Below are positions 1 through 64,000 of a DNA stretch of 64,000 nucleotides, in pieces. The notes under the pieces are model-generated. The model did no database searches and was not told the origin of the DNA. It saw only the letters and a list, made by a program, of their open reading frames with translations. Positions within the stretch are counted from its first letter, which is position 1; the number at the start of each line of letters is the position of its first letter. The position numbers were made by a program, and so were the translations under genes. The stretch covers positions 62,001-126,000 of the forward strand of contig NZ_LT607655.1 of assembly GCF_900095265.1 (NCBI RefSeq), in the 5' to 3' direction. The DNA is from Janthinobacterium sp. UMAB-56 (GTDB lineage: Bacteria > Pseudomonadota > Gammaproteobacteria > Burkholderiales > Burkholderiaceae_D).

Positions 1-3000
1 GCCGCCGCCGTGCCGGGCGCGCAGGCCGCTGCTGGCGCCGCCACGAACGACGACAACGCGGCAGCCACTGCGGCGGCAGCCGCCGCAGCGTCGCAAGCGG
101 CCAGCACGTCGGCACAAAATGACGATGCGGCTGCCGTCACGGCCGCTGCCAACGCCGCCGCCGCGCACGCCGCCGCCGATGCGGCACAAACGCAAGCGGA
201 CCAGACCAACGCCCCCGCACTGCAAGCCATCGCCGATGCAGCCGACGTCGTCGCCACTGCAGCCAACACCCAGGCAGGGCTGACCGATGCGGCGGCGCTG
301 GCTGTCGTCTCGGCCAATGATGCCGCCGCTGCCGCTGCCGCCACCGCGCTGGCCGATGCCACGGACGCCACCGCGCTGGACCTGGCGGCAACTGCCGCCG
401 CCAATGCCGCCGTTACGGCAGGCATACAGGCCAGCCTGACCGACGCCGCCGCACTGGCCCTCATTTCAGACGCCGATGCCGCCAACGCCGCTGCAGTCGC
501 CAGCGTGGCCGCCGCCACCGATGCTGCCGCCCTGGCCGCCGCCTCGAACGCCGCCGCCACTGCGGCAGCAAATGCGGCGACAGCGGCCAATGCCACCGAT
601 GCCACAGCACTCGGCATCGCCGCCACCGCTGCCGCGAATGCCGCCACCGCCGCCAGCACGCAAGCAGGACTGACCGACGCCGTGACGCTGACCATGGCTG
701 CGGATGCCGCTGCCGGCGTCGCCGCCTGGGATGCCTCGATCGCCAACGCCACCGATGCTGTCGCCCTGCAGGCAGCTGCCAACGCCGCCGCCACGGCCGC
801 GGCAAACGCGCAGACCCAGGCCAACATGACGGATGCGCCTACCCTGGGCCTGATCGCCGACGCCGCCACAGCGGCAGCGGACGCCGCGCAATTCCAGGCC
901 GGCTTGACCGACGCGGCTGCGCTGGCCCTGATTTCCAACGCAGACGCTGCCGCTGCGGCGGCCGCCGCATTGGCCGCCAGTAGCGATGCCGCCGCGCTCG
1001 ACGCCGCTGCAGCCCTTGCCGCCACGATGGCCGCCAATGCCGTCGTCACCGCCAGCCTGAGCGATGCGGCCGCCCTGCAAATTAGCGCCGATGCGGCCGC
1101 CAGCACGGCCGCCGCTGCCGCCACGCAAGCTGCATTGACGGACGCCGCCGCCCTGCAAGTGATTTCCGACAGCGACGCGGCCGCCGCGCTGGCGGCGCAA
1201 AACACCGCCAACCTGACGGACGCGGCGGCCCTTGCCGCAGCCGACGCGGCCGCCGCCAGCGATGCGGCCCATGCGCAAACAGTGGCCGACCAGACAGATG
1301 TCGTCGCCTTGCAGCAAGCGGCCGACCAGGCCGATGCCGATGCGGCCGCCGCCAATGCGCAAGCGAGCCTGCTGGACGTCAATGTCGCCCTGAATGCCTT
1401 CAATCTTGCCAACCTCGCCGCCCTGGCCGCCAACGTCACAGCCGGCCAGACCAGCGTCATCGACCTGACGGCCACCGTCAATGCCCTGCAGCTCGATGCC
1501 GACAATGCCGATATCACTGCCGGCCTGACGGATGCCACCCTCCTTGCCGGCATCTCCACCGCCGATGCGCTGACGGCGGCCGGCTTGCAAGCCACCGCCG
1601 AGCTGACCGATGCCGGAGCGCTCATCGCCGCCGCCGCGGCTGCTGTCTCGACGGCGGAAACGGCCGCCCTGCTGGGCGGAATCGATATCTCGGCCGTCAG
1701 CGCAGCTGCCGCCGCACAGGCCGCCGCCACGACTGCGGCCGCTCAGGCCGCGCTGACCGATGCCGGTGCGCTGGGCGTGATTTCCACAGCGGACGCCGCC
1801 GCTGAAGTTGCCGCGCAGACTGCTGTGACCTCGTTGACGGCCGCCAATACGCTGGCACAAAACGCGCTGGCCACGGCACAATTTATTGCCAACCAAACCG
1901 ACGCCGTGGCCCTCGGCCTGGTGTCATCCGCCGCCGATGCGGCCGCAGCAGCCGCCGTGACGACGGCCGGCCAGACCGACGCCATCGCGCTGAGCCTCAT
2001 TTCCACCGCCGATGGCCTGGCCGCCGCCTCCGCCGCCAGCCTGGCAGCGCTGACGGATGCCACGGCGCTGGGACTCATTTCCACGGCCGAGGCAACCGCC
2101 GCTGCCGCCTTGCAGGCGACGGCCAACCTGACGGACGCCGCCGCCCTGGGCCTGGTCGCCACGGCCGCCGCCGCCGCTGCTAATACGGCGACGAATGTTG
2201 CCAACCTGACCGACGCCGTCGCACTGGGCAGCGTCTCGGCGGCCGCCACCACTGCCGCCAATACGGCTGCCGCCACCGCCGCGCTGACCGACGCCACGGC
2301 CTTGGGCCTGGTCGCCACAGCCGATGCGGCGCTGGCCGCCACGGCGCAAACGACGGCCAACCTCACCGATGCCGTGGCATTGGGCCTGGTATCGACGGCC
2401 GCCAACGCTGCCGCCAGTGCCGCTGCCGCCACTGCCAACCTGACCGATGCCGTCGCCCTGGGCACCGTCTCGGCCGCCGCCACTGCCGCTGCCAACACGG
2501 CCGCCGCCACCGCTGCGCTTACCGATGCCGTCGCCCTGGGGCTGACGGCCACCGTCGACGCGGCCGCTGCCGCCGCCGCGCAAACTACAGCCAACCTGAC
2601 GGACGCCGTCGCCCTGGGGCTGGTGGCAAGCGTCAATGCCACGGCCGCCACAGCCGCCGCCGCCGTCGCCGGCCTCACCGACGCCGTCCTGCTGGGTACC
2701 CAGCATACGCTCGACGTCACGGCCGCCACCGTCGCGGCCACCAAGGCAGCCTTGACCGATGCCGCCGCCCTCACCACCGTCGCCAACAACGATGCCGCGA
2801 ATGCCGCCTCCCTGGCCGCCTATTCGGCAGCCCATCCGCTCGACCTGGTGGCGGCACTGGCGGCCACCGTCGCCACCACCACGGCCTCCTTGTCGCTCGC
2901 CGCCGCTCAATCGGCGCAAGCCGATGATGCCGCAGCTGCCTCGACGGCAGCCACGGCGGCAGCCTCCTTGACAGCCCTGAACAATGCGATCGCCGCCGAC

Positions 3001-6000
3001 AATGCCGCCACCGCTGCGGCCACGCTGGCCCTGACTTCCCAGGCGGCAGCGACGGCAGCACAGCTGGACGATACCGCCGCAGCCACCGCAGCCGGCGTGG
3101 CTGCCACCTCGCTGGCAGCGGCCCAGGCGGCGCAGGCGGCCGACGCCGCCGCCGCGACGACGGCAGCGACGGCAGCGTCTGCCCTGGCCGCCCTGAATGC
3201 GGCCTTGCAAGCCGATGCCAATGCGGCAGCCACCGCCGCGACCGCCGTGACGGCAAGTGCCGCCACCGCCGCTGCCATCGCCGACGATCTGGCGGCAGCC
3301 ACGGCGGCCACTGTCGCCAATGCCTCGCAAGCGGCCGCGCAAGCGGCGCAACTGGCAGACAATGCCGCCGCCAGCACCGCCGCCATCGCCGCCAACGCGC
3401 TGGCCGCACTCAATGCGGCGCTGGCCGACGATGCGGCGGCCGCTGCGGCCGTGCTGAACGCCACCAATGCAACAGCCGCTGCAGCCGCCGCCACCGCCGC
3501 CGACACGGCCGCTGCGGCAGCTGCCGCCACGGCTGCCATTTCAGCCGCCGCCACGCAGCACGCACAAGCCGACGATGCCGCAGCCGCAGCCGCCGCCCTT
3601 ACGGCAGCGGTCTCGCTGACCGCCACCCAGGCCGCCCAGGCTGCCGATGCAGCCGTCGGCACGACTGCCGCCACGGCGGCCGCCGCCCTGGCCGCACTAA
3701 ACCAGGCACTGGCCGACGATAGCGCCGCCGCCACTGCAGCGACGGTTGCGAGCAACGCGCAAGCGGCCCTGAATACCGCCACGACAACACTCAACGCGGC
3801 AATACTGGCTGCCAGCGCCTCGCTCGCTGCCACCAATGCGGCCTTGGCAGACGATGCCACGGCCGCCAGCACAGCGGCAGCTGCGGCAGCTGCCCAGGTC
3901 CTTGCCGACGCCGCCGTGCTGGCCGATGTCGGCCTGGCAGCGATCGCAACGGCGGCCAACAACGCACTCGCCGCCGCCAGCGCGGCACTGGCCGCCGACG
4001 ATGCCGCCGCCAATGCCGCGCACACGGCCGCGCTCTCGGCCGCCGCCACTCTGGCAGCACAACTGGCCGATACGGCGGCCCTGAATGCCCATGCCGCGCT
4101 GACTGCGGCCATCGCCAACCTGAATGCCGCCGTCACGGCCGATACCAACGCGACGAATGCCGACAATGACAAGACCGTGAAACTGAACCTCCTGCTCACC
4201 GCCCAGGGAGCAGCCGATGACGCGGCCCAGGCCAATGCCAATGCGGCCGCTGCCCATGCGGCGCTGGCGGCGGCCCAGGCCGATGATGCAGCGGCGGCCA
4301 CCGCTGCCGCGAATGCGGCGTCGGCGCATGCGGCGGCGGTCGCGGCGCAAAATGCCGATGCCGCTGCGGCAGCGGCAACGGCGCAAGCGGCCATTTCCCT
4401 GGCCGCCACCCTCAATGCCCAGGCCGACGATGCCACTGCGGCCGCTGCCGCCACGGCAGCAGCGAATGCACAACTGGCACTGGACGCGGCCCTTGCCGCC
4501 GATGCCAACGTCGCCACCACCGCTGCAGCGGCGGCAGCGGCCCAGTTGGCGGCGCAAAATGCGCACGACGCCGATGCGGCCGCCGCAGCGGCAGCGGCGG
4601 CAGCGGCCATTTCCCTGGCCGCCACGCAGGCAGCACAGGCCGATGACGCGGCGGCCGCGCTGGCGGCGGCCAATGCCGCCAATGCCCAGGCAGCGCATGA
4701 CAACGCCGTCGCCGACGACCAGGCCGCCGCAGCCGCCGCAGCCGCAGCAGCGCTGGCGCAGGCGGCTGCAACGGCGGCAGCAGCCGCTGACGCCACGGCA
4801 ACAGCGAGCGCCGCAGCAGCGGCAGCGGCGCTGCTCGCCGCGCAGGCGGCGCAAGCCGACGATGCGGCCGCAGACCTGGCAGCGGCGAATGCCGCTGCCG
4901 CCGCAGGTGCCCACGCGGCCGCCATCGCCGCCGACGCCCTGGCCGCCAGCACGGCGGCAACGGCGGCCACTGCGCTGGCGGCCGCCACGGCAGCGCAGAA
5001 CGACGACGATGCGGCAGCGGCAGCGGCTGCACAAGCTGCCATTTCGCTGGCACAGACGCAGGCGGCACAGGCCGACGATGCGGCAGCAGCAGCAGCCACC
5101 GTCAACGCCAACAATGCGGCGGCAGCGGCGCTGGCCGCCCATGCCGCCGATGCCGCAGCACCGCTGGCGCAGGCGCAGGCAGCCGCTTCGCTGCTGGCCC
5201 TGCAGGCGGCGCAAGCCGACGATGCCGCCGCTGCCAGTGCGGCGGCAGCCGCCGCGCAGGCGCATGCCAACGCGAACGCGGCGTATGCGGATGACGCGGC
5301 AGCGGCCCAGGCGCAAGCCGATGCCCAGGCCGCCGACATCGCCCTGGCGCAAGCGAACGCCCTCGCCGCGCAAACCGACGCCAATGCCCTGGCTGCGGTG
5401 TCGAATGCGGACGCTGCCAACGCCGCCGCCGCGCAGGCGCTGGCCGACCAGACCGATGCCGTGGCACTCACGCAGGCTGCCGATGTGGCTGCGGCAGCGG
5501 CGCTGGCGGCGGCGCAGACGGCCGACCTGACCGACGCCAACGCCCTGCACCTGGCAGCCGATGCGGCCGCAGCGGCAGCCCTGCAAGCGCAGGCGCAGGC
5601 CGACCTGACGGACGCAAATTCGCTGACGCTGGCGGCGAACGCCGATGCTGCGGCGGCAGCGGCAGCCCAGGCCCAGGCCGACCTGACCGATGCAAGCCAG
5701 CTGTTCGTGCTGAGCCAGAACGCCCTGCACAATCCGCTGACGGTGGCTGACTTCAGCACCGGACTGCCTGCCGCCGGCGGCGATGTGATCGACATGTCCG
5801 CCATCGCCGACCTGACGGCATCGGTGGCCGTGGGCGTCAACCTGGGCACGGACTTTGGCGCCGACAACCTGTTCATCTTCGACGGCACGTCCGTGTCGAT
5901 CGGCGCGGCGGCCAGCGCCATCGCGGCCGACAACAGCGTCTTGTCGGGACAGGGCTACATCGTCATCGCCGATGCGCAAAACAGCGGCGCCGTGACCGTG

Positions 6001-6105
6001 TATCACTCGAGTGACCTGAGCAACGCCAACGCCATCGACACGGCGCTGGTGCTGCTGAGTGGCGTGAACATCACGCAACTGACGGCGGCCAACTTCGTCG
6101 TCTGA
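1..6105 (+). CDS. Giant Ala-rich repeat protein, probable type I secretion substrate (5' partial)
   Basis: The frame is already open at base 1, so the gene begins upstream; about 2034 residues are visible. Composition is extreme: mostly Ala with Asp, Thr, Asn, Gln, Ser and Leu. I saw no Arg, no Cys and only about three Lys, so the protein is very acidic. Three blocks are visible. A 26-residue repeat centred on LTDAxAL runs to about base 2830, a 24-residue repeat centred on QADDAAAA runs from about 2920 to 5330, and the 26-residue type returns at about 5370-5690. The last 140 residues are different: mixed composition, aromatic residues, and a GGDVIDMSAI stretch like those near the C-terminus of type I secreted proteins. 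No RTX glycine nonapeptides are visible. Secretion genes follow immediately on the same strand. A long helical surface or biofilm protein is inferred; the function is unproven. Confidence 0.8.
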   Translation, partial: AAAVPGAQAAAGAATNDDNAAATAAAAAAASQAASTSAQNDDAAAVTAAANAAAAHAAADAAQTQADQTNAPALQAIADAADVVATAANTQAGLTDAAALAVVSANDAAAAAAATALADATDATALDLAATAAANAAVTAGIQASLTDAAALALISDADAANAAAVASVAAATDAAALAAASNAAATAAANAATAANATDATALGIAATAAANAATAASTQAGLTDAVTLTMAADAAAGVAAWDASIANATDAVALQAAANAAATAAANAQTQANMTDAPTLGLIADAATAAADAAQFQAGLTDAAALALISNADAAAAAAAALAASSDAAALDAAAALAATMAANAVVTASLSDAAALQISADAAASTAAAAATQAALTDAAALQVISDSDAAAALAAQNTANLTDAAALAAADAAAASDAAHAQTVADQTDVVALQQAADQADADAAAANAQASLLDVNVALNAFNLANLAALAANVTAGQTSVIDLTATVNALQLDADNADITAGLTDATLLAGISTADALTAAGLQATAELTDAGALIAAAAAAVSTAETAALLGGIDISAVSAAAAAQAAATTAAAQAALTDAGALGVISTADAAAEVAAQTAVTSLTAANTLAQNALATAQFIANQTDAVALGLVSSAADAAAAAAVTTAGQTDAIALSLISTADGLAAASAASLAALTDATALGLISTAEATAAAALQATANLTDAAALGLVATAAAAAANTATNVANLTDAVALGSVSAAATTAANTAAATAALTDATALGLVATADAALAATAQTTANLTDAVALGLVSTAANAAASAAAATANLTDAVALGTVSAAATAAANTAAATAALTDAVALGLTATVDAAAAAAAQTTANLTDAVALGLVASVNATAATAAAAVAGLTDAVLLGTQHTLDVTAATVAATKAALTDAAALTTVANNDAANAASLAAYSAAHPLDLVAALAATVATTTASLSLAAAQSAQADDAAAASTAATAAASLTALNNAIAADNAATAAATLALTSQAAATAAQLDDTAAATAAGVAATSLAAAQAAQAADAAAATTAATAASALAALNAALQADANAAATAATAVTASAATAAAIADDLAAATAATVANASQAAAQAAQLADNAAASTAAIAANALAALNAALADDAAAAAAVLNATNATAAAAAATAADTAAAAAAATAAISAAATQHAQADDAAAAAAALTAAVSLTATQAAQAADAAVGTTAATAAAALAALNQALADDSAAATAATVASNAQAALNTATTTLNAAILAASASLAATNAALADDATAASTAAAAAAAQVLADAAVLADVGLAAIATAANNALAAASAALAADDAAANAAHTAALSAAATLAAQLADTAALNAHAALTAAIANLNAAVTADTNATNADNDKTVKLNLLLTAQGAADDAAQANANAAAAHAALAAAQADDAAAATAAANAASAHAAAVAAQNADAAAAAATAQAAISLAATLNAQADDATAAAAATAAANAQLALDAALAADANVATTAAAAAAAQLAAQNAHDADAAAAAAAAAAAISLAATQAAQADDAAAALAAANAANAQAAHDNAVADDQAAAAAAAAAALAQAAATAAAAADATATASAAAAAAALLAAQAAQADDAAADLAAANAAAAAGAHAAAIAADALAASTAATAATALAAATAAQNDDDAAAAAAAQAAISLAQTQAAQADDAAAAAATVNANNAAAAALAAHAADAAAPLAQAQAAASLLALQAAQADDAAAASAAAAAAQAHANANAAYADDAAAAQAQADAQAADIALAQANALAAQTDANALAAVSNADAANAAAAQALADQTDAVALTQAADVAAAAALAAAQTADLTDANALHLAADAAAAAALQAQAQADLTDANSLTLAANADAAAAAAAQAQADLTDASQLFVLSQNALHNPLTVADFSTGLPAAGGDVIDMSAIADLTASVAVGVNLGTDFGADNLFIFDGTSVSIGAAASAIAADNSVLSGQGYIVIADAQNSGAVTVYHSSDLSNANAIDTALVLLSGVNITQLTAANFVV

Positions 6106-6144
6106 AGCAGCCCCCCACGCCAGGCACTGCGCCAGGCACGGCAG

Positions 6145-6170
6145 CGGGAGCGCAGAGCAGCGCGCTCCCG
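6145..6170 (+). terminator. Hairpin after the repeat-protein gene
   Basis: A perfect 9-bp stem (CGGGAGCGC / GCGCTCCCG) with an 8-base loop lies 40 bases after the stop of the giant gene. No T-tract follows. It may be a weak terminator or an mRNA 3'-end stabiliser that separates very high expression of the substrate from the secretion genes. Confidence 0.4.
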
Positions 6171-6214
6171 CCACACCTTGAAATGCGTCAGGCCTAGTGC
6201 CGGAAAAATACGGG

Positions 6215-7507
6215 ATGAGATTACGCGCTTTCCCAGCATTCTCCTCACTGCCATGCATCGCAGCCTTGCTGGCGGCCGTGGCCATGGCAGCGGCCCCCTG
6301 TTTCGCCGGCGCCCAGGGCGCCACCGCCTGGAGCTTCGACCAGGTCTTGCAGCAGGCACTGCAAAGCCATCCGTCCGTCCAGGGCAAGCGTTCGGCGCAG
6401 GCGGCCGCGCGCGCCGAACTCGATGGCGCGCAGTGGCAACGCTTCCCCAGCCTCTCGGCCGAAGTCCCCACAGGTTCCCGGGAAACGGGCGGCGTGGTGC
6501 GCATCGAGCAGCCGCTGTGGAGCGGCGGGCGCATCGACGCCGGCATCGATGCCGCCGGCAGCCGGGTCGATGCGGCCGGCGCCGCCATCGAGGAAGAACG
6601 CCTGGCCCTGTCCCTGCGCGTGATTGCCGCCTACACCGAGGCGCTGCGCCAGACGGCCCGCGTGCGCTCGGCCGGGGAAGGCTTGCTGGAGCACCAGCGC
6701 CTGCTGGACATGATCAAGCGCCGCGTGGTGCAGTCGGTCAGTTCGCAGACGGACCAGCGCCTGGCAGAATCGCGCACCTACCAGGCGGCCAACGATGTGT
6801 CGAATGCGCGCCAGGCGCTGGAAAACGCGCTGGCGCAGCTGTCGCAACTGGCCGGCAAGCCGGTGCGCCTCGTCAGCGCCACCGGCATCGGCGTGGGCGA
6901 ACCCTTGCCCGACGCCAGCCTGGAACGGGTCATGCGCCAGGCCATCGATTACTCGCCCACCCTGCAGCGCCTCGATTTCGAGGCGCAGGCAGCCGATTCC
7001 GAGATCACCCTGCAGCGCTCGGCCTACATGCCGAAGGTGGTACTGCGCATGGAAAAGCCCACGGGCGGCATCAATGCCGACAACCGCACGCGCGCCATGC
7101 TGGTGCTGCAGGCGCAGCCGGGCGCCGGCCTGTCGGCCAAGGCTGGCGTGGACGCCGCCGTGGCCCGGCGCGAAGGCGCGCGCGCCGCGCACGATGCGGC
7201 CGAGCGCGAGGTGCGCGAGCGTTTCACGCTGGACTGGAACGAAGCCGAAGCGAGCCGCCAGCGCCTGGGCAATGCGGGCGAGGCCAGCACTACCTCGACG
7301 CAGGTATTCGAATCGTATGCGCGCCAGTACGTGATCGGCCGCAAGAGCTGGAACGACGTGCTCAACGCCGTGCGCGAAGCGACCCAGGCGCAGTTTTCAC
7401 TGGAAGACACGCGCGCGCAGGCGATTGCCGCCAGCCTGCGCCTGGCCGCGCAGACGGGCACCCTGGCCGGACGCACGGCGCCGGCTGGCCTGGCGCGCGC
7501 GAATTGA
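6215..7507 (+). CDS. TolC-family outer-membrane channel of a type I secretion system
   Basis: The 430-residue protein starts with a signal peptide: MRLR, then a hydrophobic stretch ending near AxA at about residues 26-34. I chose ATG 6215 over an in-frame GTG at 6197 because it puts the basic residues directly before the hydrophobic core. The mature part is rich in long amphipathic helices with Arg, Gln and Glu, and shows two similar halves typical of the OEP/TolC fold, including YTEALRQTARV and YVIGRKSWNDVLNA segments. The length fits LapE/TolC-type secretion channels. It lies between the giant repeat protein and the ABC and HlyD genes, so it most likely forms the outer-membrane exit of that exporter. 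Multidrug efflux is possible but less likely, since no RND pump is nearby. Confidence 0.85.
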   Translation: MRLRAFPAFSSLPCIAALLAAVAMAAAPCFAGAQGATAWSFDQVLQQALQSHPSVQGKRSAQAAARAELDGAQWQRFPSLSAEVPTGSRETGGVVRIEQPLWSGGRIDAGIDAAGSRVDAAGAAIEEERLALSLRVIAAYTEALRQTARVRSAGEGLLEHQRLLDMIKRRVVQSVSSQTDQRLAESRTYQAANDVSNARQALENALAQLSQLAGKPVRLVSATGIGVGEPLPDASLERVMRQAIDYSPTLQRLDFEAQAADSEITLQRSAYMPKVVLRMEKPTGGINADNRTRAMLVLQAQPGAGLSAKAGVDAAVARREGARAAHDAAEREVRERFTLDWNEAEASRQRLGNAGEASTTSTQVFESYARQYVIGRKSWNDVLNAVREATQAQFSLEDTRAQAIAASLRLAAQTGTLAGRTAPAGLARAN

Positions 7508-7535
7508 CAGCGACATGATGCAAACAGGAGACAGC

Positions 7536-9656
7536 GTGGATACCTCCATCAAACATGGCTTGCTGACATTGATCGAGCGGGCCGCCCGCCTGACGGGCCA
7601 GCACGTCGCTAGGGCGCGCCTGGCCGACTTGCAGCGCCAGCTCGATGACGTCGACGACAACGGCACACCCGGCGCGGTATTGACCACCATCTGGCAGGCG
7701 GCCGGGCTGGACGGCGCGGCGCGCCAGTTGCACGAGCCGACGCCGGGCGAACTGCCGTTCGCCGTGTATAGCGCCAGCACGGGCTGGGGCTTGCTGCAAT
7801 CGCGCGGCGCCGATGGTGCCTGGCGCGGCGAAGGCGTCGACGGGCGCTCCTTGCAACTGCTCTCGCTGGCCGGCCTGGCTTGCGTGGGCTTGCCACGCCG
7901 CAGTGAGAAAAGCGGCACCCGCCCCGGCGCCCTGGGCCTGGTGCGCAACGCCCTGTGGCTGAAGAAAGGCGTATTTGTCGACGCCGTGCTGGCCACCGCA
8001 CTGGTAACCCTGCTGACCATGGCCACCTCGCTGTTTTCCATGCAGGTGTACGACCGCGTCATCCCGAACCAGAGTTTCAGCACCCTGTGGGTGCTGGTGG
8101 TGGGCGTGGCCCTGTCGATCGGCCTGGAATTTCTCCTCAAGCAGGTGCGCAGCCGCATCGTCGACCACTCGTGCAATGACGTCGACCATGAACTGTCCGA
8201 GTGGTTTTTCCAGCGCATGCTGGGCATCCGCATGGAAGCGCGCCCGGCCTCAGTGGGCACCCTGGCGGCGCAGGTGAAAGGCTTTGAAATGGTGCGCGGC
8301 GTGCTCACCTCGACGTCGCTGTTCGTGCTGACGGACGTGCCTTTCGCCCTGATTTTCCTGGCCATGATCACCATCATCGGCGGCTGGCTCGTGGTGGTGC
8401 CGCTGGTGGCACTGCCGCTGGCCCTGGTGTGCGGCCTGATGTTCCAGCGGGCCATCCAGAACCATACGCGCAAGAACCTCAACGCCAGCAACCGCAAGGC
8501 GGGCTTGCTGGTGGAAGCCGTCGATGGCGTCGAAACGCTCAAGGGCAGCAGCGCTGAATGGATGATGCAGGCGCGCTGGGCCGACCTGGTGGCCGAGAGC
8601 AGCCACGCCGAACAGAATATCCGCGACTACGCAGCCCTGTCACAAAACATCACGGCCGCCTTCCAGCAGCTGACCAACGTGGCGCTGATCTCCATGGGCG
8701 CGTGGTTCGTGGCGGAAAACCAGATGACCATGGGCGCCCTGATGGCGTGCACCATCATCAGCAACCGCGCCCTGATGCCCATCGTGCAGCTGCCCGCCGT
8801 GATGGTGCAATGGGCGCATGCGCGCGCCTCGATCGATGGCCTGGAACAGGTCATCAGCCTGCCCAACGAGGCCGACAACGCGCAGTTCGCGCTGACGCCG
8901 CGCAGCCTCGATACGGGCGTGCGCTTCGAACGCATCCGTTTTACGTATGGCGGCGCGCAAAAGGTGGCGCTGGAAGTGGAAAACCTGGCCATCCGCCCCG
9001 GCGAACGGGTCGGCCTGGTCGGCGCCATCGGCTCGGGCAAGAGCACCTTGCTGAAACTGGCCTCGGGCCTGTACCAGCCGGCCGAAGGCAAGACCTATCT
9101 GGGCGACGTCGACATGGCCTTGCTGGCACCGGCCGTGGTGCGCGAAATGGTCGGCTACCTGCCGCAGGAAACGCGGCTGTTCAGCGGCAGCCTGCGCGAC
9201 AACCTGCTGCTGGGACTGGCCGATCCGGGCGAGGAAGCGATACTGGCGGCGGCCAGGCGCACGGGCTTGATCGAGCTGATACTGGGCCAGCCACGGGGGC
9301 TGGCGCTGGCCATCACCGAGGGCGGACGCGGCGTCTCGGGCGGCCAGAGGCAACTGATCGCCGTCACGCGCCTGTTGCTGGCCAAGCCGCGCATCTGGCT
9401 GCTCGACGAACCGACGGGCGCCATGGATGCAAAAACGGAATCTCGCATCGTGGGGCTATTGGGTGAACTGGCGGCCGAAGGCGTGACCATGGTCGCCACC
9501 ACGCACAAGAACGCCCTGCTGCCCCTGCTCGACCGCCTGGTGGTGCTGCAGGCGGGACGGGTGCTGCTCGACGGCCCGCGCGATGCCGTGCTGGCCAAGC
9601 TGTCGGGCAAGCCGCAGGCCGTGCCTGCGCCAGTGGCGCAAGGAGCAGTCGCATGA
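7536..9656 (+). CDS. Type I secretion ABC transporter (LapB/HlyB-like)
   Basis: The 706-residue protein begins at GTG 7536, supported by AGGAG five bases upstream; ATG codons at 7515 and 7518 are alternatives. The first ~130 residues resemble the C39-like domain of type I secretion transporters, but no catalytic Cys is seen there, which indicates substrate binding rather than cleavage. An ABC exporter membrane domain follows (about residues 150-430, with several hydrophobic segments). The ATPase domain carries Walker A GAIGSGKS, signature VSGGQRQ, Walker B IWLLDEPT and the H-loop TTHKN. It is the inner-membrane motor that exports an unfolded protein through the HlyD and TolC partners. The stop codon overlaps the next start (ATGA). 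The adjacent giant repeat protein is the obvious substrate. Confidence 0.92.
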   Translation: MDTSIKHGLLTLIERAARLTGQHVARARLADLQRQLDDVDDNGTPGAVLTTIWQAAGLDGAARQLHEPTPGELPFAVYSASTGWGLLQSRGADGAWRGEGVDGRSLQLLSLAGLACVGLPRRSEKSGTRPGALGLVRNALWLKKGVFVDAVLATALVTLLTMATSLFSMQVYDRVIPNQSFSTLWVLVVGVALSIGLEFLLKQVRSRIVDHSCNDVDHELSEWFFQRMLGIRMEARPASVGTLAAQVKGFEMVRGVLTSTSLFVLTDVPFALIFLAMITIIGGWLVVVPLVALPLALVCGLMFQRAIQNHTRKNLNASNRKAGLLVEAVDGVETLKGSSAEWMMQARWADLVAESSHAEQNIRDYAALSQNITAAFQQLTNVALISMGAWFVAENQMTMGALMACTIISNRALMPIVQLPAVMVQWAHARASIDGLEQVISLPNEADNAQFALTPRSLDTGVRFERIRFTYGGAQKVALEVENLAIRPGERVGLVGAIGSGKSTLLKLASGLYQPAEGKTYLGDVDMALLAPAVVREMVGYLPQETRLFSGSLRDNLLLGLADPGEEAILAAARRTGLIELILGQPRGLALAITEGGRGVSGGQRQLIAVTRLLLAKPRIWLLDEPTGAMDAKTESRIVGLLGELAAEGVTMVATTHKNALLPLLDRLVVLQAGRVLLDGPRDAVLAKLSGKPQAVPAPVAQGAVA

Positions 9657-10822
9657 AACTGGCCAAGGTCGAAACGCGGGAAGAAGCGAAACGGGGCCGC
9701 CTGCTGATCTGGAGCTGCACGGCCGCGCTGGCGGGCGTGATCGCCTGGGCGTCGTGGGCGGAGCTGGACCAGGTGACGCGCGCCAACGGCCAAGTGATCG
9801 CCAGTTCGCGCAACCAGATCATCCAGGTGGCCGATGGCGGCGTGCTGGCCGAACTGCGCGTGCATGAAGGCAGCGTGGTGAAAAAGGGCGAACTGCTGGC
9901 GCGCTTCGACCGCACGCGGGCCGAAACGAGCTACCTGGAAAGCACGGCCAAGGCGGCCGGACTGAAGGCGGCCGTGGCGCGCCTGCAGGCGGAAGTATTT
10001 GGCGGCGCGCCGAAGTTCCCGCCCGAACTGCAGGCGTTTCCTGAATTTCGCGCCAACCAGCTTGCCCTGTTCAGCAAGCGCCAGGGCGCCGTGCAGGCCG
10101 AGGTGAGCTCGCTGGACAGCGCCATGAAGCTGATCAAGGAAGAACTGGACATGAATCTGCCGCTGCTGGAAACGGGCGACGTGAGCCGCGCCGAGGTGCT
10201 GAAACTGCGGCGCCAAGTGGTCGACATCCAGGCGCAGATCACCAACCGGCGCAACAAATACCTGCAGGATAGCCAGACGGACCTGGTAAAAGCCCAGGAA
10301 GACCTGGCCGGCGTGCTGCAAACGGTGACGCAGCGCAAGGAACAGCTGGGCTCGACGGACATTTACGCCCCAACCGACGGCATCGTGCGCAATGTGCGGC
10401 TCACCACCCTGGGCGGCGTGGCCAAGCCGGGCGAGGAAATCCTGCAAATCGTGCCCACGGACGATGACCTGATCATCGAGGCAAAAGTCAAACCGGCCGA
10501 CATCGCCTTCATCAAGCCCGGCCTGCCGACGGCCGTGAAGCTGGACGCCTACGACTACGGCATTTACGGGCGTTTGCGCGGCACCGTCAGCTACATCAGC
10601 GCCGACACTTTAAGTGAAGACAACAAGGGCAACGAGCAGCCGTACTACCGCGTGCAGATCAAGACCAGCGGGCGCAAGCTGATGGGCAAGAACGGCGAGC
10701 CGATTCTGATCCAGCCCGGCATGACGGCCACCGTGGAAATCAACACGGGACGCAAGACGGTCTTGCGCTACCTGACGAAACCGATCACCAAGACGTTTTC
10801 AGAGTCGCTGGGGGAACGCTGA
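9653..10822 (+). CDS. HlyD-family membrane fusion protein of type I secretion
   Basis: This 389-residue periplasmic adaptor links the ABC transporter to the outer-membrane channel. There is one membrane segment near residues 18-35, then a lipoyl/biotinyl-like half (NQIIQVADGGVLAELRVHEGSVVKKGELL), a long coiled-coil region (about 90-230), and the second half plus beta barrel. The C-terminal PGMTATVEINTGRKTVLRYL signature is typical of the HlyD/LapC type. The start overlaps the ABC gene stop by four bases (ATGA), so the two are translationally coupled. The gene ends convergently with udk, only 12 bases apart, which marks the end of the secretion operon. Confidence 0.92.
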   Translation: MKLAKVETREEAKRGRLLIWSCTAALAGVIAWASWAELDQVTRANGQVIASSRNQIIQVADGGVLAELRVHEGSVVKKGELLARFDRTRAETSYLESTAKAAGLKAAVARLQAEVFGGAPKFPPELQAFPEFRANQLALFSKRQGAVQAEVSSLDSAMKLIKEELDMNLPLLETGDVSRAEVLKLRRQVVDIQAQITNRRNKYLQDSQTDLVKAQEDLAGVLQTVTQRKEQLGSTDIYAPTDGIVRNVRLTTLGGVAKPGEEILQIVPTDDDLIIEAKVKPADIAFIKPGLPTAVKLDAYDYGIYGRLRGTVSYISADTLSEDNKGNEQPYYRVQIKTSGRKLMGKNGEPILIQPGMTATVEINTGRKTVLRYLTKPITKTFSESLGER

Positions 10823-10834
10823 CGCAGCGTGCTT

Positions 10835-11479
10835 TTAGCCGGCAGGCTTCAAGCGGCCAATGACGCTCGCCACCTTGGCGGTAATCATGTCGACCGCAGG
10901 GCCGTTGGCGCCATGCGGCAAAATGACATCGGCATTGCGCTTGGTCGGCTCGATGAATTGCTTGTGCATCGGGCGCACTGTTTCCAGATACTGCTCGATG
11001 ACGCTTTCCACCGAACGGCCGCGTTCCGTGATATCGCGTTGCATGCGGCGGATGAAGCGCACGTCGGAAGCCGTATCGACAAAGATCTTCAGCGACATCA
11101 TGTCGCGCAAGTCTTCGTCATACAAGGCAAACAGGCCTTCGATCACGATCACCGGGGCCGGCTTGACTGGAATGGTCCTGCTGGAGCGATTGTGCAGCGT
11201 GAAGTCGTACTCGGGCATCTCGATCGCCTCGCCGTTGCGCAAGGCCTGGATGTGCTGTACCAGCAATGGCCATTCGAACGCCTGCGGATGATCGTAATTT
11301 TGCTGGCGGCGAACTTCAGGGGTGAGGTGCGTCTGGTCGCAGTAGTAATCGTCCTGCATCACGACCGAGACCATGTCGGCGCCAAACGACGCCAGCACCT
11401 GCTGTGATACGGTGGACTTGCCACTGCCGCTTCCGCCAGCGACACCAATGATAAACGGTTGGAAAGAAATCTTATTCAT
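10835..11479 (-). CDS. udk: Uridine kinase
   Basis: This 214-residue cytosolic enzyme phosphorylates uridine and cytidine in pyrimidine salvage. Walker A GGSGSGKST lies near residues 15-23. The phosphoribulokinase/uridine kinase signatures QDDYYCDQ, NYDHPQAF, YDFTLHNR and VIVIEGLFAL are all present. The start at 11479 (MNKISFQPF) gives the family length; the frame stays open upstream, but that part is Arg-rich and unlike the family. It is the last gene of a minus-strand run after cysE, yceH and a DUF2199 gene. Confidence 0.95.
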   Translation of the reverse strand: MNKISFQPFIIGVAGGSGSGKSTVSQQVLASFGADMVSVVMQDDYYCDQTHLTPEVRRQQNYDHPQAFEWPLLVQHIQALRNGEAIEMPEYDFTLHNRSSRTIPVKPAPVIVIEGLFALYDEDLRDMMSLKIFVDTASDVRFIRRMQRDITERGRSVESVIEQYLETVRPMHKQFIEPTKRNADVILPHGANGPAVDMITAKVASVIGRLKPAG

Positions 11480-11538
11480 GCCGAATGATACCGGAAACGC
11501 GAACGAACTGACAGGGAGCGGCTGAGGAGCCGGGCCTG

Positions 11539-12042
11539 TCAAGCGCCATGCACCAGCCGCGCATACAGCTCGGCCACCCGCTCGGCCGTGATGCCGTCGC
11601 GCTGTTCGATCGCCAGCGGATGCTCGGTCGGCTCCAGCTCGAGGAATGGGCGCACGCCATCGTCGCGCAGGTGCACGCGGGTTTTCAGATTCAGTGTGGC
11701 CGGATAGACGGGCAGCTGCGTGCTGAGCCAGCCGAAGAAGGGACCGATGTGCGCGCGCTTGGCTGCATTGAAACAGGCGTCCCACGCATCGAAGCTCTCG
11801 CCGCTAAGCGACACCCACACGCCCCAGCTGAACGGTTCTTCAACGCCATGCACGGGGATGTCGATGGTGGCGCGCACGAAGCAGTACGCTTCATCGACGA
11901 TGCAAGCGTCGCTGTCGAGCTGGCAGCGCGCTTCGCGCTCGGCGGGCGCCATCTGCTCAATCAGCCACGGCGCATCGGCGCCGAAGCTGGGCATGCCCGT
12001 GTGGGTCTCGCCGCAGGAGCGGCACAGGAAGGAAAAACTCAC
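11539..12042 (-). CDS. DUF2199 domain protein
   Basis: This 167-residue cytosolic protein matches my recollection of DUF2199. It has an N-terminal zinc-ribbon-like CxxCGE motif (CRSCGETHTGMPSF), an acidic middle with CIVDEAYCFVRATIDIPV, and the motif EPFSWGVWVSLS. No biochemical function is known to me. The start codon is GTG. It sits 14 bases after yceH, probably in the same transcript. Confidence 0.75.
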   Translation of the reverse strand: MSFSFLCRSCGETHTGMPSFGADAPWLIEQMAPAEREARCQLDSDACIVDEAYCFVRATIDIPVHGVEEPFSWGVWVSLSGESFDAWDACFNAAKRAHIGPFFGWLSTQLPVYPATLNLKTRVHLRDDGVRPFLELEPTEHPLAIEQRDGITAERVAELYARLVHGA

Positions 12043-12056
12043 GCGCGGATACCGCC

Positions 12057-12755
12057 TTACTCGAACTGCTTGCGGAACGCTTCGAACTGCGCCGCCAGGC
12101 CATCGAAATCGCTGCGCAATTGCAGCACTTCCTGTTCCAGCTGGGCCACGCGGCTGCCCTGCTGCGGCGCGCTGACGGCGCCGGCAAAACCGGCCGCCGT
12201 CTCGAACTGCGCCAGCGCTTCCTCGCCGCCCAGCAAGTGGCCGTAGCGCGGTTCCTTGGCGCCGGGGGCCACCATCAGCTTGGCCACCAGCGGCGGGTAT
12301 TTGTCGATCAGGAACTGCAGGCCGGATTCGACTTCCGCCACGGACTTGAATTCATGCACGCGGCCACTGCGGCTGCGGATCTCGCCAGCCGTCTGCAAGC
12401 CGCGCAGCATCAAAATCGTCAGGATAGCCAGCTTGTCTTGTTCCAGCGACCACTTGATACGCATACGGTGCTCGTACTTGGCGACGCGCGCGCCCGCCTG
12501 CGTGATGCCGTTGACGAATTTGCGCTGCATCAGGCGCTGCAGCACGTCGTACACGGTTTCCTCGGACAGGGCCATGACCGGGTCGCGGCTGGACAACTGG
12601 TTGCAGCCGTTCGTCAGGGCATTCAAGGACAGCGGATAGCTGTCCGGCGTCAGCGCTTCTTTTTCGGCCAGCACGGCCAGCACGCGGATCTCGAAGGGGT
12701 CGAGCAGATTCGGATTGTCAGTGCTTTTTTCGCCTGCCGTCACATCAGTGTTCAT
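12057..12755 (-). CDS. yceH: YceH family (DUF480/UPF0502) protein
   Basis: This 232-residue protein consists of two winged-helix-like halves. Conserved family segments are LLDPFEIRVLAVLAEKEA near the N-terminus, YPLSLNALTNGCNQLSSRDP, and LLRGLQTAGEIRSRS. A C-terminal heptad-rich tail (VAQLEQEVLQLRSDFDGL) suggests a short coiled coil. ATG 12755 was preferred over 12773 because AAGGA lies at normal distance before it. The gene starts 10 bases after cysE. The family is widespread in proteobacteria with no settled function. Confidence 0.88.
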   Translation of the reverse strand: MNTDVTAGEKSTDNPNLLDPFEIRVLAVLAEKEALTPDSYPLSLNALTNGCNQLSSRDPVMALSEETVYDVLQRLMQRKFVNGITQAGARVAKYEHRMRIKWSLEQDKLAILTILMLRGLQTAGEIRSRSGRVHEFKSVAEVESGLQFLIDKYPPLVAKLMVAPGAKEPRYGHLLGGEEALAQFETAAGFAGAVSAPQQGSRVAQLEQEVLQLRSDFDGLAAQFEAFRKQFE

Positions 12756-12765
12756 GCCTATATCC

Positions 12766-13515
12766 TTAATCAACCAGCTTGTTCATTTTCTCGGAATCGA
12801 ATTTATCACACTCAGGCACTGCCTGGCAGCAGATGCCCGCCGCCTTCAGGGTGGCGAGGATGGTTTCGATGCGCTCTTCCTGCGCCACCGCATGCGTGAT
12901 CAGCCCCTGCAAGGCTTTCGACAGCGGATCGTCGCCGTTCGGCGTCACGCCATACGCGGCAAACAAATGCGCCGTGCTGCCTTCGCGCAAGGCGCTGACA
13001 TCCTTTTGCACGATGTGCGCCGGGTTGCCCACGGCGGTGGCACCGGATGGCACGGGTTTCAACAGCACGGCGTTCGAGCCCACCTTGGCATACTCGCCCA
13101 CGGTGAAGCTGCCCAGCACCTGTGCGCCGGCGCCGACGATGACGCCACGCTCCAGGGTCGGATGGCGCTTGGTGCCGCTGTGCAGCGAGGTGCCGCCCAG
13201 GGTCACGCCCTGGTAGATGGTGCAATCGTCGCCGACGACGGCCGTCTCGCCGATCACCACGCCGAAACCGTGGTCGATGAAGACGCGCCGACCGATGACC
13301 GCGCCCGGATGGATCTCGATGCCCGTGATGATGCGGGCGATATACGAAATGAAGCGCCCCACCCACTTCATGTGCCGCCTCCAGCACCAGTGCGCCCAGC
13401 CATGCATGACGATCGCGTGCAGGCCCGGATAGCAGGTCAGCACCTCCCAGCCATTGCGGGCGGCGGGGTCACGTTCGATGATGCTGTTGATGTCTTCGCG
13501 CAGGTGGTGGAACAT
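12766..13515 (-). CDS. cysE: Serine O-acetyltransferase
   Basis: This 249-residue enzyme makes O-acetylserine from serine and acetyl-CoA, the first step of cysteine synthesis. The N-terminal helical part is short (MFHHLREDI), as in the EpsC-type subgroup. Left-handed beta-helix hexapeptides follow, including the active-site region IDHGFGVVIGETAVVGDD and the GGTSLHSGTKRHPTLE loop. The C-terminal ~60 residues are an extra helix with two cysteines. The start at 13515 matches the family; upstream in-frame codons are atypical. The upstream gap holds the rlmB terminator, so cysE probably has its own promoter. Confidence 0.92.
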   Translation of the reverse strand: MFHHLREDINSIIERDPAARNGWEVLTCYPGLHAIVMHGWAHWCWRRHMKWVGRFISYIARIITGIEIHPGAVIGRRVFIDHGFGVVIGETAVVGDDCTIYQGVTLGGTSLHSGTKRHPTLERGVIVGAGAQVLGSFTVGEYAKVGSNAVLLKPVPSGATAVGNPAHIVQKDVSALREGSTAHLFAAYGVTPNGDDPLSKALQGLITHAVAQEERIETILATLKAAGICCQAVPECDKFDSEKMNKLVD

Positions 13516-13583
13516 AATGGAAACGGATAAGGTGGAACGCAAATGGTAGCGTATTCGGCGGCGTGCTGCCGGAGAGGCAGATA

Positions 13584-13620
13584 AACAACCGCCGCCTCAA
13601 GGGCGGCGGCTGATTTTTTT
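13584..13620 (-). terminator. Intrinsic terminator after rlmB
   Basis: An 8-bp GC stem (CCGCCGCC / GGCGGCGG, 13589-13609) with a 5-base loop. On the minus strand it is followed by TTGTTT, which suits termination of the rnr-rlmB transcript. On the plus strand a run of seven T follows, so it could work in both directions. Confidence 0.75.
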
Positions 13621-13649
13621 GGAAGCACTACAAAACGGTCAGGACGTTT

Positions 13650-14393
13650 TTATGCTTCCAGGGCGATGCGCTGGCGGCGGGCTTCGTACAGACAGACACC
13701 GGAAGCGACCGACACGTTCAGGCTCTCGACGGAGCCGAACATCGGGATGCTGACGAGGATGTCGCAGGTGTCGCGCGTCAAACGGCGCATGCCTTCGCCT
13801 TCGGAACCCATGACGAGGGCCGTCGGGCCCGTGAAATCGGCTTCGTACAAGCCTTTTTCGCCGTCGTCCGACGTGCCGATCAGCCAGATGCCGCGCTCTT
13901 TCAGTTCACGCATGGTACGCGCCAGGTTCGTCACGGTGATGTAAGGGACGGTTTCGGCGGCGCCGCTGGCGACCTTGGCGGCCGTGGCGTTGAGGCCCAC
14001 GGCGCGGTCCTTCGGCACGATCACGGCATGTGCGCCGACGCCGTCGGCCACGCGCAGGCAGGCGCCCAGGTTATGCGGATCGGTGATGCCGTCGAGTATC
14101 AACAGCAGCGGCGGGCCATCGATGGCGTCCAGCAGCTCATCGAGATTGCGCGCCAGCGACAGCTGCGAGGCAAAGGCAATCACGCCCTGGTGGCGGCGCG
14201 TGCCGACGATCTTGTCCAGACGCGACGAGTCGACCGGCATGACGCGCACGTTGGCCGCCTTGGCGGCGGCGATCATGTCCTTCATGCGGCCGTCGACGCG
14301 GCTGGCATCGACGAAAATTTCTTCCACGGACGACGCTTCATGACGCAAACGCGAGGTGACGGCGTGGAAGCCGAAAATCATTTTATTCTTCAT
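13650..14393 (-). CDS. rlmB: 23S rRNA (guanosine-2251-2'-O)-methyltransferase RlmB
   Basis: This 247-residue SPOUT methyltransferase modifies G2251 in the ribosomal P-site loop, using S-adenosylmethionine. The N-terminal substrate-binding domain (about 1-75) is followed by the catalytic domain with the signatures [28 protein letters not shown] and [15 protein letters not shown], which form the trefoil knot. The start lies 15 bases after the stop of rnr, the same pairing as in many gammaproteobacteria, so cotranscription is likely. Confidence 0.95.
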
Positions 14394-14408
14394 TTGTTAT
14401 CGCTTCTT

Positions 14409-16961
14409 TTAACGCTTGCTTTTGCTTGTTTTTGATACAGTTTTTGCTGCACGTGGTGCCGCCGCAGCGGGTGCCGCGGCTGGTTTCTTGCTGCGCTTCG
14501 GCGCAGCGGCCTTCGGGGCTGCCGCCTTCGGGGCTTCCTTCACGGCTGCCCTGGCGGCAGGCTTGGCTTGCGCCTTGGCGCCATTGGAGCGGCCGCCTGA
14601 ACCATTGCCAGCCTTGCCACTGGCCTTGATCTCATGGCGCTGCTCGGTCGCGGGACCGGGCTTGACCATGGATTTCTTGTCGCCCTTGCGCTTGCCGCCG
14701 CCGTTTGGTTTGGCCGGCGCTTCTTCGCCCGCCAGTTCCGCATCGGTGACCAGGCGCAGGTCGATCTTGCGCGTTTCCAGGTCGACACGCGCCACTTGCA
14801 CCGTCAAACGGTCGGTCAGCTGGTAGCGCTTGCCCGTGCGTTCGCCGCGCAGTTCGTGGCGCGCATCGTCATACTGGAAGTAGTCGGTACCCAGCTCGGT
14901 GACGTGCACCAGGCCTTCGACAAACAGGGTGTCGAGCTGCACGAACACGCCGAAAGTGGTCACGCCGGTGATGGTGCCGGTAAATTCCTCGCCCAATTTA
15001 TCTTGCATGAAGTAACACTTCAGCCACGCTTCCACGTCGCGCGACGCTTCGTCGGCGCGGCGTTCGTTGGCCGAGCAGTGCACGCCCAGCGCGTCCCAGA
15101 TGGTCAGGTCCGTCTTTTTCGGCTTGCCGTCGGCCTTGTCCTTGGCTTGCTGCTTGCGCGTGGCGTTCGACACGTTGGTGTTCAACACGACTTTATCGGA
15201 CAGCTTCGGCTCGTATTTCTTGCCTTGCAAAATAGCCTTGATGGCGCGATGCGTCAGCAAGTCGGGATAGCGGCGGATCGGGCTGGTGAAGTGGGCGTAG
15301 GCCTCGTAGGCCAGGCCGAAGTGGCCGATATTGTCCGGGCTGTAGACGGCTTGCTGCATCGAGCGCAGCAGCATCGTTTGCAGCAGGGCTGCGTCGGGAC
15401 GCAGCTTGATCTGCTGCATCAGGGTCTGGTAATCCGACGCCGATGGCGTGTCGCCGCCCGTCAGGTTCAGGCCCACTTGCTTGAGGAAGGTGCGCACTTG
15501 CGTGAGCTTTTCCTTGGTCGGGCTGGCATGGATGCGGTAAGTACCCGGATGCTTGTTGCGCAGCAACAAGTCGGCCGCGCAAACGTTGGCCGCCAGCATG
15601 CACTCTTCGATAATCTTGTGCGCTTCATTGCGCGTGCGGGGAATGATCTTTTCGATCTTGCCAGCCGTATTGCAGACGATATACGTTTCCGTCGTCTCGA
15701 AATCGATGGCGCCCCGCTCCGTGCGTGCTTTCAGCAAGGCGCGGTAGACGGCTTCCAGATTCTGCAGGTGCGGCAAGATGTCCGCGCGGCGCGCCGCTTC
15801 GGGTCCCTTGGTATTGCCCAATACGGCAGCGACTTCGTCATACGTAAGGCGCGCGGCCGAATGGATCACGGCAGGGTAGAACTGGTAAGCCTTGAGTTCA
15901 CCCTTGTCGCTGACGACGGCGTCGCAGACGAGGGTCAGACGGTCGACGGCCGGGTTCAGCGAGCACAGGCCATTCGACAGCTTTTCCGGCAGCATCGGGA
16001 TCACGCGGCGCGGGAAGTACACGGACGTGCTGCGTTCGAGCGCGTCGACATCGAGCGCGTCGTTCGGCTTTACGTAATGGCTGACGTCGGCAATCGCGAC
16101 GATAAGGCGGAAGCAGTTGGCGCGGCCGATCTTGACAGGTTCGCAATACACGGCATCGTCAAAATCGCGTGCGTCTTCACCATCGATGGTGACGAGCGGC
16201 ACGTCGCGCAGGTCGACACGGTCTTTCAGGTCGGCCTCGCGCACCTCGAACGGCAGTTTTTCAGCTTGCTTGAGGGCAGCGGCGGAGAAGATGTGCGGCA
16301 CGTTGAATTTGCGCACGGCAATTTCAATTTCCATGCCGGGATCATCGAGCGCACCGAGCACTTCGACGATCTTGCCGACCGGCTGCTTGAAGCGCATCGG
16401 TTGCTCGGTCAGCTCGACGCTGACGATCTGGCCAGCCTTCGCCTTGCCCACCGAACCGGTCACCAGGATATCCTGGCCGATGCGCTGGTCTTCGGGCGCC
16501 ACCACCCAGGTACCGTTTTCCTGGATCAGGCGGCCGATGACGTGGGTATTGGCGCGGTAGGTGACTTCCACGATCGTGCCTTCCGGGCGGCCGCGGCGGT
16601 CCGTGCCGACGATGCGGGCCATGACCTTGTCGCCATGCAGTACTTTCTGCATTTCTTTCTCAGGCAGGAACAGGTCGGCGCTGGCGTCGTCGGGAATGAC
16701 AAAGCCGAAGCCATCGCGGTGGCTGGTGACGCGACCGGCGACAAGCGCGCTCTGGTCTGCCAGGCTGAACACACCGCTGGCGTCAGACTTCAGCTGGCCG
16801 TCGCGCTCCATCGCCTTCAGGCGACGGACCAGGACATCCATGGAATCGGCATGCACTTGCAGCGTTTTCCCGAGAGACTGCGGGTCGAGAGGCGCGTTGA
16901 CGCTGCGGAATATGCCGAGAATGTCCTCCCGGCTGGGGATGGTGTGGGTATTTTGGCTCAA
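14409..16961 (-). CDS. rnr: Ribonuclease R
   Basis: This 850-residue 3'-5' exoribonuclease degrades structured RNA and takes part in rRNA quality control. An N-terminal helix-turn-helix (about 10-80) precedes two cold-shock-like domains. The RNB catalytic domain has the metal-binding segment DGEDARDFDDAVY, and an S1 domain lies at about 635-720. The tail is a Lys/Ala-rich low-complexity region of about 90 residues with several basic clusters, longer than in E. coli and probably RNA-binding. The start appears to be TTG (16961), with no strong ribosome binding site, which suggests low translation. rlmB follows directly. Confidence 0.95.
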   Translation of the reverse strand: MSQNTHTIPSREDILGIFRSVNAPLDPQSLGKTLQVHADSMDVLVRRLKAMERDGQLKSDASGVFSLADQSALVAGRVTSHRDGFGFVIPDDASADLFLPEKEMQKVLHGDKVMARIVGTDRRGRPEGTIVEVTYRANTHVIGRLIQENGTWVVAPEDQRIGQDILVTGSVGKAKAGQIVSVELTEQPMRFKQPVGKIVEVLGALDDPGMEIEIAVRKFNVPHIFSAAALKQAEKLPFEVREADLKDRVDLRDVPLVTIDGEDARDFDDAVYCEPVKIGRANCFRLIVAIADVSHYVKPNDALDVDALERSTSVYFPRRVIPMLPEKLSNGLCSLNPAVDRLTLVCDAVVSDKGELKAYQFYPAVIHSAARLTYDEVAAVLGNTKGPEAARRADILPHLQNLEAVYRALLKARTERGAIDFETTETYIVCNTAGKIEKIIPRTRNEAHKIIEECMLAANVCAADLLLRNKHPGTYRIHASPTKEKLTQVRTFLKQVGLNLTGGDTPSASDYQTLMQQIKLRPDAALLQTMLLRSMQQAVYSPDNIGHFGLAYEAYAHFTSPIRRYPDLLTHRAIKAILQGKKYEPKLSDKVVLNTNVSNATRKQQAKDKADGKPKKTDLTIWDALGVHCSANERRADEASRDVEAWLKCYFMQDKLGEEFTGTITGVTTFGVFVQLDTLFVEGLVHVTELGTDYFQYDDARHELRGERTGKRYQLTDRLTVQVARVDLETRKIDLRLVTDAELAGEEAPAKPNGGGKRKGDKKSMVKPGPATEQRHEIKASGKAGNGSGGRSNGAKAQAKPAARAAVKEAPKAAAPKAAAPKRSKKPAAAPAAAAPRAAKTVSKTSKSKR

Positions 16962-17014
16962 AAGTATTTCTATAGTTGTTATTGACAGTGATCAAACGGA
17001 AGACAAAGACCGAT

Positions 17015-17046
17015 GACATCACCGTCAATATTGACACGGTGATGTC
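17015..17046. repeat. 11-bp inverted repeat upstream of rnr
   Basis: GACATCACCGT and ACGGTGATGTC form a perfect stem around a 10-base loop that is itself nearly palindromic (TCAATATTGA). The position, within the probable 5' region of rnr on the minus strand, allows either an mRNA structure or a regulator site. Confidence 0.5.
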
Positions 17047-17150
17047 CGGTAGTGTACCGGAGGACGCCTTGGTTTGCCTAACGGAGAGCGTAGCGGAAAC
17101 CGAACAAGTGCCCAGCCGGTGAGAAAAAGGAGAAAAGCTGCGCAATGCCT

Positions 17151-17178
17151 TTGACTTCGGCAAATATTGCTCTATAAT
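17151..17178 (+). promoter_or_regulatory. Sigma-70-type promoter upstream of tRNA-Leu genes
   Basis: TTGACT (17151-17156) and TATAAT (17173-17178) are separated by 16 bases, a near-consensus pair. The predicted start is about 165 bases before the first tRNA, so the leader would be long. TATAAT at 17292-17297 may be a second, closer promoter. Confidence 0.6.
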
Positions 17179-17348
17179 CTCTGTCTCTTGCAGCGGCAAA
17201 CCTTCACGGGAATGCTGTTACAGGAAAGCGGTACAGGGTTGATGTGCAGTATGGAGCGAAAGCTCATCTGGCGCAAAACTCTTCAAGTCGCTATAATAGC
17301 AGAATTGTTGTGAAGTTATTTTTCAACAAGTAGTAGAGCAGCATCAGT

Positions 17349-17433
17349 GCCCACGTGGCGGAATTGGTAGACGCGCATGGTTCAGGTCCATGTGCCTTCG
17401 GGTGTAGGGGTTCGAGTCCCTTCGTGGGCACCA
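17349..17433 (+). tRNA. tRNA-Leu (anticodon CAG), copy 1
   Basis: The 7-bp acceptor stem pairs GCCCACG with CGTGGGC. The D arm has GGCGGAATTGGTAGACGC, and the anticodon loop TTCAGGT gives CAG, reading the CUG codon that is abundant in this GC-rich genome. The long variable arm is typical of class II tRNA-Leu, the T loop is TTCGAGT, and a 3' CCA is encoded. Confidence 0.97.
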
Positions 17434-17504
17434 CCAGCAACAAGTTGTTGATTGTTGTGATCCGCAGTAAAGTAGCAAGGCAGTATCGCAGTTAGCAGCA
17501 CAAT

Positions 17505-17589
17505 GCCCACGTGGCGGAATTGGTAGACGCGCATGGTTCAGGTCCATGTGCCTTCGGGTGTAGGGGTTCGAGTCCCTTCGTGGGCACCA
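17505..17589 (+). tRNA. tRNA-Leu (anticodon CAG), copy 2
   Basis: This is an exact 85-base duplicate of the copy 71 bases upstream, including the encoded CCA. The spacer between them is unrelated sequence, so this is a tandem tRNA duplication transcribed as one unit and ended by the terminator that follows. Confidence 0.97.
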
Positions 17590-17608
17590 TTACCTCATTC
17601 GCAAAAAA

Positions 17609-17640
17609 GCCGCAAACTTTCACAAGTTTGCGGCTTTTTT
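17609..17640. terminator. Bidirectional intrinsic terminator
   Basis: An 11-bp stem (GCCGCAAACTT / AAGTTTGCGGC) with a 4-base loop is flanked by six A on the left and six T on the right. It can stop the tRNA transcript on the plus strand and the qorB transcript arriving on the minus strand. Confidence 0.92.
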
Positions 17641-17693
17641 CATTCCAGAATGCCGCGCGCCGCTCGGCTTCCCTCGCCGGCGGCGCCCTGCCC

Positions 17694-18545
17694 TTATTTG
17701 GCCAGCGCCTCCTTCACGGCGTCAAACAGGCGCGTCGTCGGACGACCAATCAGCGCACTCAATTGCCGGCCATTGTCTTCCAGGCCGCCCTTGGCCGCGC
17801 CCGCATCGGAATCTGCCAGCAGACCGGCAAAGCCTTCCGGCACGCCGACGCTCACCAGCGCCGCCTGGAAGTTCGCCTGCGGCAAATCCTGATACACAAT
17901 CGCCTTGCCGGACTGGCGCGCCACTTCGGCTGCGTACTCGGTCAGGCTAAAGCCTTGGTCGCCGGCCAGCTCATAGATGGCTTGCGGCTGCCCGGCTGTC
18001 AGGACAGCGGCGGCGGCCGCTGCGTAATCGGCGCGCGCAGCCGACGAGAAGCGCCCGTCTTGCGCCGCGCCCAGCACGACGCCATGCTCAAGCACGGGCG
18101 CCAGGTGTTCCGTATGGTTTTCCAGATACCAGCCGTTGCGCAGGAAAGTGTACGGCAGGCCGGACGCGCGGATGGCAGCTTCCGTGGTCACGTGCTCGGC
18201 GGCCAGGCCCAGCGGCGACGTGTCGGCGCGCAAGACACTGGTATACGCCAGCAGGGACACGCCGGCCCGCTTGGCAGCATCGATGACATTCTGGTGCTGC
18301 TGCGCGCGCTGCCCCACTTCGCTCGATGAAATCAGCAGAATCTTCGTTGCGCCCTTGAACGCCGCGTCGAGGCTGGCGCCATCGTTGTAATCGGCCTGGC
18401 GCACGTGCACGCCCAATGCAGCCAGTTCGGCCGCCTTGGCCGGATTGCGCACGGCGGCGATGATGCTGGCTGCGGGTACGGATGTGAGCAGGCTGGCGAT
18501 GACGTGCTGGCCCAGATTGCCTGTGGCGCCGGTGATGACGATCAT
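17694..18545 (-). CDS. qorB: NAD(P)H:quinone oxidoreductase type 2 (QorB-like, NmrA family)
   Basis: The 283-residue atypical short-chain dehydrogenase has the nucleotide-binding GATGNLG motif at residues 5-11. Family features are LLISSSEVGQRAQQHQNVIDAA, YTSVLRADTS and FLRNGWYLEN. E. coli QorB (YtfG) reduces quinones with NADPH. A strong ribosome binding site (AAGGAG) lies five bases before the ATG. The gene is divergent from an HxlR-type regulator, the same arrangement as ytfG/ytfH, and the operator lies over its promoter. A related NmrA-like reductase with another substrate remains possible. Confidence 0.85.
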   Translation of the reverse strand: MIVITGATGNLGQHVIASLLTSVPAASIIAAVRNPAKAAELAALGVHVRQADYNDGASLDAAFKGATKILLISSSEVGQRAQQHQNVIDAAKRAGVSLLAYTSVLRADTSPLGLAAEHVTTEAAIRASGLPYTFLRNGWYLENHTEHLAPVLEHGVVLGAAQDGRFSSAARADYAAAAAAVLTAGQPQAIYELAGDQGFSLTEYAAEVARQSGKAIVYQDLPQANFQAALVSVGVPEGFAGLLADSDAGAAKGGLEDNGRQLSALIGRPTTRLFDAVKEALAK

Positions 18546-18578
18546 GATTTCTCCTTGGAGGGTGAGGTGTAAAACCCT

Positions 18579-18610
18579 ATAATAGGACTATTACTTACTT
18601 ATTGTAAGTA
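18579..18610 (-). promoter_or_regulatory. qorB promoter overlapped by a palindromic operator
   Basis: On the minus strand TTACAA (18602-18607) and TATTAT (18579-18584) are 17 bases apart, a good sigma-70 match. The perfect inverted repeat TACTTAC-ttatt-GTAAGTA (18592-18610) covers the -35 element and spacer. The divergent HxlR-type regulator is the likely ligand-responsive repressor. A further GGTAAGTA half-site lies at about 18621-18628. Confidence 0.7.
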
Positions 18611-18662
18611 CGTACCTTTTGGTAAGTATGAATTAACACTAGAACAATGAAGGCCAACTATC

Positions 18663-19091
18663 ATGTCCACAGACACTCCCGGCGCCAGCCTGCGCGCCGC
18701 CCTCGACCGGCAAAACCAGGGGGCACACCTGCTGGCGGCCGCCTGCCCGTCGCGCGCCGTGCTCAGCCACCTGACCAGCCGCTGGGCCGTGCTGGTGCTG
18801 GTGCTGCTGCTGAGCGGCAAGCGGCGTTTCAGCGAACTGCGCCGCGAAGTGGGCGGCGTCAGCGAAAAAATGCTGGCGCAAACCCTGGAAGCGCTGGCGG
18901 GCGACGGCTTCGTGCTGCGCCAGGCCTACCTGGTGATACCGCCCAAGGTGGAATACAGCCTCACGCCACTGGGACGCGAGGCGGCCGAACGCCTGGCCGT
19001 GCTGGTAGACTGGATCGAGGATAATTACCCGCGTATCGAACACGCGCGTGCCGAGCTGGCGACGGTGCAGGAGGCGAAAAACGCCGCCTGA
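18663..19091 (+). CDS. HxlR-family transcriptional regulator (QorR-like)
   Basis: This 142-residue winged-helix protein has the HxlR signatures CPSRAVLSHLTSRWAVLVL and ELRREVGGVSEKMLAQTLEAL, followed by the wing YSLTPLGREAAERL. The Cys near residue 28 is in the position used for redox sensing in QorR and YodB-type regulators. Its divergent placement next to qorB and the palindrome between them suggest autoregulation and repression of qorB, relieved by quinones or electrophiles. Confidence 0.88.
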   Translation: MSTDTPGASLRAALDRQNQGAHLLAAACPSRAVLSHLTSRWAVLVLVLLLSGKRRFSELRREVGGVSEKMLAQTLEALAGDGFVLRQAYLVIPPKVEYSLTPLGREAAERLAVLVDWIEDNYPRIEHARAELATVQEAKNAA

Positions 19092-19193
19092 ATGCGTGCT
19101 GCGACCTTTGCTTTTGGTCATCAAGAATTATCGTTTACTCCTACTTGCCTTGATGTAATACTAGGCCCATGAAACGCGTAAGGGCGCGACACC

Positions 19194-21434
19194 ATGAACC
19201 AGTTGATTTCTTCCATCAGCGACCGGGCCAATGTGCTGCTGGTCAGCAATTCGCCGAACGATGTGCGCGAACTGCTGTATGTGCTGGACCGGCATAATCT
19301 GGGCACGGGACTGGCGGGCGATATCGACAAAGGCGTGGAACTGGCGGCCGGCGGCACGGACCTGATCCTGCTCGACGCGGCCCTGGCAGGCACGAATATC
19401 GGCGCCACCTGCATGCGTCTGCGCAATGCGGGCGGACGCCACGGCGTGCCCCTGCTGCTGATGTCGGCCACCCCCAGCGCCGAGGAACAGGGCCGCAGCG
19501 TGGGCGCTGGCGCTTCCGATTACATCAAGATGCCCTTCAACGCGCGCGATGTGGCGGAAAAAATCCTCATGGAACTGGCGCTGCACAAGGCCGAGGCACC
19601 CGCGCCGCGTGCCGCCACGCCACCGCGCCCCCTGCATCCGCAAACGCTGGAAGTCAATTACCATTCCATCCTCGCCGGTTCGCCCGATGCCGTGCTGCTG
19701 TTCGATATCGACAACCGCCTGCTGATCGACGCCAACCACCTGGCCGAAGAATTGTTCGGCCTGCCGCTGGCCGAACTGCTGCAAGGCGGCATGGAACCGC
19801 TGTTTCCCGAGCATCAGGGCGATGGGCGCGCCTCGCCGCCACTGCTGGAAGAAAAGATCCGCGATACCTTGCAAGGCAAGATCGTCGTCTTTGGCGCCAG
19901 CTGTTGCCACCGCGACAGCCACCCGATCGCCTGCGAAATCAGGCTGATGCGCCTGTCCGTGCCGGGCCGCCAGCTCGTGCATGCGCGCATCATCGATTTG
20001 ACCGAACGCAATCTCGCCGAAGCGATGCGCGCGGGCCAGAGCGCCCTGCTGGAAATGGTCGCCAAGGGCGCTCCCCTGACCCCCACCCTGAACCAGTTGC
20101 TGCTGCTGATCGAAGGCCAGTCGCGCGGCGTGGTCTGCTCCATCATGCTGCTCGACGACGACGGCATCCGCATGCACAGCGCGGCCGGCCCCAGCCTGCC
20201 GCCCGAGTACATGGCCCTGCTCGAAGGCGTGGCCATCGGTCCCGGCGTGGGGTCTTGCGGCACCGCCATGTTCCTGCGCGAACCGGTGGTGGTCGCCGAC
20301 ATCATGCACGACCCGCTATGGGCGCCCTACCGCGAGCTGGCGGCGCCGTTCGGCTTGCGCGCCTGCTGGTCGCGCCCCATCTTCGGCCAGGATGGCGCCG
20401 TGCTCGGCTCCTTCGCCATGTACTACCGCGAGGTGCGCAAGCCCGATGCGCGCGACCTGGAACTGATCGACACGGCCACCGACCTGGCCGGCATCGCCAT
20501 CGGCCGCATGCGTCACGAACGCGAGTTGCAGCGCCACCGCGCCCACCTGGAAGATCTGGTGGCCGAACGCACGGCGGCCCTGACGCTGGCCAACGCGCAC
20601 TCGGAACAGACGAACCGCGAATTGGCCGCCGCGCTGGAAAACCTGTCCATCACGCAGGAAGAACTGGTGCGCCGCGACAAGCTGGCCGCGCTCGGCGCGC
20701 TGGTGGCCGGCATCGCGCATGAACTCAATACGCCGATCGGCAACGGCCTGGTAGTGGCCACCACCATGGCCGAACGCACGCGCGAAATCCAGGCCAGCCT
20801 CCTCGCTGGCCTGCGCCGCTCGGAACTGGAGGCCTACCTGACCCAGGCCGGCGAGGCGGACGCCATCATGCTGCGCAACCTGCAGCGCGCCGCCGACCTG
20901 GTCTCGAGCTTCAAGCAGATCGCCGTCGACCGCGCCAGCTCGCAGCGCCGCCACTTCCTGCTGCGCCAGTTCATCGCCGAACTGATGCTGCCCCTGTCCA
21001 CGCCGCTCAAGGCCGCCGGCCTGAGCCTGACACAGGACGTGCCGGACGACCTTGCCATGGACAGCTATCCAGGTCCGCTGGGCCAGGTGCTGAGCAACCT
21101 GCTGGAAAACTGCCTGCGCCATGCCTTCGAGGGCTGCAACGGCGGCAATATCGCCATCAGGGCGCGCGGCAGCGACGATGGGAAGACGGTCACCATATCC
21201 ATCGCGGACACGGGCGTGGGCATCGCCGACGACGACCTCTTGCATGTCTACGACCCCTTCTTCACGACCAAGCTCGGCTCCGGTGGCTCGGGCCTGGGCC
21301 TGCACGTGGCGCACAACATCGTCACGGGCGTGCTGGGCGGCCATATCGACGCCACCAGCAGCACCGGTGCCGCCAGCGGCACCACTTTCACCCTGCAGCT
21401 GCCCGCCACGGCGCCGCAATCGCCCGCCCCCTGA
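19194..21434 (+). CDS. Multidomain sensor histidine kinase (receiver-PAS-GAF-HK)
   Basis: The 746-residue kinase has four parts. An N-terminal receiver-like domain (1-130) keeps the phospho-acceptor D61 (LILLD) and the Lys of IKMPF, but the acidic pair before the first strand is replaced by SNSPND, so phosphorylation is doubtful. A PAS domain (about 155-270) follows, then a GAF domain (about 285-435) with GVGSCGTA. A coiled linker leads to the kinase core: H-box AGIAHELNTPIGN, N-box NLLENCLRHAF, G1 DTGVGI and G2 SGGSGLGL. No membrane segment is seen, so it is cytoplasmic. No response regulator gene is adjacent, so its partner is unknown. Confidence 0.9.
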   Translation: MNQLISSISDRANVLLVSNSPNDVRELLYVLDRHNLGTGLAGDIDKGVELAAGGTDLILLDAALAGTNIGATCMRLRNAGGRHGVPLLLMSATPSAEEQGRSVGAGASDYIKMPFNARDVAEKILMELALHKAEAPAPRAATPPRPLHPQTLEVNYHSILAGSPDAVLLFDIDNRLLIDANHLAEELFGLPLAELLQGGMEPLFPEHQGDGRASPPLLEEKIRDTLQGKIVVFGASCCHRDSHPIACEIRLMRLSVPGRQLVHARIIDLTERNLAEAMRAGQSALLEMVAKGAPLTPTLNQLLLLIEGQSRGVVCSIMLLDDDGIRMHSAAGPSLPPEYMALLEGVAIGPGVGSCGTAMFLREPVVVADIMHDPLWAPYRELAAPFGLRACWSRPIFGQDGAVLGSFAMYYREVRKPDARDLELIDTATDLAGIAIGRMRHERELQRHRAHLEDLVAERTAALTLANAHSEQTNRELAAALENLSITQEELVRRDKLAALGALVAGIAHELNTPIGNGLVVATTMAERTREIQASLLAGLRRSELEAYLTQAGEADAIMLRNLQRAADLVSSFKQIAVDRASSQRRHFLLRQFIAELMLPLSTPLKAAGLSLTQDVPDDLAMDSYPGPLGQVLSNLLENCLRHAFEGCNGGNIAIRARGSDDGKTVTISIADTGVGIADDDLLHVYDPFFTTKLGSGGSGLGLHVAHNIVTGVLGGHIDATSSTGAASGTTFTLQLPATAPQSPAP

Positions 21435-21481
21435 CGCGCAGGCGCGCTACAATGCCAGCAGGCTTTTCTTTTGGAGCACTT

Positions 21482-21676
21482 ATGAAATACCTGATCGCCA
21501 CGGCCCTGCTGCTTGCTTGCGCTTGCGCAACGGCCGGACCTGCCCCCTGGTACCAATGGCGCAGCAAGATCGACGGCACCCTGGCGTGCGCCCAATCCAC
21601 CCTGGGATTTGGCTGGGAACTGGCCTCGGGGCCTTATAAAGATAGCCGTTGCGAAAAACCGGCGCTTGTTAAATAA
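21482..21676 (+). CDS. Small exported protein of unknown function
   Basis: The 64-residue product starts with a clear signal peptide (MKYLIATALLLACACATAG), cleaved near residues 17-20. The mature part of about 45 residues has two Cys (ACAQS and SRCEKP) that could form one disulfide. GGAG lies seven bases before ATG 21482, and TACAAT at 21448 resembles a -10 box. I recognise no family. Confidence 0.65.
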   Translation: MKYLIATALLLACACATAGPAPWYQWRSKIDGTLACAQSTLGFGWELASGPYKDSRCEKPALVK

Positions 21677-21783
21677 TGAGGCCATGACCACACGGGGCAC
21701 CGGCTTGAGATCAAGCGATGGCAATGCGGCGTCGAAAGAGTATGGAACGATAAGAACGTATCTATTCAAACCGAGGAGACCAC

Positions 21784-22395
21784 ATGTTTACGAATCCCGA
21801 ACAATTCGCATCGGCCACCAAGGCCCTGTTTGAATTCCAGCTGATGACCTTCAACAGTCTCACCTCCAAGGCCGTGCAGGGCGTGGAACAGGTGCTGGCC
21901 CTGAACATGGCCACCGCCAAGTCCGGCATCGAGGATGGCCTTGCCGCCGGCAAGGAAATCAGCCAGGCCAAGGATCCGAAAGCCGCCATGGCAGCCGCTG
22001 CCGCCCAGCTGCAACCGGGCGTGGCTGGCGCAAAAGCGTATAAACAGCAACTCGACGACATCATCAAGGAAATCCACACGGAATTCACCACGGCCGCGCA
22101 AGCCCACGTGGCCGAAGCGAAAAGCAATTTGAGCGCCCTGATCTATGACGTCACGAAAAACGTGCCGCCAGGCTCGGAAAACGCCGTGGCGATCGTCAAG
22201 GCCGCCATCGACAATGCCTTCCTCGGCTACGAGCAAGTCACCAAGGCCACGCAACAGGCCGTCAAGACCGTAGAAGAGCAGATTGCCAAGGCCAGCGCGC
22301 AAGTGGCACAGGCCACGGAAAAGGCCACGGCCGGCGCACAAGCTGCGGCTGAAAAGGCGGCGCCTGCGGCCAAGCCGAAGGCGACCAAGAAGTAA
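21784..22395 (+). CDS. phaP: Phasin family protein
   Basis: This 203-residue helical protein starts MFTNPEQFASATKALFEFQLMTFNSLTSKAVQGVEQVLALN, the typical betaproteobacterial phasin N-terminus. Phasins coat polyhydroxyalkanoate granules and control their size. The tail is an Ala/Lys-rich segment (AAEKAAPAAKPKATKK). A strong ribosome binding site (GAGGAG) lies before the ATG. No PHA synthase gene is in the window, so granule association is inferred from the family. Confidence 0.92.
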   Translation: MFTNPEQFASATKALFEFQLMTFNSLTSKAVQGVEQVLALNMATAKSGIEDGLAAGKEISQAKDPKAAMAAAAAQLQPGVAGAKAYKQQLDDIIKEIHTEFTTAAQAHVAEAKSNLSALIYDVTKNVPPGSENAVAIVKAAIDNAFLGYEQVTKATQQAVKTVEEQIAKASAQVAQATEKATAGAQAAAEKAAPAAKPKATKK

Positions 22396-22421
22396 GTTCG
22401 CAACTATCGGGACCTGATTCC

Positions 22422-23054
22422 TCAGGTTCCGATAGGCATGATCCGGTACGCGCAGCGCCTTCCCCCTTCCAGCAGATATTCGCTGCGTTCCACCGTGCAA
22501 TCGTTCCCCAATACCCGCTGAAAGATGGCCAGCTCCGCGCGGCAGAAATTCTGGCATGCCGTGGCCGCCGCGCAAATCGGGCAATGGTTTTCCACCAGCA
22601 GCACACTGCCATCGTCCTGCGGCTCCGCATGGGCCATGTAACCCTCGCCATCGCGTGCCCGCGCCAGGCTATCGACTCTTTGCGCCAGCGCAAGTTGCGG
22701 ATCGACCAGCTTGGCATAGGCGGCTTCGCTGCTGCGCTCGCGCGCACCGATCAATTTATCCAGGCCCTCGTCGCCGAAAAGCGTTTTCACCTGCGTAATC
22801 AATTCCAAGGTCAGGTCGGCATGGCGGTCGGGAAAGCGCGCATGGCCCTCCCGCGTCAGCGCCCAGCGCCGCGATGGGCGCCCTACCTTGTCGGCCACAT
22901 CCTCGAACGCCACCAGGCCACGCTCCAGCGCCGCTTCCAGCTGGCGCCGCGCGCCCATGGACGTCATATCGAGCAAGGCCGCCAGTTGCTGCGCCGTCTG
23001 CGGCCCGCGCATCTTCAGCAGGAACAGGGTCTGCCCGGACATGCCCCCGCTCAT
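22422..23054 (-). CDS. Helix-turn-helix regulator with SufR-like cysteine cluster
   Basis: This 210-residue protein has an N-terminal winged helix (about 5-75: TAQQLAALLDMTSMGARRQLEAAL). The C-terminal cysteine cluster (NHCPICAAATACQNFCRAE, with a later Cys in RRCAYRI) resembles the Fe-S ligands of SufR-type regulators. ATG 23054 was chosen because it overlaps the stop of the MFS gene (ATGA), so the two genes are translationally coupled; ATG 23042 is a second option. It probably senses iron-sulfur or redox state and controls the coupled transporter. The palindrome at 24318-24337 is a candidate site. Confidence 0.8.
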   Translation of the reverse strand: MSGGMSGQTLFLLKMRGPQTAQQLAALLDMTSMGARRQLEAALERGLVAFEDVADKVGRPSRRWALTREGHARFPDRHADLTLELITQVKTLFGDEGLDKLIGARERSSEAAYAKLVDPQLALAQRVDSLARARDGEGYMAHAEPQDDGSVLLVENHCPICAAATACQNFCRAELAIFQRVLGNDCTVERSEYLLEGGRRCAYRIMPIGT

Positions 23055-24268
23055 GCCCGCGCCTTGGCGTCTACGGCGCCGTCCAGCTGCCGGCGCCAGG
23101 CGGCCATGCGCCAGGCGGCCCAGGCGGCGGACACGGCGCCGGCGACAAGGATCAGGCGCGTGTCGATCAGGGTCAGCACGGAGCCGCTCAAGGCCACGAC
23201 GATGTTGGCGATGCAAAAGGTGGTGGCCAGTAAACCCATCACGGCGCCCTGACCGTGCGCGCTGAAGCGTTCGGCACACCAGCCCTGTATCACCGTGTTG
23301 TACAAGGCATTAGGAATGCCGAACAGCACGATGGCGGCGATACCCACCCAGATATTGCCCAGCGCCAGCACGCCTACGGCCAGCGCCACGCCACAGGCAT
23401 ACCAGCTGGCGCGCAACAGCGGCGCATGGCGGCTGGGACCGCCCGCCAGCAAGGACGTGACCGTCATCGTGCCGCACAGGCCCACATTCACCCAGGCAAT
23501 CTCCTGCGCGTGGTAATTGGCCGTCTCGACCAGCCACAGCGGATAAAACTCGTAAAAGCTGGCCACGCCGCACGTCAGCGCCAGCTGCACGATAAACAAG
23601 GTGCGCAGCTCGGCATGGCGCAGCAGATTCAGGGAATGGCGGTCGCGCGCCACTTGCCACCACGACGTCGTCAGCAGGGACGGCGTTTCGCGCGGCAGGC
23701 CGGCGGCCACCAGCACGGCGACCAGCATCAGGGCGGCGGCGGCGATCCAGAACGGCACCGTCACGCCCCAATGCAGGGTCGCGCCCGCCAGGATCGGGCC
23801 CACCAGCCAGCCCAGGTAAAACGCGCCATTCAGCCACGACATGGCACGCAGGCGCAATGGTCCCGTCAGTTGGTCGGCCAGCATGGCGCGCGCCACGGCG
23901 CCGTTGCCTTCCAGCAAACCCGTGATGAAACGGGCGACGATGAACAGCGGGTAGGACTGGATCACCAGCGCCCAGGCCGTGATGGCGTGGCCGATGGCGG
24001 CGCCCACGGCCGTGCGCATCAACAAGGGGCGGCGGCCATAGCGGTCGGACAAAGGGCCCAGCAAGGCTGAGCCGATCAGCAAGCCCAGGGGATTGATGGT
24101 CAGCGCCAGGCCGAACAGTAATTTGGATGGCAAGCCCATAAAATTATTGAAGGCGTTCGGCGCCTCGGCGGCGAACAGAGGCGGCAGGATAGGATACGGC
24201 AGGGAAGCGCCGATGGTCGACAGCAGCGCCAGCAAACAGGCGGCGGAAATCAGGATGAGGTTTTTCAT
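23051..24268 (-). CDS. Major facilitator superfamily transporter
   Basis: The 405-residue protein has about 12 hydrophobic segments. The loop 2-3 signature is GPLSDRYGRRPLLM (near residues 73-86), followed by RFITGLLEGNGAVARAMLADQ. These features fit the drug:H+ antiporter/TCR-Tet-like branch, but the substrate cannot be read from sequence. ATG 24268 (MKNLILIS) places the first membrane segment at the N-terminus. It is cotranscribed with the downstream SufR-like regulator. Confidence 0.88.
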   Translation of the reverse strand: MKNLILISAACLLALLSTIGASLPYPILPPLFAAEAPNAFNNFMGLPSKLLFGLALTINPLGLLIGSALLGPLSDRYGRRPLLMRTAVGAAIGHAITAWALVIQSYPLFIVARFITGLLEGNGAVARAMLADQLTGPLRLRAMSWLNGAFYLGWLVGPILAGATLHWGVTVPFWIAAAALMLVAVLVAAGLPRETPSLLTTSWWQVARDRHSLNLLRHAELRTLFIVQLALTCGVASFYEFYPLWLVETANYHAQEIAWVNVGLCGTMTVTSLLAGGPSRHAPLLRASWYACGVALAVGVLALGNIWVGIAAIVLFGIPNALYNTVIQGWCAERFSAHGQGAVMGLLATTFCIANIVVALSGSVLTLIDTRLILVAGAVSAAWAAWRMAAWRRQLDGAVDAKARA

Positions 24269-24317
24269 GCAGGCTCGATGTGTATTATCTGGCAAGATTA
24301 CGGGAGTTGGCCATATA

Positions 24318-24337
24318 AGTAAACTAAAATGTTTACT
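24318..24337. promoter_or_regulatory. 20-bp palindromic operator candidate
   Basis: AGTAAAC and GTTTACT form a perfect 7-bp inverted repeat around the 6-base spacer TAAAAT. It lies 50 bases upstream of the MFS gene and 80 bases upstream of the divergent SUKH gene, in an AT-rich patch of a GC-rich genome. It is a likely operator of the SufR-like regulator. Confidence 0.6.
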
Positions 24338-24416
24338 AATTATGACCATCATCGCTGCCGTGCGCGCCATCGCCTCGGCTATCATTGCCCCATGAATCAC
24401 GTTTAACAGGGCCAAC

Positions 24417-25121
24417 ATGACACTGTCAGAAATTGAACACCAATACGACTTCAGCTATCCTGCACTGTACCGCCAACTGGAGCGCGACGGCATGCTCGAC
24501 GTGGGCGCATATGGCCCCGACTGGTACAAGCTGGTCTATCCCACCTTGAAAGACCGGCCCACCCTGCTGCTGCACGCGGACGATGTCGAATTGCTCGCTA
24601 TCGAGGCCGTTGCCGACGCCGTGGCGAGCCTGCTGGACACGGACGACTACCGGAAAATCGATCCCGCGTTCCAGTTCATTCCGTTTGCGCAAACGGGTGC
24701 CGGCGACCACTACTGTTTTTTCGCATCAAGCCAGCACGATGGCGAGCTGCCCATCGTGCTGCTGTGGCATGACCAGAATGAAGCCCAATACCTGGCCAAA
24801 AACCTGCAAGACTTCCTGTTTCACATGTTGTTGAATAGCATGGCGGACCAGGATACGTACAACGAGGTCAGCGACGAGGAGTTCAGGGATCAACTGGCAA
24901 AAACCCTGGGCACGCACGCGCGCTATCTGACGGCGCGGCAAGCCGAGGTGCTGCAAGCCTTGCTGGCCAGGGACATCATCGATTACGAAGTGACATTGCC
25001 GAGGGGCAGAAAAGAAGCGCACCGGGGCTTGCTGACCGATATCGAGCTGGCCAGCCTGCGCGAGGAACTGATTCCTTACGATAAGTTCGACAGCAGTTTT
25101 GCCTACAGTACGGTTGCCTGA
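24417..25121 (+). CDS. SUKH (SMI1/KNR4-like) domain protein
   Basis: The 234-residue cytosolic protein has a SUKH-type core (about 1-145): MTLSEIEHQYDFSYPALYRQL, then FQFIPFAQTGAGDHYCFFAS, then LPIVLLWHDQNEAQYLAKNLQDFL. About 90 acidic and helical residues follow. SUKH proteins are often immunity proteins against polymorphic toxins or contact-dependent nucleases, but solitary housekeeping forms exist. No toxin gene is directly adjacent; a nuclease-helicase pair follows 92 bases later. Whether they are functionally linked is unknown. Confidence 0.7.
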   Translation: MTLSEIEHQYDFSYPALYRQLERDGMLDVGAYGPDWYKLVYPTLKDRPTLLLHADDVELLAIEAVADAVASLLDTDDYRKIDPAFQFIPFAQTGAGDHYCFFASSQHDGELPIVLLWHDQNEAQYLAKNLQDFLFHMLLNSMADQDTYNEVSDEEFRDQLAKTLGTHARYLTARQAEVLQALLARDIIDYEVTLPRGRKEAHRGLLTDIELASLREELIPYDKFDSSFAYSTVA

Positions 25122-25213
25122 ACATAATTCGCTGGGCAAGCGGCGAACTAAGGTTTAAACTGTATATAAACACAGTAAAACCCATCACCTAGCTAGCTGC
25201 CCTATTGCCCCCC

Positions 25214-26866
25214 ATGTTGAGAGTCCTGGAAAATCCCCTGTACTATCTGGATAATTTCCAGGATGTGCTGAACTGGATCGGCGCGCGTTACGCCGATCTG
25301 CTGAGTGCTGAAGAAACGCAGTTCATCGCCGCATTCGGCGCACTGCCGCAGCCTTCGCGGGCTCTGTTCGTGCGCCTCGTCATGCGCAAGGGCTGTCTGT
25401 TCCGCGCCAGCAAGCTCAACTACCCGGAAATCGGCGACACGCGCGCGGCCGCCCTGCCCCTGCTGGCCTTGGCATGGGTGGAAGCCGATCCCGTCATTAC
25501 GCTCGACGAGCTGTTCGAGCTGCTGCTGAAAGGGGAAATCGCCCAGGCCTTCGTGCTCGCCGCGCCCCTGAAGGCGGCGCGCAAGGCGGAGCAACTGGAG
25601 GCCTTGCGCGAACAGCATGCGGAAGCGAAACCGTTTTCCGCATGGCATCCGGCCGGTACCGATGTGCTGTACCGTATCGGCTTGCAGCCCCTGTGCGACC
25701 GCCTGCGCCTGATTTACTTTGGCAATTATCACCAGGACTGGTCGGAATTCGTGCTGTCCGACCTCGGTGTGTATCAATACGAAAAAGTGGAATTCTCGCC
25801 GCAATCGCGCGGTTTTCGCACGCGCCAGGATATCGAGCACTATGCAGTGCTGCACCAGTGCCGCGAACGCTACAACGACAGTGCGCCGGCAGACGAAGTG
25901 CTGCAGGAACTGGCGGCACTGCCCTTGTCCCGGGACAATACCTGGCTGGCCAGCCGGCGCGACAAGCTGCGTTTCCAGATCGCCCAGCACCTGGAAAAAT
26001 GCCAGGACTGGCAGGCCGCCTATCATGCCTATGCCGATTGCCGCTATCCGGGCGCGCGGGGCCGCGCCATCCGCGTGCTGGAAAAAGATGCACAGCCGCA
26101 AGCAGCCTATGACAGGCTGCTCATCGCCCTGGCAGCGCCGGAAAGCGAAGCGGAACAGCAATTGCTGCTGCGCATGGCGCCCCGTTTGCGACGCAAGCTG
26201 GGCCATGCGAAGCTGGCAGCCAGCGCGGCGGCGGCCGTGGAGCGCATCGACCTGCTGCTGCCGCATCCAGGCGAAGCATGCTATGTGGAAGCGGTGGTGC
26301 AACAGCACTTGATGCAGGATGACGCGCCCGTGTACTACGTGGAAAACACCCTGATCAACTCGCTGTTCGGCCTGCTGTGCTGGCCCGCCATCTTCAAGGC
26401 CATGCCGGGCGCCTTCTTCCACCCGTTCCACCGTGGGCCGGCCGACTTGCACAGCGCCGATTTTTACCCGCGCCGCAGCACGGACTTCGCCGCCTGCCTG
26501 GCACAACTGGACGACGGCAGCTACCACGCAGCCATCCGCGCCATGCGTGCCGCCAAGCATGGCATCGTCTCACCCTTCGTCAGCTGGGAGGTGCTGGACG
26601 ATGGCTTGCTGGACCTGGCACTGGCCTGCATCCCGGCCGCGCACCTGAAGAAGGCGTTTGAACGCATCTTGCTCGACATTAAAAGCAACCGCAGCGGCTT
26701 TCCCGACCTGATCCAGTTCTGGCCAGCCGAGCAGCGCTACCGCATGATCGAAGTCAAGGGTCCGGGCGACCGCCTGCAAGACAACCAGCTGCGCTGGATC
26801 GCCTATTGCGCCGAGCATGCCATGCCCGTCAGCGTGTGCTACCTGCAGTGGCAGGTGGCCACATGA
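25214..26866 (+). CDS. VRR-NUC domain nuclease (FAN1-like)
   Basis: The 550-residue protein ends with a VRR-NUC nuclease domain: GFPDL near 495-499 and EVKGP at 513-517, giving the PD-(D/E)xK catalytic residues. The N-terminal half (FLVR-like MRKGCLFRASKLNYPEIGDTR, about 60-85) resembles the SAP/wHTH region of FAN1, and the middle is helical and TPR-like. Eukaryotic FAN1 cuts DNA at interstrand crosslinks and flaps, and bacterial homologues act similarly in vitro. ATG 25214 is used; a TTG nine bases upstream is the alternative. The stop overlaps the start of the helicase gene (ATGA), so the two are coupled. Confidence 0.9.
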   Translation: MLRVLENPLYYLDNFQDVLNWIGARYADLLSAEETQFIAAFGALPQPSRALFVRLVMRKGCLFRASKLNYPEIGDTRAAALPLLALAWVEADPVITLDELFELLLKGEIAQAFVLAAPLKAARKAEQLEALREQHAEAKPFSAWHPAGTDVLYRIGLQPLCDRLRLIYFGNYHQDWSEFVLSDLGVYQYEKVEFSPQSRGFRTRQDIEHYAVLHQCRERYNDSAPADEVLQELAALPLSRDNTWLASRRDKLRFQIAQHLEKCQDWQAAYHAYADCRYPGARGRAIRVLEKDAQPQAAYDRLLIALAAPESEAEQQLLLRMAPRLRRKLGHAKLAASAAAAVERIDLLLPHPGEACYVEAVVQQHLMQDDAPVYYVENTLINSLFGLLCWPAIFKAMPGAFFHPFHRGPADLHSADFYPRRSTDFAACLAQLDDGSYHAAIRAMRAAKHGIVSPFVSWEVLDDGLLDLALACIPAAHLKKAFERILLDIKSNRSGFPDLIQFWPAEQRYRMIEVKGPGDRLQDNQLRWIAYCAEHAMPVSVCYLQWQVAT

Positions 26867-29136
26867 GCGCCAGGCGGTACACGATCGCCGTGCGCGCCCT
26901 GTGCGAATTCACGGCCAAGGTAGGCGACCTGGACTTGCGCTTTACACCCTCGCCTACGGCGCAGGAAGGCATGGCCGGCCATGCCACCGTCACCGGCCGG
27001 CGCGACGACGATTACCAGCGCGAAATCAGTCTTGCCGGCGACTTCGGCCCCCTCCATGTGCGGGGCCGCGCCGATGGCTACGACCCCGCGCGGCGCCAGC
27101 TGGAAGAAATCAAGACCTACCGTGGCGACTTGGGCACCATGCCCGCCAACCACCGCCAGCTGCACTGGGCGCAGGCGCGCATCTACGGCCACTTGCTGTG
27201 CCAGCAGCTGAACTTGCCCATGCTGCGCGTGGCGCTCGTGTATTTCGACATCGCCAGCCAGAAGGAAACGCTCATGCATGAGGAATGCACGGCCGAAGCA
27301 CTGCGTCTGTTCTTCGAACAGCATTGCGCCCTCTTCCTCGACTGGGCCGAGCAGGAAATGGCACACCGCGCCAACCGCGATGTGCAGCTCAGCAGCATGG
27401 CCTTTCCCCATGCCAACTTTCGCCCGGGCCAGCGCCAGCTGGCCGAGGCCATGTACAAGGCCAGCAGCCGTGGCTGCGGCTTGCTGGCGCAGGCGCCGAC
27501 GGGTATCGGCAAGACGGTGGGCAGCCTGTTTCCCATGTTGAAAGCCACGGCCGCGCATGGCCTGGATAAACTGTTTTTCCTCGCCGCCAAGGTGCCCGGG
27601 CGGCAAATGGCGCTCGACGCCTGCGCCATCCTGAAAGACAGCGCCCCGCTGCTGCCTTTGCGCGTGCTGGAACTGAGCGCCAAGACCAGCGCCTGCGAAC
27701 ATCCTGACAAAGCCTGCCACGGTGAATCGTGTCCGCTGGCCCAGGGCTTTTACGACCGTTTGCCGCTGGCGCGCGAGGTGGCGCTGGCCAGCGGCTTGAT
27801 CCTGGACAAGGAAGCCGTGCGCGCCATCGCCTTGCAGCAAGGTATTTGCCCGTATTACCTGGGCATGGAGCTGGCGCGCTGGAGCGATGTCGTCATCGGC
27901 GACTACAATTACTATTTCGACCTCAGCGCCATGCTGTACGGCATGACCCTGGCCCACGACTGGAAAGTCAATGTGCTGGTCGACGAAGCGCACAATATGG
28001 TGTCGCGCGCGCGCAGCATGTATAGCGCTGAACTGGCGCAGATCGACCTGAAAATGCTGCGCAAGTTCGCGCCCGATGCCTTGAAAAAGCCGCTGGACCG
28101 CCTCGCGCGCCAGTGGACGGCCCTGCTCAAGGAACAGGATGGCGATTACCACGTGCATCCCGCCTTGCCGGACAAATTCTTTGGCGCCCTGCAAGGACTT
28201 GCCACGGCCATCGGCGATTACCTGGCCGAACATGCGGCGGCCCTCGATGAAGACTTGCAGCGCTTTTATTTCGACGTGCTGCTGATCAACCGCCTGGCGG
28301 AGAGTTTCGGCGAGCATTCGCTGTTCGATGTCAGCAAGATAAATACGGGATCCACTGCTGGCTCCACCGTCTGCATCCGCAACATTGTGCCCGCTCCCTT
28401 CCTCAAGGAACGCTTCGCGGCCAGCCACAGCACGGCCCTGTTTTCCGCCACCCTGAGTCCGTGGAATTACTACAGCGACACACTGGGCATGCCGGCCGAT
28501 ACAGCCTGGGTCGACGTGGAATCGCCGTTCCAGGCGGCGCAATTGTCCGTGCGCGTGGCCGACAGCATTTCCACGCGCTATCAGCACCGCGCCGCTTCGC
28601 TACTGCCCATCGCCCAGCTGATGGCGCGCCAATATGCGGAAACGCCGGGCAACTACCTGGCCTTCTTCAGCAGTTTTGATTACATGGAAAAGACAGCCAC
28701 CCTGTTCGCCCAGCATTATCCCGACGTGCCCACCTGGCAACAGCCGCGCCGCATGGATGATGCTGCACGCGCGCAATTCCTCGGTCGTTTCGGCCTGGAC
28801 ACGCGCGGCATCGGCTTTGCCGTGCTGGGCGGCGCCTTTGGCGAAGGCATCGACTTGCCCGGCGCACGCCTGATCGGTGCCTTCATCGCCACCCTGGGTT
28901 TGCCGCAGATCAATCCCGTCAACGAGCAGATCCGCCAGCGCATGGGCGACATCTTCGGCGCCGGCTACGACTACACGTATCTGTATCCGGGCATGCAGAA
29001 GGTGGTGCAGGCGGCCGGCCGGGTCATCCGCACCCAGTCGGACAAGGGCGTCGTGTACTTGATCGACGACCGCTTTTCCCGCCCGGAAATCCGACAACTC
29101 TTGCCCACGTGGTGGGATGTGCAGCTAGCCAACTAA
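26863..29136 (+). CDS. Nuclease-helicase fusion: PD-(D/E)xK domain plus DinG/XPD-type helicase
   Basis: The 757-residue protein carries an N-terminal PD-(D/E)xK nuclease domain, with D71, E82 and K84 (GRADG then EEIKT) and a following QLHWAQARIYG motif like the QxxxY of RecB/Cas4 nucleases. The SF2 helicase core follows: Walker A APTGIGKT (211-218), four cysteines for a 4Fe-4S cluster (C278, C285, C290, C329), DEAH box D374-H377, and the late motif QAAGRVIRTQSDKGV. This is the architecture of XPD/DinG 5'-3' DNA helicases. Coupled to a FAN1-like nuclease, it probably unwinds damaged DNA for cleavage. Its end overlaps the convergent LytTR gene by 12 bases. Confidence 0.9.
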   Translation: MSARRYTIAVRALCEFTAKVGDLDLRFTPSPTAQEGMAGHATVTGRRDDDYQREISLAGDFGPLHVRGRADGYDPARRQLEEIKTYRGDLGTMPANHRQLHWAQARIYGHLLCQQLNLPMLRVALVYFDIASQKETLMHEECTAEALRLFFEQHCALFLDWAEQEMAHRANRDVQLSSMAFPHANFRPGQRQLAEAMYKASSRGCGLLAQAPTGIGKTVGSLFPMLKATAAHGLDKLFFLAAKVPGRQMALDACAILKDSAPLLPLRVLELSAKTSACEHPDKACHGESCPLAQGFYDRLPLAREVALASGLILDKEAVRAIALQQGICPYYLGMELARWSDVVIGDYNYYFDLSAMLYGMTLAHDWKVNVLVDEAHNMVSRARSMYSAELAQIDLKMLRKFAPDALKKPLDRLARQWTALLKEQDGDYHVHPALPDKFFGALQGLATAIGDYLAEHAAALDEDLQRFYFDVLLINRLAESFGEHSLFDVSKINTGSTAGSTVCIRNIVPAPFLKERFAASHSTALFSATLSPWNYYSDTLGMPADTAWVDVESPFQAAQLSVRVADSISTRYQHRAASLLPIAQLMARQYAETPGNYLAFFSSFDYMEKTATLFAQHYPDVPTWQQPRRMDDAARAQFLGRFGLDTRGIGFAVLGGAFGEGIDLPGARLIGAFIATLGLPQINPVNEQIRQRMGDIFGAGYDYTYLYPGMQKVVQAAGRVIRTQSDKGVVYLIDDRFSRPEIRQLLPTWWDVQLAN

Positions 29137-29868
29137 TAATCTGAGTTTTTGATACCCTGCCTTGCTCACGGGTATGCGCGTATCGTCGTGCAAGACGGCC
29201 ACGTGACTGTCCCTGGTGGCCGCCTCGATGCGGCGGATACCATCGATATTGAGCAGGTACGACCTATGCACGCGCAGGAACTTGGCGGGATCGAGCTGGG
29301 TTTCCAGTTCCCCCAGCGTCTGGCTTTTCAGGTAAGACTTGCCTTCGGAACGGATGCTGATGTAGTCATCCTGCGCCTCGATGTAGTCGATGCGAGCGCT
29401 GGCGATCACGTGGACCTTGGCACCGTCGCGTATCAGCACGCGGTCCAGGGGCGCGACCCGCGTGGCCGCCTCGCGCGCCACCGTCAGCACCGTCTCGGGC
29501 ATGCTGCGCTGGGCGCGCGCATGGGCCAGCGCCTGCTCGAAGCGCTGTTCGCTGAACGGTTTCAGCAGATAGTCCAGGGCATGGCATTCGAACGCTTTCA
29601 AGGCGTACTGGTCATAGGCCGTGACAAAGATCAAACGCGTCTTCGCGCCGATCAGTTCCGCTACCTCAAAGCCGTCCAGGCGCGGCATCTGGATGTCGAG
29701 AAATACCAGTTCCGGCTCCAGGTCCGCGATGGCCTTGACGGCATCGAAGCCGTTGGCGCACTCGGCCACGATCTCGATATCGTCGTGGCGCGCCAGGTAT
29801 TCGCGCAACACGCTGCGCGCCAGCAATTCATCATCGACGATGGCGACCCGCAGTCTTGCCTGCCTCAT
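29125..29868 (-). CDS. LytTR-family response regulator
   Basis: The 247-residue protein has a receiver domain (1-120) with the acidic pair VDDE, phospho-acceptor Asp in LVFLDIQMP and Lys in LLKPF. A LytTR DNA-binding domain follows (about 145-245: VHVIASARIDYIEAQDDYISI, FLRVHRSYLLN). GGAGGA precedes the ATG, which overlaps the stop of the kinase gene (ATGA). It is the output of the adjacent LytS-type kinase. The frame is open far upstream through the kinase region in another phase; the ribosome binding site fixes the real start at 29868. Confidence 0.95.
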   Translation of the reverse strand: MRQARLRVAIVDDELLARSVLREYLARHDDIEIVAECANGFDAVKAIADLEPELVFLDIQMPRLDGFEVAELIGAKTRLIFVTAYDQYALKAFECHALDYLLKPFSEQRFEQALAHARAQRSMPETVLTVAREAATRVAPLDRVLIRDGAKVHVIASARIDYIEAQDDYISIRSEGKSYLKSQTLGELETQLDPAKFLRVHRSYLLNIDGIRRIEAATRDSHVAVLHDDTRIPVSKAGYQKLRLLVG

Positions 29869-30941
29869 GCTTCCTCCGTGTCGCCGGTCTGCGCCGGCAT
29901 GGAAATCATCACTTCGAAATGGCCGTTTCTTCGGCCCCAGTGCACGCTGGCCTCGTGGCCATACGCGCCCGCCAGGCGCTGGCGCACATTCTCCAGCCCC
30001 ACGCCATTGCCACGGTCCGGCCCCTGATCCGCATCCACCGGGTTGCGCACGGCGATCTGCAGCAGGCTGCCGGCGCGCCGCACCTCGATGGCAAGCAGGC
30101 CGCCCTGCGTCAAGCCACAGATACCATGCTTGACGGCATTTTCCACCAACGGCTGTATCAGCATGGGTGGCAGCAGGCAGGCCAGTGCGGCGGTGTCGAT
30201 GGCTTCCATCACTTGCAGGCGTTCGCCGAAGCGCACTTGTTCGATGGCCAGGAAATGGCGGATCAGCACCATTTCCTGCTCTGCGGTGATGTGCTGGTGC
30301 GCTTCCAGGCTCAGGCTCTGGCGAAAGAAACTGGCCAGTTGCACCGTCATCTGGCGCGCGCCCGCCGCATCGATCGACGTCAGGGCGCTGATGGAATTGA
30401 GGCTGTTGAACAGGAAGTGCGGATCGATCTGCGTGCGCAGCATGCGCAATTGCGCCTCCTGCGCCGCCAGTTGCGCTTCCAGCCCCCGCTGCTCGGCCAT
30501 CCTGGCGCGCACGAATTCCAGCAACAGATAATGCACGGCGGCAGCCAGGCAATACAGCAGCACACCCAAGCCGAAGAACAGGGCCAGCAGCGATTGCGTC
30601 AGGTTCACGCCCAGCCAGCGCAGTTCCAGCAACAGGCTGACGCTATTCAGAAATTGCAGCAGCGTCGCCCACAGCAAGCCCGCGAACAGCGCCGCCACCC
30701 CCATCACGCCGGCGATGGCAAGCGGATGGCGGGCGTGCAAGGGGTAGGCGCGGCACAGGTAAAATGCGGAAAATCCCGAACCGATCGCGTACACGAGCGT
30801 GGCGGGCACCACCAGCAGGACGGCATTAGGCCAGGGCGCATGGGCCACCCTGGCCAGGACAAAGGCCAGGGCCAGGCCCAGCGCGATGCAGACCAGGAAC
30901 ACCACCACGGCGCCGCGCCGCTTCGACAAGGCCCCCGACAT
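29865..30941 (-). CDS. LytS/AlgZ-type sensor histidine kinase
   Basis: The 358-residue membrane kinase has four hydrophobic segments in the first ~150 residues. The His_kinase domain follows, with the phospho-acceptor motif QIDPHFLFNSLNSI, and an ATPase domain with LLPPMLIQPLVENAVKHGI and GNGVGLENVRQRL. It shows the short family type without a periplasmic sensor domain, so it probably senses membrane state or the two upstream membrane proteins. The preceding gene ends six bases before it and the response regulator overlaps its end. Confidence 0.93.
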   Translation of the reverse strand: MSGALSKRRGAVVVFLVCIALGLALAFVLARVAHAPWPNAVLLVVPATLVYAIGSGFSAFYLCRAYPLHARHPLAIAGVMGVAALFAGLLWATLLQFLNSVSLLLELRWLGVNLTQSLLALFFGLGVLLYCLAAAVHYLLLEFVRARMAEQRGLEAQLAAQEAQLRMLRTQIDPHFLFNSLNSISALTSIDAAGARQMTVQLASFFRQSLSLEAHQHITAEQEMVLIRHFLAIEQVRFGERLQVMEAIDTAALACLLPPMLIQPLVENAVKHGICGLTQGGLLAIEVRRAGSLLQIAVRNPVDADQGPDRGNGVGLENVRQRLAGAYGHEASVHWGRRNGHFEVMISMPAQTGDTEEA

Positions 30942-30947
30942 GCGCGC

Positions 30948-31763
30948 CTAGTTGCGGATTTCCAGGCCGCCCATGATGGCGTAGCCCGTCACGTACAGGC
31001 GTTTGGCCTGGTTCGGCGGCACGATAGTCTTTTCTTCGAAGCCGCCGAGGATGGGCGTGCCCTGCAGCACGACGCTCCAGTCGGGCGGAATCTTGATGGT
31101 GACGCCGCCGCACAGGGCAAATACGTTGAGCACGGCTTCACCTTCGATCGACGCCTGGCGCAAGTCGATTTCGCAGCCGGCCATGATGACATTGATATCG
31201 CCGCCCTTGAAGCGCTGCGACGACACGCGCCGCACATAGCCGCCCAGGATCGCCGTCACTTCGATGATGCTGTCATCGTCCGCCTGCCCGCTGGCGCCTG
31301 GCGCTGCAGTGGCATCGGCGGCGTCCTTGTCGAGCGACACGGCGCCATTCCTGGCCTGGCCGAACGCGTCTGGCGCCGCGCTGCCGTCTTGCTGCGCGGC
31401 AAAGCGCCGGCGGCGCTGGCGCTGCTGTGCGCCTGGCAGGGACTTCGACACCACGGCCACGCCCACGCCGATGATCAGCAAGGGCCACAGCAAGTCCCAG
31501 TTCATATAGAAGATGCCCATGTGCTTGAGGGTCCAGACCACGCCCAGCAGCACCAGCATGCCGCCCATTAAATAGCCGTTCGCGCTGCGGCTTTGCGACA
31601 GTTTCAGCAAGCCAAATACGATCAGCGCCGTGGGCCAGAAGCGGAAGGTGTAGCGCACATTCAGGAAACCGAGGTTATCGAGCAAGAACAGCAACCCCAG
31701 GCCGATGACGATGACGCCCAGCACGATCTGCGATGGCGAGTGCAGCGGCGGTTTATTTTTCAT
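30948..31763 (-). CDS. LiaF-like membrane protein with C-terminal toastrack domain
   Basis: The 271-residue protein has four hydrophobic segments (about 10-110), a basic linker (RQRRRRF), an Ala/Asp-rich spacer, and a C-terminal beta domain (about 165-270). That domain contains IIEVTAILGGYVRRVSSQRFKGGDINVIMAGCEIDLRQA, the LiaF/DUF2154-type fold. In Firmicutes LiaF restrains the LiaRS cell-envelope stress system. GGGAG seven bases before ATG 31763 fixes the start, which overlaps the end of the preceding gene by 11 bases. Here it lies directly upstream of a LytS/LytTR pair and probably controls it. Confidence 0.82.
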   Translation of the reverse strand: MKNKPPLHSPSQIVLGVIVIGLGLLFLLDNLGFLNVRYTFRFWPTALIVFGLLKLSQSRSANGYLMGGMLVLLGVVWTLKHMGIFYMNWDLLWPLLIIGVGVAVVSKSLPGAQQRQRRRRFAAQQDGSAAPDAFGQARNGAVSLDKDAADATAAPGASGQADDDSIIEVTAILGGYVRRVSSQRFKGGDINVIMAGCEIDLRQASIEGEAVLNVFALCGGVTIKIPPDWSVVLQGTPILGGFEEKTIVPPNQAKRLYVTGYAIMGGLEIRN

Positions 31764-32136
31764 GCTCGGACTCCCGGTAGGCAATAAAATGTTTGTTCAA
31801 CAGCGGTTCCAGCACGAGGCCCACACCCCAGGCGATCAGCAAGGCTGGCCAGCTATTGTAGAAATTCAAGTCCCACAATTGTTCATACGACACATACCAC
31901 CAGGCAGCGAAAAAGAGTAGCCACAAGCCACTCAGTACCTGCTTGGCGGACACGGGCGTGAGCAACTTGTTCAGGCCAAAGACGAGCAATATCAGCGGCC
32001 AATAATGCCATAGTGCATAGTAATCGTGGAGATAGATCACATCGAGCCGGTCCAGCAGGATGACGGCGCCGATGGCGATCAGCAGCACGCCCCACAGCAA
32101 CTGGGCACGGCGGCAATAAGCGGTTTCAGATTTCAC
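31753..32136 (-). CDS. Small membrane protein, LiaI/DUF5668-like
   Basis: The 127-residue protein has about four hydrophobic segments (LLWGVLLIAIGAVILLDRLDVI; WPLILLVFGLNKLL; LWLLFFAAWWYV; WPALLIAWGVGLVL) and short loops. It resembles the membrane half of the LiaF-like protein it overlaps. GTG 32136 is chosen because AAGGGG lies five bases upstream; the long frame further upstream is Arg/Pro-rich and not protein-like. It is the first gene of the four-gene envelope module. Confidence 0.75.
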   Translation of the reverse strand: MKSETAYCRRAQLLWGVLLIAIGAVILLDRLDVIYLHDYYALWHYWPLILLVFGLNKLLTPVSAKQVLSGLWLLFFAAWWYVSYEQLWDLNFYNSWPALLIAWGVGLVLEPLLNKHFIAYRESEHEK

Positions 32137-32516
32137 GGTCACCCCTTGATATTGGATGATCGTAAAGATACGCGGATTTCGCGCGCGCGAAAACACCGCT
32201 TCGGCGAATGGCGGACAAGTGGCGGTGAATGGCGCAGCGACAGGAACGGCAGGCAAAAAAAGACCGGCTGGCGCCGGCCTTGAAGGGGTTCGCACGACAC
32301 ACCGCGACCCGGAGTCGCAGTGCGCTGCCGCGCGGCGCCAACGCGCCGGCAAGGAAATCTGGTGCCGATCCTTGAGGCGACCGGCTGACCTGCTGGAAGA
32401 TCGAACATGCCGCCAACTTCACGGCAGTGCGTCTCAACCAAGCAAGGCCATCATACTCCTGATCGCCACATAGCACCGTTCGCTAGCGCACACAGATGGG
32501 GTTTTGCTGAGCTACA
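32137..32516. other. 380-base gap with a strong terminator but no recognised gene
   Basis: This gap lies between two minus-strand genes. It contains a strong minus-strand terminator at 32255-32279, which is 238 bases after the stop of the epimerase gene. The stretch 32280-32516 is GC-rich with no convincing coding frame. The remainder (32137-32254) should hold the promoter of the envelope-module operon. Confidence 0.55.
32255..32279 (-). terminator. Intrinsic terminator
   Basis: On the minus strand a 7-bp stem (GGCCGGC / GCCGGTC, one G-U pair) with loop GCCA is followed directly by seven T. It ends either a long 3' UTR of the epimerase gene or an unannotated short RNA. Confidence 0.88.
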
Positions 32517-33428
32517 TCAAACGGCGCTGGCATGCGGCGGCTTGAGCATGTCGTGCTTGATCCACTCCAGCACCGATGGCCCCTGCGGCTGCCAGCCCAG
32601 CGTGCGCGCCCGCGTGCCGCGCACGCGGCTGTTGGAGCCGAGGCCGTAGGAAGCCATCTCGTCACCCCATTCAGCAATGGCTTCCGGCAAAGGCCAGTCC
32701 TGCGCAGGCCCCAGCTCCAGCGCCTGGGCGATGGCGGCCGTCATGTCGCGGAAGGCAGCTTCGCCCGACTCGACAAAGTAAAAGGTGCCGGCCGGCGACT
32801 TTTCCAGCGCCAGCAGATACAGGCTGACGACATCGTCGATATGCACAGTCGACCAACTATTGCGGCCCGGCCCCACGTGGCGCACGATGCCGCTCTTGCG
32901 CGCCTGCTTGCGCAAACGGGGCAATTGCACGCTGTCGCGCGGCAAGGCGCCATGGCCATAGATCAAGGTGTTGCACAACACGCTGGCGCGCACGCCATTG
33001 CTCGCGCTGGCCAGAACCAGCTCATCGATGGCGACGCGGGCCGCCTTGTCGGCCGTGGGCGCAGGCAACCTGTCTTCATAATAAATCTGTTGCGTCCCCT
33101 CGCCGCCCGAGGCGTCGCCCACGATGGACGAACCGCTGGTATGCAGGAACACCTTGTTCGTGCCGGCCAGCGCTGCGAGGATGGCTTCGACGGCGCCCCG
33201 GTGGTCGCTGCTGGCGGCATTGATGACGGCGTCCGCCGCCTTCGCCTGCTCGATGAGCAATGCGCCCTCGTTCAGGGTGCCGACGATCCCCTGCACGCCA
33301 ATGGTCGCCAGCTCGGCCACCTGTTCCGGTTTGCGCACGAGGCCCGTGACCTGATGGCCGGCACGCACGAGGCCCGCCGCGATGGAACTGCCGATGAAAC
33401 CTGCCGCGCCTGTCAAGAATACGCGCAT
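32517..33428 (-). CDS. NAD(P)-dependent epimerase/dehydratase-type SDR
   Basis: The 303-residue extended SDR protein has the nucleotide-binding motif TGAAGFIGSSIA (residues 6-17). Further features are LHTSGSSIVGD and a substrate region with STVHIDDVVSLYLLALE. The usual catalytic YxxxK is not obvious (the region reads QQIYYEDRLPAPTADKAARV), so it may be a non-classical NmrA/epimerase-like reductase. AGGAG lies five bases before ATG 33428; ATG 33431 is the alternative. No operon partner is evident. Confidence 0.8.
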   Translation of the reverse strand: MRVFLTGAAGFIGSSIAAGLVRAGHQVTGLVRKPEQVAELATIGVQGIVGTLNEGALLIEQAKAADAVINAASSDHRGAVEAILAALAGTNKVFLHTSGSSIVGDASGGEGTQQIYYEDRLPAPTADKAARVAIDELVLASASNGVRASVLCNTLIYGHGALPRDSVQLPRLRKQARKSGIVRHVGPGRNSWSTVHIDDVVSLYLLALEKSPAGTFYFVESGEAAFRDMTAAIAQALELGPAQDWPLPEAIAEWGDEMASYGLGSNSRVRGTRARTLGWQPQGPSVLEWIKHDMLKPPHASAV

Positions 33429-33522
33429 CATTACTCCTTTGTTGGTTCTGATTGCAATCAATCACACCAGCAAAGTATGCCCGCTTTCGTCTTTCGCAAA
33501 AAGCAGCTACACGGCAAAAGAT

Positions 33523-35469
33523 CTATGACTTGGGCGCAACAATCTTCTGTTTGAGCTGCAGGGCGGCGATGTAGCGGCTCCGGTATGCGGGGTCTTCCGG
33601 CGTCAGCAAAGTGAGCCTGTCACGCGCTCGGGTGGCGGCCACATAAAAACGGTTTTCTTCTTCCAGCGGGTCGGTCTTGCTGCGCGGGAATTCATCGACG
33701 GCCAAGTAGGGCAAAATCACATGGTTATATTCCAGGCCCTTGATCTGGTCGATGCAGGCGATCACCAGCCTGGCCTTGCCACTGGTTACGGCAACAGCCT
33801 CTTCCATCTCGCCCAGCCAGCCGGCAAAGCCCCCCAGCGCCACACCCGCCTCGCTGCAGACGGCAATAAAGCCGTGCAGGGAACGGGCCACCACCCGCGC
33901 CTGGGCCGGGTCGACATAGATGCGGCGCGCCGTCTGTTCCAGCTGCATCAAGCCAAAGATGTGCCGCAGGGCGTCGCCCGCCAGGGCATCGGCGGGCAGT
34001 GCGCGCAGATAATCGACCGCGGCCAGGGTCAGCGCCGCCTTGTCCTGGTTCTGCGATTTGGCCAACTGGTTCGTCAAGAATCCTTCCAGCAAGTCGGGAT
34101 AGTTGGCCACGTCGGCCTTGGCTTGCTGCAATTCCGTGCGCGTAAACGGAATTTCCGCGAACGCCACCAGGGCTTCGAGTATCTCGCCGCGGCGCGGGCC
34201 GCTCTTGATCGCATGCAAGTCCTTGCGGGCGATGGCCACCATGCCGCGCAGCATCAGCACTTCCAGGCTCAGCAGATAGCTGTTCATGTCCACCAGGCCA
34301 TACGCGATGCCGCTCTGGAACAGCGCCGTTTCCACACGAATGGCCTGGTCGCGGTCGCGCAGCAAGATCGCCGTGGTGCCAGCATGCGCGTGTTCGAGCG
34401 CGGCGATCATCTGGGCGCTGCACGCCTGCGGCTGCGCATGGTCGTACTCGAGCAGCTCGATGTGGGTGGCACGCGACAGGGCCGACACGCTGGCCTTGTT
34501 CTTCAGCACGCCCACCGCCTGCGCCAGTTGCGGGCCGTAGCGGTAGGAGGCCGTCAGCGGCAAACGCTGCAAGGCGGGGAATTCCTGCTCGAAGCGCTGG
34601 CGCAGGAAGCGGTGGTCGGCGCCCGACCACGTGTAGATCACTTGATCCTTGTCGCCGGCGCCGCAGAAAAACGCGTTGCCCCGCCGTATCAGCATGGTCA
34701 GCAGGCGGAACGACGCTTCGTTCAAATCGTGCAATTCATCGGCGACGATGATCTGGAAGGCCGGCAATTGCTGGCGCAAGGGCTCGTCGCCATCGAGCAT
34801 GCGTACCAGGTCGTAGGTGGCATCGAACGGTGCGCGGAACTGGATATCGCCCGTGTCGGCGCCGCGCAAGCCTTCGTATTCGCGCAGCCACAGATAGTGC
34901 GTGCGCGACATGCCCAGCAGCTCCAGATTATCGTCGAGGGAGTTGCTCTCGAAGTCAGGATTTTGAAAATCCAGGCGTGCCTTGGTGCGCAACTGCAGTT
35001 TCAAAAACTCGGCAATCGACCCATTCGTCGTATTGATTTCCAACGGATAGCGGTGTGCGTATTTCTCCGCCACGACTTCCAGCGCTTCCCAGGCCACGGG
35101 GCGCAGCTCTTCATCGCGGCGCATGGATGCCACCTGCCTGTTTTCCAGCTGCAGCAGCACCTTGGCGGCAAAGGCGTCGAAGGTGTCGATGACGAGGCGC
35201 TTGACGACGCCCAGCGGCACGCCCACTTCCAGCAGGCGCTGACGCAGGGCCACGCGCGCCGCTTCCGTGAACACAAGGGCCAGCATGCGTTCGGGCGCGC
35301 GGCCACGGTGCAGCGCCTCGGCCAGGCGCAGGGCCAGGGTCGTCGTCTTGGCGGCGCCAGCATTGGCGTCGATCAGCACCACTTTCTTTTGCGCCGTCTG
35401 GATAGCCACCTGTTCCGGCGTGGGCGTGATGCGTTTGGGAATAAACTGCGGGGCGTTATCTGTACTCAA
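33523..35469 (-). CDS. UvrD/Rep-like SF1 helicase with atypical Walker A
   Basis: The 648-residue protein looks like an SF1A DNA helicase. It has an N-terminal Q motif (TPEQVAIQTAQ), a Walker A region reading ANAGAAKT at 35-42, motif Ia VFTEAARVALRQRL, motif II VADELHDLNEASF, motif III GDKDQVIYTWSGA, and motif VI VAATRARDRLTLL. Both usual Walker A glycines are Ala (A35, A40), which is unusual for an active ATPase. The start is TTG 35469, supported by AGGA five bases upstream; the open frame further upstream overlaps the EgtB-like gene and does not look like helicase. Together these define a divergent subfamily. It starts just after the EgtB-like gene with no gap for a strong promoter. Confidence 0.82.
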   Translation of the reverse strand: MSTDNAPQFIPKRITPTPEQVAIQTAQKKVVLIDANAGAAKTTTLALRLAEALHRGRAPERMLALVFTEAARVALRQRLLEVGVPLGVVKRLVIDTFDAFAAKVLLQLENRQVASMRRDEELRPVAWEALEVVAEKYAHRYPLEINTTNGSIAEFLKLQLRTKARLDFQNPDFESNSLDDNLELLGMSRTHYLWLREYEGLRGADTGDIQFRAPFDATYDLVRMLDGDEPLRQQLPAFQIIVADELHDLNEASFRLLTMLIRRGNAFFCGAGDKDQVIYTWSGADHRFLRQRFEQEFPALQRLPLTASYRYGPQLAQAVGVLKNKASVSALSRATHIELLEYDHAQPQACSAQMIAALEHAHAGTTAILLRDRDQAIRVETALFQSGIAYGLVDMNSYLLSLEVLMLRGMVAIARKDLHAIKSGPRRGEILEALVAFAEIPFTRTELQQAKADVANYPDLLEGFLTNQLAKSQNQDKAALTLAAVDYLRALPADALAGDALRHIFGLMQLEQTARRIYVDPAQARVVARSLHGFIAVCSEAGVALGGFAGWLGEMEEAVAVTSGKARLVIACIDQIKGLEYNHVILPYLAVDEFPRSKTDPLEEENRFYVAATRARDRLTLLTPEDPAYRSRYIAALQLKQKIVAPKS

Positions 35470-35504
35470 AAGAATTCCTGAAAGGGTTGCTGCTCTTCCT
35501 GCCG

Positions 35505-36701
35505 TTACCAGGCGCAGGTGCGCAGGCCGGCAAAGATGTCGCCGCGCTCGGGCGCGTGGAAAGCGCGCATGCGCGCCGAATGCAGGCGCGGCGGCGTGGC
35601 GAAGGCAGCGCCGCGCAGCACCTGGTGCCGCATGAAATACGGCGCCGAGTATTCGCGCCAGCTGTCCACCGCAAAGCCCGGATACGGTTCGAACGGCGTC
35701 GCCGTCCACTCCCATACCTGTCCCCAATGAAAACGGGGATGGCCGGACAGCGCAGCATACTCCCATTCGGCCTCGGTCGCCAGGCGCCGCCCCGCCCAGG
35801 CGCAGTACGCTTGCGCTTCATACAGGTTGATGTGGCGCACGGCTTCATTCGGCGGCAAGGTCGTGCGCTGGCCGAAACGCATGGTGCGCCACTGCGTCGC
35901 TTCGCGCAACCAGTACAAAGGAGAGGAACGCTCCTGCTGCATCAGCCAGGCGCTGCCGGCCGCGCTCCAGAACTGGCGGTTCTGGTAGCCGCCGTCGGCG
36001 ACAAAATCGGCAAACTGGGCGTTCGAGACGGGTAAGGCATCCATGCTGAACGGCGGCACGTAGCAGGCATGGGGCGGCGATTCATTGTCGAAGGCAAACC
36101 CGGCGCCGCGCGGCGAACCCAGTTCGATACTGCCGCCAGGAAAAGCGATCTGCCCTGCCCCTGGCGGCAATGCCGGGCTGGCCGCCAGACATTCCGGCGC
36201 TTCCAGGCCCAGCCATTGCAAACCTGCCAGCATTTCTTCGCCACACATGTCTTCATGCGCCAAGGCCAGCCGGTATGGCGCCAGGGCGCTGTCGACATTG
36301 GCTTCGCGCGAGAGTTTATCGAGGACCCTGTCGTACACTTCGTGGCAATACGTTTTCACGGCGCCCGGACTGGGCAGTTCCAGCTTCCAGCGCGCGCCAT
36401 GCTCGACCATGTTGGCGTCGAACAAGTCGTCGCCGCGCGTCAGCAGGGAGTTATAAACGGCGTCGGCCGGATGGCTGGAAGCGGCTTCGCGCAAGATGAA
36501 CCACTCGGCAAACCAGGCGATATGCGCGAGTTGCCACAAGGGCGGATTGAGGCGCGGATGGCGGGGCAAGCCGGCCACCACATCCAGGCCGGCAGTGACG
36601 TAAGAGTCGAACAGGGACAGGGTGTCCTGGCGCGCGGCCTGCAGCGACTGGGCCAGTTGCTGCGCGCCGGCATGGCGAAAAGAGGCGTTGATTAAATTCA
36701 T
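35505..36701 (-). CDS. EgtB/SenA-like nonheme-iron synthase (DinB plus FGE-sulfatase domains)
   Basis: The 398-residue protein has an N-terminal DinB-like helical domain (1-165) and a C-terminal formylglycine-generating-enzyme-like domain (about 185-398). The latter has EWEYAALSGHPRFHWGQVWEWTATPF and a late RAFHAPERGDIFAGLR segment. EgtB joins Cys or gamma-Glu-Cys to trimethylhistidine; SenA uses a selenosugar to make selenoneine. Iron in EgtB is bound by three His. H60 (LAHIAW) and H149 (AHEDM) are present, but the third position is C153, because HExxH reads HEDMC. The codon is TGT, two changes away from a His codon. No egtD, senB or senC gene is in the window. The substrate is therefore uncertain. 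Confidence 0.78.
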   Translation of the reverse strand: MNLINASFRHAGAQQLAQSLQAARQDTLSLFDSYVTAGLDVVAGLPRHPRLNPPLWQLAHIAWFAEWFILREAASSHPADAVYNSLLTRGDDLFDANMVEHGARWKLELPSPGAVKTYCHEVYDRVLDKLSREANVDSALAPYRLALAHEDMCGEEMLAGLQWLGLEAPECLAASPALPPGAGQIAFPGGSIELGSPRGAGFAFDNESPPHACYVPPFSMDALPVSNAQFADFVADGGYQNRQFWSAAGSAWLMQQERSSPLYWLREATQWRTMRFGQRTTLPPNEAVRHINLYEAQAYCAWAGRRLATEAEWEYAALSGHPRFHWGQVWEWTATPFEPYPGFAVDSWREYSAPYFMRHQVLRGAAFATPPRLHSARMRAFHAPERGDIFAGLRTCAW

Positions 36702-36753
36702 GGCCTGATTGTAACGACTTATGCCAACCTTGCACTAGTCGCAAAGGAAACAA

Positions 36754-36770
36754 GGGGGCGCCATGCCCCC
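36754..36770 (-). terminator. Terminator hairpin after phoR
   Basis: A 6-bp stem (GGGGGC / GCCCCC) with a 5-base loop lies just after the phoR stop. On the minus strand it is followed by TTGTTT. It probably ends the long pst-pho transcript. Confidence 0.6.
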
Positions 36771-36774
36771 CAGC

Positions 36775-38091
36775 CTACTTGACCAGCAACTCGCCCTGTA
36801 GTGGCGTGACGACGGATTTGGGCATGCTGACGATAAAGCTGCTGCCCTTGTCGGCCACCGACTGGATGGCCAGAGTGCCCCCGTGGCGCAGCAGCACGTG
36901 CTTGACGATGGCCAGGCCAAGGCCCGTGCCCTGGGTTTCGCGCGAGCGGCTCTTGTCGACACGGTAAAAACGTTCCGTCAGGCGCGAGATATGTTCCTGG
37001 CTGATGCCGATGCCCGTGTCTTGCGCGATGAATTGCGGCCCGGCCGGCCCATCCTGCCAGCGCAGGGTGATGCTGCCGCCGGCCGGCGTGTAGCGCACGG
37101 CGTTCGATGCGAGGTTGCCAAACGCGCTGTACAGCTCGTCATAGCTGCCCAAGACGTCGGGGCCCTTGCATTCCATGCTCACTTCATGCTTGCCTGCCGA
37201 CAAGCCCTTGGCGTCGCGCAAGACTTGCTGCATGAGCTTCTTGATATCCACTGGCTCGGGACGCAGCGGGTAGTCGACCGATTCCAGGCGCGACAGAGTC
37301 AGCATGTCCTCGATCAGATGCTGCATGCGGTGACCCTGCTCCGTCATCAGCTTGAGGTGGGCGGCGCGCGTGGTGGCATCCAGGTCCAGTTCGGCGGAAG
37401 CGATTTCCAGGAAGCCCACGATGACCGTCAGCGGCGTGCGCAATTCATGCGAAGCATTGGCGATGAAGTCGCGGCGCATCATTTCGATGCGTTCCGTCTC
37501 CGTCACATCGTGCGTGACGAGGATCTGGCGGCGGTTTTCAAAGGGAATGATCTGCACGATCAGCTTGCGGTTGCGGAAGGTGATCGTCAGCGGCTGGTCG
37601 TAACGGCCCAGGATGATGTAATCCATGAACTCGGGGCTGCGGATCAGGTTCGTCACGCGCATGCCCTTGTCGCGCTCGTGCGTCAGGCCCAGGTGTTTCT
37701 CGGCGGCAGGGTTGCACCATTCAAGGAACAGCACGTCATCCATGATGACGACGCCGTCGGGCAGCAGATGCATGGCCTGGCGGAAACGCGCCAGCCATTC
37801 CGTCAGCTCGGCCTGGTTTTTCTCGTCGTCGCGGCGCATGCGGTACAGGCGCGCGAAGATGCTGGTCCAGGCGCCCCAGCCATCGGGCAGCTTGGCGCTT
37901 TGGGGATTGTCCAGCCAATTGCTCAGCTGGAACAGATACGACAGTTGCACGAACACCATCATGGCCATCAGCACGAAGGCGATGCCCAGCGCATACGTGG
38001 CGCCAAACAGATACCAGACGACGGCCACGCCCAGCAGCGCCAGCACCATGCGCAAGGCGGCCGGCACCCAGAACAGCAATTTCGGATTCAT
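36775..38091 (-). CDS. phoR: Phosphate regulon sensor histidine kinase PhoR
   Basis: The 438-residue kinase has two N-terminal membrane segments (about 8-55), a PAS domain (about 105-200: LLPDGVVIMDDVLFLEWCNPAAEKHLG), H-box FIANASHELRTPLTV, N-box GNLASNAVRYTP, G1 DTGIGI and G2 GTGLGLAIVKHVLLRHGG. PhoR phosphorylates PhoB when phosphate is scarce, and Pst and PhoU hold it in check. It ends the pst-pho block, 11 bases after phoB. Confidence 0.95.
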   Translation of the reverse strand: MNPKLLFWVPAALRMVLALLGVAVVWYLFGATYALGIAFVLMAMMVFVQLSYLFQLSNWLDNPQSAKLPDGWGAWTSIFARLYRMRRDDEKNQAELTEWLARFRQAMHLLPDGVVIMDDVLFLEWCNPAAEKHLGLTHERDKGMRVTNLIRSPEFMDYIILGRYDQPLTITFRNRKLIVQIIPFENRRQILVTHDVTETERIEMMRRDFIANASHELRTPLTVIVGFLEIASAELDLDATTRAAHLKLMTEQGHRMQHLIEDMLTLSRLESVDYPLRPEPVDIKKLMQQVLRDAKGLSAGKHEVSMECKGPDVLGSYDELYSAFGNLASNAVRYTPAGGSITLRWQDGPAGPQFIAQDTGIGISQEHISRLTERFYRVDKSRSRETQGTGLGLAIVKHVLLRHGGTLAIQSVADKGSSFIVSMPKSVVTPLQGELLVK

Positions 38092-38102
38092 AGAGGCCAG
38101 CT

Positions 38103-38792
38103 TTACTTTTCAGACAACATGTAGCCAACGCTGCGCACTGTCTTGATCAGGCTTTCCGCCTCTTTCAAGGCTTTGCGCAAGCGCAATACGTGGACGTCGA
38201 CCGTGCGCTCCTCGATCACCACATGGTCGCCCCACACCTTGTCGAGCAGCTGGCTGCGCGAAAACACGCGCTCCGGATGGGCCAGCAGGAATTTCAGCAG
38301 CTTGTATTCGGCATGGCCGATATCGATCTTCTGTTCATCCATCATGACGGTGCAGCTGACGGGGTCGAGGGCCACATTGCCGGCGCGCATGGGCGCCTGC
38401 GCGTGTTCCGGACTCTTGCGTCGCAACAGCGCCTTGGCGCGCGCCAGCAGCTCGCGCGGCGAGAACGGCTTGGTGACGTAATCGTCGGCCCCGCTGTTCA
38501 AGCCAGCCAGCTTGTCTTCTTCCATGCTCTTGGCGGTGAGCATGATGACGGGGATGGCGGCAAAATTGCGGTCGGCGCGGATGCGCGACAGCAGGCGCAA
38601 GCCCGTCTGGTCCGGCAGCATCCAGTCGAGCAGAATCAGATGCGGCGTGCGGTGCTGGATGAATTCCCAGGCATCGGCGACGTTTTGTACAGAACAGCAA
38701 TTCCAGCCGGATTCGCGCAGCGAATAGGTCACCAGTTCAACGATGGCCGGCTCATCTTCAACAATCAATACCGTGGTTTTATCAGATGCCAT
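38103..38792 (-). CDS. phoB: Phosphate regulon response regulator PhoB
   Basis: The 229-residue OmpR-type regulator has a receiver with VEDEPAI and phospho-acceptor Asp in LLDWMLP, plus LTAKSMEEDKLAGLNSGADDYVTKPFS. A winged helix follows (RSQLLDKVWGDHVVIEERTVDVHVLRLRKALK). PhoB binds Pho boxes with 11-bp spaced repeats, as seen before pstS and ppk1 in this window. It lies five bases after phoU. Confidence 0.96.
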   Translation of the reverse strand: MASDKTTVLIVEDEPAIVELVTYSLRESGWNCCSVQNVADAWEFIQHRTPHLILLDWMLPDQTGLRLLSRIRADRNFAAIPVIMLTAKSMEEDKLAGLNSGADDYVTKPFSPRELLARAKALLRRKSPEHAQAPMRAGNVALDPVSCTVMMDEQKIDIGHAEYKLLKFLLAHPERVFSRSQLLDKVWGDHVVIEERTVDVHVLRLRKALKEAESLIKTVRSVGYMLSEK

Positions 38793-38797
38793 AAAGC

Positions 38798-39508
38798 TTA
38801 CTCAGGGAGCTCCTCGGAAATGGCGGGAGCAGCCACCTTGGTGTGGCGGATGTCCTTGCCTTCAACCACGTAAATCACGTATTCGGCGATGTTTTTCGCA
38901 TGGTCGCCGATCCGTTCGATGGCCTTGGCCACCCACAGGGTATCGAGCGCCGCCGAAATCGTGCGCGGGTCTTCCATCATAAAGGTGATCAAGTTGCGCA
39001 TGATAGACCGAAACTCATGGTCGATGATGGCATCCTGTGCAATTAATTGTAAAGCCTGCTTGCCATCGTTGCGGGCAAACGCATCGAGCGCGTCGTGCAG
39101 CATGTCGGTGGCTGTATTGGCAATGCCGCGCACCATCTCGTAATGGTTGACGACGCCGTTGCCGCGCTTGTGCAAATTCTTCGCCACGCGGGCGATTTTG
39201 GTCGCCTCGTCGCCTACGCGCTCGAGGTCGGTAATCACCTTGATGGTGGCCATGATGGTGCGCAAATCGTTGGCGGCCGGCTGGCGGCGCACGATCAAAT
39301 GGCTGCAGGCGTCGTCGAGCGACACTTCCAGCTGGTTGACGACGTCGTCTTCGCGCATCACGCGGTCGGCGCGTTCCGGATTACCGATGCGAAAGCACGT
39401 CATCGCGTCGAGGAACTGGGTTTCAACGATGCCGCCCATCAGGAGCACTTTCGAGCGGATCGCTTCGAGTTCGTTGTCGTATTGCTTGGATGAATGTTCG
39501 CCTATCAT
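38798..39508 (-). CDS. phoU: Phosphate transport regulator PhoU
   Basis: The 236-residue protein contains two three-helix PhoU repeats with the metal-binding ExxxD motifs (RVMREDDVVNQLEVSLDDAC; ERVGDEATKIA; ERIGDHAKNIAEYV). It signals phosphate sufficiency between the Pst transporter and PhoR and keeps the regulon off. It lies between pstB and phoB, the standard order. Confidence 0.96.
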   Translation of the reverse strand: MIGEHSSKQYDNELEAIRSKVLLMGGIVETQFLDAMTCFRIGNPERADRVMREDDVVNQLEVSLDDACSHLIVRRQPAANDLRTIMATIKVITDLERVGDEATKIARVAKNLHKRGNGVVNHYEMVRGIANTATDMLHDALDAFARNDGKQALQLIAQDAIIDHEFRSIMRNLITFMMEDPRTISAALDTLWVAKAIERIGDHAKNIAEYVIYVVEGKDIRHTKVAAPAISEELPE

Positions 39509-39556
39509 GCTGTCTCTCCGTATTCAGTTGTCTTGTATGTAGCGCTGTGCGAGGGA

Positions 39557-40351
39557 TCAGCCGAAGCGACCCGTGATGTAATCCTGCGTTTCCTTGCGGG
39601 CCGGATTCATGAAAATCTGGTCCGTTTCGCCGAATTCCACCAGCTCGCCCAGGTACATATAAGCCGTGTAGTCGGAGCAGCGCGCCGCCTGCTGCATATT
39701 GTGCGTCACGATGGCGATCGTGTAATCCTGTTTCAGTTCGCTGATCAGCTCTTCCACCTTCGAGGTCGAAATCGGGTCCAGCGCCGAGGTCGGTTCATCG
39801 AGCAGCAGCACGTCCGGCTTCACTGCCACGCCGCGCGCGATGCACAGACGCTGCTGCTGGCCGCCCGACAGCGACAGGCCGCTCTTCGAGAGTTTGTCCT
39901 TGACTTCGCCCCACAGGGCCGCCTTTTTCAGGGCCCACTCGACGCGCTCGTCCATCTCGCCTTTTGACAGGTCTTCATACAGGCGCACGCCGAAGGCGAT
40001 GTTGTCGTACACGGACATGGGGAACGGCGTCGGCTTCTGGAACACCATGCCGACCTTGGCGCGCAGCATGTTGACGTCCTGGTCGGCGTCGAGCACGTTG
40101 CGGCCGCGGTACAGGATGGAGCCTTCCGCGCGCTGGCCAGGATACAGGTCATACATGCGGTTCAGGGTGCGCAGCAGCGTCGATTTTCCGCAACCGGACG
40201 GGCCGATGAAGGCCGTCACCTTTTTCTCGTGGATGTCCAGGTTGACGTTATGCAAGCTTTGCGTTTTACCGTAAAAAAAGTTCAGGCCAGAAATCTCGAT
40301 GGTTTTTTTCTTTGGTGCCAAGTCTTGGGCTGGATTCATTTGCGTATTCAT
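39557..40351 (-). CDS. pstB: Phosphate ABC transporter ATP-binding protein PstB
   Basis: The 264-residue ATPase has Walker [10 protein letters not shown] (near 52-60), signature [14 protein letters not shown], Walker [16 protein letters not shown] and H-loop VTHNM. It drives high-affinity phosphate uptake with PstA and PstC. A Pro/Lys-rich lead ([15 protein letters not shown]) precedes the domain. It starts 26 bases after pstA. Confidence 0.97.
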
Positions 40352-40377
40352 ATGGGTTCGCTTCGCTCGATATCTGT

Positions 40378-41274
40378 TTAATTAGGGACTTTTTGGCTGA
40401 ACACGGTGCGCGACAGGATATTCAGGGCCAGCACGCTGAAGGTGATCAGCAGTGCGCCACCCCAGGCCAGCGAGCGCCAGTTGTCGTAGGGGCTCATCGC
40501 AAACGATGCGATGACGGACGGCAAGTTGGCCATAGGCGCATTCATGTTGAAGCTTTGGAACTGGTTATTCAGGGCCGTAAACAGCAGCGGTGCCGTTTCG
40601 CCGGCGATGCGGGCCAGAGCCAGCAGCACGCCAGTAATGACACCGGCCTTGACGGCGCGCAAGCGCACCAGAGTGGCGACCTTCCAGCGCGGCGCGCCCA
40701 GGGCAAACGCTGCTTCCAACAAGCTGTTCGGCACCAGACGCAGCATATTGTCCGTCGTGCGCACCACCACCGGCACGGCGATCAGCGACAAGGCGATGGC
40801 GCCGGCGTAACCGGAGAAATGTTTCACATGCGCCACGTACAGCGCATACACGAACAGGCCGATGACGATGGACGGGGCCGACAGCATGATGTCGGTGACG
40901 AAACGCGTCACGTGCGCCAGCCGGTTTTCTTCGCCGTATTCGGCCAGGTAGATGCCGGCCAGGATGCCGATGGGCGTGCTGACAACGGTGGCCAGGCCCA
41001 CCATCAGGGCGCTGCCGACGATGGCATTGATCAGGCCGCCGCCTTCGCTGCCGGGCGCCGGCGTCGTTTGCGTGAACAGGTCGAACGACAGGGCGCCGAA
41101 ACCCTTGATCACCAGGGTGAACAGAATCCACACCAGCACGGCCAGGCCCAGGGCCATGGCGGCCACCGACAGGGCGATGCCGATGCGGTGCATCAGCAGG
41201 CGCTTGCGGTAGACCGGGTTCATGGCCGGCTTGGCCGGAGCGTCGTGGGTGCTAACTTGGCTGAGCTGGCTCAT
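40378..41274 (-). CDS. pstA: Phosphate ABC transporter permease PstA
   Basis: The 298-residue membrane protein has about six hydrophobic segments. The permease coupling motif reads [22 protein letters not shown] 41274 was chosen because it overlaps the pstC stop (ATGA), which fits coupled translation; the open frame upstream runs through pstC in another phase. It forms the membrane channel with PstC. Confidence 0.95.
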
Positions 41275-42290
41275 TTCGTGCCTTCCTTGCGGGACATGCC
41301 AGCCAGCATCAGCTTGGCGGCGGATAAGACGATAAAGGTGATGACAAACAGGATCAGCGCCAGCGAGAACAGCGAGGACACGTGCAGCGCCGATTGCGCT
41401 TCGCCGAATTCGTTCGCCAGCAAGGAAGTGATGCTGTTGCCGGCGGCAAACAACGACCACGACAGTTTATTCGCGTTGCCGATGACGAAGGTCACGGCCA
41501 TGGTCTCGCCCAGCGCGCGGCCCAGGCCCAGCATGACGCCGCCAACGACGCCGGTCTTGGTGTATGGCAAGACGATCTTGCGCACCACTTCCCAGCGCGT
41601 GCAGCCCAGGCCGTAAGCGGATTCCTTCAGCACGGCAGGGACGATTTCAAACACGTCGCGCATCACCGAGGCGATGAAGGGGATGATCATGATGGCCAGT
41701 ACCAGACCGGCCGTCAGCAGGCCGATGCCCATCATGGGGCCGCTGAACAGCTGGCCGATGACGGGCACGTTGCCCAGCGTCGCCTTCAGGATGGGCTGGA
41801 CGTGGTCGGCAAACAGGGGCGCGAAGACGAACAGGCCCCAGATGCCGTAGATGATCGATGGCACGCCGGCCAGCAGCTCGACAGCCGTGCCCAGCGGGCG
41901 ACGCAGCCAGGCCGGGCAGATTTCCGTGAGGAACAGGGCGATGCCGAAGCTGACAGGAAAGGCGATCAGCAGGGCAATCACCGACGTCACCAGGGTGCCG
42001 ACGATGGGGATCAGGGCGCCGTACTGGTCATTGACGGGGTCCCATTCTGCCGACACGATGAAATGCAGGCCGAAGCTCTTGAAGGCCGGTATCGATTCCA
42101 TGATCAGCGAAATGATGATGCCGACCAGGACAATCAGCACCGACAGGGCGAACAGCATCGTCACCTTGTGGAACAGGAAGTCCTGGAGGCGCTGCTTGCG
42201 CATGGTGGAAAGCATTTGCGTGTGACTGATGGAATCGGTCATGGTGCCGCCTGGCATGGGGATCGTGGAAGAGGTAGATTGTGCGCTCAT
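41271..42290 (-). CDS. pstC: Phosphate ABC transporter permease PstC
   Basis: The 339-residue permease has six to seven hydrophobic segments and the coupling motif [22 protein letters not shown]. The N-terminal ~25 residues ([17 protein letters not shown]) are polar and poorly conserved, so an internal start at MTDSIS or MLSTMRK is possible. It is separated from pstS by 160 bases with a long hairpin. Confidence 0.95.
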
Positions 42291-42341
42291 AATGTGCCAT
42301 GTGGGTGGTACTGCAGGTACTGCTATTTTTATCTTGCTCTT

Positions 42342-42385
42342 TTAGCCAGGACCGCCTGCAAGGGCTTGCGGGCGGTCCTGGCTAA
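42342..42385 (-). terminator. Long hairpin between pstS and pstC
   Basis: A perfect 15-bp stem (42342-42356 with 42371-42385) encloses a loop that can pair further (GCAAG/CTTGC). No T-tract follows on the minus strand. It looks like an intercistronic mRNA structure that protects the pstS message or reduces read-through, giving more binding protein than permease. Confidence 0.7.
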
Positions 42386-42450
42386 CTCCCTGCCCCGCCG
42401 TGTTGCTGGCGGAGGGGCAAGGATGGTACTGCTGTGGTCAAGCTATCGAA

Positions 42451-43500
42451 TTAATAGATGGCTTTGCCCGAAGCATCTTTCAGGTTGGCTTTCCACGATT
42501 CCTGCACCAGTTTCACGACCGATGCTGGCATCGGCACGTAGTCCAGTTCAACAGCAGCGGCGCCGCCGTTCTTGTAGGCCCAGTCGAAGAATTTCAGGAC
42601 TTCTTTTGCCTTGGCTGCGTCAGGCTGGACTTTGTGCATCAGGATGAACGACACGCCGGTGATAGGCCAGCTGTTCTTGCCAGCCTGGTCGGTCAGGACC
42701 ACACCGAAGCCTGGGGTTTGCGTCCATGGTGCCGAAGCGGCTGCTGCCTTGAAGTTTTCGTCGTCAGGCTGCAGGTAGTTGCCATCCTTGTTTTGCAACT
42801 GGGTGTGCGACATATGGTTTTTCTTGGCGTAAGCCCACTCGACGTAGCCGATCGAACCCTTGATACGCTGTACGTTGGCGGCGACGCCTTCGTTACCCTT
42901 GCCGCCCACGCCCACGGCCCATTTCACAGCCGAGCCAGCACCGATTTTCGATTTGAATTCCGGGTTGGTTTTCGACAGGAAGTCGGTGAACAGGAAAGAC
43001 GTGCCCGAACCGTCGGCGCGGTGCACCACGGTGATTTCCGTGTCCGGCAGCTTGACGCCGCTGTTCAAAGCAGCGATCTCAGGAGCGCTCCATTTGGTGA
43101 TCTTGCCCAGGTAGATGTCGGCAACGACCTTGCCCGTCATCTTCAGCTGGCCTGGCTTGACGCCGTCCAGGTTGACGATGGTGACCACGCCGCCCATGAT
43201 GGCAGGGAACTGCATCAGGCCTGCTTCTTCCAGCTCTTCTGCCTTCAAAGGCATGTCCGAGGCACCGAATTCAACAGTCTTGGCCTTGATTTGCTTGATG
43301 CCGGCGCCGGAGCCGACGGACTGGTAGTTCAGGCCGTTGCCCGTATTGGCTTTGTAAGTTTCAGCCCATTTGGCATAGATCGGGTACGGGAAGGTCGCAC
43401 CAGCACCTGTCATATCTGCCGCCATGACGGAAGCGGAAGAAAATGCCATCGCTGCCGAAGCACCCACGACGATAAATTTGAACATTTGCTTCATTTGCAT
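42451..43500 (-). CDS. pstS: Periplasmic phosphate-binding protein PstS
   Basis: The 349-residue protein has a signal peptide (MKQMFKFIVVGASAAMAFSSAS, cleaved after VMAA). The mature protein begins DMTGAGATFPYPIYAKW. Phosphate ligand regions TGAGATFP and VHRADGSGTSFLFTDFLS are present. GAGG seven bases before the ATG marks the start. A Pho-box promoter lies upstream. Confidence 0.97.
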   Translation of the reverse strand: MQMKQMFKFIVVGASAAMAFSSASVMAADMTGAGATFPYPIYAKWAETYKANTGNGLNYQSVGSGAGIKQIKAKTVEFGASDMPLKAEELEEAGLMQFPAIMGGVVTIVNLDGVKPGQLKMTGKVVADIYLGKITKWSAPEIAALNSGVKLPDTEITVVHRADGSGTSFLFTDFLSKTNPEFKSKIGAGSAVKWAVGVGGKGNEGVAANVQRIKGSIGYVEWAYAKKNHMSHTQLQNKDGNYLQPDDENFKAAAASAPWTQTPGFGVVLTDQAGKNSWPITGVSFILMHKVQPDAAKAKEVLKFFDWAYKNGGAAAVELDYVPMPASVVKLVQESWKANLKDASGKAIY

Positions 43501-43550
43501 ATCAAGTCCTCAGGGTTGTTAGGGCACAAAGTCCCGGTTGAATGCTGCGC

Positions 43551-43583
43551 AGTCTAGCAAGCGAATATGACAGCTTTATGACA
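43551..43583 (-). promoter_or_regulatory. Pho box and -10 of the pstS promoter
   Basis: On the minus strand TGTCAT repeats at 43578-43583 and 43567-43572, 11 bp apart (TGTCAT-AAAGC-TGTCAT), matching the PhoB consensus. TAGACT (43551-43556) lies 10 bases downstream, the usual place for the -10 box. Additional ATGACA copies at 43645-43650 and 43667-43672 give extra minus-strand half-sites further upstream. Confidence 0.82.
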
Positions 43584-43677
43584 TGGGTAAAAAATCCTGA
43601 AATAATTGGCTACGCCCCGGGAATCAACATTTGCGGCGCGGATAATGACAGAAGGGGCGACGCTTTATGACAGCTTA

Positions 43678-43710
43678 TGTCACGCTTACGTCATATTTCA
43701 TGATTACACT
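43678..43710 (+). promoter_or_regulatory. Pho-box-like repeat and -10 upstream of ppk1
   Basis: TGTCAC (43678) and CGTCAT (43689) are 11 bp apart on the plus strand. TACACT (43705-43710) resembles a -10 box 10 bases after the second repeat. This suggests that PhoB also activates ppk1. TAGAAT at 43741 is a possible second -10. Confidence 0.62.
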
Positions 43711-43771
43711 CACAACGCGTCATACATGATGAAATACGGCTAGAATTAACTATCTGCAAAGACAAAAGAAT

Positions 43772-45865
43772 ATGAAACCTGAACTGCACACGGAAGTGAC
43801 CAAATCGGGCATCCTGCTTGACCGCGAACTGTCGCAACTGACTTTCAACCGGCGCGTGATGGCCCAGGCGGAAGACCCGAACATTCCGCTGCTCGAGCGC
43901 CTGCGCTACCTGTGCATCGTCAGCAGCAACATGGATGAGTTCTTCGAGGTGCGCGTGGCCAGCCTGTTGGCGGCCGGCAGCATCGGCGGTTCGTTGGCCG
44001 GCCACCCTGCCCTGGCGGCCAACCTGGAACGCATCGGCAAGGAATGCCATGCGCTGGTGGAACGCCAGTACGAGATATTAAATAGCGAAGTCTTGCCGGC
44101 CTTGCGCGAAGCGGGCGTGCATTTGCTGCGCGACAGCGACCGCAACGAGGCGCAGCGTGCGTGGGTCAAGCAGTATTTCGACCGCGAAGTGCGCCCCTTG
44201 CTGACCCCCATCGGCCTCGACCCGGCCCATCCGTTCCCGCAAGTGGTAAACAAGAGCCTCAATTTCATCGTTTCGCTGAGCGGCAAGGATGCCTTCGGCC
44301 GCGGCACGGCGATCGCCATCGTCAAGGCGCCCCGTGTCTTGCCACGCGTCATCAAGCTGCCGGACGACATTTCCGGCGACGGCGTATCCTTCTGTTTATT
44401 GTCTTCCGTCATACACGCGCACATTTCCGACCTGTTTGCCGGGCGCGAAGTGATTGCCTATTCGCAATTTCGCGTCACGCGCGACAGCGACCTGTGGGTG
44501 GACGAAGACGAAGTCAAGAACCTGCGCCAGGCCTTGAAGGGCGAACTGGTGGGGCGCCAGTTCGGCACCTCCGTGCGCCTGGAAGTGGCGCGCAATTGCC
44601 CGCCAGAATTGTCGCAATTCCTGCTCGACCAGTTCAGCCTGGATCAAAGCCGGCTGTACCGCGTCAATGGCCCCGTGAACCTGGTGCGCCTGTCGGAAAT
44701 GATCGACCACGTGAAGCTGCCGGAATTGCGCTTCCCGCCGTTTTTCCCCGGCCTCGCGCACAAAGCCATCGGCAACGACATCTTTGCCGCGCTGAACAAG
44801 CACGACATCCTGCTGCATCACCCCTACCAGTCGTTCCAGACGGTGATCGACTTCATCCGCAGCGCCGCCTACGACCCATCCGTCGTCGCCATCAAGCAAA
44901 CGATCTACCGCACGGGCATGAATTCGGACTTGATGGAGTCACTCATTACAGCGGCGAAAATGGGCAAGGAAGTGACCGTCATCGTGGAACTGATGGCGCG
45001 TTTCGACGAGGAAGCCAATATCAACTGGGCCGACAAGCTGGAACAGGCCGGCGCGCAAGTCGTGTACGGCGTGGTGGGCCTGAAAACCCATGCCAAGGTG
45101 GCGCTCGTCATCCGCCGAGAAGAAGGCGCGCTGCGCTTCTACGCCCACTTGGGTACCGGCAACTACCACCCCACCACCACCAAGCTGTACACGGACTTCG
45201 GCTTGCTGACGGCGAACCAGGACCTGGCAGTGGAAGTGAACGAAGTCTTCATCCACCTGACCAGCCTGACCAAGCCGCACAACCTGAACCATCTGTGGCT
45301 GGCGCCGTTCGGCCTGCAAAGCGAGATCATCAAGGCCATCCGCAACGAAGCGAAGATCGCCCGCTCCGGCCAGCGCGGGCGCATCATCGTGAAGGTCAAT
45401 GCGCTGGTGGATGAATCCGTGATCCGCGCCCTGTATGCGGCCTCGACCGATGGCGTGAAGATCGACCTGATCGTGCGCGGCGCCTGCACCCTGAAACCGG
45501 GCGTGCCTGGCTTGTCGGAAAACATCAAGGTACGCTCCGTGATCGGCCGCTTCCTCGAACACAGCCGCATTTACTACTTCCGCAACGACCTGGCGCACGA
45601 TGTCTACCTGGCCAGCGCCGACTGGATGAGCCGCAATCTGTTCCGCCGCGTGGAAGTGGCCTTCCCCGTGCTGGACCGGGCACTGAAGCGGCGCGTGATC
45701 GCCGAAGGCTTGAATCCATATTTGAAGGATAATACGAATGCATGGGAACTGGAGCCGACGGGCCAGTACGCGCGCCGCAAGCCGCGCGGCAAGCAAACAC
45801 CGTTCAGCGCCCAGCAGTATTTGATGCAGACACTGGGCACGCCGAGCGCGGAGGTCGGCGAATAG
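43772..45865 (+). CDS. ppk1: Polyphosphate kinase 1
   Basis: The 697-residue enzyme polymerises the ATP gamma-phosphate into polyphosphate. It has the N-terminal domain (LDRELSQLTFNRRVMAQAED), head domain, and two phospholipase-D-like catalytic domains. The autophosphorylated His is H440 in GLKTHAKVALV, and the second is H597 in FLEHSRIYYF. The basic residues of the ATP pocket are in YRTGMNSDLMESL. It is divergent from pstS and shares a PhoB-controlled intergenic region, which fits phosphate storage. Confidence 0.97.
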   Translation: MKPELHTEVTKSGILLDRELSQLTFNRRVMAQAEDPNIPLLERLRYLCIVSSNMDEFFEVRVASLLAAGSIGGSLAGHPALAANLERIGKECHALVERQYEILNSEVLPALREAGVHLLRDSDRNEAQRAWVKQYFDREVRPLLTPIGLDPAHPFPQVVNKSLNFIVSLSGKDAFGRGTAIAIVKAPRVLPRVIKLPDDISGDGVSFCLLSSVIHAHISDLFAGREVIAYSQFRVTRDSDLWVDEDEVKNLRQALKGELVGRQFGTSVRLEVARNCPPELSQFLLDQFSLDQSRLYRVNGPVNLVRLSEMIDHVKLPELRFPPFFPGLAHKAIGNDIFAALNKHDILLHHPYQSFQTVIDFIRSAAYDPSVVAIKQTIYRTGMNSDLMESLITAAKMGKEVTVIVELMARFDEEANINWADKLEQAGAQVVYGVVGLKTHAKVALVIRREEGALRFYAHLGTGNYHPTTTKLYTDFGLLTANQDLAVEVNEVFIHLTSLTKPHNLNHLWLAPFGLQSEIIKAIRNEAKIARSGQRGRIIVKVNALVDESVIRALYAASTDGVKIDLIVRGACTLKPGVPGLSENIKVRSVIGRFLEHSRIYYFRNDLAHDVYLASADWMSRNLFRRVEVAFPVLDRALKRRVIAEGLNPYLKDNTNAWELEPTGQYARRKPRGKQTPFSAQQYLMQTLGTPSAEVGE

Positions 45866-45899
45866 GCAGCTTTCGACTTTCTACACAGAGGAGTACAAC

Positions 45900-46358
45900 A
45901 TGGACCTCATCTTGTGGCGCCACGCAGAAGCCGAGCCGGGCGTCCCCGACCTCGAACGCGCCCTGACCGTCAAAGGCCAGAAACAGGCGCGCCGCATGGG
46001 GGAATGGCTGGCCTCGCAACTACCGGAAAATTGCCGCATCCTCGTCAGCCCCGCCCTGCGCACCCTGCAAACGGCGGAAGCGCTGGGGCGCAAGTTCAAG
46101 CTGATGCCGGAACTGGCGCCCGGCGCCGAGGCGGAAGACATCCTGCAGGCGGCCAACTGGCCCAGCGGCAAGGAAACCGTGCTCATCGTCGGCCACCAGC
46201 CCACGCTGGGCCAGGCGGCCGCCCTGCTGCTGACGGGCGAGGAGCAGGAATGGGAGATGCGCAAGGCCAGCGCGTGGTGGTTCTCGCAGCGCGAACCGGG
46301 CGATCCCATCAGCGTCTATTTAAAAGCCGTCATGGCGCATGACCTGGTGGTGAAATAA
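45900..46358 (+). CDS. sixA: Phosphohistidine phosphatase SixA
   Basis: The 152-residue member of the histidine phosphatase superfamily has the catalytic RHAEAE at residues 7-12 and the second His in IVGHQPTLG. SixA dephosphorylates His on phosphotransfer proteins, including Npr of the nitrogen phosphotransferase system. A strong GAGGAG ribosome binding site lies before the ATG, 34 bases after ppk1, so the two are probably cotranscribed. Confidence 0.9.
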   Translation: MDLILWRHAEAEPGVPDLERALTVKGQKQARRMGEWLASQLPENCRILVSPALRTLQTAEALGRKFKLMPELAPGAEAEDILQAANWPSGKETVLIVGHQPTLGQAAALLLTGEEQEWEMRKASAWWFSQREPGDPISVYLKAVMAHDLVVK

Positions 46359-46543
46359 GGGTGGTGAAGCAGGGAAATGCGCAAAAAGTGCGCTGGGACA
46401 AATACTGGCAGGAATTGCAACTCGTCAGCCTTGTAAAGCGCTGCCGATCTGCTAGAGTTTAATGGCATCAACGACGTGTTGGAGCAATGCTCTGGCACCT
46501 TGAGCAACCCAGCGGACAGCCGCTCAACGGCGGCTGAAAGACC

Positions 46544-46669
46544 ATGTTAACCTTCCTCGTTTTTCTCTTCATCGCCATCTTCGCCGCCATCATCGGCTTT
46601 GTCGCCTTTGAACTGATCGAAGAAATGCGCGGCAGCCACCACAAGCTGATGGACCGCTACCACGAGTAG
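46544..46669 (+). CDS. 41-residue single-span membrane microprotein (putative)
   Basis: The product starts MLTFLVFLFIAIFAAIIGFV, one hydrophobic helix, followed by AFELIEEMRGSHHKLMDRYHE, an acidic and basic tail. The composition is clearly membrane-like and unlike random GC-rich frames. The ribosome binding site is weak (GAAAG). I recognise no family; small proteins of this shape often modulate membrane complexes. Confidence 0.5.
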   Translation: MLTFLVFLFIAIFAAIIGFVAFELIEEMRGSHHKLMDRYHE

Positions 46670-46845
46670 CGTTCACCTCGGCACTATCGCATGGCGCCAG
46701 CGACGGCCTACCGGCCCGTCCCTCGCGCCATCCTTGCACCGCCCAACAAAACTGACTGCGCGTCGCGATTTGCAGGCTGCGATGCTCACTGCCTCGGCGG
46801 CCCCGTGCACGACACAGTTCCGCCTCTCAAGCACCACTGCCTTCC

Positions 46846-46869
46846 GCTCGCTACAGTTTTGTAGCGAGC
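46846..46869 (-). terminator. Hairpin after the polyamine-binding gene
   Basis: A 9-bp stem (GCTCGCTAC / GTAGCGAGC) with a 6-base loop lies eight bases after the potF-like stop. No T-tract is seen on the minus strand, so termination strength is uncertain. Confidence 0.5.
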
Positions 46870-46876
46870 TCGTACC

Positions 46877-47992
46877 TTAAACTCCCGTCTTGAACTTCGT
46901 ATAGATACGCGTCATCAGCCGGCGGATATCGGCCGTTGTCGCTTCCGGTGCGGCCATGCGCTGCTTGTCGGCGTCAGACAGGAAGATAGCCTTGTTTTCG
47001 CCGATGTCCTTGCGTACATACTTGATACTGGCCGGATTCGGATTCGCGTAAAACACCTTGTTGCTCAGGCTGGCATGCACTTGCGGACGCAAAATGTAGT
47101 TAATGAACAGGTGCGCATTGTTCGGGTGCGGCGCGTCGGCCGGGATGGCCATGGTGTCGAACATCAGGGCGGCCGTCTTTGGCACCAGCACCTGGATCAC
47201 ATTGCCATTCTTGGCATCGATGGCGCGCTGGCGCGCGATATTGATATCGCCCGACCAGCCCAGCGCGACGCAGACAGAACCGTTGGCCATGTCATTAATG
47301 TAACCGGACGAGCTGAACAGGGTCACATAGGGACGGATGGCTTGCAGCACCTTGCCCGCTTCCTGGTAGTCGGCGCTGGACTTCGAGTAGGCGGGTTTGC
47401 CCAGGTATTGCAGGGCGGCAGGCAGCACTTCCGATGGCGAGTCGAGGAAGGACACGCCGCACGATTTCAGCTTCGCCGCATATTTCGGGTCGAAGATCAG
47501 GTCCCAGGCATTCTCAGGCATGGGCATGCCACCCAGCGCCGCCTTGACCTTGTTGACGTTGATGCCCACCGTCGTGTAACCCCACAGCCAGTCGACCAGG
47601 TAATCGTTGTTCGGGTCGATCTTCGACAGCTTGGCTTGCAGGTTGGAGTCCAGGTTGCCCAGGTTCGTCAGCTTGCTCTTGTCGAGTTTGCGCAGCAGGC
47701 CCGCATCGATCTGCAGGCGCGCCCACTGGGCCGTCGGCACGACGATGTCGTAGCCGGACTTGCCCGCCACCAGTTTCGCATTGAGGATTTCGTTATTGTC
47801 GAAAACGTCGTAGCGTACCTTGATGCCCGTTTCCTTTTCAAAATTCTTGATCGTATCGTCGCCGATATAGTCGGACCAGTTGTAGATGTTCAGTACTTTT
47901 TCTTCCTGGGCCTGGGCAGGCAAGGCCAGCACGGCTGCCGCCAAGGTCAATCCCACTCCAATGCGCCGTCCTGCTTGCCATGTGTTTGCCAT
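46877..47992 (-). CDS. potF: Polyamine ABC transporter substrate-binding protein (PotF-like)
   Basis: The 371-residue periplasmic protein has a signal peptide (basic RR, then VGLTLAAAVLALPAQA). The mature protein begins EEKVLNIYNWSDYIGDDTIKNFEKETGIKV. The YNWSDYI motif, DIVVPTAQW and WGYTTVGINVNKV are typical of PotD/PotF. GGAGG precedes ATG 47992; the open frame further upstream runs into clpB and is not used. No potGHI genes are in the window, so it may serve a transporter elsewhere. Confidence 0.9.
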   Translation of the reverse strand: MANTWQAGRRIGVGLTLAAAVLALPAQAQEEKVLNIYNWSDYIGDDTIKNFEKETGIKVRYDVFDNNEILNAKLVAGKSGYDIVVPTAQWARLQIDAGLLRKLDKSKLTNLGNLDSNLQAKLSKIDPNNDYLVDWLWGYTTVGINVNKVKAALGGMPMPENAWDLIFDPKYAAKLKSCGVSFLDSPSEVLPAALQYLGKPAYSKSSADYQEAGKVLQAIRPYVTLFSSSGYINDMANGSVCVALGWSGDINIARQRAIDAKNGNVIQVLVPKTAALMFDTMAIPADAPHPNNAHLFINYILRPQVHASLSNKVFYANPNPASIKYVRKDIGENKAIFLSDADKQRMAAPEATTADIRRLMTRIYTKFKTGV

Positions 47993-48048
47993 CGTATCGC
48001 CTCCAGAAGAATCAGAAAATAGTGCCGATGATAGCAAGAAGGGCGCGA

Positions 48049-48083
48049 TCAGGTCTAGCCTGATCGCGCCCTTGCCTATCGCG
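48049..48083 (-). terminator. Terminator hairpin after clpB
   Basis: A perfect 15-bp stem (48049-48063 with 48069-48083) with a 5-base loop. On the minus strand it is followed by CTTGCT, T-rich but without a long T run. It separates clpB from the potF-like gene. Confidence 0.7.
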
Positions 48084-48101
48084 CAATATGAACGCGGCAG
48101 C

Positions 48102-50708
<2,607 letters not shown>

Positions 50709-50741
50709 GAAAAGCGCTCCCGGTTAATTAGTTGTTAACCA

Positions 50742-50768
50742 AATTGGGGTGAGGCGGTCCTTTTCAAG
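50742..50768 (-). promoter_or_regulatory. Sigma-32 heat-shock promoter of clpB
   Basis: On the minus strand CTTGAAA (50762-50768) and CCCCAATT (50742-50749) are 12 bases apart, close to the RpoH consensus. It lies 34-60 bases before the clpB start. Confidence 0.85.
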
Positions 50769-50829
50769 CATACACAAAGCATAAAACTGATGCATTGTTG
50801 CAAATGCTAACGTGCGCGGCAAATACGCC

Positions 50830-51297
50830 TCAGCTGGCCCGCGCCGTCCATTTATCCAGTGCTGTCTCGTCGCTGTCGCGCGCATCGACCCAGCGCGCCC
50901 CTTCCGGCGTGTCTTCCTTCTTCCAGAACGGCGCCTGCGTCTTCAGGTAATCGATGATGAATTCGCAAGCGGCAAAGGCTACGCCCCGGTGAGCGGACGA
51001 GACCGCCACCAGCACGATCTGCTCCTGCGGCAGCAGGGGCCCCACGCGGTGGATCACCGACGCGCCAGCGAGGGGCCAGCGCTCCCGCGCCTGCTCCACG
51101 ATGGCAACGATGGACTTTTCCGTCATGCCCGGATAGTGCTCGAGCTCCATGGCAGCCACGTCCAAGCCTTCGTTCATGTCGCGCACCGTACCGACGAAGC
51201 TGACGACGGCGCCCACCTTGGGGTTGCCTGCACGTAATTGTGCAATTTCTTGACTCAAGTCAAAATCGGCTTGCTGGACGCGGACGGAAATGCTCAT
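50830..51297 (-). CDS. moaE: Molybdopterin synthase catalytic subunit MoaE
   Basis: The 155-residue enzyme transfers sulfur to precursor Z with the thiocarboxylated MoaD subunit. The signatures FVGTVRDMNEG, LEHYPGMTEKSI, VIHRVGPLLPQEQIVLVAV and the Lys-containing APFWKKE are all present. moaD is not in the window. Its start overlaps the stop of the DUF349 gene (ATGA). Confidence 0.95.
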   Translation of the reverse strand: MSISVRVQQADFDLSQEIAQLRAGNPKVGAVVSFVGTVRDMNEGLDVAAMELEHYPGMTEKSIVAIVEQARERWPLAGASVIHRVGPLLPQEQIVLVAVSSAHRGVAFAACEFIIDYLKTQAPFWKKEDTPEGARWVDARDSDETALDKWTARAS

Positions 51298-53873
51298 TTG
51301 ACGCTGCCTCCTATGCGGCGCAGCAAGGTTTCAATGCGGCTGGCCGTGCGCGCATCGGTGGCGGCGGCAATCGCGCACAGCTGCATCAGCTGCGACACTT
51401 GCGTGAGCGGCTTCTGGCCCGATTTCAGCGACGATTGCAACACTTCCACCTGCATTTTCAGGCGGTCGCGGGCAAATTCGGCGCCGCTGTCGACGCCGGC
51501 GACGATTTCCAGGCGCAAGACTTCCTCACGCAAGCGCTCCTGGTTGGCCTGCAATTGTTGCACGTAGGCGGCCGCGCCCTCGCCCAGCGCGGCCTGGGCG
51601 GCGGCAAAGCGCTGCTGCAGGCTGCGTTCGTACTGGGCGTCGAGCGGCGGCAAGGCGCTCCAGCGCTGATCCCAAGCGGCAGCGTCGGCGCTGTCGCCCC
51701 CCTCGAGCAGCGAGGTTTCCAGCGCCTGCACCAGGCGCAGCTTGTCGCGCAGGGCATTCGCCTGGGCCGCACCGGCACGCTCGGCGATGGCATCCGCTTG
51801 CGCTTGCACGCCGGCGACAGCCGCCTGGTAACGCTGTTCGATCTTCGCTTCGCTGGCGCGCGGCACGGGACCGCTGGCATTCCAGGCGGCGCGCGTGTCA
51901 CGCAGCAACTGGTGGATGAAGGCGCTGCGGGCCTTGTCGTCGCCCTCGGGCACGACGGCCGTTTCCAGCGCTTCGCACAGCGCTACGCGCGCATGCAAGT
52001 GTTCGCGGCGCTCGTGGTCGGCCGCGTGAGCCGTTTCCTTGCGCCTGGCAAAGATGTCGTCGCAAGCGGCGCGGAAGCGCTGCCACAGCGCCTGTTCCGC
52101 GCGGCGCTCCAGCGGCAAGGCTTTTGCCAGCTCCTGCCATTTGTCCTGCAAGGCTTTGAGCATGTCAACCGTGTTGCGCTCCGACGGTTTGAGCAAGCCC
52201 ACTTCGACGATCAATTGTTCGCGGCGCGCCGTCTCGATCTGGCGCTGCGTGTCCAGCGGCTTCGACAGCGCGTCCAGCGCGGCGCCGAACTCGGCGTCCA
52301 GGCGTTTCTTTTCCTTGCGGTCAATGGTGCCCAGGCGCGTCCACGCCTGGCGCAAGCGCTGCGAGGCGGAGGCGACGTGTTTCCAGTCGGTACTTTCTTC
52401 GGCCGCCAGGGCCGCCGTTTCCGCGATCAATTCCTGGGCCTTGGCCGCATTGCCGTGGCGCTCATCGGCCAGTAGCTTGAAATGCTGGGCCGCTGGCGCA
52501 TACGCCACGCTGCAGGCGGCGTCGAAACGCTCCCACAAAGACTTAGGCGCCGGGCCGGACAAGGTGTCGAGCGACTTCCAGCGCTCGCGCAAGCTGCCCA
52601 CTTTCTTGGCCAACTCGGCCATTGGCAATTCTTGTGCCGGCAATTCCTCACCCGCCTTGACCAGTTCCTCGCGCGACACGTTGCCACCCCAGCGCGCCCA
52701 GTCAGCCAATTGCTTGAATTGCCCGCGTACATGGGCCAGGCGATCCGCTTGCGCAGGCGTCAATCGGCCGTGCTTGGTATCGCGCAAGGTCTTGTCGTGT
52801 TCGGACGCCACGTGCAGCAAGCCATCCTGCAGGGCCGCTTCCATGGCGTCGAGCACCTTGAAGAACTGCTCCGTCGCTTCTTTCGACACGGGCGCGTGTT
52901 CCTGGCGCGGCTTGCGCGGCGCTGGCTCGGCATGGGCCGGTGCGGCCTCTGCCGTTGCCGCCTGCACGGGCGCCGGCGCACTGGCCAGCACGGCCGCAAA
53001 TTGCTGCTGCAAGCTGTCGGACAAACTCGATTCGGGCAGGCGCGGCAAGGCTTGCCAAGCGCGCTTCAAGGTGTCTGCGTCCAGGGTGGCGGCGTCCTGC
53101 GCCTGCCATTCGGCCAGCGCCCCCTGGCGCGCGTCGAACACGGCCTGGTGCTGCTGCAGGGCTTGCAAGGCGGACTGCGCCTGCTCGCGCGCCTGGAGAA
53201 AATCGCTTTCCAGGTGTTTCGGCAAGGAGCCGCGCTCGGGCGATTGCGCATGCTGCGCATGCTGCGCATCCAGGCTTGCCAGCGCCTGCGCCAGTTCTTC
53301 GGCAGACTGGCCATTGCTGGCCAGCGCGCGCGCGGCGGCAACGGCGTCGATCACGGCGCGCTGCAGCAGCACTTGCGCTTCCAGGCGGGCGGCAAGCGCG
53401 GCGCGCGCGGCGGCGAAGGCGGTCGCCAGCTCGGGCGTGGCCTTGATCACTTGCCATTGGCGGTCCAGCTCGGCCACCTGATTCGGGCTGAGCTTGTCAT
53501 CGCTCAGCAGGCGCTGGGCCGTGGCGATGCTGGCCTCGGCGCGCTGGGTTTCCGCCGCCTGGTGGCGGATCAGGTCGATTCGGCCCTGCATCAGTTTGGC
53601 GACGCGGCGGTCCGTGTTGCGCATGGCGTGGTGGACTTTTTCCAGCAGGGGCAAGGCATGGACGTGTTCGGCCGCGATCAGACGGGCATCGGCAAATTCG
53701 CTGGCCAGGATGAATTCAAAGGCGGCGGCTTCGTCACCCGCCACGGCATGGGCGCGCGCAACCTGTTCGGCGCGGCGCGATGCGCTCAGCGCCGAGGCGG
53801 CGGCCTGTTCTGCCACGACAGGATCGGGTGCGGCAGTCTTGCTGGCAGAACGCTTGAAGAGAAATTCGAACAT
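51294..53873 (-). CDS. DUF349 domain protein
   Basis: The 859-residue protein is rich in Ala, Gln, Arg and Trp and is almost entirely helical. It contains several DUF349-type repeats of about 75 residues, with recurring W-x(n)-F/R-A-A-C patterns such as ALWQRFRAACDDIFARRK and SLWERFDAACSVAYAPAAQHF. No catalytic motif is seen. The start MFEFLFKRSASKT at 53873 is typical of this family in Oxalobacteraceae-like genomes. The function is unknown to me. It is translationally coupled to moaE, which is not an obvious partner. Confidence 0.85.
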   Translation of the reverse strand: MFEFLFKRSASKTAAPDPVVAEQAAASALSASRRAEQVARAHAVAGDEAAAFEFILASEFADARLIAAEHVHALPLLEKVHHAMRNTDRRVAKLMQGRIDLIRHQAAETQRAEASIATAQRLLSDDKLSPNQVAELDRQWQVIKATPELATAFAAARAALAARLEAQVLLQRAVIDAVAAARALASNGQSAEELAQALASLDAQHAQHAQSPERGSLPKHLESDFLQAREQAQSALQALQQHQAVFDARQGALAEWQAQDAATLDADTLKRAWQALPRLPESSLSDSLQQQFAAVLASAPAPVQAATAEAAPAHAEPAPRKPRQEHAPVSKEATEQFFKVLDAMEAALQDGLLHVASEHDKTLRDTKHGRLTPAQADRLAHVRGQFKQLADWARWGGNVSREELVKAGEELPAQELPMAELAKKVGSLRERWKSLDTLSGPAPKSLWERFDAACSVAYAPAAQHFKLLADERHGNAAKAQELIAETAALAAEESTDWKHVASASQRLRQAWTRLGTIDRKEKKRLDAEFGAALDALSKPLDTQRQIETARREQLIVEVGLLKPSERNTVDMLKALQDKWQELAKALPLERRAEQALWQRFRAACDDIFARRKETAHAADHERREHLHARVALCEALETAVVPEGDDKARSAFIHQLLRDTRAAWNASGPVPRASEAKIEQRYQAAVAGVQAQADAIAERAGAAQANALRDKLRLVQALETSLLEGGDSADAAAWDQRWSALPPLDAQYERSLQQRFAAAQAALGEGAAAYVQQLQANQERLREEVLRLEIVAGVDSGAEFARDRLKMQVEVLQSSLKSGQKPLTQVSQLMQLCAIAAATDARTASRIETLLRRIGGSVK

Positions 53874-54050
53874 GACGGGTTTCGCGTGGATCAAAACCAC
53901 CATCATAACAAAGCCCGGAGTATTGCATCGGACAGGTCTGTACAAGTTGGCAAATGAGTCACACAACACGCCTCCCATGCTGGCGCCAGCGCAAAACCAC
54001 GCTCGCGGAGCCGCTGCACACGGGCGACCGAGGAGGGTGCCCGCTCCCCG

Positions 54051-54731
54051 TCAAGCCCGCGCGCGCAGGGCTTGCGGCGCCGCTGGCAAGGCATCCGCAG
54101 CAGCGTTGGCGGCGGTGGCGCTATCGGTGGCGTCAGCGCTGCTGCCAGGCGTCCCCGGCGCCGGCGCAGGCACTGGCAAAACAAAAGGCAAGACCTGCGC
54201 CTTGCCACGGCGCGCTTCCTGCGCGCGCGCATCGTGGGCGAGGAACTGGTAGGCGATGGCAAACCACGCTTCGCCCACGATGACCTTGCGCGCCAGCGCA
54301 AACAGCTCGCGCTCCTCTTTTTCAAGGCGCTGCAACAGGGCCGCGCAAAAGGCGTCGATGGCGGCGCACAGCTGCTCGGCCTGCAATTCGGAATGGTCGA
54401 TGGCGGCACCCGCGCGCTGCTGCACGACATTGATGCTTTCCAGCGCAGCATGGTTCAAGCCATTGATCTCATTGAGCAAACCATCGAGCGGGCCGTCCGC
54501 ACGCGGCGCGGCCTGACGGATGGCGGGGATCAGATACATCTCCACCTTGCGCCAGTAGCCCCCCTGATACAGGCGGCTCAGCCAGTCGCCTGCGTACTGC
54601 AGCTGCGCCAGGCTGAGCTGGCTCTGCTGGCGCAGCTGCACCTGCATGTATTTCTGAAAAGCCAGCAGGCTCATGCGGATGCTGGCCTGTTCCACTGACA
54701 GGGAAACCAATATATATGTTGCCGTAAGCAT
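54051..54731 (-). CDS. Hypothetical helical protein, hemerythrin-like end
   Basis: The 226-residue protein starts MLTATYILVSL, with GGGAG seven bases upstream, a strong start. The middle (60-170) is helical; the stretch EKEERELFALARKVIVGEAWFAIAYQFL resembles the last helix of hemerythrin domains, but the HHE metal ligands are not complete. The tail is Pro/Ala/Thr-rich low complexity. I do not recognise a family, and the resemblance is weak. Confidence 0.6.
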   Translation of the reverse strand: MLTATYILVSLSVEQASIRMSLLAFQKYMQVQLRQQSQLSLAQLQYAGDWLSRLYQGGYWRKVEMYLIPAIRQAAPRADGPLDGLLNEINGLNHAALESINVVQQRAGAAIDHSELQAEQLCAAIDAFCAALLQRLEKEERELFALARKVIVGEAWFAIAYQFLAHDARAQEARRGKAQVLPFVLPVPAPAPGTPGSSADATDSATAANAAADALPAAPQALRARA

Positions 54732-54845
54732 GTACTCACTCCCGAAAATGCGCTGGATGTCTCAGCCTGGAAGTGAAAGTGTAAAGACTACCGACAGGGC
54801 CTGGTTTGATCCTGCACAAACCCGCAGCGAGCCCCCTGCGCTTTT

Positions 54846-57527
54846 TTAAGGCGCGCGCAGCCCGATATGCAGGTTGACGACGCCAGGCTCTTCTGACGGC
54901 GTGACTTCGCCGCCAAAGCTTTTCACCAGCCGCTGCATGCCCTTGTTGCGCGCCATCGCCTCGCCCACCAGCGCTTCCGTGCCGCGGCTGCGAAAATAGT
55001 CGACCAGCTTCTCAAACAGGATATGTCCCAGCCCCTTGCCCTTCAGTGCCGAACGCACGGCGATGGCGAAATCGGCGTGGATATTGTCCGGGTCGGCCAC
55101 GGCGCGCACCACGCCCAGGGTTTCCGGCTTGCCGTCCGGCCCCGTGTGCGTGGCGATGAAAGCCATGGCGCGGTCGTAATCGATCTGCGTCAGGCGCGCC
55201 AGTTGCGACACGGGCAGTTCGCGCATGGACGTAAAGAAACGCAGGCGCACGTCATCCGGGTCCAGCGCGTGGAACAAATCCATGTGCTGCGGCGCGTCCT
55301 CGGGGCGGATGGGACGCAGCAAAATCGCTTGGCCCATCCACGTTACCTGCTCTTCCAGTTCCTGCGGGTACGGGCGGATGGCCAGGCGGTCGCTCTGCTG
55401 GCCCGGCTGCAAACGGATGCGCGCGTCGAGGGCGATCACGCCATCGGCATCGGCCACCAGCGGGTTGATGTCGAGCTCGGCCAGTTCGCCGATGTCCGCC
55501 ACCAGTTCGGCCACCTGGATCAGGGTATAGCAGATGGCGTCGATATCGGCCGGCGGCTGGTTGCGGTAGCCGGCCAGCAGTTTCGACACGCGCGTGCGCG
55601 CCAGCATGTCGCGCGCCAGCACCATGTTCAGCGGCGGCAGGCCGATGGCATGATCAGCCGTCACTTCCACGGCGATACCGCCCTGCCCCACCAGGATGAC
55701 GGGGCCGAAGGCGGCGTCCGTGGTGACGCCGACGATCAATTCATGCGATTGCGGACGGCGCGCCATCTGCTGCACCGTAAAGCCGTCGATCAGCGCATCG
55801 GGGCGCATGCGGCGCACGCGCTTGAGCATGGCGGCGGCCGCCGTGCGCAGGATGTCGGGCGTATCCAGGTCGAGCGCCACGCCGCCCACGTCGGATTTGT
55901 GGCCGATGTCGGGCGAATGGATCTTCAGCGCCACGGGGTAGCCGATATCCGTCGCCACGGCCAGCGCCTCTTCCACGTCGGCCGCCATGCGCGTGGTGGC
56001 GACGGGGATGCCGTAGGCGGCGAGGATTTCCTTCGAGCGGCATTCGCCCAGCACCGTCTGGCCGGCGGCCAGCGCGGCGGCGACGATTTCGCGCACGCGC
56101 GCACGGCGCGGCGTGGCCGACATGGGCAGCTGCGCGGGCACCTGCATCAGGGTTTCCTGGTTGCGCCGGTACTGCACGATCTGCATGAAGCCATGTACGG
56201 CTTTTTCCGGCGTGTCGTAGGTGGGAATGCCGGCCCGGTTGAAGACCTGGCGCGCGGGCGCCACCGTGGTGCCGCCCAGCAGACAGGACAGCACCGTGCG
56301 GGAAGTGGCCTTGATCAGCGGCGTGACGGCTTCGGCGATGTCGATCGACGAGACCATGGCCGTGGGCGCGTGCAGCAGCAGCAGGGCATCCGCCTGCGGC
56401 TCGTCGAGCAGCGGCTTGATGGCGTCGACATAGCGCTGCACGGCCGCATCGCCAGGCAAGCCCACGGGGTTGTCGTGCGACCAGCCCCGTGGCAGGGCCT
56501 TTTCCAGCGCGATCACGGTGTCCGGCGACAGCTCGGCCAGCTTGCCGCCACCGCCCACCAGCGCATCGGTGGCCATCACGCCCAGGCCGCCGCCATTGCA
56601 CAAGATCGCCAGGCGCTCGCCGCGCTGGGCGCGGATATGCGTGAGGGTTTCCACGGCGTCGAACAATTCCTCGGCCGAATACACGCGCAGCATGCCGGCG
56701 CGGCGGATGGCCGCGTCGTACACGGCGTCGGAACCGGCCAGCGCGCCCGTATGCCAGGCCGCCACGGCCGCGCCTTCGGGCGCGCGCCCGGCCTTGAGCA
56801 CGATCACTGGCTTGCTGCGCGCGGCGGCCCGCGCCGCCGACATGAATTTGCGCGCCGCCTGGATGTCTTCCATGTACAGCAGGATGGCGGCCGTGTCGAT
56901 GTCGCCAGCCAGGTAGTCGAGCAGGTCGCCAAAGTCGATGTCGTAGCTGGCGCCGAGCGAAATGAACTTGGAAAAGCCCACGCCGTGCGCGTTGGCCCAG
57001 TCGAGCACACCCGACACCAGCGCGCCCGATTGCGAGACGAAGGCGATCTTGCCGCTGGTCGCGCCTATATGGGCAAAGCTGGCGTTCAAGCCCAGCTTCG
57101 GCACCAGCAAACCCATGCTGTTGGGGCCGAGGATGCGCAACAGGTGCGGTTTGGCCGCTTTCAGCATGGCCAGGCGCAGCGACTGTTCGCGCACGGGGTC
57201 CAGGCCAGACGTCATGACGATGGCCGCGCGCGTGCCCAGCGCGCCCAGTTCGCGGATCAGGGCCGTGATGGTGGCGGGCGGCGTACAGATGATGGCCAGG
57301 TCCGGCGCCTTGGGCAACTGCGCCAGCTTGCGGTAGCATTTCAGGCCCATCAACTCGTCGTACTTGGGATTGACGGGCCACAGATCACCTTTGTACTGCG
57401 CGCCTTGATTCCCGCCGCCCAGCAGATTGGAGAGGGCGATGGCACCGAGCTTGCGTTCGCGCGCCGTGGCGCCGATCAGGGCCACCGAGGCCGGCTTGAA
57501 CAGCTTGTCGAGATTACGAATACTCAT
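54846..57527 (-). CDS. Acyl-CoA synthetase (NDP-forming)/GNAT fusion (Pat-like)
   Basis: The 893-residue protein joins a CoA-binding domain (about 1-130: LFKPASVALIGATARERKLG), a succinyl-CoA-synthetase-like region (to about 460, with AWHTGALAGSDAVYDAA), an ATP-grasp domain (about 480-690: EILAAYGIPVATTRMA, GYPVALKIHSPDIGHKSDVGGVALD), and a C-terminal GNAT acetyltransferase (about 720-893, acetyl-CoA loop KGKGLGHILFEKL). This is the architecture of protein acetyltransferase Pat/YfiQ, which acetylates acetyl-CoA synthetase lysines. ATG 57527 has AGAGG eight bases upstream. Confidence 0.92.
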   Translation of the reverse strand: MSIRNLDKLFKPASVALIGATARERKLGAIALSNLLGGGNQGAQYKGDLWPVNPKYDELMGLKCYRKLAQLPKAPDLAIICTPPATITALIRELGALGTRAAIVMTSGLDPVREQSLRLAMLKAAKPHLLRILGPNSMGLLVPKLGLNASFAHIGATSGKIAFVSQSGALVSGVLDWANAHGVGFSKFISLGASYDIDFGDLLDYLAGDIDTAAILLYMEDIQAARKFMSAARAAARSKPVIVLKAGRAPEGAAVAAWHTGALAGSDAVYDAAIRRAGMLRVYSAEELFDAVETLTHIRAQRGERLAILCNGGGLGVMATDALVGGGGKLAELSPDTVIALEKALPRGWSHDNPVGLPGDAAVQRYVDAIKPLLDEPQADALLLLHAPTAMVSSIDIAEAVTPLIKATSRTVLSCLLGGTTVAPARQVFNRAGIPTYDTPEKAVHGFMQIVQYRRNQETLMQVPAQLPMSATPRRARVREIVAAALAAGQTVLGECRSKEILAAYGIPVATTRMAADVEEALAVATDIGYPVALKIHSPDIGHKSDVGGVALDLDTPDILRTAAAAMLKRVRRMRPDALIDGFTVQQMARRPQSHELIVGVTTDAAFGPVILVGQGGIAVEVTADHAIGLPPLNMVLARDMLARTRVSKLLAGYRNQPPADIDAICYTLIQVAELVADIGELAELDINPLVADADGVIALDARIRLQPGQQSDRLAIRPYPQELEEQVTWMGQAILLRPIRPEDAPQHMDLFHALDPDDVRLRFFTSMRELPVSQLARLTQIDYDRAMAFIATHTGPDGKPETLGVVRAVADPDNIHADFAIAVRSALKGKGLGHILFEKLVDYFRSRGTEALVGEAMARNKGMQRLVKSFGGEVTPSEEPGVVNLHIGLRAP

Positions 57528-57636
57528 GTTCTGGCCTCTTGGATTGCCGCAGTGGCTTGGTAACACCCCAGTGTATAGGATGCGCTGGCAAAAAAACTTG
57601 ACCTTGTGGCGCGTTTCACGAAAAACCTGCGCGCGC

Positions 57637-58629
57637 CTACCAGCGCGAGCGGTGGCTTTCCGTCACCCCCGCCAGTTGCGCCACGATGCGCTTGGGCGAG
57701 TCGGCGCTGGCGCGCACCCAGCCGCTGAACGTGCCGATGGGCTGGATATAGCGGCTGGCGGCGATCCACAGGTTTTTATCCTCGCGCCGCGCGCCTTCCG
57801 GCTTGAAATGCAAGTCCAGCAAATCGTCGTCCGTCCACACATGCCACGGCGCCAGCGGGTTGTCGGGATTGAAGTCGAAATGCGCGCGGCCCAGCGGATA
57901 CAACTGGCCATCGAGCCACAGCGCGTTTTCATGCGCGCCAAAATAGCCTGCCTGCAGATTGAAACCCAGGTCCAGGCTGTGCGCGGACGCCCAGCGCCAT
58001 TCCGTCTCGCGCGCCAGCAAGCCGTTCGAATAATCGAAGCTGGCCACGCCGTCATCGAGGCTGTAGCCCATGGCGCCGCAACGCGCCGTTCCCCACAAGG
58101 GCAGGCCGCCCGACTTTTGCGTGGCGTGCACGCTGCCGCCCTCGCCCACGGGCCCCACGGCCAGCAAGGTGGGCGCCACGGGCGGGCCGCATTCCGCATC
58201 GATGCCGAAATGACCGCAATCGAGCTGCAAACGGTAGCGCTGCTGCGGCTGCGCCTCGATGCGGATGGTATTCGACAGGAAGCGGAAACGGCTGCTGGCA
58301 GCAGCATGCGGCGCCACCGACGCGGACAGGCCGGGAATGCCATCTTGCGAAAAGGTCGCCACGATCTTGCCCTTGTGGCGGTCGAAGGCATACGCGAACG
58401 CCGTGTTGGTCCAGCCCAGGTCGACGATGGCCACGCCGCAAAATACGGCCGGCGTGGACAGGGCCACGTAATGCCAGCGCTTGTGGTGGAACAAGCGCCA
58501 GAGTGCGCCGCGCGCATACGGCGGCGCCAGCGCAGCCCAGTCGAAGGTGTCCAGCTGCCCCGAGTACCGGCCAAAGCATGGGACGCCATTGGCGTCGAGC
58601 AGGTGGGAAGGAGCCGCTGGCAGCATCAT
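57637..58629 (-). CDS. DUF2804 domain protein
   Basis: The 330-residue protein has the DUF2804 pattern: NGVPCFGRYSG, WHYVALSTPAVFCGVAIVDLGW, AFAYAFDRHKGKIV, and a long beta-rich body ending IQPIGTFSGWVRA. No catalytic motif is known to me. ATG 58629 overlaps the stop of the YcaQ-type gene (ATGA), so the two are coupled; the open upstream frame lies within that gene. The function is unknown. Confidence 0.85.
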   Translation of the reverse strand: MMLPAAPSHLLDANGVPCFGRYSGQLDTFDWAALAPPYARGALWRLFHHKRWHYVALSTPAVFCGVAIVDLGWTNTAFAYAFDRHKGKIVATFSQDGIPGLSASVAPHAAASSRFRFLSNTIRIEAQPQQRYRLQLDCGHFGIDAECGPPVAPTLLAVGPVGEGGSVHATQKSGGLPLWGTARCGAMGYSLDDGVASFDYSNGLLARETEWRWASAHSLDLGFNLQAGYFGAHENALWLDGQLYPLGRAHFDFNPDNPLAPWHVWTDDDLLDLHFKPEGARREDKNLWIAASRYIQPIGTFSGWVRASADSPKRIVAQLAGVTESHRSRW

Positions 58630-59909
58630 GCTGCCCGCCTTGCTGCAGCGCCGCTGTCGTGCAGGGCCTCGGCCAGCTGCGCGCCAAATAGCGCCGGCTG
58701 CGCTTGCGCAATATCGATATCCGGGCAGGCATGCCAGAGCGCCAGCCGCTGCACGGCGCCAGCCACGTCTTGCACCAGGCGGGCACTCACGCGCACGCCC
58801 TCTTCCAGCGCCAGCGACTTGATTCCGAAGCGCCCCTGCGCGCGGTGCGCCTTGGCGTCCAGGCGCCCCACCAGCGCGCCGCGGCGCAAGATCGGCAGGG
58901 TGAAGTATCCATAGCGGCGCTTCTCGGCCGGCGTGTAGCATTCGAGCCGGTAGTCAAAGCCGAACAATTCCAGGGCCCGGCGCCGGTCCCAGACGACAGG
59001 ATCGAAGGGCGAGAGGATCGTCGTCAGGGTGGGCGCCAGCTTGCCGGCGGCCGCGTCGCGCGCCAGTTCCGCATGTTCCGCATGCACGTACACGGCGTCA
59101 ATCCAGCCGGCCACCCTGCAACGCAGCAGCGCGCCCTCGTCCACCAGCGCCTGCAAATCCTGCGCCAGGCTGGCGCGCGCTTGTTTCGTGCGGAAGTAAT
59201 CGCTGATCCAGCTGGCCCGCGCCAGGCCCAGCGCCTTCACGCTGGCCAGCAGCAGGCAGCGGCGCACCTGTTCTTCGGGCGGCAGCAAGCCGTCATGCCA
59301 GCCCGGCAAAACGCGTTCGGCAAGGTCGTAATAACGCTGGAAATTGTGGCGCTTGGCGATCATCAGCACGCCCGACGTAAACAGCACTTCGAGCGAGCGC
59401 TTTTCCGGCTTCCAGCGCCACCAGCCGCCCGCCTGGCCATCCCTGCGTTCAAAGTCAGCCGAGCGCGCGGCGCCATTGACGCGGATGTGCTCCAGCACGG
59501 CAGCCACGGCGTCGCCCTGCTCGGCCATCCACTTTACCGAATACTTCCAGCCCATGGCGGCCGGGTCGAGCATGCGGCGGCGGTACAAGCCATAGTCTTC
59601 GATGGGCACGAAGCAGGCTTCATGCGCCCAGTATTCGAACAGCGCGCCCTCGGCCAGCAGCTGCTCCAGCCACGCCTGCGGATAGTCGCCCAGCCGGCTC
59701 CACAGCACCAGATACGGGCTGCGCGCCACCACGTGGATGGTGTCGATCTGCAGCACGCCCATCTGCCGCACGGCGGCCAGCACGTCAGCCTTGACGGCCT
59801 TCTTGCGGCGCGCCTGCAGCAAGCCCTGCGCGGCCAGGTGCAAGGCGCGCGCGGCGGCCAGCGATAAAGGGGGGAGGTTGGGACGAATGGCGTGGTCTGG
59901 GCTATGCAT
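58626..59909 (-). CDS. ycaQ: YcaQ-type DNA glycosylase (HTH_42/AlkX family)
   Basis: The 427-residue protein belongs to the HTH_42 family of crosslink glycosylases. The catalytic region reads VLQIDTIHVVARSPYLVLWSRLG, with the QxD motif of the E. coli YcaQ (AlkX) branch rather than QxQ of AlkZ. Later features are EYWAHEACFVP, SPFDPVVWDRRRALELFGFDYRLE and YFTLPILRRGALVGRLDAKAHR. The start MHSPDHAIRP (59909) is used; ATG 59927 is an alternative, and neither has a strong ribosome binding site. It repairs DNA interstrand crosslinks and nitrogen-mustard lesions by base excision. Confidence 0.88.
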   Translation of the reverse strand: MHSPDHAIRPNLPPLSLAAARALHLAAQGLLQARRKKAVKADVLAAVRQMGVLQIDTIHVVARSPYLVLWSRLGDYPQAWLEQLLAEGALFEYWAHEACFVPIEDYGLYRRRMLDPAAMGWKYSVKWMAEQGDAVAAVLEHIRVNGAARSADFERRDGQAGGWWRWKPEKRSLEVLFTSGVLMIAKRHNFQRYYDLAERVLPGWHDGLLPPEEQVRRCLLLASVKALGLARASWISDYFRTKQARASLAQDLQALVDEGALLRCRVAGWIDAVYVHAEHAELARDAAAGKLAPTLTTILSPFDPVVWDRRRALELFGFDYRLECYTPAEKRRYGYFTLPILRRGALVGRLDAKAHRAQGRFGIKSLALEEGVRVSARLVQDVAGAVQRLALWHACPDIDIAQAQPALFGAQLAEALHDSGAAARRAA

Positions 59910-60034
59910 GGCTGAAAGATACCGCATTCCGCGTACTACCTGTACGTTTTATTGCTATCGGATCAGCATCCCGGGCGCCCGCATGCCGTCCTGTTCCAGG
60001 CCGCTCTGCGTGGCGTCAAGGCCAGATCGCACGC

Positions 60035-60406
60035 TCAGTCCTTTTTCTTGATCAGGCCGGCCAGCGCGGCGAAGGGGTTGTGCGTGGCGGGCGCCACCTC
60101 GGCCGACAGCAGCCCGGCGCCACGGTCCGCTTCCAGGTAGCGCGAGTGCTCATTGTCGTGGCAATACAGGCACAGCAGTTCCCAGTTGCTGCCGTCCGGC
60201 GGATTGTTGTCATGGTTATGGTCGCGGTGGTGCACCGTCAGTTGCTGCACGTTGGCACGCGTAAATTCGCGCATGCAGCGGCCGCACACCCACGGATACA
60301 TCTTCAGCGAGCGTTCGCGGTAACCGCTCTCGCGCTGGTCGGCGGCGCGGCGCGCTTCGGCCACGATCTTGTCCAGTCTTGCTGCGTCGGGCTTTTTACT
60401 CTGCAT
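60035..60406 (-). CDS. yajD: YajD family HNH nuclease
   Basis: The 123-residue protein has two CxxC zinc-type pairs (VCGRCMREF and LCLYCHDNEH) around the HNH core LTVHHRDHNHDNNPPDGSNWELL. Its form matches the small YajD family of HNH proteins. A role in DNA cleavage is inferred; no toxin or restriction partner is adjacent. The gene is divergent from the diguanylate cyclase. Confidence 0.9.
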   Translation of the reverse strand: MQSKKPDAARLDKIVAEARRAADQRESGYRERSLKMYPWVCGRCMREFTRANVQQLTVHHRDHNHDNNPPDGSNWELLCLYCHDNEHSRYLEADRGAGLLSAEVAPATHNPFAALAGLIKKKD

Positions 60407-60631
60407 GACAACTTTCGATAGGGTAGGAAGAAGCTAGCATTTTAATGACGATGCAAGCCGAATTGTACTTTTTCTGCCTCGTCCCCTGCCCGTGCCGCCA
60501 CCGTATTGTCTTTTTTAGCATGCGCCGCGCCACGCAGGCTTGATTTAACGCAAAATAAGACCAGCGATTGACGACAAACAGACGGTGGGGACAGCAACTG
60601 GGCACAGCGCAAGCAGGCCGAATCGGCTATC

Positions 60632-63600
60632 ATGCGCGCCACGCCGCTCCCCCGCCTTCCCCTTTTTCATGAATCCAGCCTGCAAGCGCCCGTGATAGCG
60701 ATAACAAGACCCCTGCAACGCCTTGCCCGCCGCCTGTACCATCTGAGCCTGGTGCCCCTGTTCGCGCTCCTCTTGCTGCTGGCGCTGTGGGCGGCCGTCT
60801 TTTACCAGGTGGGCCAGGAACGCGCCAGCGCCGTGCGCGACGCCGTGGCCGTCAGCCAGTCGCTGGCGCGCACCCTGGCCGACCATACCAGTTTCACCCT
60901 GCGCCAGACCGACCACGCCACGCAATTGTTCAAGCTCAAATATGAGGAATCAGGCGGCGGCCTGCGCCTGAAGGAATTCACGCGACGCCAGGGCCTGCTC
61001 GACAGCGTGCTGCCATCGAAGCTGGAACTGCCGATCGCCCTCATCGACGCGCAGGGCAAGGTGATCGACAGCGCCAACGCCTATTTGCCGGAAAACCTGG
61101 CCAAACAGGCCTTTTTCAGGGCACTGGCCGCCAGCGCGTCCGACACGGCCCTGGTCGACACGCCCATGCTCGACGCAGGCAGCAAGCACTGGACCATCCG
61201 CCTGGCGCGCCGCCTGAACGATGCGCAGGGCCGCTTTGCCGGCGCCATCCTCATCCTCGTCGACCCCACGTATTTTGTCGACGACTACGACCGCCTGAAC
61301 CTCGATGAACAGGGCGCGCTGATGCTGGTGGCGCGCGACAGCGGCCTGACGGTGGGGCGCGTCGGCGAACAGCGCATCCTCAGCGACCGCATCGACTTCC
61401 GCATGCCGGGACCGCCGCAGCACGCCGCCGAAGAACTGCTGATCGAGCCGCCCGTGGACGCGACGTCACGCATCTACAGCTACCACGAGCTGCCGCGCTA
61501 CCCGCTGCTGGCGGTGGTGGGCGTCAGCCGCGCCGTCGCCCTGACGCGCTTCGAACACCGCCGCCTGGTGTATGTCGGCGCGCTGCTCGCCGCCAGCGTG
61601 CTCATTGCCGGCTTTACGGCCCTGCTGATGCGCCAGAGCGCGCGCCTGCGCCGCAGCATCCGCCAGGCCAAGGAAACCCAGGCCCTGTTGCGCGCGGCGC
61701 ACCAGGGCAGCCTGGATGCCGTGCTGCTGCTGAAGGCCTGGCGCCCGGCGCCGGGCAAGCCGGTGGAAGACTTCATCTTCGCCGACGTCAACGAGCGGGC
61801 TGCCGAGATGCTGGGCAAGCCACGCGCCGAACTACTGGGCCAGCGCGTGCTGCCGCAGGTGCCGCTGCTGCGCGGCGAACGATTTTTCAAGCGCTTCGTG
61901 CTGGTGATGGAAACAGGCCAGCCGCTGGAGGATGAATTCGAGCTGGCACTGGCCTCGGGCGGTACGCGCTGGCTGCGCCACCAGGTGGTACCGATCGCCG
62001 ACGGCGTGGCCGTCACCTCGCGCGACATCAGCGCGCGCAAGCACGACGAACTGGCGCTGCAGGATAACCGCAGCTTCCTGCAGTCGCTGATCGACCATCT
62101 ACCCGTGCTGGTCTATGTGAAAAGCGCACGCCCCGAGAATTTCGGCCAGATGGAAGTGTGGAACAAGGCGGCCGAGGATATCACCGGCCACCTGGCCGCC
62201 GACGTCATCGGCAAGACCGATTGCCAGGCCTTCCCGTCCGACTTCGGCCTGCACGATGCCGAGGACGACCGCGCCATCCTGGCCGAGCGCGGCGTCATCG
62301 ACCATACGGAAAAGCCGCTGCGCCTGCGTGACGGCAGCCTGCGCTACCTGCGCGCCGTCTCCGTGCCCGTGTTCGACGAGCGCCAGCAGATCGAACATAT
62401 CCTGTGCATCGCCGAGGATATCTCGCAGCGCCGCCAGCAGGAACTGGCACTGCGCCAGAAACAGGCCGAGCTGGCCGCCGTCAACGATGCCTCGCCGCTG
62501 GGGCTGGTACGCCTGGACCGCCAGCGCCGCTGCACCTACGTCAACCGCACCTTTGAAGCGATCACGGGCCTGCCGCGCGCCGCCGCCCTGGGCGCCGGCT
62601 GGACCAGCGCCCTGCACCCCGACGACTACCCGCTGATGCACATGGCGCTGGAACAGCTGACGCGCAACCGCACGCCCTTCCAGTCCACCCTGCGCTGCCT
62701 GCAGCGCGACGGCAGGCTGGTCTGGGTCTCCATGAAGATCGCCCCCATCCTCATCGACGACCAGATCGACGGCTACGTGGGGACTCTGGACGACATCACC
62801 ACCTTGCGCGAATCGGAAATGGCGCTGCTGGCAAGCGAAGCACGCCTGCGCACCATCGCCGACACCGTGCCGGCCATGATCGCCTATATCGACGCCGACC
62901 AGGTCTACCGCTTCCTGAACATCGCCTATGAGCGGGAAATCGGCCTGACGGGCCGGCAGGCGCTGGGCTGCAGCGTGCGCGATACGGTGGGCGAGGCGCG
63001 CTACCGCACGGTGGTGCCCTATATTGAAAGAGTGCTGGCGGGCGAAAACCTGAGCTTTGAAGAAGAGGATGAAATCGAGGGCGTCGCGCGCTGCATGGAA
63101 GTGATCTACATCCCGCAAATCGGCGAAGACCAGCTGCAGGTGGCGGGTTTTCACGTGATGCGCCAGGATATCACCATGCAAAAGCGCGAGAAACAGCGCC
63201 TGCTGAAACTGGCCCAGGTCGATGTGCTGACCGGCTTGTCGAACCGCGCCGGCTTCCAGCAAAAACTCAGCGACGCCATGCACGCGAGCCGCCAGCAGCA
63301 GCACCTGATGGCCGTCATGTACATGGATATCGACCATTTCAAGCCCGTCAACGACACGCATGGACACGGCACCGGCGACGCCCTGCTACGCGCTTTCGCC
63401 CAGCGCCTGACGCAAACCATGCGCGCCACCGACATCGTCGCCCGCCTGGGCGGCGACGAATTCACCATCATCATGGAACAGATCACCCGGCCCGACGACG
63501 CCGCCGTGCTGGCTGAAAAGATCGTCGCCGCCATGCGGCAGCCGTTCGAACTCGATGGCATCAGCGTGCGCATTTCCGCCAGCATCGGCCTGGCCTACTA

Positions 63601-63712
63601 CCGCGATGAAGACATCCCCCCTGCCGTGCTGCTGCAGCGCGCCGACGTGCTGCTGTACCAGGCCAAGCAGGATGGCAGGAACACTTATCGCGCGGGGGCT
63701 GCCGTGGTTTGA
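60632..63712 (+). CDS. Diguanylate cyclase with Cache-like sensor and four PAS domains
   Basis: The 1026-residue membrane protein has a first membrane segment at about 36-60, an extracytoplasmic Cache-type sensor (about 60-315), a second membrane segment (about 312-332), four PAS-like domains (about 350-465, 475-600, 605-730, 735-860) and a GGDEF domain. The motif GGDEF is at 940-944, intact, with the inhibitory RxxD site (RATD) five residues before it, so c-di-GMP feedback is expected. It makes c-di-GMP in response to an external ligand. No EAL domain is present. The start ATG has no clear ribosome binding site, so a later start is possible. Confidence 0.92.
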   Translation: MRATPLPRLPLFHESSLQAPVIAITRPLQRLARRLYHLSLVPLFALLLLLALWAAVFYQVGQERASAVRDAVAVSQSLARTLADHTSFTLRQTDHATQLFKLKYEESGGGLRLKEFTRRQGLLDSVLPSKLELPIALIDAQGKVIDSANAYLPENLAKQAFFRALAASASDTALVDTPMLDAGSKHWTIRLARRLNDAQGRFAGAILILVDPTYFVDDYDRLNLDEQGALMLVARDSGLTVGRVGEQRILSDRIDFRMPGPPQHAAEELLIEPPVDATSRIYSYHELPRYPLLAVVGVSRAVALTRFEHRRLVYVGALLAASVLIAGFTALLMRQSARLRRSIRQAKETQALLRAAHQGSLDAVLLLKAWRPAPGKPVEDFIFADVNERAAEMLGKPRAELLGQRVLPQVPLLRGERFFKRFVLVMETGQPLEDEFELALASGGTRWLRHQVVPIADGVAVTSRDISARKHDELALQDNRSFLQSLIDHLPVLVYVKSARPENFGQMEVWNKAAEDITGHLAADVIGKTDCQAFPSDFGLHDAEDDRAILAERGVIDHTEKPLRLRDGSLRYLRAVSVPVFDERQQIEHILCIAEDISQRRQQELALRQKQAELAAVNDASPLGLVRLDRQRRCTYVNRTFEAITGLPRAAALGAGWTSALHPDDYPLMHMALEQLTRNRTPFQSTLRCLQRDGRLVWVSMKIAPILIDDQIDGYVGTLDDITTLRESEMALLASEARLRTIADTVPAMIAYIDADQVYRFLNIAYEREIGLTGRQALGCSVRDTVGEARYRTVVPYIERVLAGENLSFEEEDEIEGVARCMEVIYIPQIGEDQLQVAGFHVMRQDITMQKREKQRLLKLAQVDVLTGLSNRAGFQQKLSDAMHASRQQQHLMAVMYMDIDHFKPVNDTHGHGTGDALLRAFAQRLTQTMRATDIVARLGGDEFTIIMEQITRPDDAAVLAEKIVAAMRQPFELDGISVRISASIGLAYYRDEDIPPAVLLQRADVLLYQAKQDGRNTYRAGAAVV

Positions 63713-63779
63713 TCCCGCCGCTGGCACCTGGCGCCATACCTGCTATATTGGCGCCTGTCTTCCCTACCCTTGCCCTACC

Positions 63780-64000
63780 ATGCGCCTGCTGCACACTTCC
63801 GACTGGCATCTGGGCCAGACCCTGCACAATTTTGAACGGGGCTACGAACACCAGCGCTTCCTCGACTGGATACTCGACACGCTCGTGACGGAGCAGGTCG
63901 ACGTGCTGCTGGTGGCGGGCGACGTCTTCGACAATGCCAACCCGTCGGCCGCCTCGCAAAAGCAGCTATATGTGTTCCTGCAGCAGGCGCGCGCCCGCCT
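63780..64000 (+). CDS. sbcD: Exonuclease subunit SbcD (3' partial)
   Basis: The first 73 residues are visible. They begin MRLLHTSDWHLGQTL, the metallophosphoesterase motif DxH, and contain LLVAGDVFDNANPS, the GDxxD motif. SbcD with SbcC cleaves DNA hairpins and protein-blocked ends. The gene runs out of the window. Confidence 0.95.
   Translation, partial: MRLLHTSDWHLGQTLHNFERGYEHQRFLDWILDTLVTEQVDVLLVAGDVFDNANPSAASQKQLYVFLQQARAR

Follow-up and report, generated by a model that had tools for sequence, protein, structure and literature searches.

A predicted SOS-controlled FAN1–EndoDinG DNA-repair operon beside a lineage-specific SUKH gene in Janthinobacterium sp. UMAB-56

Three genes, all on the forward strand, were confirmed at their previously claimed positions in the window, the whole 64 kb stretch of DNA analysed: a SUKH-1 gene, a FAN1 gene and a nuclease-helicase gene (Table 1). 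The FAN1 ORF is open from TTG 25205, and ATG 25214 is its likely start, judged by a methionine (M4) that is invariant in a 10-sequence alignment. Counted to this ATG, the gap between SUKH and FAN1 is 92 bases, in agreement with an earlier note on this DNA. The same note had described the two DNA enzymes as overlapping in an ATGA, and the end of FAN1 (26866) and the helicase ATG (26863) indeed share this motif. An SOS/LexA-type site between SUKH and FAN1 had been overlooked there.

Table 1. Features of the SUKH–FAN1–helicase locus (window coordinates)
Feature	Position	Strand	Details
SUKH-1 (SMI1/KNR4) protein, 234 aa; neighbour outside the operon	24417..25121	+	Pfam 1.7e-9
SOS/LexA-type site AACTGTATATAAACACAGTA (predicted)	25158..25177	+	core CTGT-N8-ACAG 25160-25175
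FAN1 5'-flap/crosslink nuclease, PaFAN1 type (predicted activity)	25214..26866	+	FAN1_HTH 3e-37, VRR_NUC 2e-32, FANC_SAP 6.2e-16
EndoDinG-type PD-(D/E)xK nuclease and XPD/DinG-family Fe-S helicase, 757 aa (predicted)	26863..29136	+	Helicase_C_2 1.4e-37, DEAD_2 1e-10

Domain analysis of the FAN1 protein revealed FAN1_HTH, FANC_SAP and VRR_NUC in that order (residues 12–93, 97–147 and 438–547), all above the Pfam cut-offs, and residues 7–551 of 553 matched P. aeruginosa FAN1 (4r89, E 2.7e-187). E380, D501, E516 and K518 (residue numbers count from the TTG) were invariant in 10 sequences and align with E386, D507, E522 and K524 of PaFAN1, the residues named in the available excerpt of PMC4348246. 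The domain order and the catalytic E-D-E-K set of the bacterial PaFAN1 type are both present, and the protein is assigned to this type, with predicted 5'-flap cutting and crosslink unhooking.

In the second protein, Helicase_C_2 and DEAD_2 scored above the Pfam cut-offs, and no nuclease domain was called by Pfam. An N-terminal nuclease domain could be assigned because H40, E54, D71, E82, K84, Q104 and Y108 are invariant in 14 sequences (the window protein and 13 others) and residues 6–751 match PDB 9kqh end to end (E 2.9e-104). The Fe-S cysteines are C278, C285, C290 and C329; C285 is kept in 11 of the 14 sequences and the other three in all 14. An N-terminal PD-(D/E)xK domain carrying H, E, D, E and K (H40, E54, D71, E82, K84) and a four-cysteine Fe-S site within an XPD/DinG helicase core place the protein in the EndoDinG type, with predicted endonuclease activity. 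The residue list was taken from section 3.7 of the review PMC11981726 and paired to the review's strand positions by motif rather than by structure. Given the domains, the conserved nuclease residues, the 9kqh match and the Fe-S cysteines, the claim that the locus offers two PD-(D/E)xK nucleases and an Fe-S helicase holds at the level of sequence.

The distribution of the genes was followed in 40 genomes of the genus, 195 of the family (44 genera), 150 of the order and 370 of the class, and in 80 named loci, which are the best 80 of 170 tblastn-confirmed loci from 194 stretches and overlap the genus set. FAN1 and the helicase were both present in 40/40 genomes of the genus, the own genome included. 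The pairing is not chance, since the helicase adjoins FAN1 in 79 of the 80 named loci (best 80 of 170), the sole exception lying at a contig end. The two genes were also adjacent in all 18 genomes of a Pseudomonas genus. Matches to PF21315 at E ≤ 0.001 numbered 10 in the order sample and 18 in the class sample, of which the 8 and 17 above cut-off were counted. In the order sample the helicase occurred in 8/8 FAN1 genomes and in 14/150 overall (hypergeometric 5.7e-10, ignoring relatedness), and six of these 14 had the helicase without FAN1. In the class sample, 5 of the 17 FAN1 genes had no such helicase in the 8.5–9 kb fetched, all five being divergent (23–28% identity); the class-level search for the helicase evaluated no more than two candidates per genome and missed one helicase (genome G414), which was recovered by tblastn. 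FAN1 and helicase protein distances were correlated (r 0.95, 78 loci; a value this high arose in 0 of 999 permutations), much of which is expected from shared ancestry alone. Among 72,556 plasmid records, 14 contained FAN1 matches, 11 of them on replicons above 1 Mb, and two records were typed conjugative. Of three such loci opened, that of Burkholderia multivorans contained the helicase and a CTGT-N8-ACAG site, and those of Vibrio and Bradyrhizobium had neither within 4 kb.

The site between SUKH and FAN1 ends 36 bases before the FAN1 ATG, and its exact core, CTGT-N8-ACAG, which we take to be the LexA-type consensus, ends 38 bases before it. The locus has a predicted LexA-type operator in its promoter region, as a putative member of the LexA/SOS regulon; sites predicted around 25099–25255 by a promoter scan carry no weight in this reading. 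The exact core occurs once in the window, but one or more copies also turned up in 44 of 100 shuffled sequences. Across the own genome, the site pattern (up to 3 mismatches) gave 33 strand-hits, this one included, versus 1 for the reversed pattern. The same pattern precedes genes recognised by eye as recA, imuA, dnaE2 and dinB, and the dnaE2 box differs from the FAN1 box at 1 base of 20. Upstream of FAN1, the exact core could be found in 39/40 Janthinobacterium genomes, in 75 of the 80 named loci (best 80 of 170) and in 14 of the 18 genomes of the Pseudomonas genus, compared with 10 of 4391 control stretches; some controls may contain true FAN1 sites (a few loci off-centre), so the control is conservative. 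In one genome (G155), FAN1 and the helicase lie on different contigs, with an exact box before each. Farther out the site is patchy: it was exact in 4/8 order-sample and 4/17 class-sample FAN1 loci, the own genome included in both counts, and in 2 of the 17 the upstream sequence is short. Among order-sample helicases without FAN1, one of six had an exact box upstream. The four genomes of the Pseudomonas genus that lack it are those nearest PaFAN1. In P. aeruginosa, PA1865, the gene to which the PaFAN1 papers are tied, is induced by UV-C and ciprofloxacin and repressed by hydrogen peroxide; PA1866 is listed alongside, and both are placed outside the known damage regulons (PMC12796719). The LexA-regulated pair PA1044/PA1045 had been considered as the FAN1-helicase pair of that species and was dropped, the PaFAN1 papers belonging to PA1865 (PMC12796719).

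The SUKH protein reached 38.7 bits against the Pfam SMI1_KNR4 (SUKH-1) cut-off of 25.4 over residues 3–134 of 234, which places it in the SUKH superfamily by sequence. Its AlphaFold model, built from 18 close sequences, was poor (mean pLDDT 56.9), and a PDB search with its profile returned one match (E 0.17). By eye, no toxin-like gene was recognised next to SUKH. A full-length SUKH gene lies beside FAN1 in 25/40 genomes of the genus and is absent from 15; the SUKH listing of 26/40 adds genome G006, with a weak match elsewhere, and weak partial matches (E 1e-5 to 1e-3) in 21 genomes were left out of the count. Absence of the gene from most homologous loci had been set beforehand as evidence against the reading in the earlier note, and this was found: SUKH is present in 11 of the 80 named loci (best 80 of 170), all Janthinobacterium, and in 12/195 family genomes from one genus of 44. 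On the FAN1 tree of 39/40 genus genomes (G037, with FAN1 in pieces, was left out), SUKH shows two changes, interpreted as a single gain and a single loss; the operon and the SOS-type site stayed intact when the gene was lost. The SUKH gene thus appears, from this distribution, to be a later-arrived, lineage-specific neighbour separate from the operon, and the earlier view of it as a cluster member was not upheld. Alternatively, SUKH could act within one Janthinobacterium clade to regulate or inhibit FAN1 or the helicase locally, being on the same strand 92 bases upstream with no terminator-like site listed between SUKH and FAN1, under purifying selection (median dN/dS 0.23; 300 pairs, 25 genes), and confined at E ≤ 1e-8 to the FAN1 locus among 195 family genomes. 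However, the SOS-type site and the block preceding it intervene before FAN1 and are kept also where SUKH is absent, as it is from those 15 genus genomes, and such a role is very unlikely.

SUKH proteins form a family of immunity proteins, and the earlier note had raised an anti-phage role. The three genes would then be an anti-phage or conflict system in which SUKH restrains two nucleases that destroy invading DNA. VRR-Nuc domains are also known in antibacterial T6SS effectors, according to an excerpt of PMC9635880. Moreover, PADLOC models matched helicase residues 176–750 (type IV DinG, 5.8e-116) and 53 residues of SUKH (86–138; PDC-M40A, 2.1e-6). EndoDinG-like matches occurred in 18 of 50,697 phage records; these were given little weight because they are less than 60% identical, 15 are listed without annotation and the one opened was an 'unverified' contig. 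Against this reading, FAN1 had no PADLOC match. Of ten flanking proteins scanned, nine likewise had none, and the only one to match (GajB models) was a UvrD-type helicase. SUKH, moreover, occurs in just 11 of the 80 named loci and was lost once while the operon was kept. No FAN1 relative was found among 63 viral-contig candidates, FAN1 being the only protein scanned there. The neighbourhood check confirmed the conserved FAN1–helicase co-occurrence but not a defence island, and the patchiness and mobility typical of defence systems were not seen, SUKH alone being patchy. Because of the genus-wide presence of FAN1 and helicase, the viral-contig scan and the neighbourhood, the anti-phage reading was rejected as extremely improbable.

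The two enzymes share an operon behind an SOS-type site and co-occur in many bacteria; hence they probably form a two-gene, SOS-controlled DNA-repair operon that would unwind and cut flapped or crosslinked DNA. Read from the sequence are the protein families, active-site residues, co-occurrence and the conserved site, which support the earlier suggestion of an unwind-and-cut module with a possible role in crosslink repair, together with the ATGA coupling, adjacency, and the way SUKH was gained and lost. That part of the earlier interpretation stands, whereas the anti-phage role and SUKH membership fall away. We infer that LexA binds, that the operon is induced, that the two enzymes divide the labour and are physical partners, and that crosslinks are their main substrate. 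LexA on 25158–25177 would repress the operon, and DNA damage activating RecA would release it. The EndoDinG Fe-S helicase may travel 5'-3' on single-stranded DNA beside the lesion and open the duplex, giving 5' flaps or splayed junctions, while its own Cas4/EXO5-like nuclease domain would trim strands. FAN1 would cleave a few bases beyond the junction and could step past an interstrand crosslink, unhooking it, and repair would be completed by recombination and SOS translesion polymerases. SUKH, the later arrival upstream of the site, would stand apart from these steps.

The operon could alternatively be SOS-induced to process replication forks, flaps or R-loops during general stress, with crosslinks a minor substrate or none. 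FAN1 enzymes cleave 5' flaps and possess 5'-3' exonuclease activity (excerpt of PMC9635880), DinG has been linked to fork rescue and R-loops (PMC11981726, in part), the P. aeruginosa gene responds to UV-C and ciprofloxacin (PMC12796719), and the sequence holds nothing crosslink-specific. However, PaFAN1, which the window protein matches end to end, is ascribed to crosslink repair (excerpt of PMC9635880; PMC12796719), and we regard this alternative as unlikely, though with some weight. Within the repair-operon reading, a bolder and tentative proposal is that FAN1 and EndoDinG assemble into a single physical machine. It would be a compact, SOS-induced equivalent in bacteria of the FAN1, FANCJ and DNA2 activities of eukaryotes, in which the Fe-S helicase and its built-in nuclease might open and trim DNA so that FAN1 unhooks crosslinks. 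FAN1 of this type may depend on the helicase, as its presence in all order-sample FAN1 genomes suggests, and the helicase may stand alone, as in the six without FAN1.

Both the FAN1 and EndoDinG families are already known, and no paper describing a FAN1-EndoDinG operon was found among the papers searched. The available portions of the literature on structures and test-tube cutting do not give the in-cell partner and switch of bacterial FAN1; the tightly linked helicase-nuclease and the SOS-type site ahead of the pair suggest a candidate for each, both testable. This arrangement also offers a candidate explanation for the damage induction of PA1865/PA1866, left unexplained by PMC12796719, with the nearest relatives lacking the exact site. 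The SUKH gene can be cleared from the story.

Comparison with known systems places the locus further. The helicase core resembles type IV CRISPR CasDinG (Csf4) in scoring with PADLOC typeIV_DinG PDLC01439; however, the NCBIfam Csf4 model TIGR03117 gave it 14.3 bits (cut-off 400), and no cas models were found among the 10 scanned neighbours, so that neither mark of a type IV CRISPR-Cas DinG is present. The VRR-Nuc T6SS effectors (TseV, Plu1493 group) have the VRR-Nuc domain in common with the window FAN1, but carry a PAAR-like part and lie among secretion and immunity genes, whereas the window FAN1 belongs with the KIAA1018/FAN1 group, described as adjoining DNA-metabolism genes (all from the excerpt of PMC9635880). 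With Bdellovibrio EndoDinG (PMC11981726, in part; PDB 9kqh by sequence), the window helicase shares the N-terminal PD-(D/E)xK domain with H-E-D-E-K, the Fe-S cysteines and the XPD/DinG helicase core. The main text of that review mentions FAN1 and VRR 0 times, and no connection to SOS is drawn in its section on EndoDinG; the window protein differs from this subgroup of DinG-like proteins in its coupling to FAN1 under an SOS-type site. Compared as a protein with PaFAN1 (PDB 4R89, 4R8A, 5Y7G), the window FAN1 shows an end-to-end match, the FAN1_HTH, SAP and VRR-Nuc domains and the same catalytic residues, and it is distinguished as the first gene of a predicted operon that also encodes EndoDinG and is preceded by an exact SOS-type site.

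The three genes of the cluster, described in an earlier note as a SUKH gene, a FAN1-like nuclease and a nuclease-helicase fusion, were all confirmed in that place on the forward strand, and a control site between SUKH and FAN1, which that description had overlooked, could be added.

Features of the gene cluster and of other parts of the window
Feature	Position	Strand	Details
Repeat ORF	10-6105	+	2031 residues, almost wholly Ala/Asp/Thr-rich repeats; GC 0.72-0.74
Secretion-type ABC transporter	7425-9656		assigned by eye; follows the repeat ORF
MFS gene	23051-24271	-	divergent
Inverted repeat	24318-24337		AGTAAAC-N6-GTTTACT, beside the MFS gene
SUKH gene	24417-25121	+	Pfam SMI1_KNR4 above cut-off, residues 3-134
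Predicted SOS/LexA-type site	25158-25177		AACTGTATATAAACACAGTA; exact CTGT-N8-ACAG, between SUKH and FAN1
FAN1 gene	25214-26866	+	FAN1_HTH, FANC_SAP, VRR_NUC
Helicase gene (EndoDinG)	26863-29136	+	757 residues; XPD/DinG-like helicase part; end-to-end alignment to PDB 9kqh
UvrD-type helicase gene	33523-35766	-	matches PADLOC GajB models, 3.5e-32

The Pfam scan revealed nothing above cut-off in the last 100 residues of SUKH. FAN1 aligned from end to end with the Pseudomonas aeruginosa enzyme PaFAN1 (PDB 4r89; 2.7e-187), the closest named relatives of its gene belonged to Janthinobacterium, and ATGA was common to its end and the helicase start. PMC9635880 describes FAN1 enzymes as cutting 5' flaps and acting on crosslinks, and places the FAN1 (KIAA1018) group next to DNA-metabolism genes. 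Families, residues, adjacency and the site are direct observations for the FAN1-helicase operon, which probably serves flap or crosslink repair under SOS control; the two proteins would act jointly, and crosslinks may be their true substrate. A broader part in replication-fork processing was considered rather unlikely.

Both genes were present in all 40 genomes of the genus (own genome included). Among the best 80 of 170 named FAN1 loci, the helicase started within 150 bases of FAN1 in 79, and the sole exception lay at a contig end. Of 150 genomes in the order sample, 8 carried FAN1 and 14 the helicase; all eight FAN1 genomes had the helicase, adjacent in seven (hypergeometric 5.7e-10, kinship ignored). 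FAN1 was above cut-off in 17 of 370 genomes of the class sample, with the helicase beside it in 12, once at approximately 1.1 kb, while the remaining five FAN1s were divergent (23–28% identity). Based on this co-occurrence in order and class, FAN1 of the window type appears to need the helicase. Six of the 14 order genomes with the helicase had no FAN1 above cut-off, and tblastn of the 6.8–8.5 kb fetched around these helicases found none. A short C-terminal FAN1 remnant (query residues 514-550, 51% identity) was observed at 4428-4538 of stretch L205 (genome G421); it separates an intact FAN1 gene from the helicase gene and looks like the decayed copy of a FAN1 duplication.

The CTGT-N8-ACAG core before FAN1 was the sole copy in the 64-kb window, which is unremarkable alone since 44 of 100 shuffles held at least one. 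The whole genome was scanned with a pattern built on the LexA consensus, allowing up to 3 mismatches; 33 strand-hits were obtained against 1 for the reversed pattern, and recA, imuA, dnaE2 and dinB, as called by eye, lay downstream of some. The FAN1 box differed from the dnaE2 box at 1 base of 20. The exact core preceded FAN1 in 39 of the 40 genus members (400 bases searched) and at 75 of the best 80 of 170 named loci (200 bases searched), compared to 10 of 4391 control stretches from the same loci; as related sequences are not independent, these counts are descriptions and not probabilities. LexA would be expected to bind the FAN1 site, with induction upon damage. Two short contigs of the same genome, C29 and C30 (L080, L081), carried near-identical ORFs with adjoining SOS-type boxes that differed from each other at 1 base; the two contigs may hold copies of a single repeat or mobile element.

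With the own genome counted, the exact box occurred at 4 of 8 order and 4 of 17 class FAN1 loci, one of which (G445) has a box extending to the likely start codon. In one Pseudomonas genus, 14 of 18 genomes had it, and the other four were those nearest to PaFAN1. Among plasmid records, box and helicase were both present at the Burkholderia multivorans FAN1 locus and neither was found within 4 kb at those of Vibrio and Bradyrhizobium. According to these counts, the site is firm for the sampled Oxalobacteraceae and Pseudomonas relatives and patchy elsewhere. FAN1 and the helicase of one order genome (G155) occupied separate contigs, each preceded by its own exact box, as shared control would need. 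An SOS-type box, TACTGTTTTTATAGACAGTA, also lay just upstream of a divergent FAN1 with no helicase nearby (L200 of G313, 2159-2178). A second exact box was seen in Pseudomonas resinovorans (L181, 10712-10727), some 4.8 kb further downstream than the one at FAN1; judged by eye, it is flanked by an endonuclease-I-like gene and a small ORF. This spacing recurred in three more Pseudomonas genomes. PMC12796719, which links PA1865 to the FAN1 papers, reports that UV-C and ciprofloxacin induce this gene and that hydrogen peroxide represses it; PA1866 is listed beside it, and both are placed outside the three known damage regulons. In the full-text literature searched, no paper could be recognized as describing an operon of FAN1 and EndoDinG or SOS regulation of such an operon, which is weak evidence of novelty since most subscription papers lay outside that literature.

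SUKH is a later neighbour of the pair. Of the 40 genus members, 25 carried the full-length gene, beside FAN1 every time, with weak partial matches elsewhere in 21; it occurred in 12 of 195 family genomes, confined to one genus of 44, and matched no plasmid record at 1e-5. When its presence was mapped onto the FAN1 tree (39 genes), two changes were needed, interpreted as a single gain followed by a single loss. G006, a genome inside the SUKH clade, lacked the gene and kept the site, and recognizable sequence of both flanks lets the gap be read as a probable deletion scar. The divergent MFS gene adjoined FAN1 in 7 of the 14 other SUKH-less genomes. A median dN/dS of 0.23 (300 pairs) indicated purifying selection and therefore a working gene. 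A regulatory role for SUKH, which could accompany either the repair operon or fork processing, seems very improbable. The inverted repeat beside the MFS gene, possibly the operator of this transporter, had its left arm kept and its right arm altered in the five SUKH-less relatives compared.

The anti-phage role suggested in the earlier note did not hold up. The helicase core strongly matched the PADLOC type IV DinG model, and SUKH residues 86-138 the candidate model PDC-M40A (2.1e-6); however, the NCBIfam Csf4 model gave the helicase 14.3 bits against a cut-off of 400, no PADLOC model matched FAN1, and 9 of 10 neighbour proteins had no match. FAN1 was not found in the viral contigs scanned, and the pair occurred in every sampled genome of the genus, leaving a defence system scarcely credible. 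The UvrD-type helicase further downstream had, by eye, an EgtB-like protein, phosphate-regulation genes and an epimerase-like gene as neighbours, thus no GajA partner was apparent. The long repeat ORF may encode a repetitive protein that is secreted or displayed on the surface.

For the proposed repair operon, the catalytic residues could be compared with known enzymes. E380, D501, E516 and K518, kept in 10 of 10 FAN1 sequences, aligned with E386, D507, E522 and K524, the metal-binding residues of PaFAN1 (PMC4348246 and PMC9635880). H40, E54, D71, E82, K84 and Q104/Y108 were kept in all 14 helicase sequences (the window protein and 13 others, identity down to 31%), as were Walker A, the DEAH-type motif and three of four Fe-S positions. 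A word search of the main text of the review PMC11981726 returned no mention of FAN1 or VRR; the review cites, as unpublished data, endonuclease activity of the Bdellovibrio EndoDinG member. The nuclease residues of the window helicase fit the set given for the EndoDinG subgroup in section 3.7 of that review.
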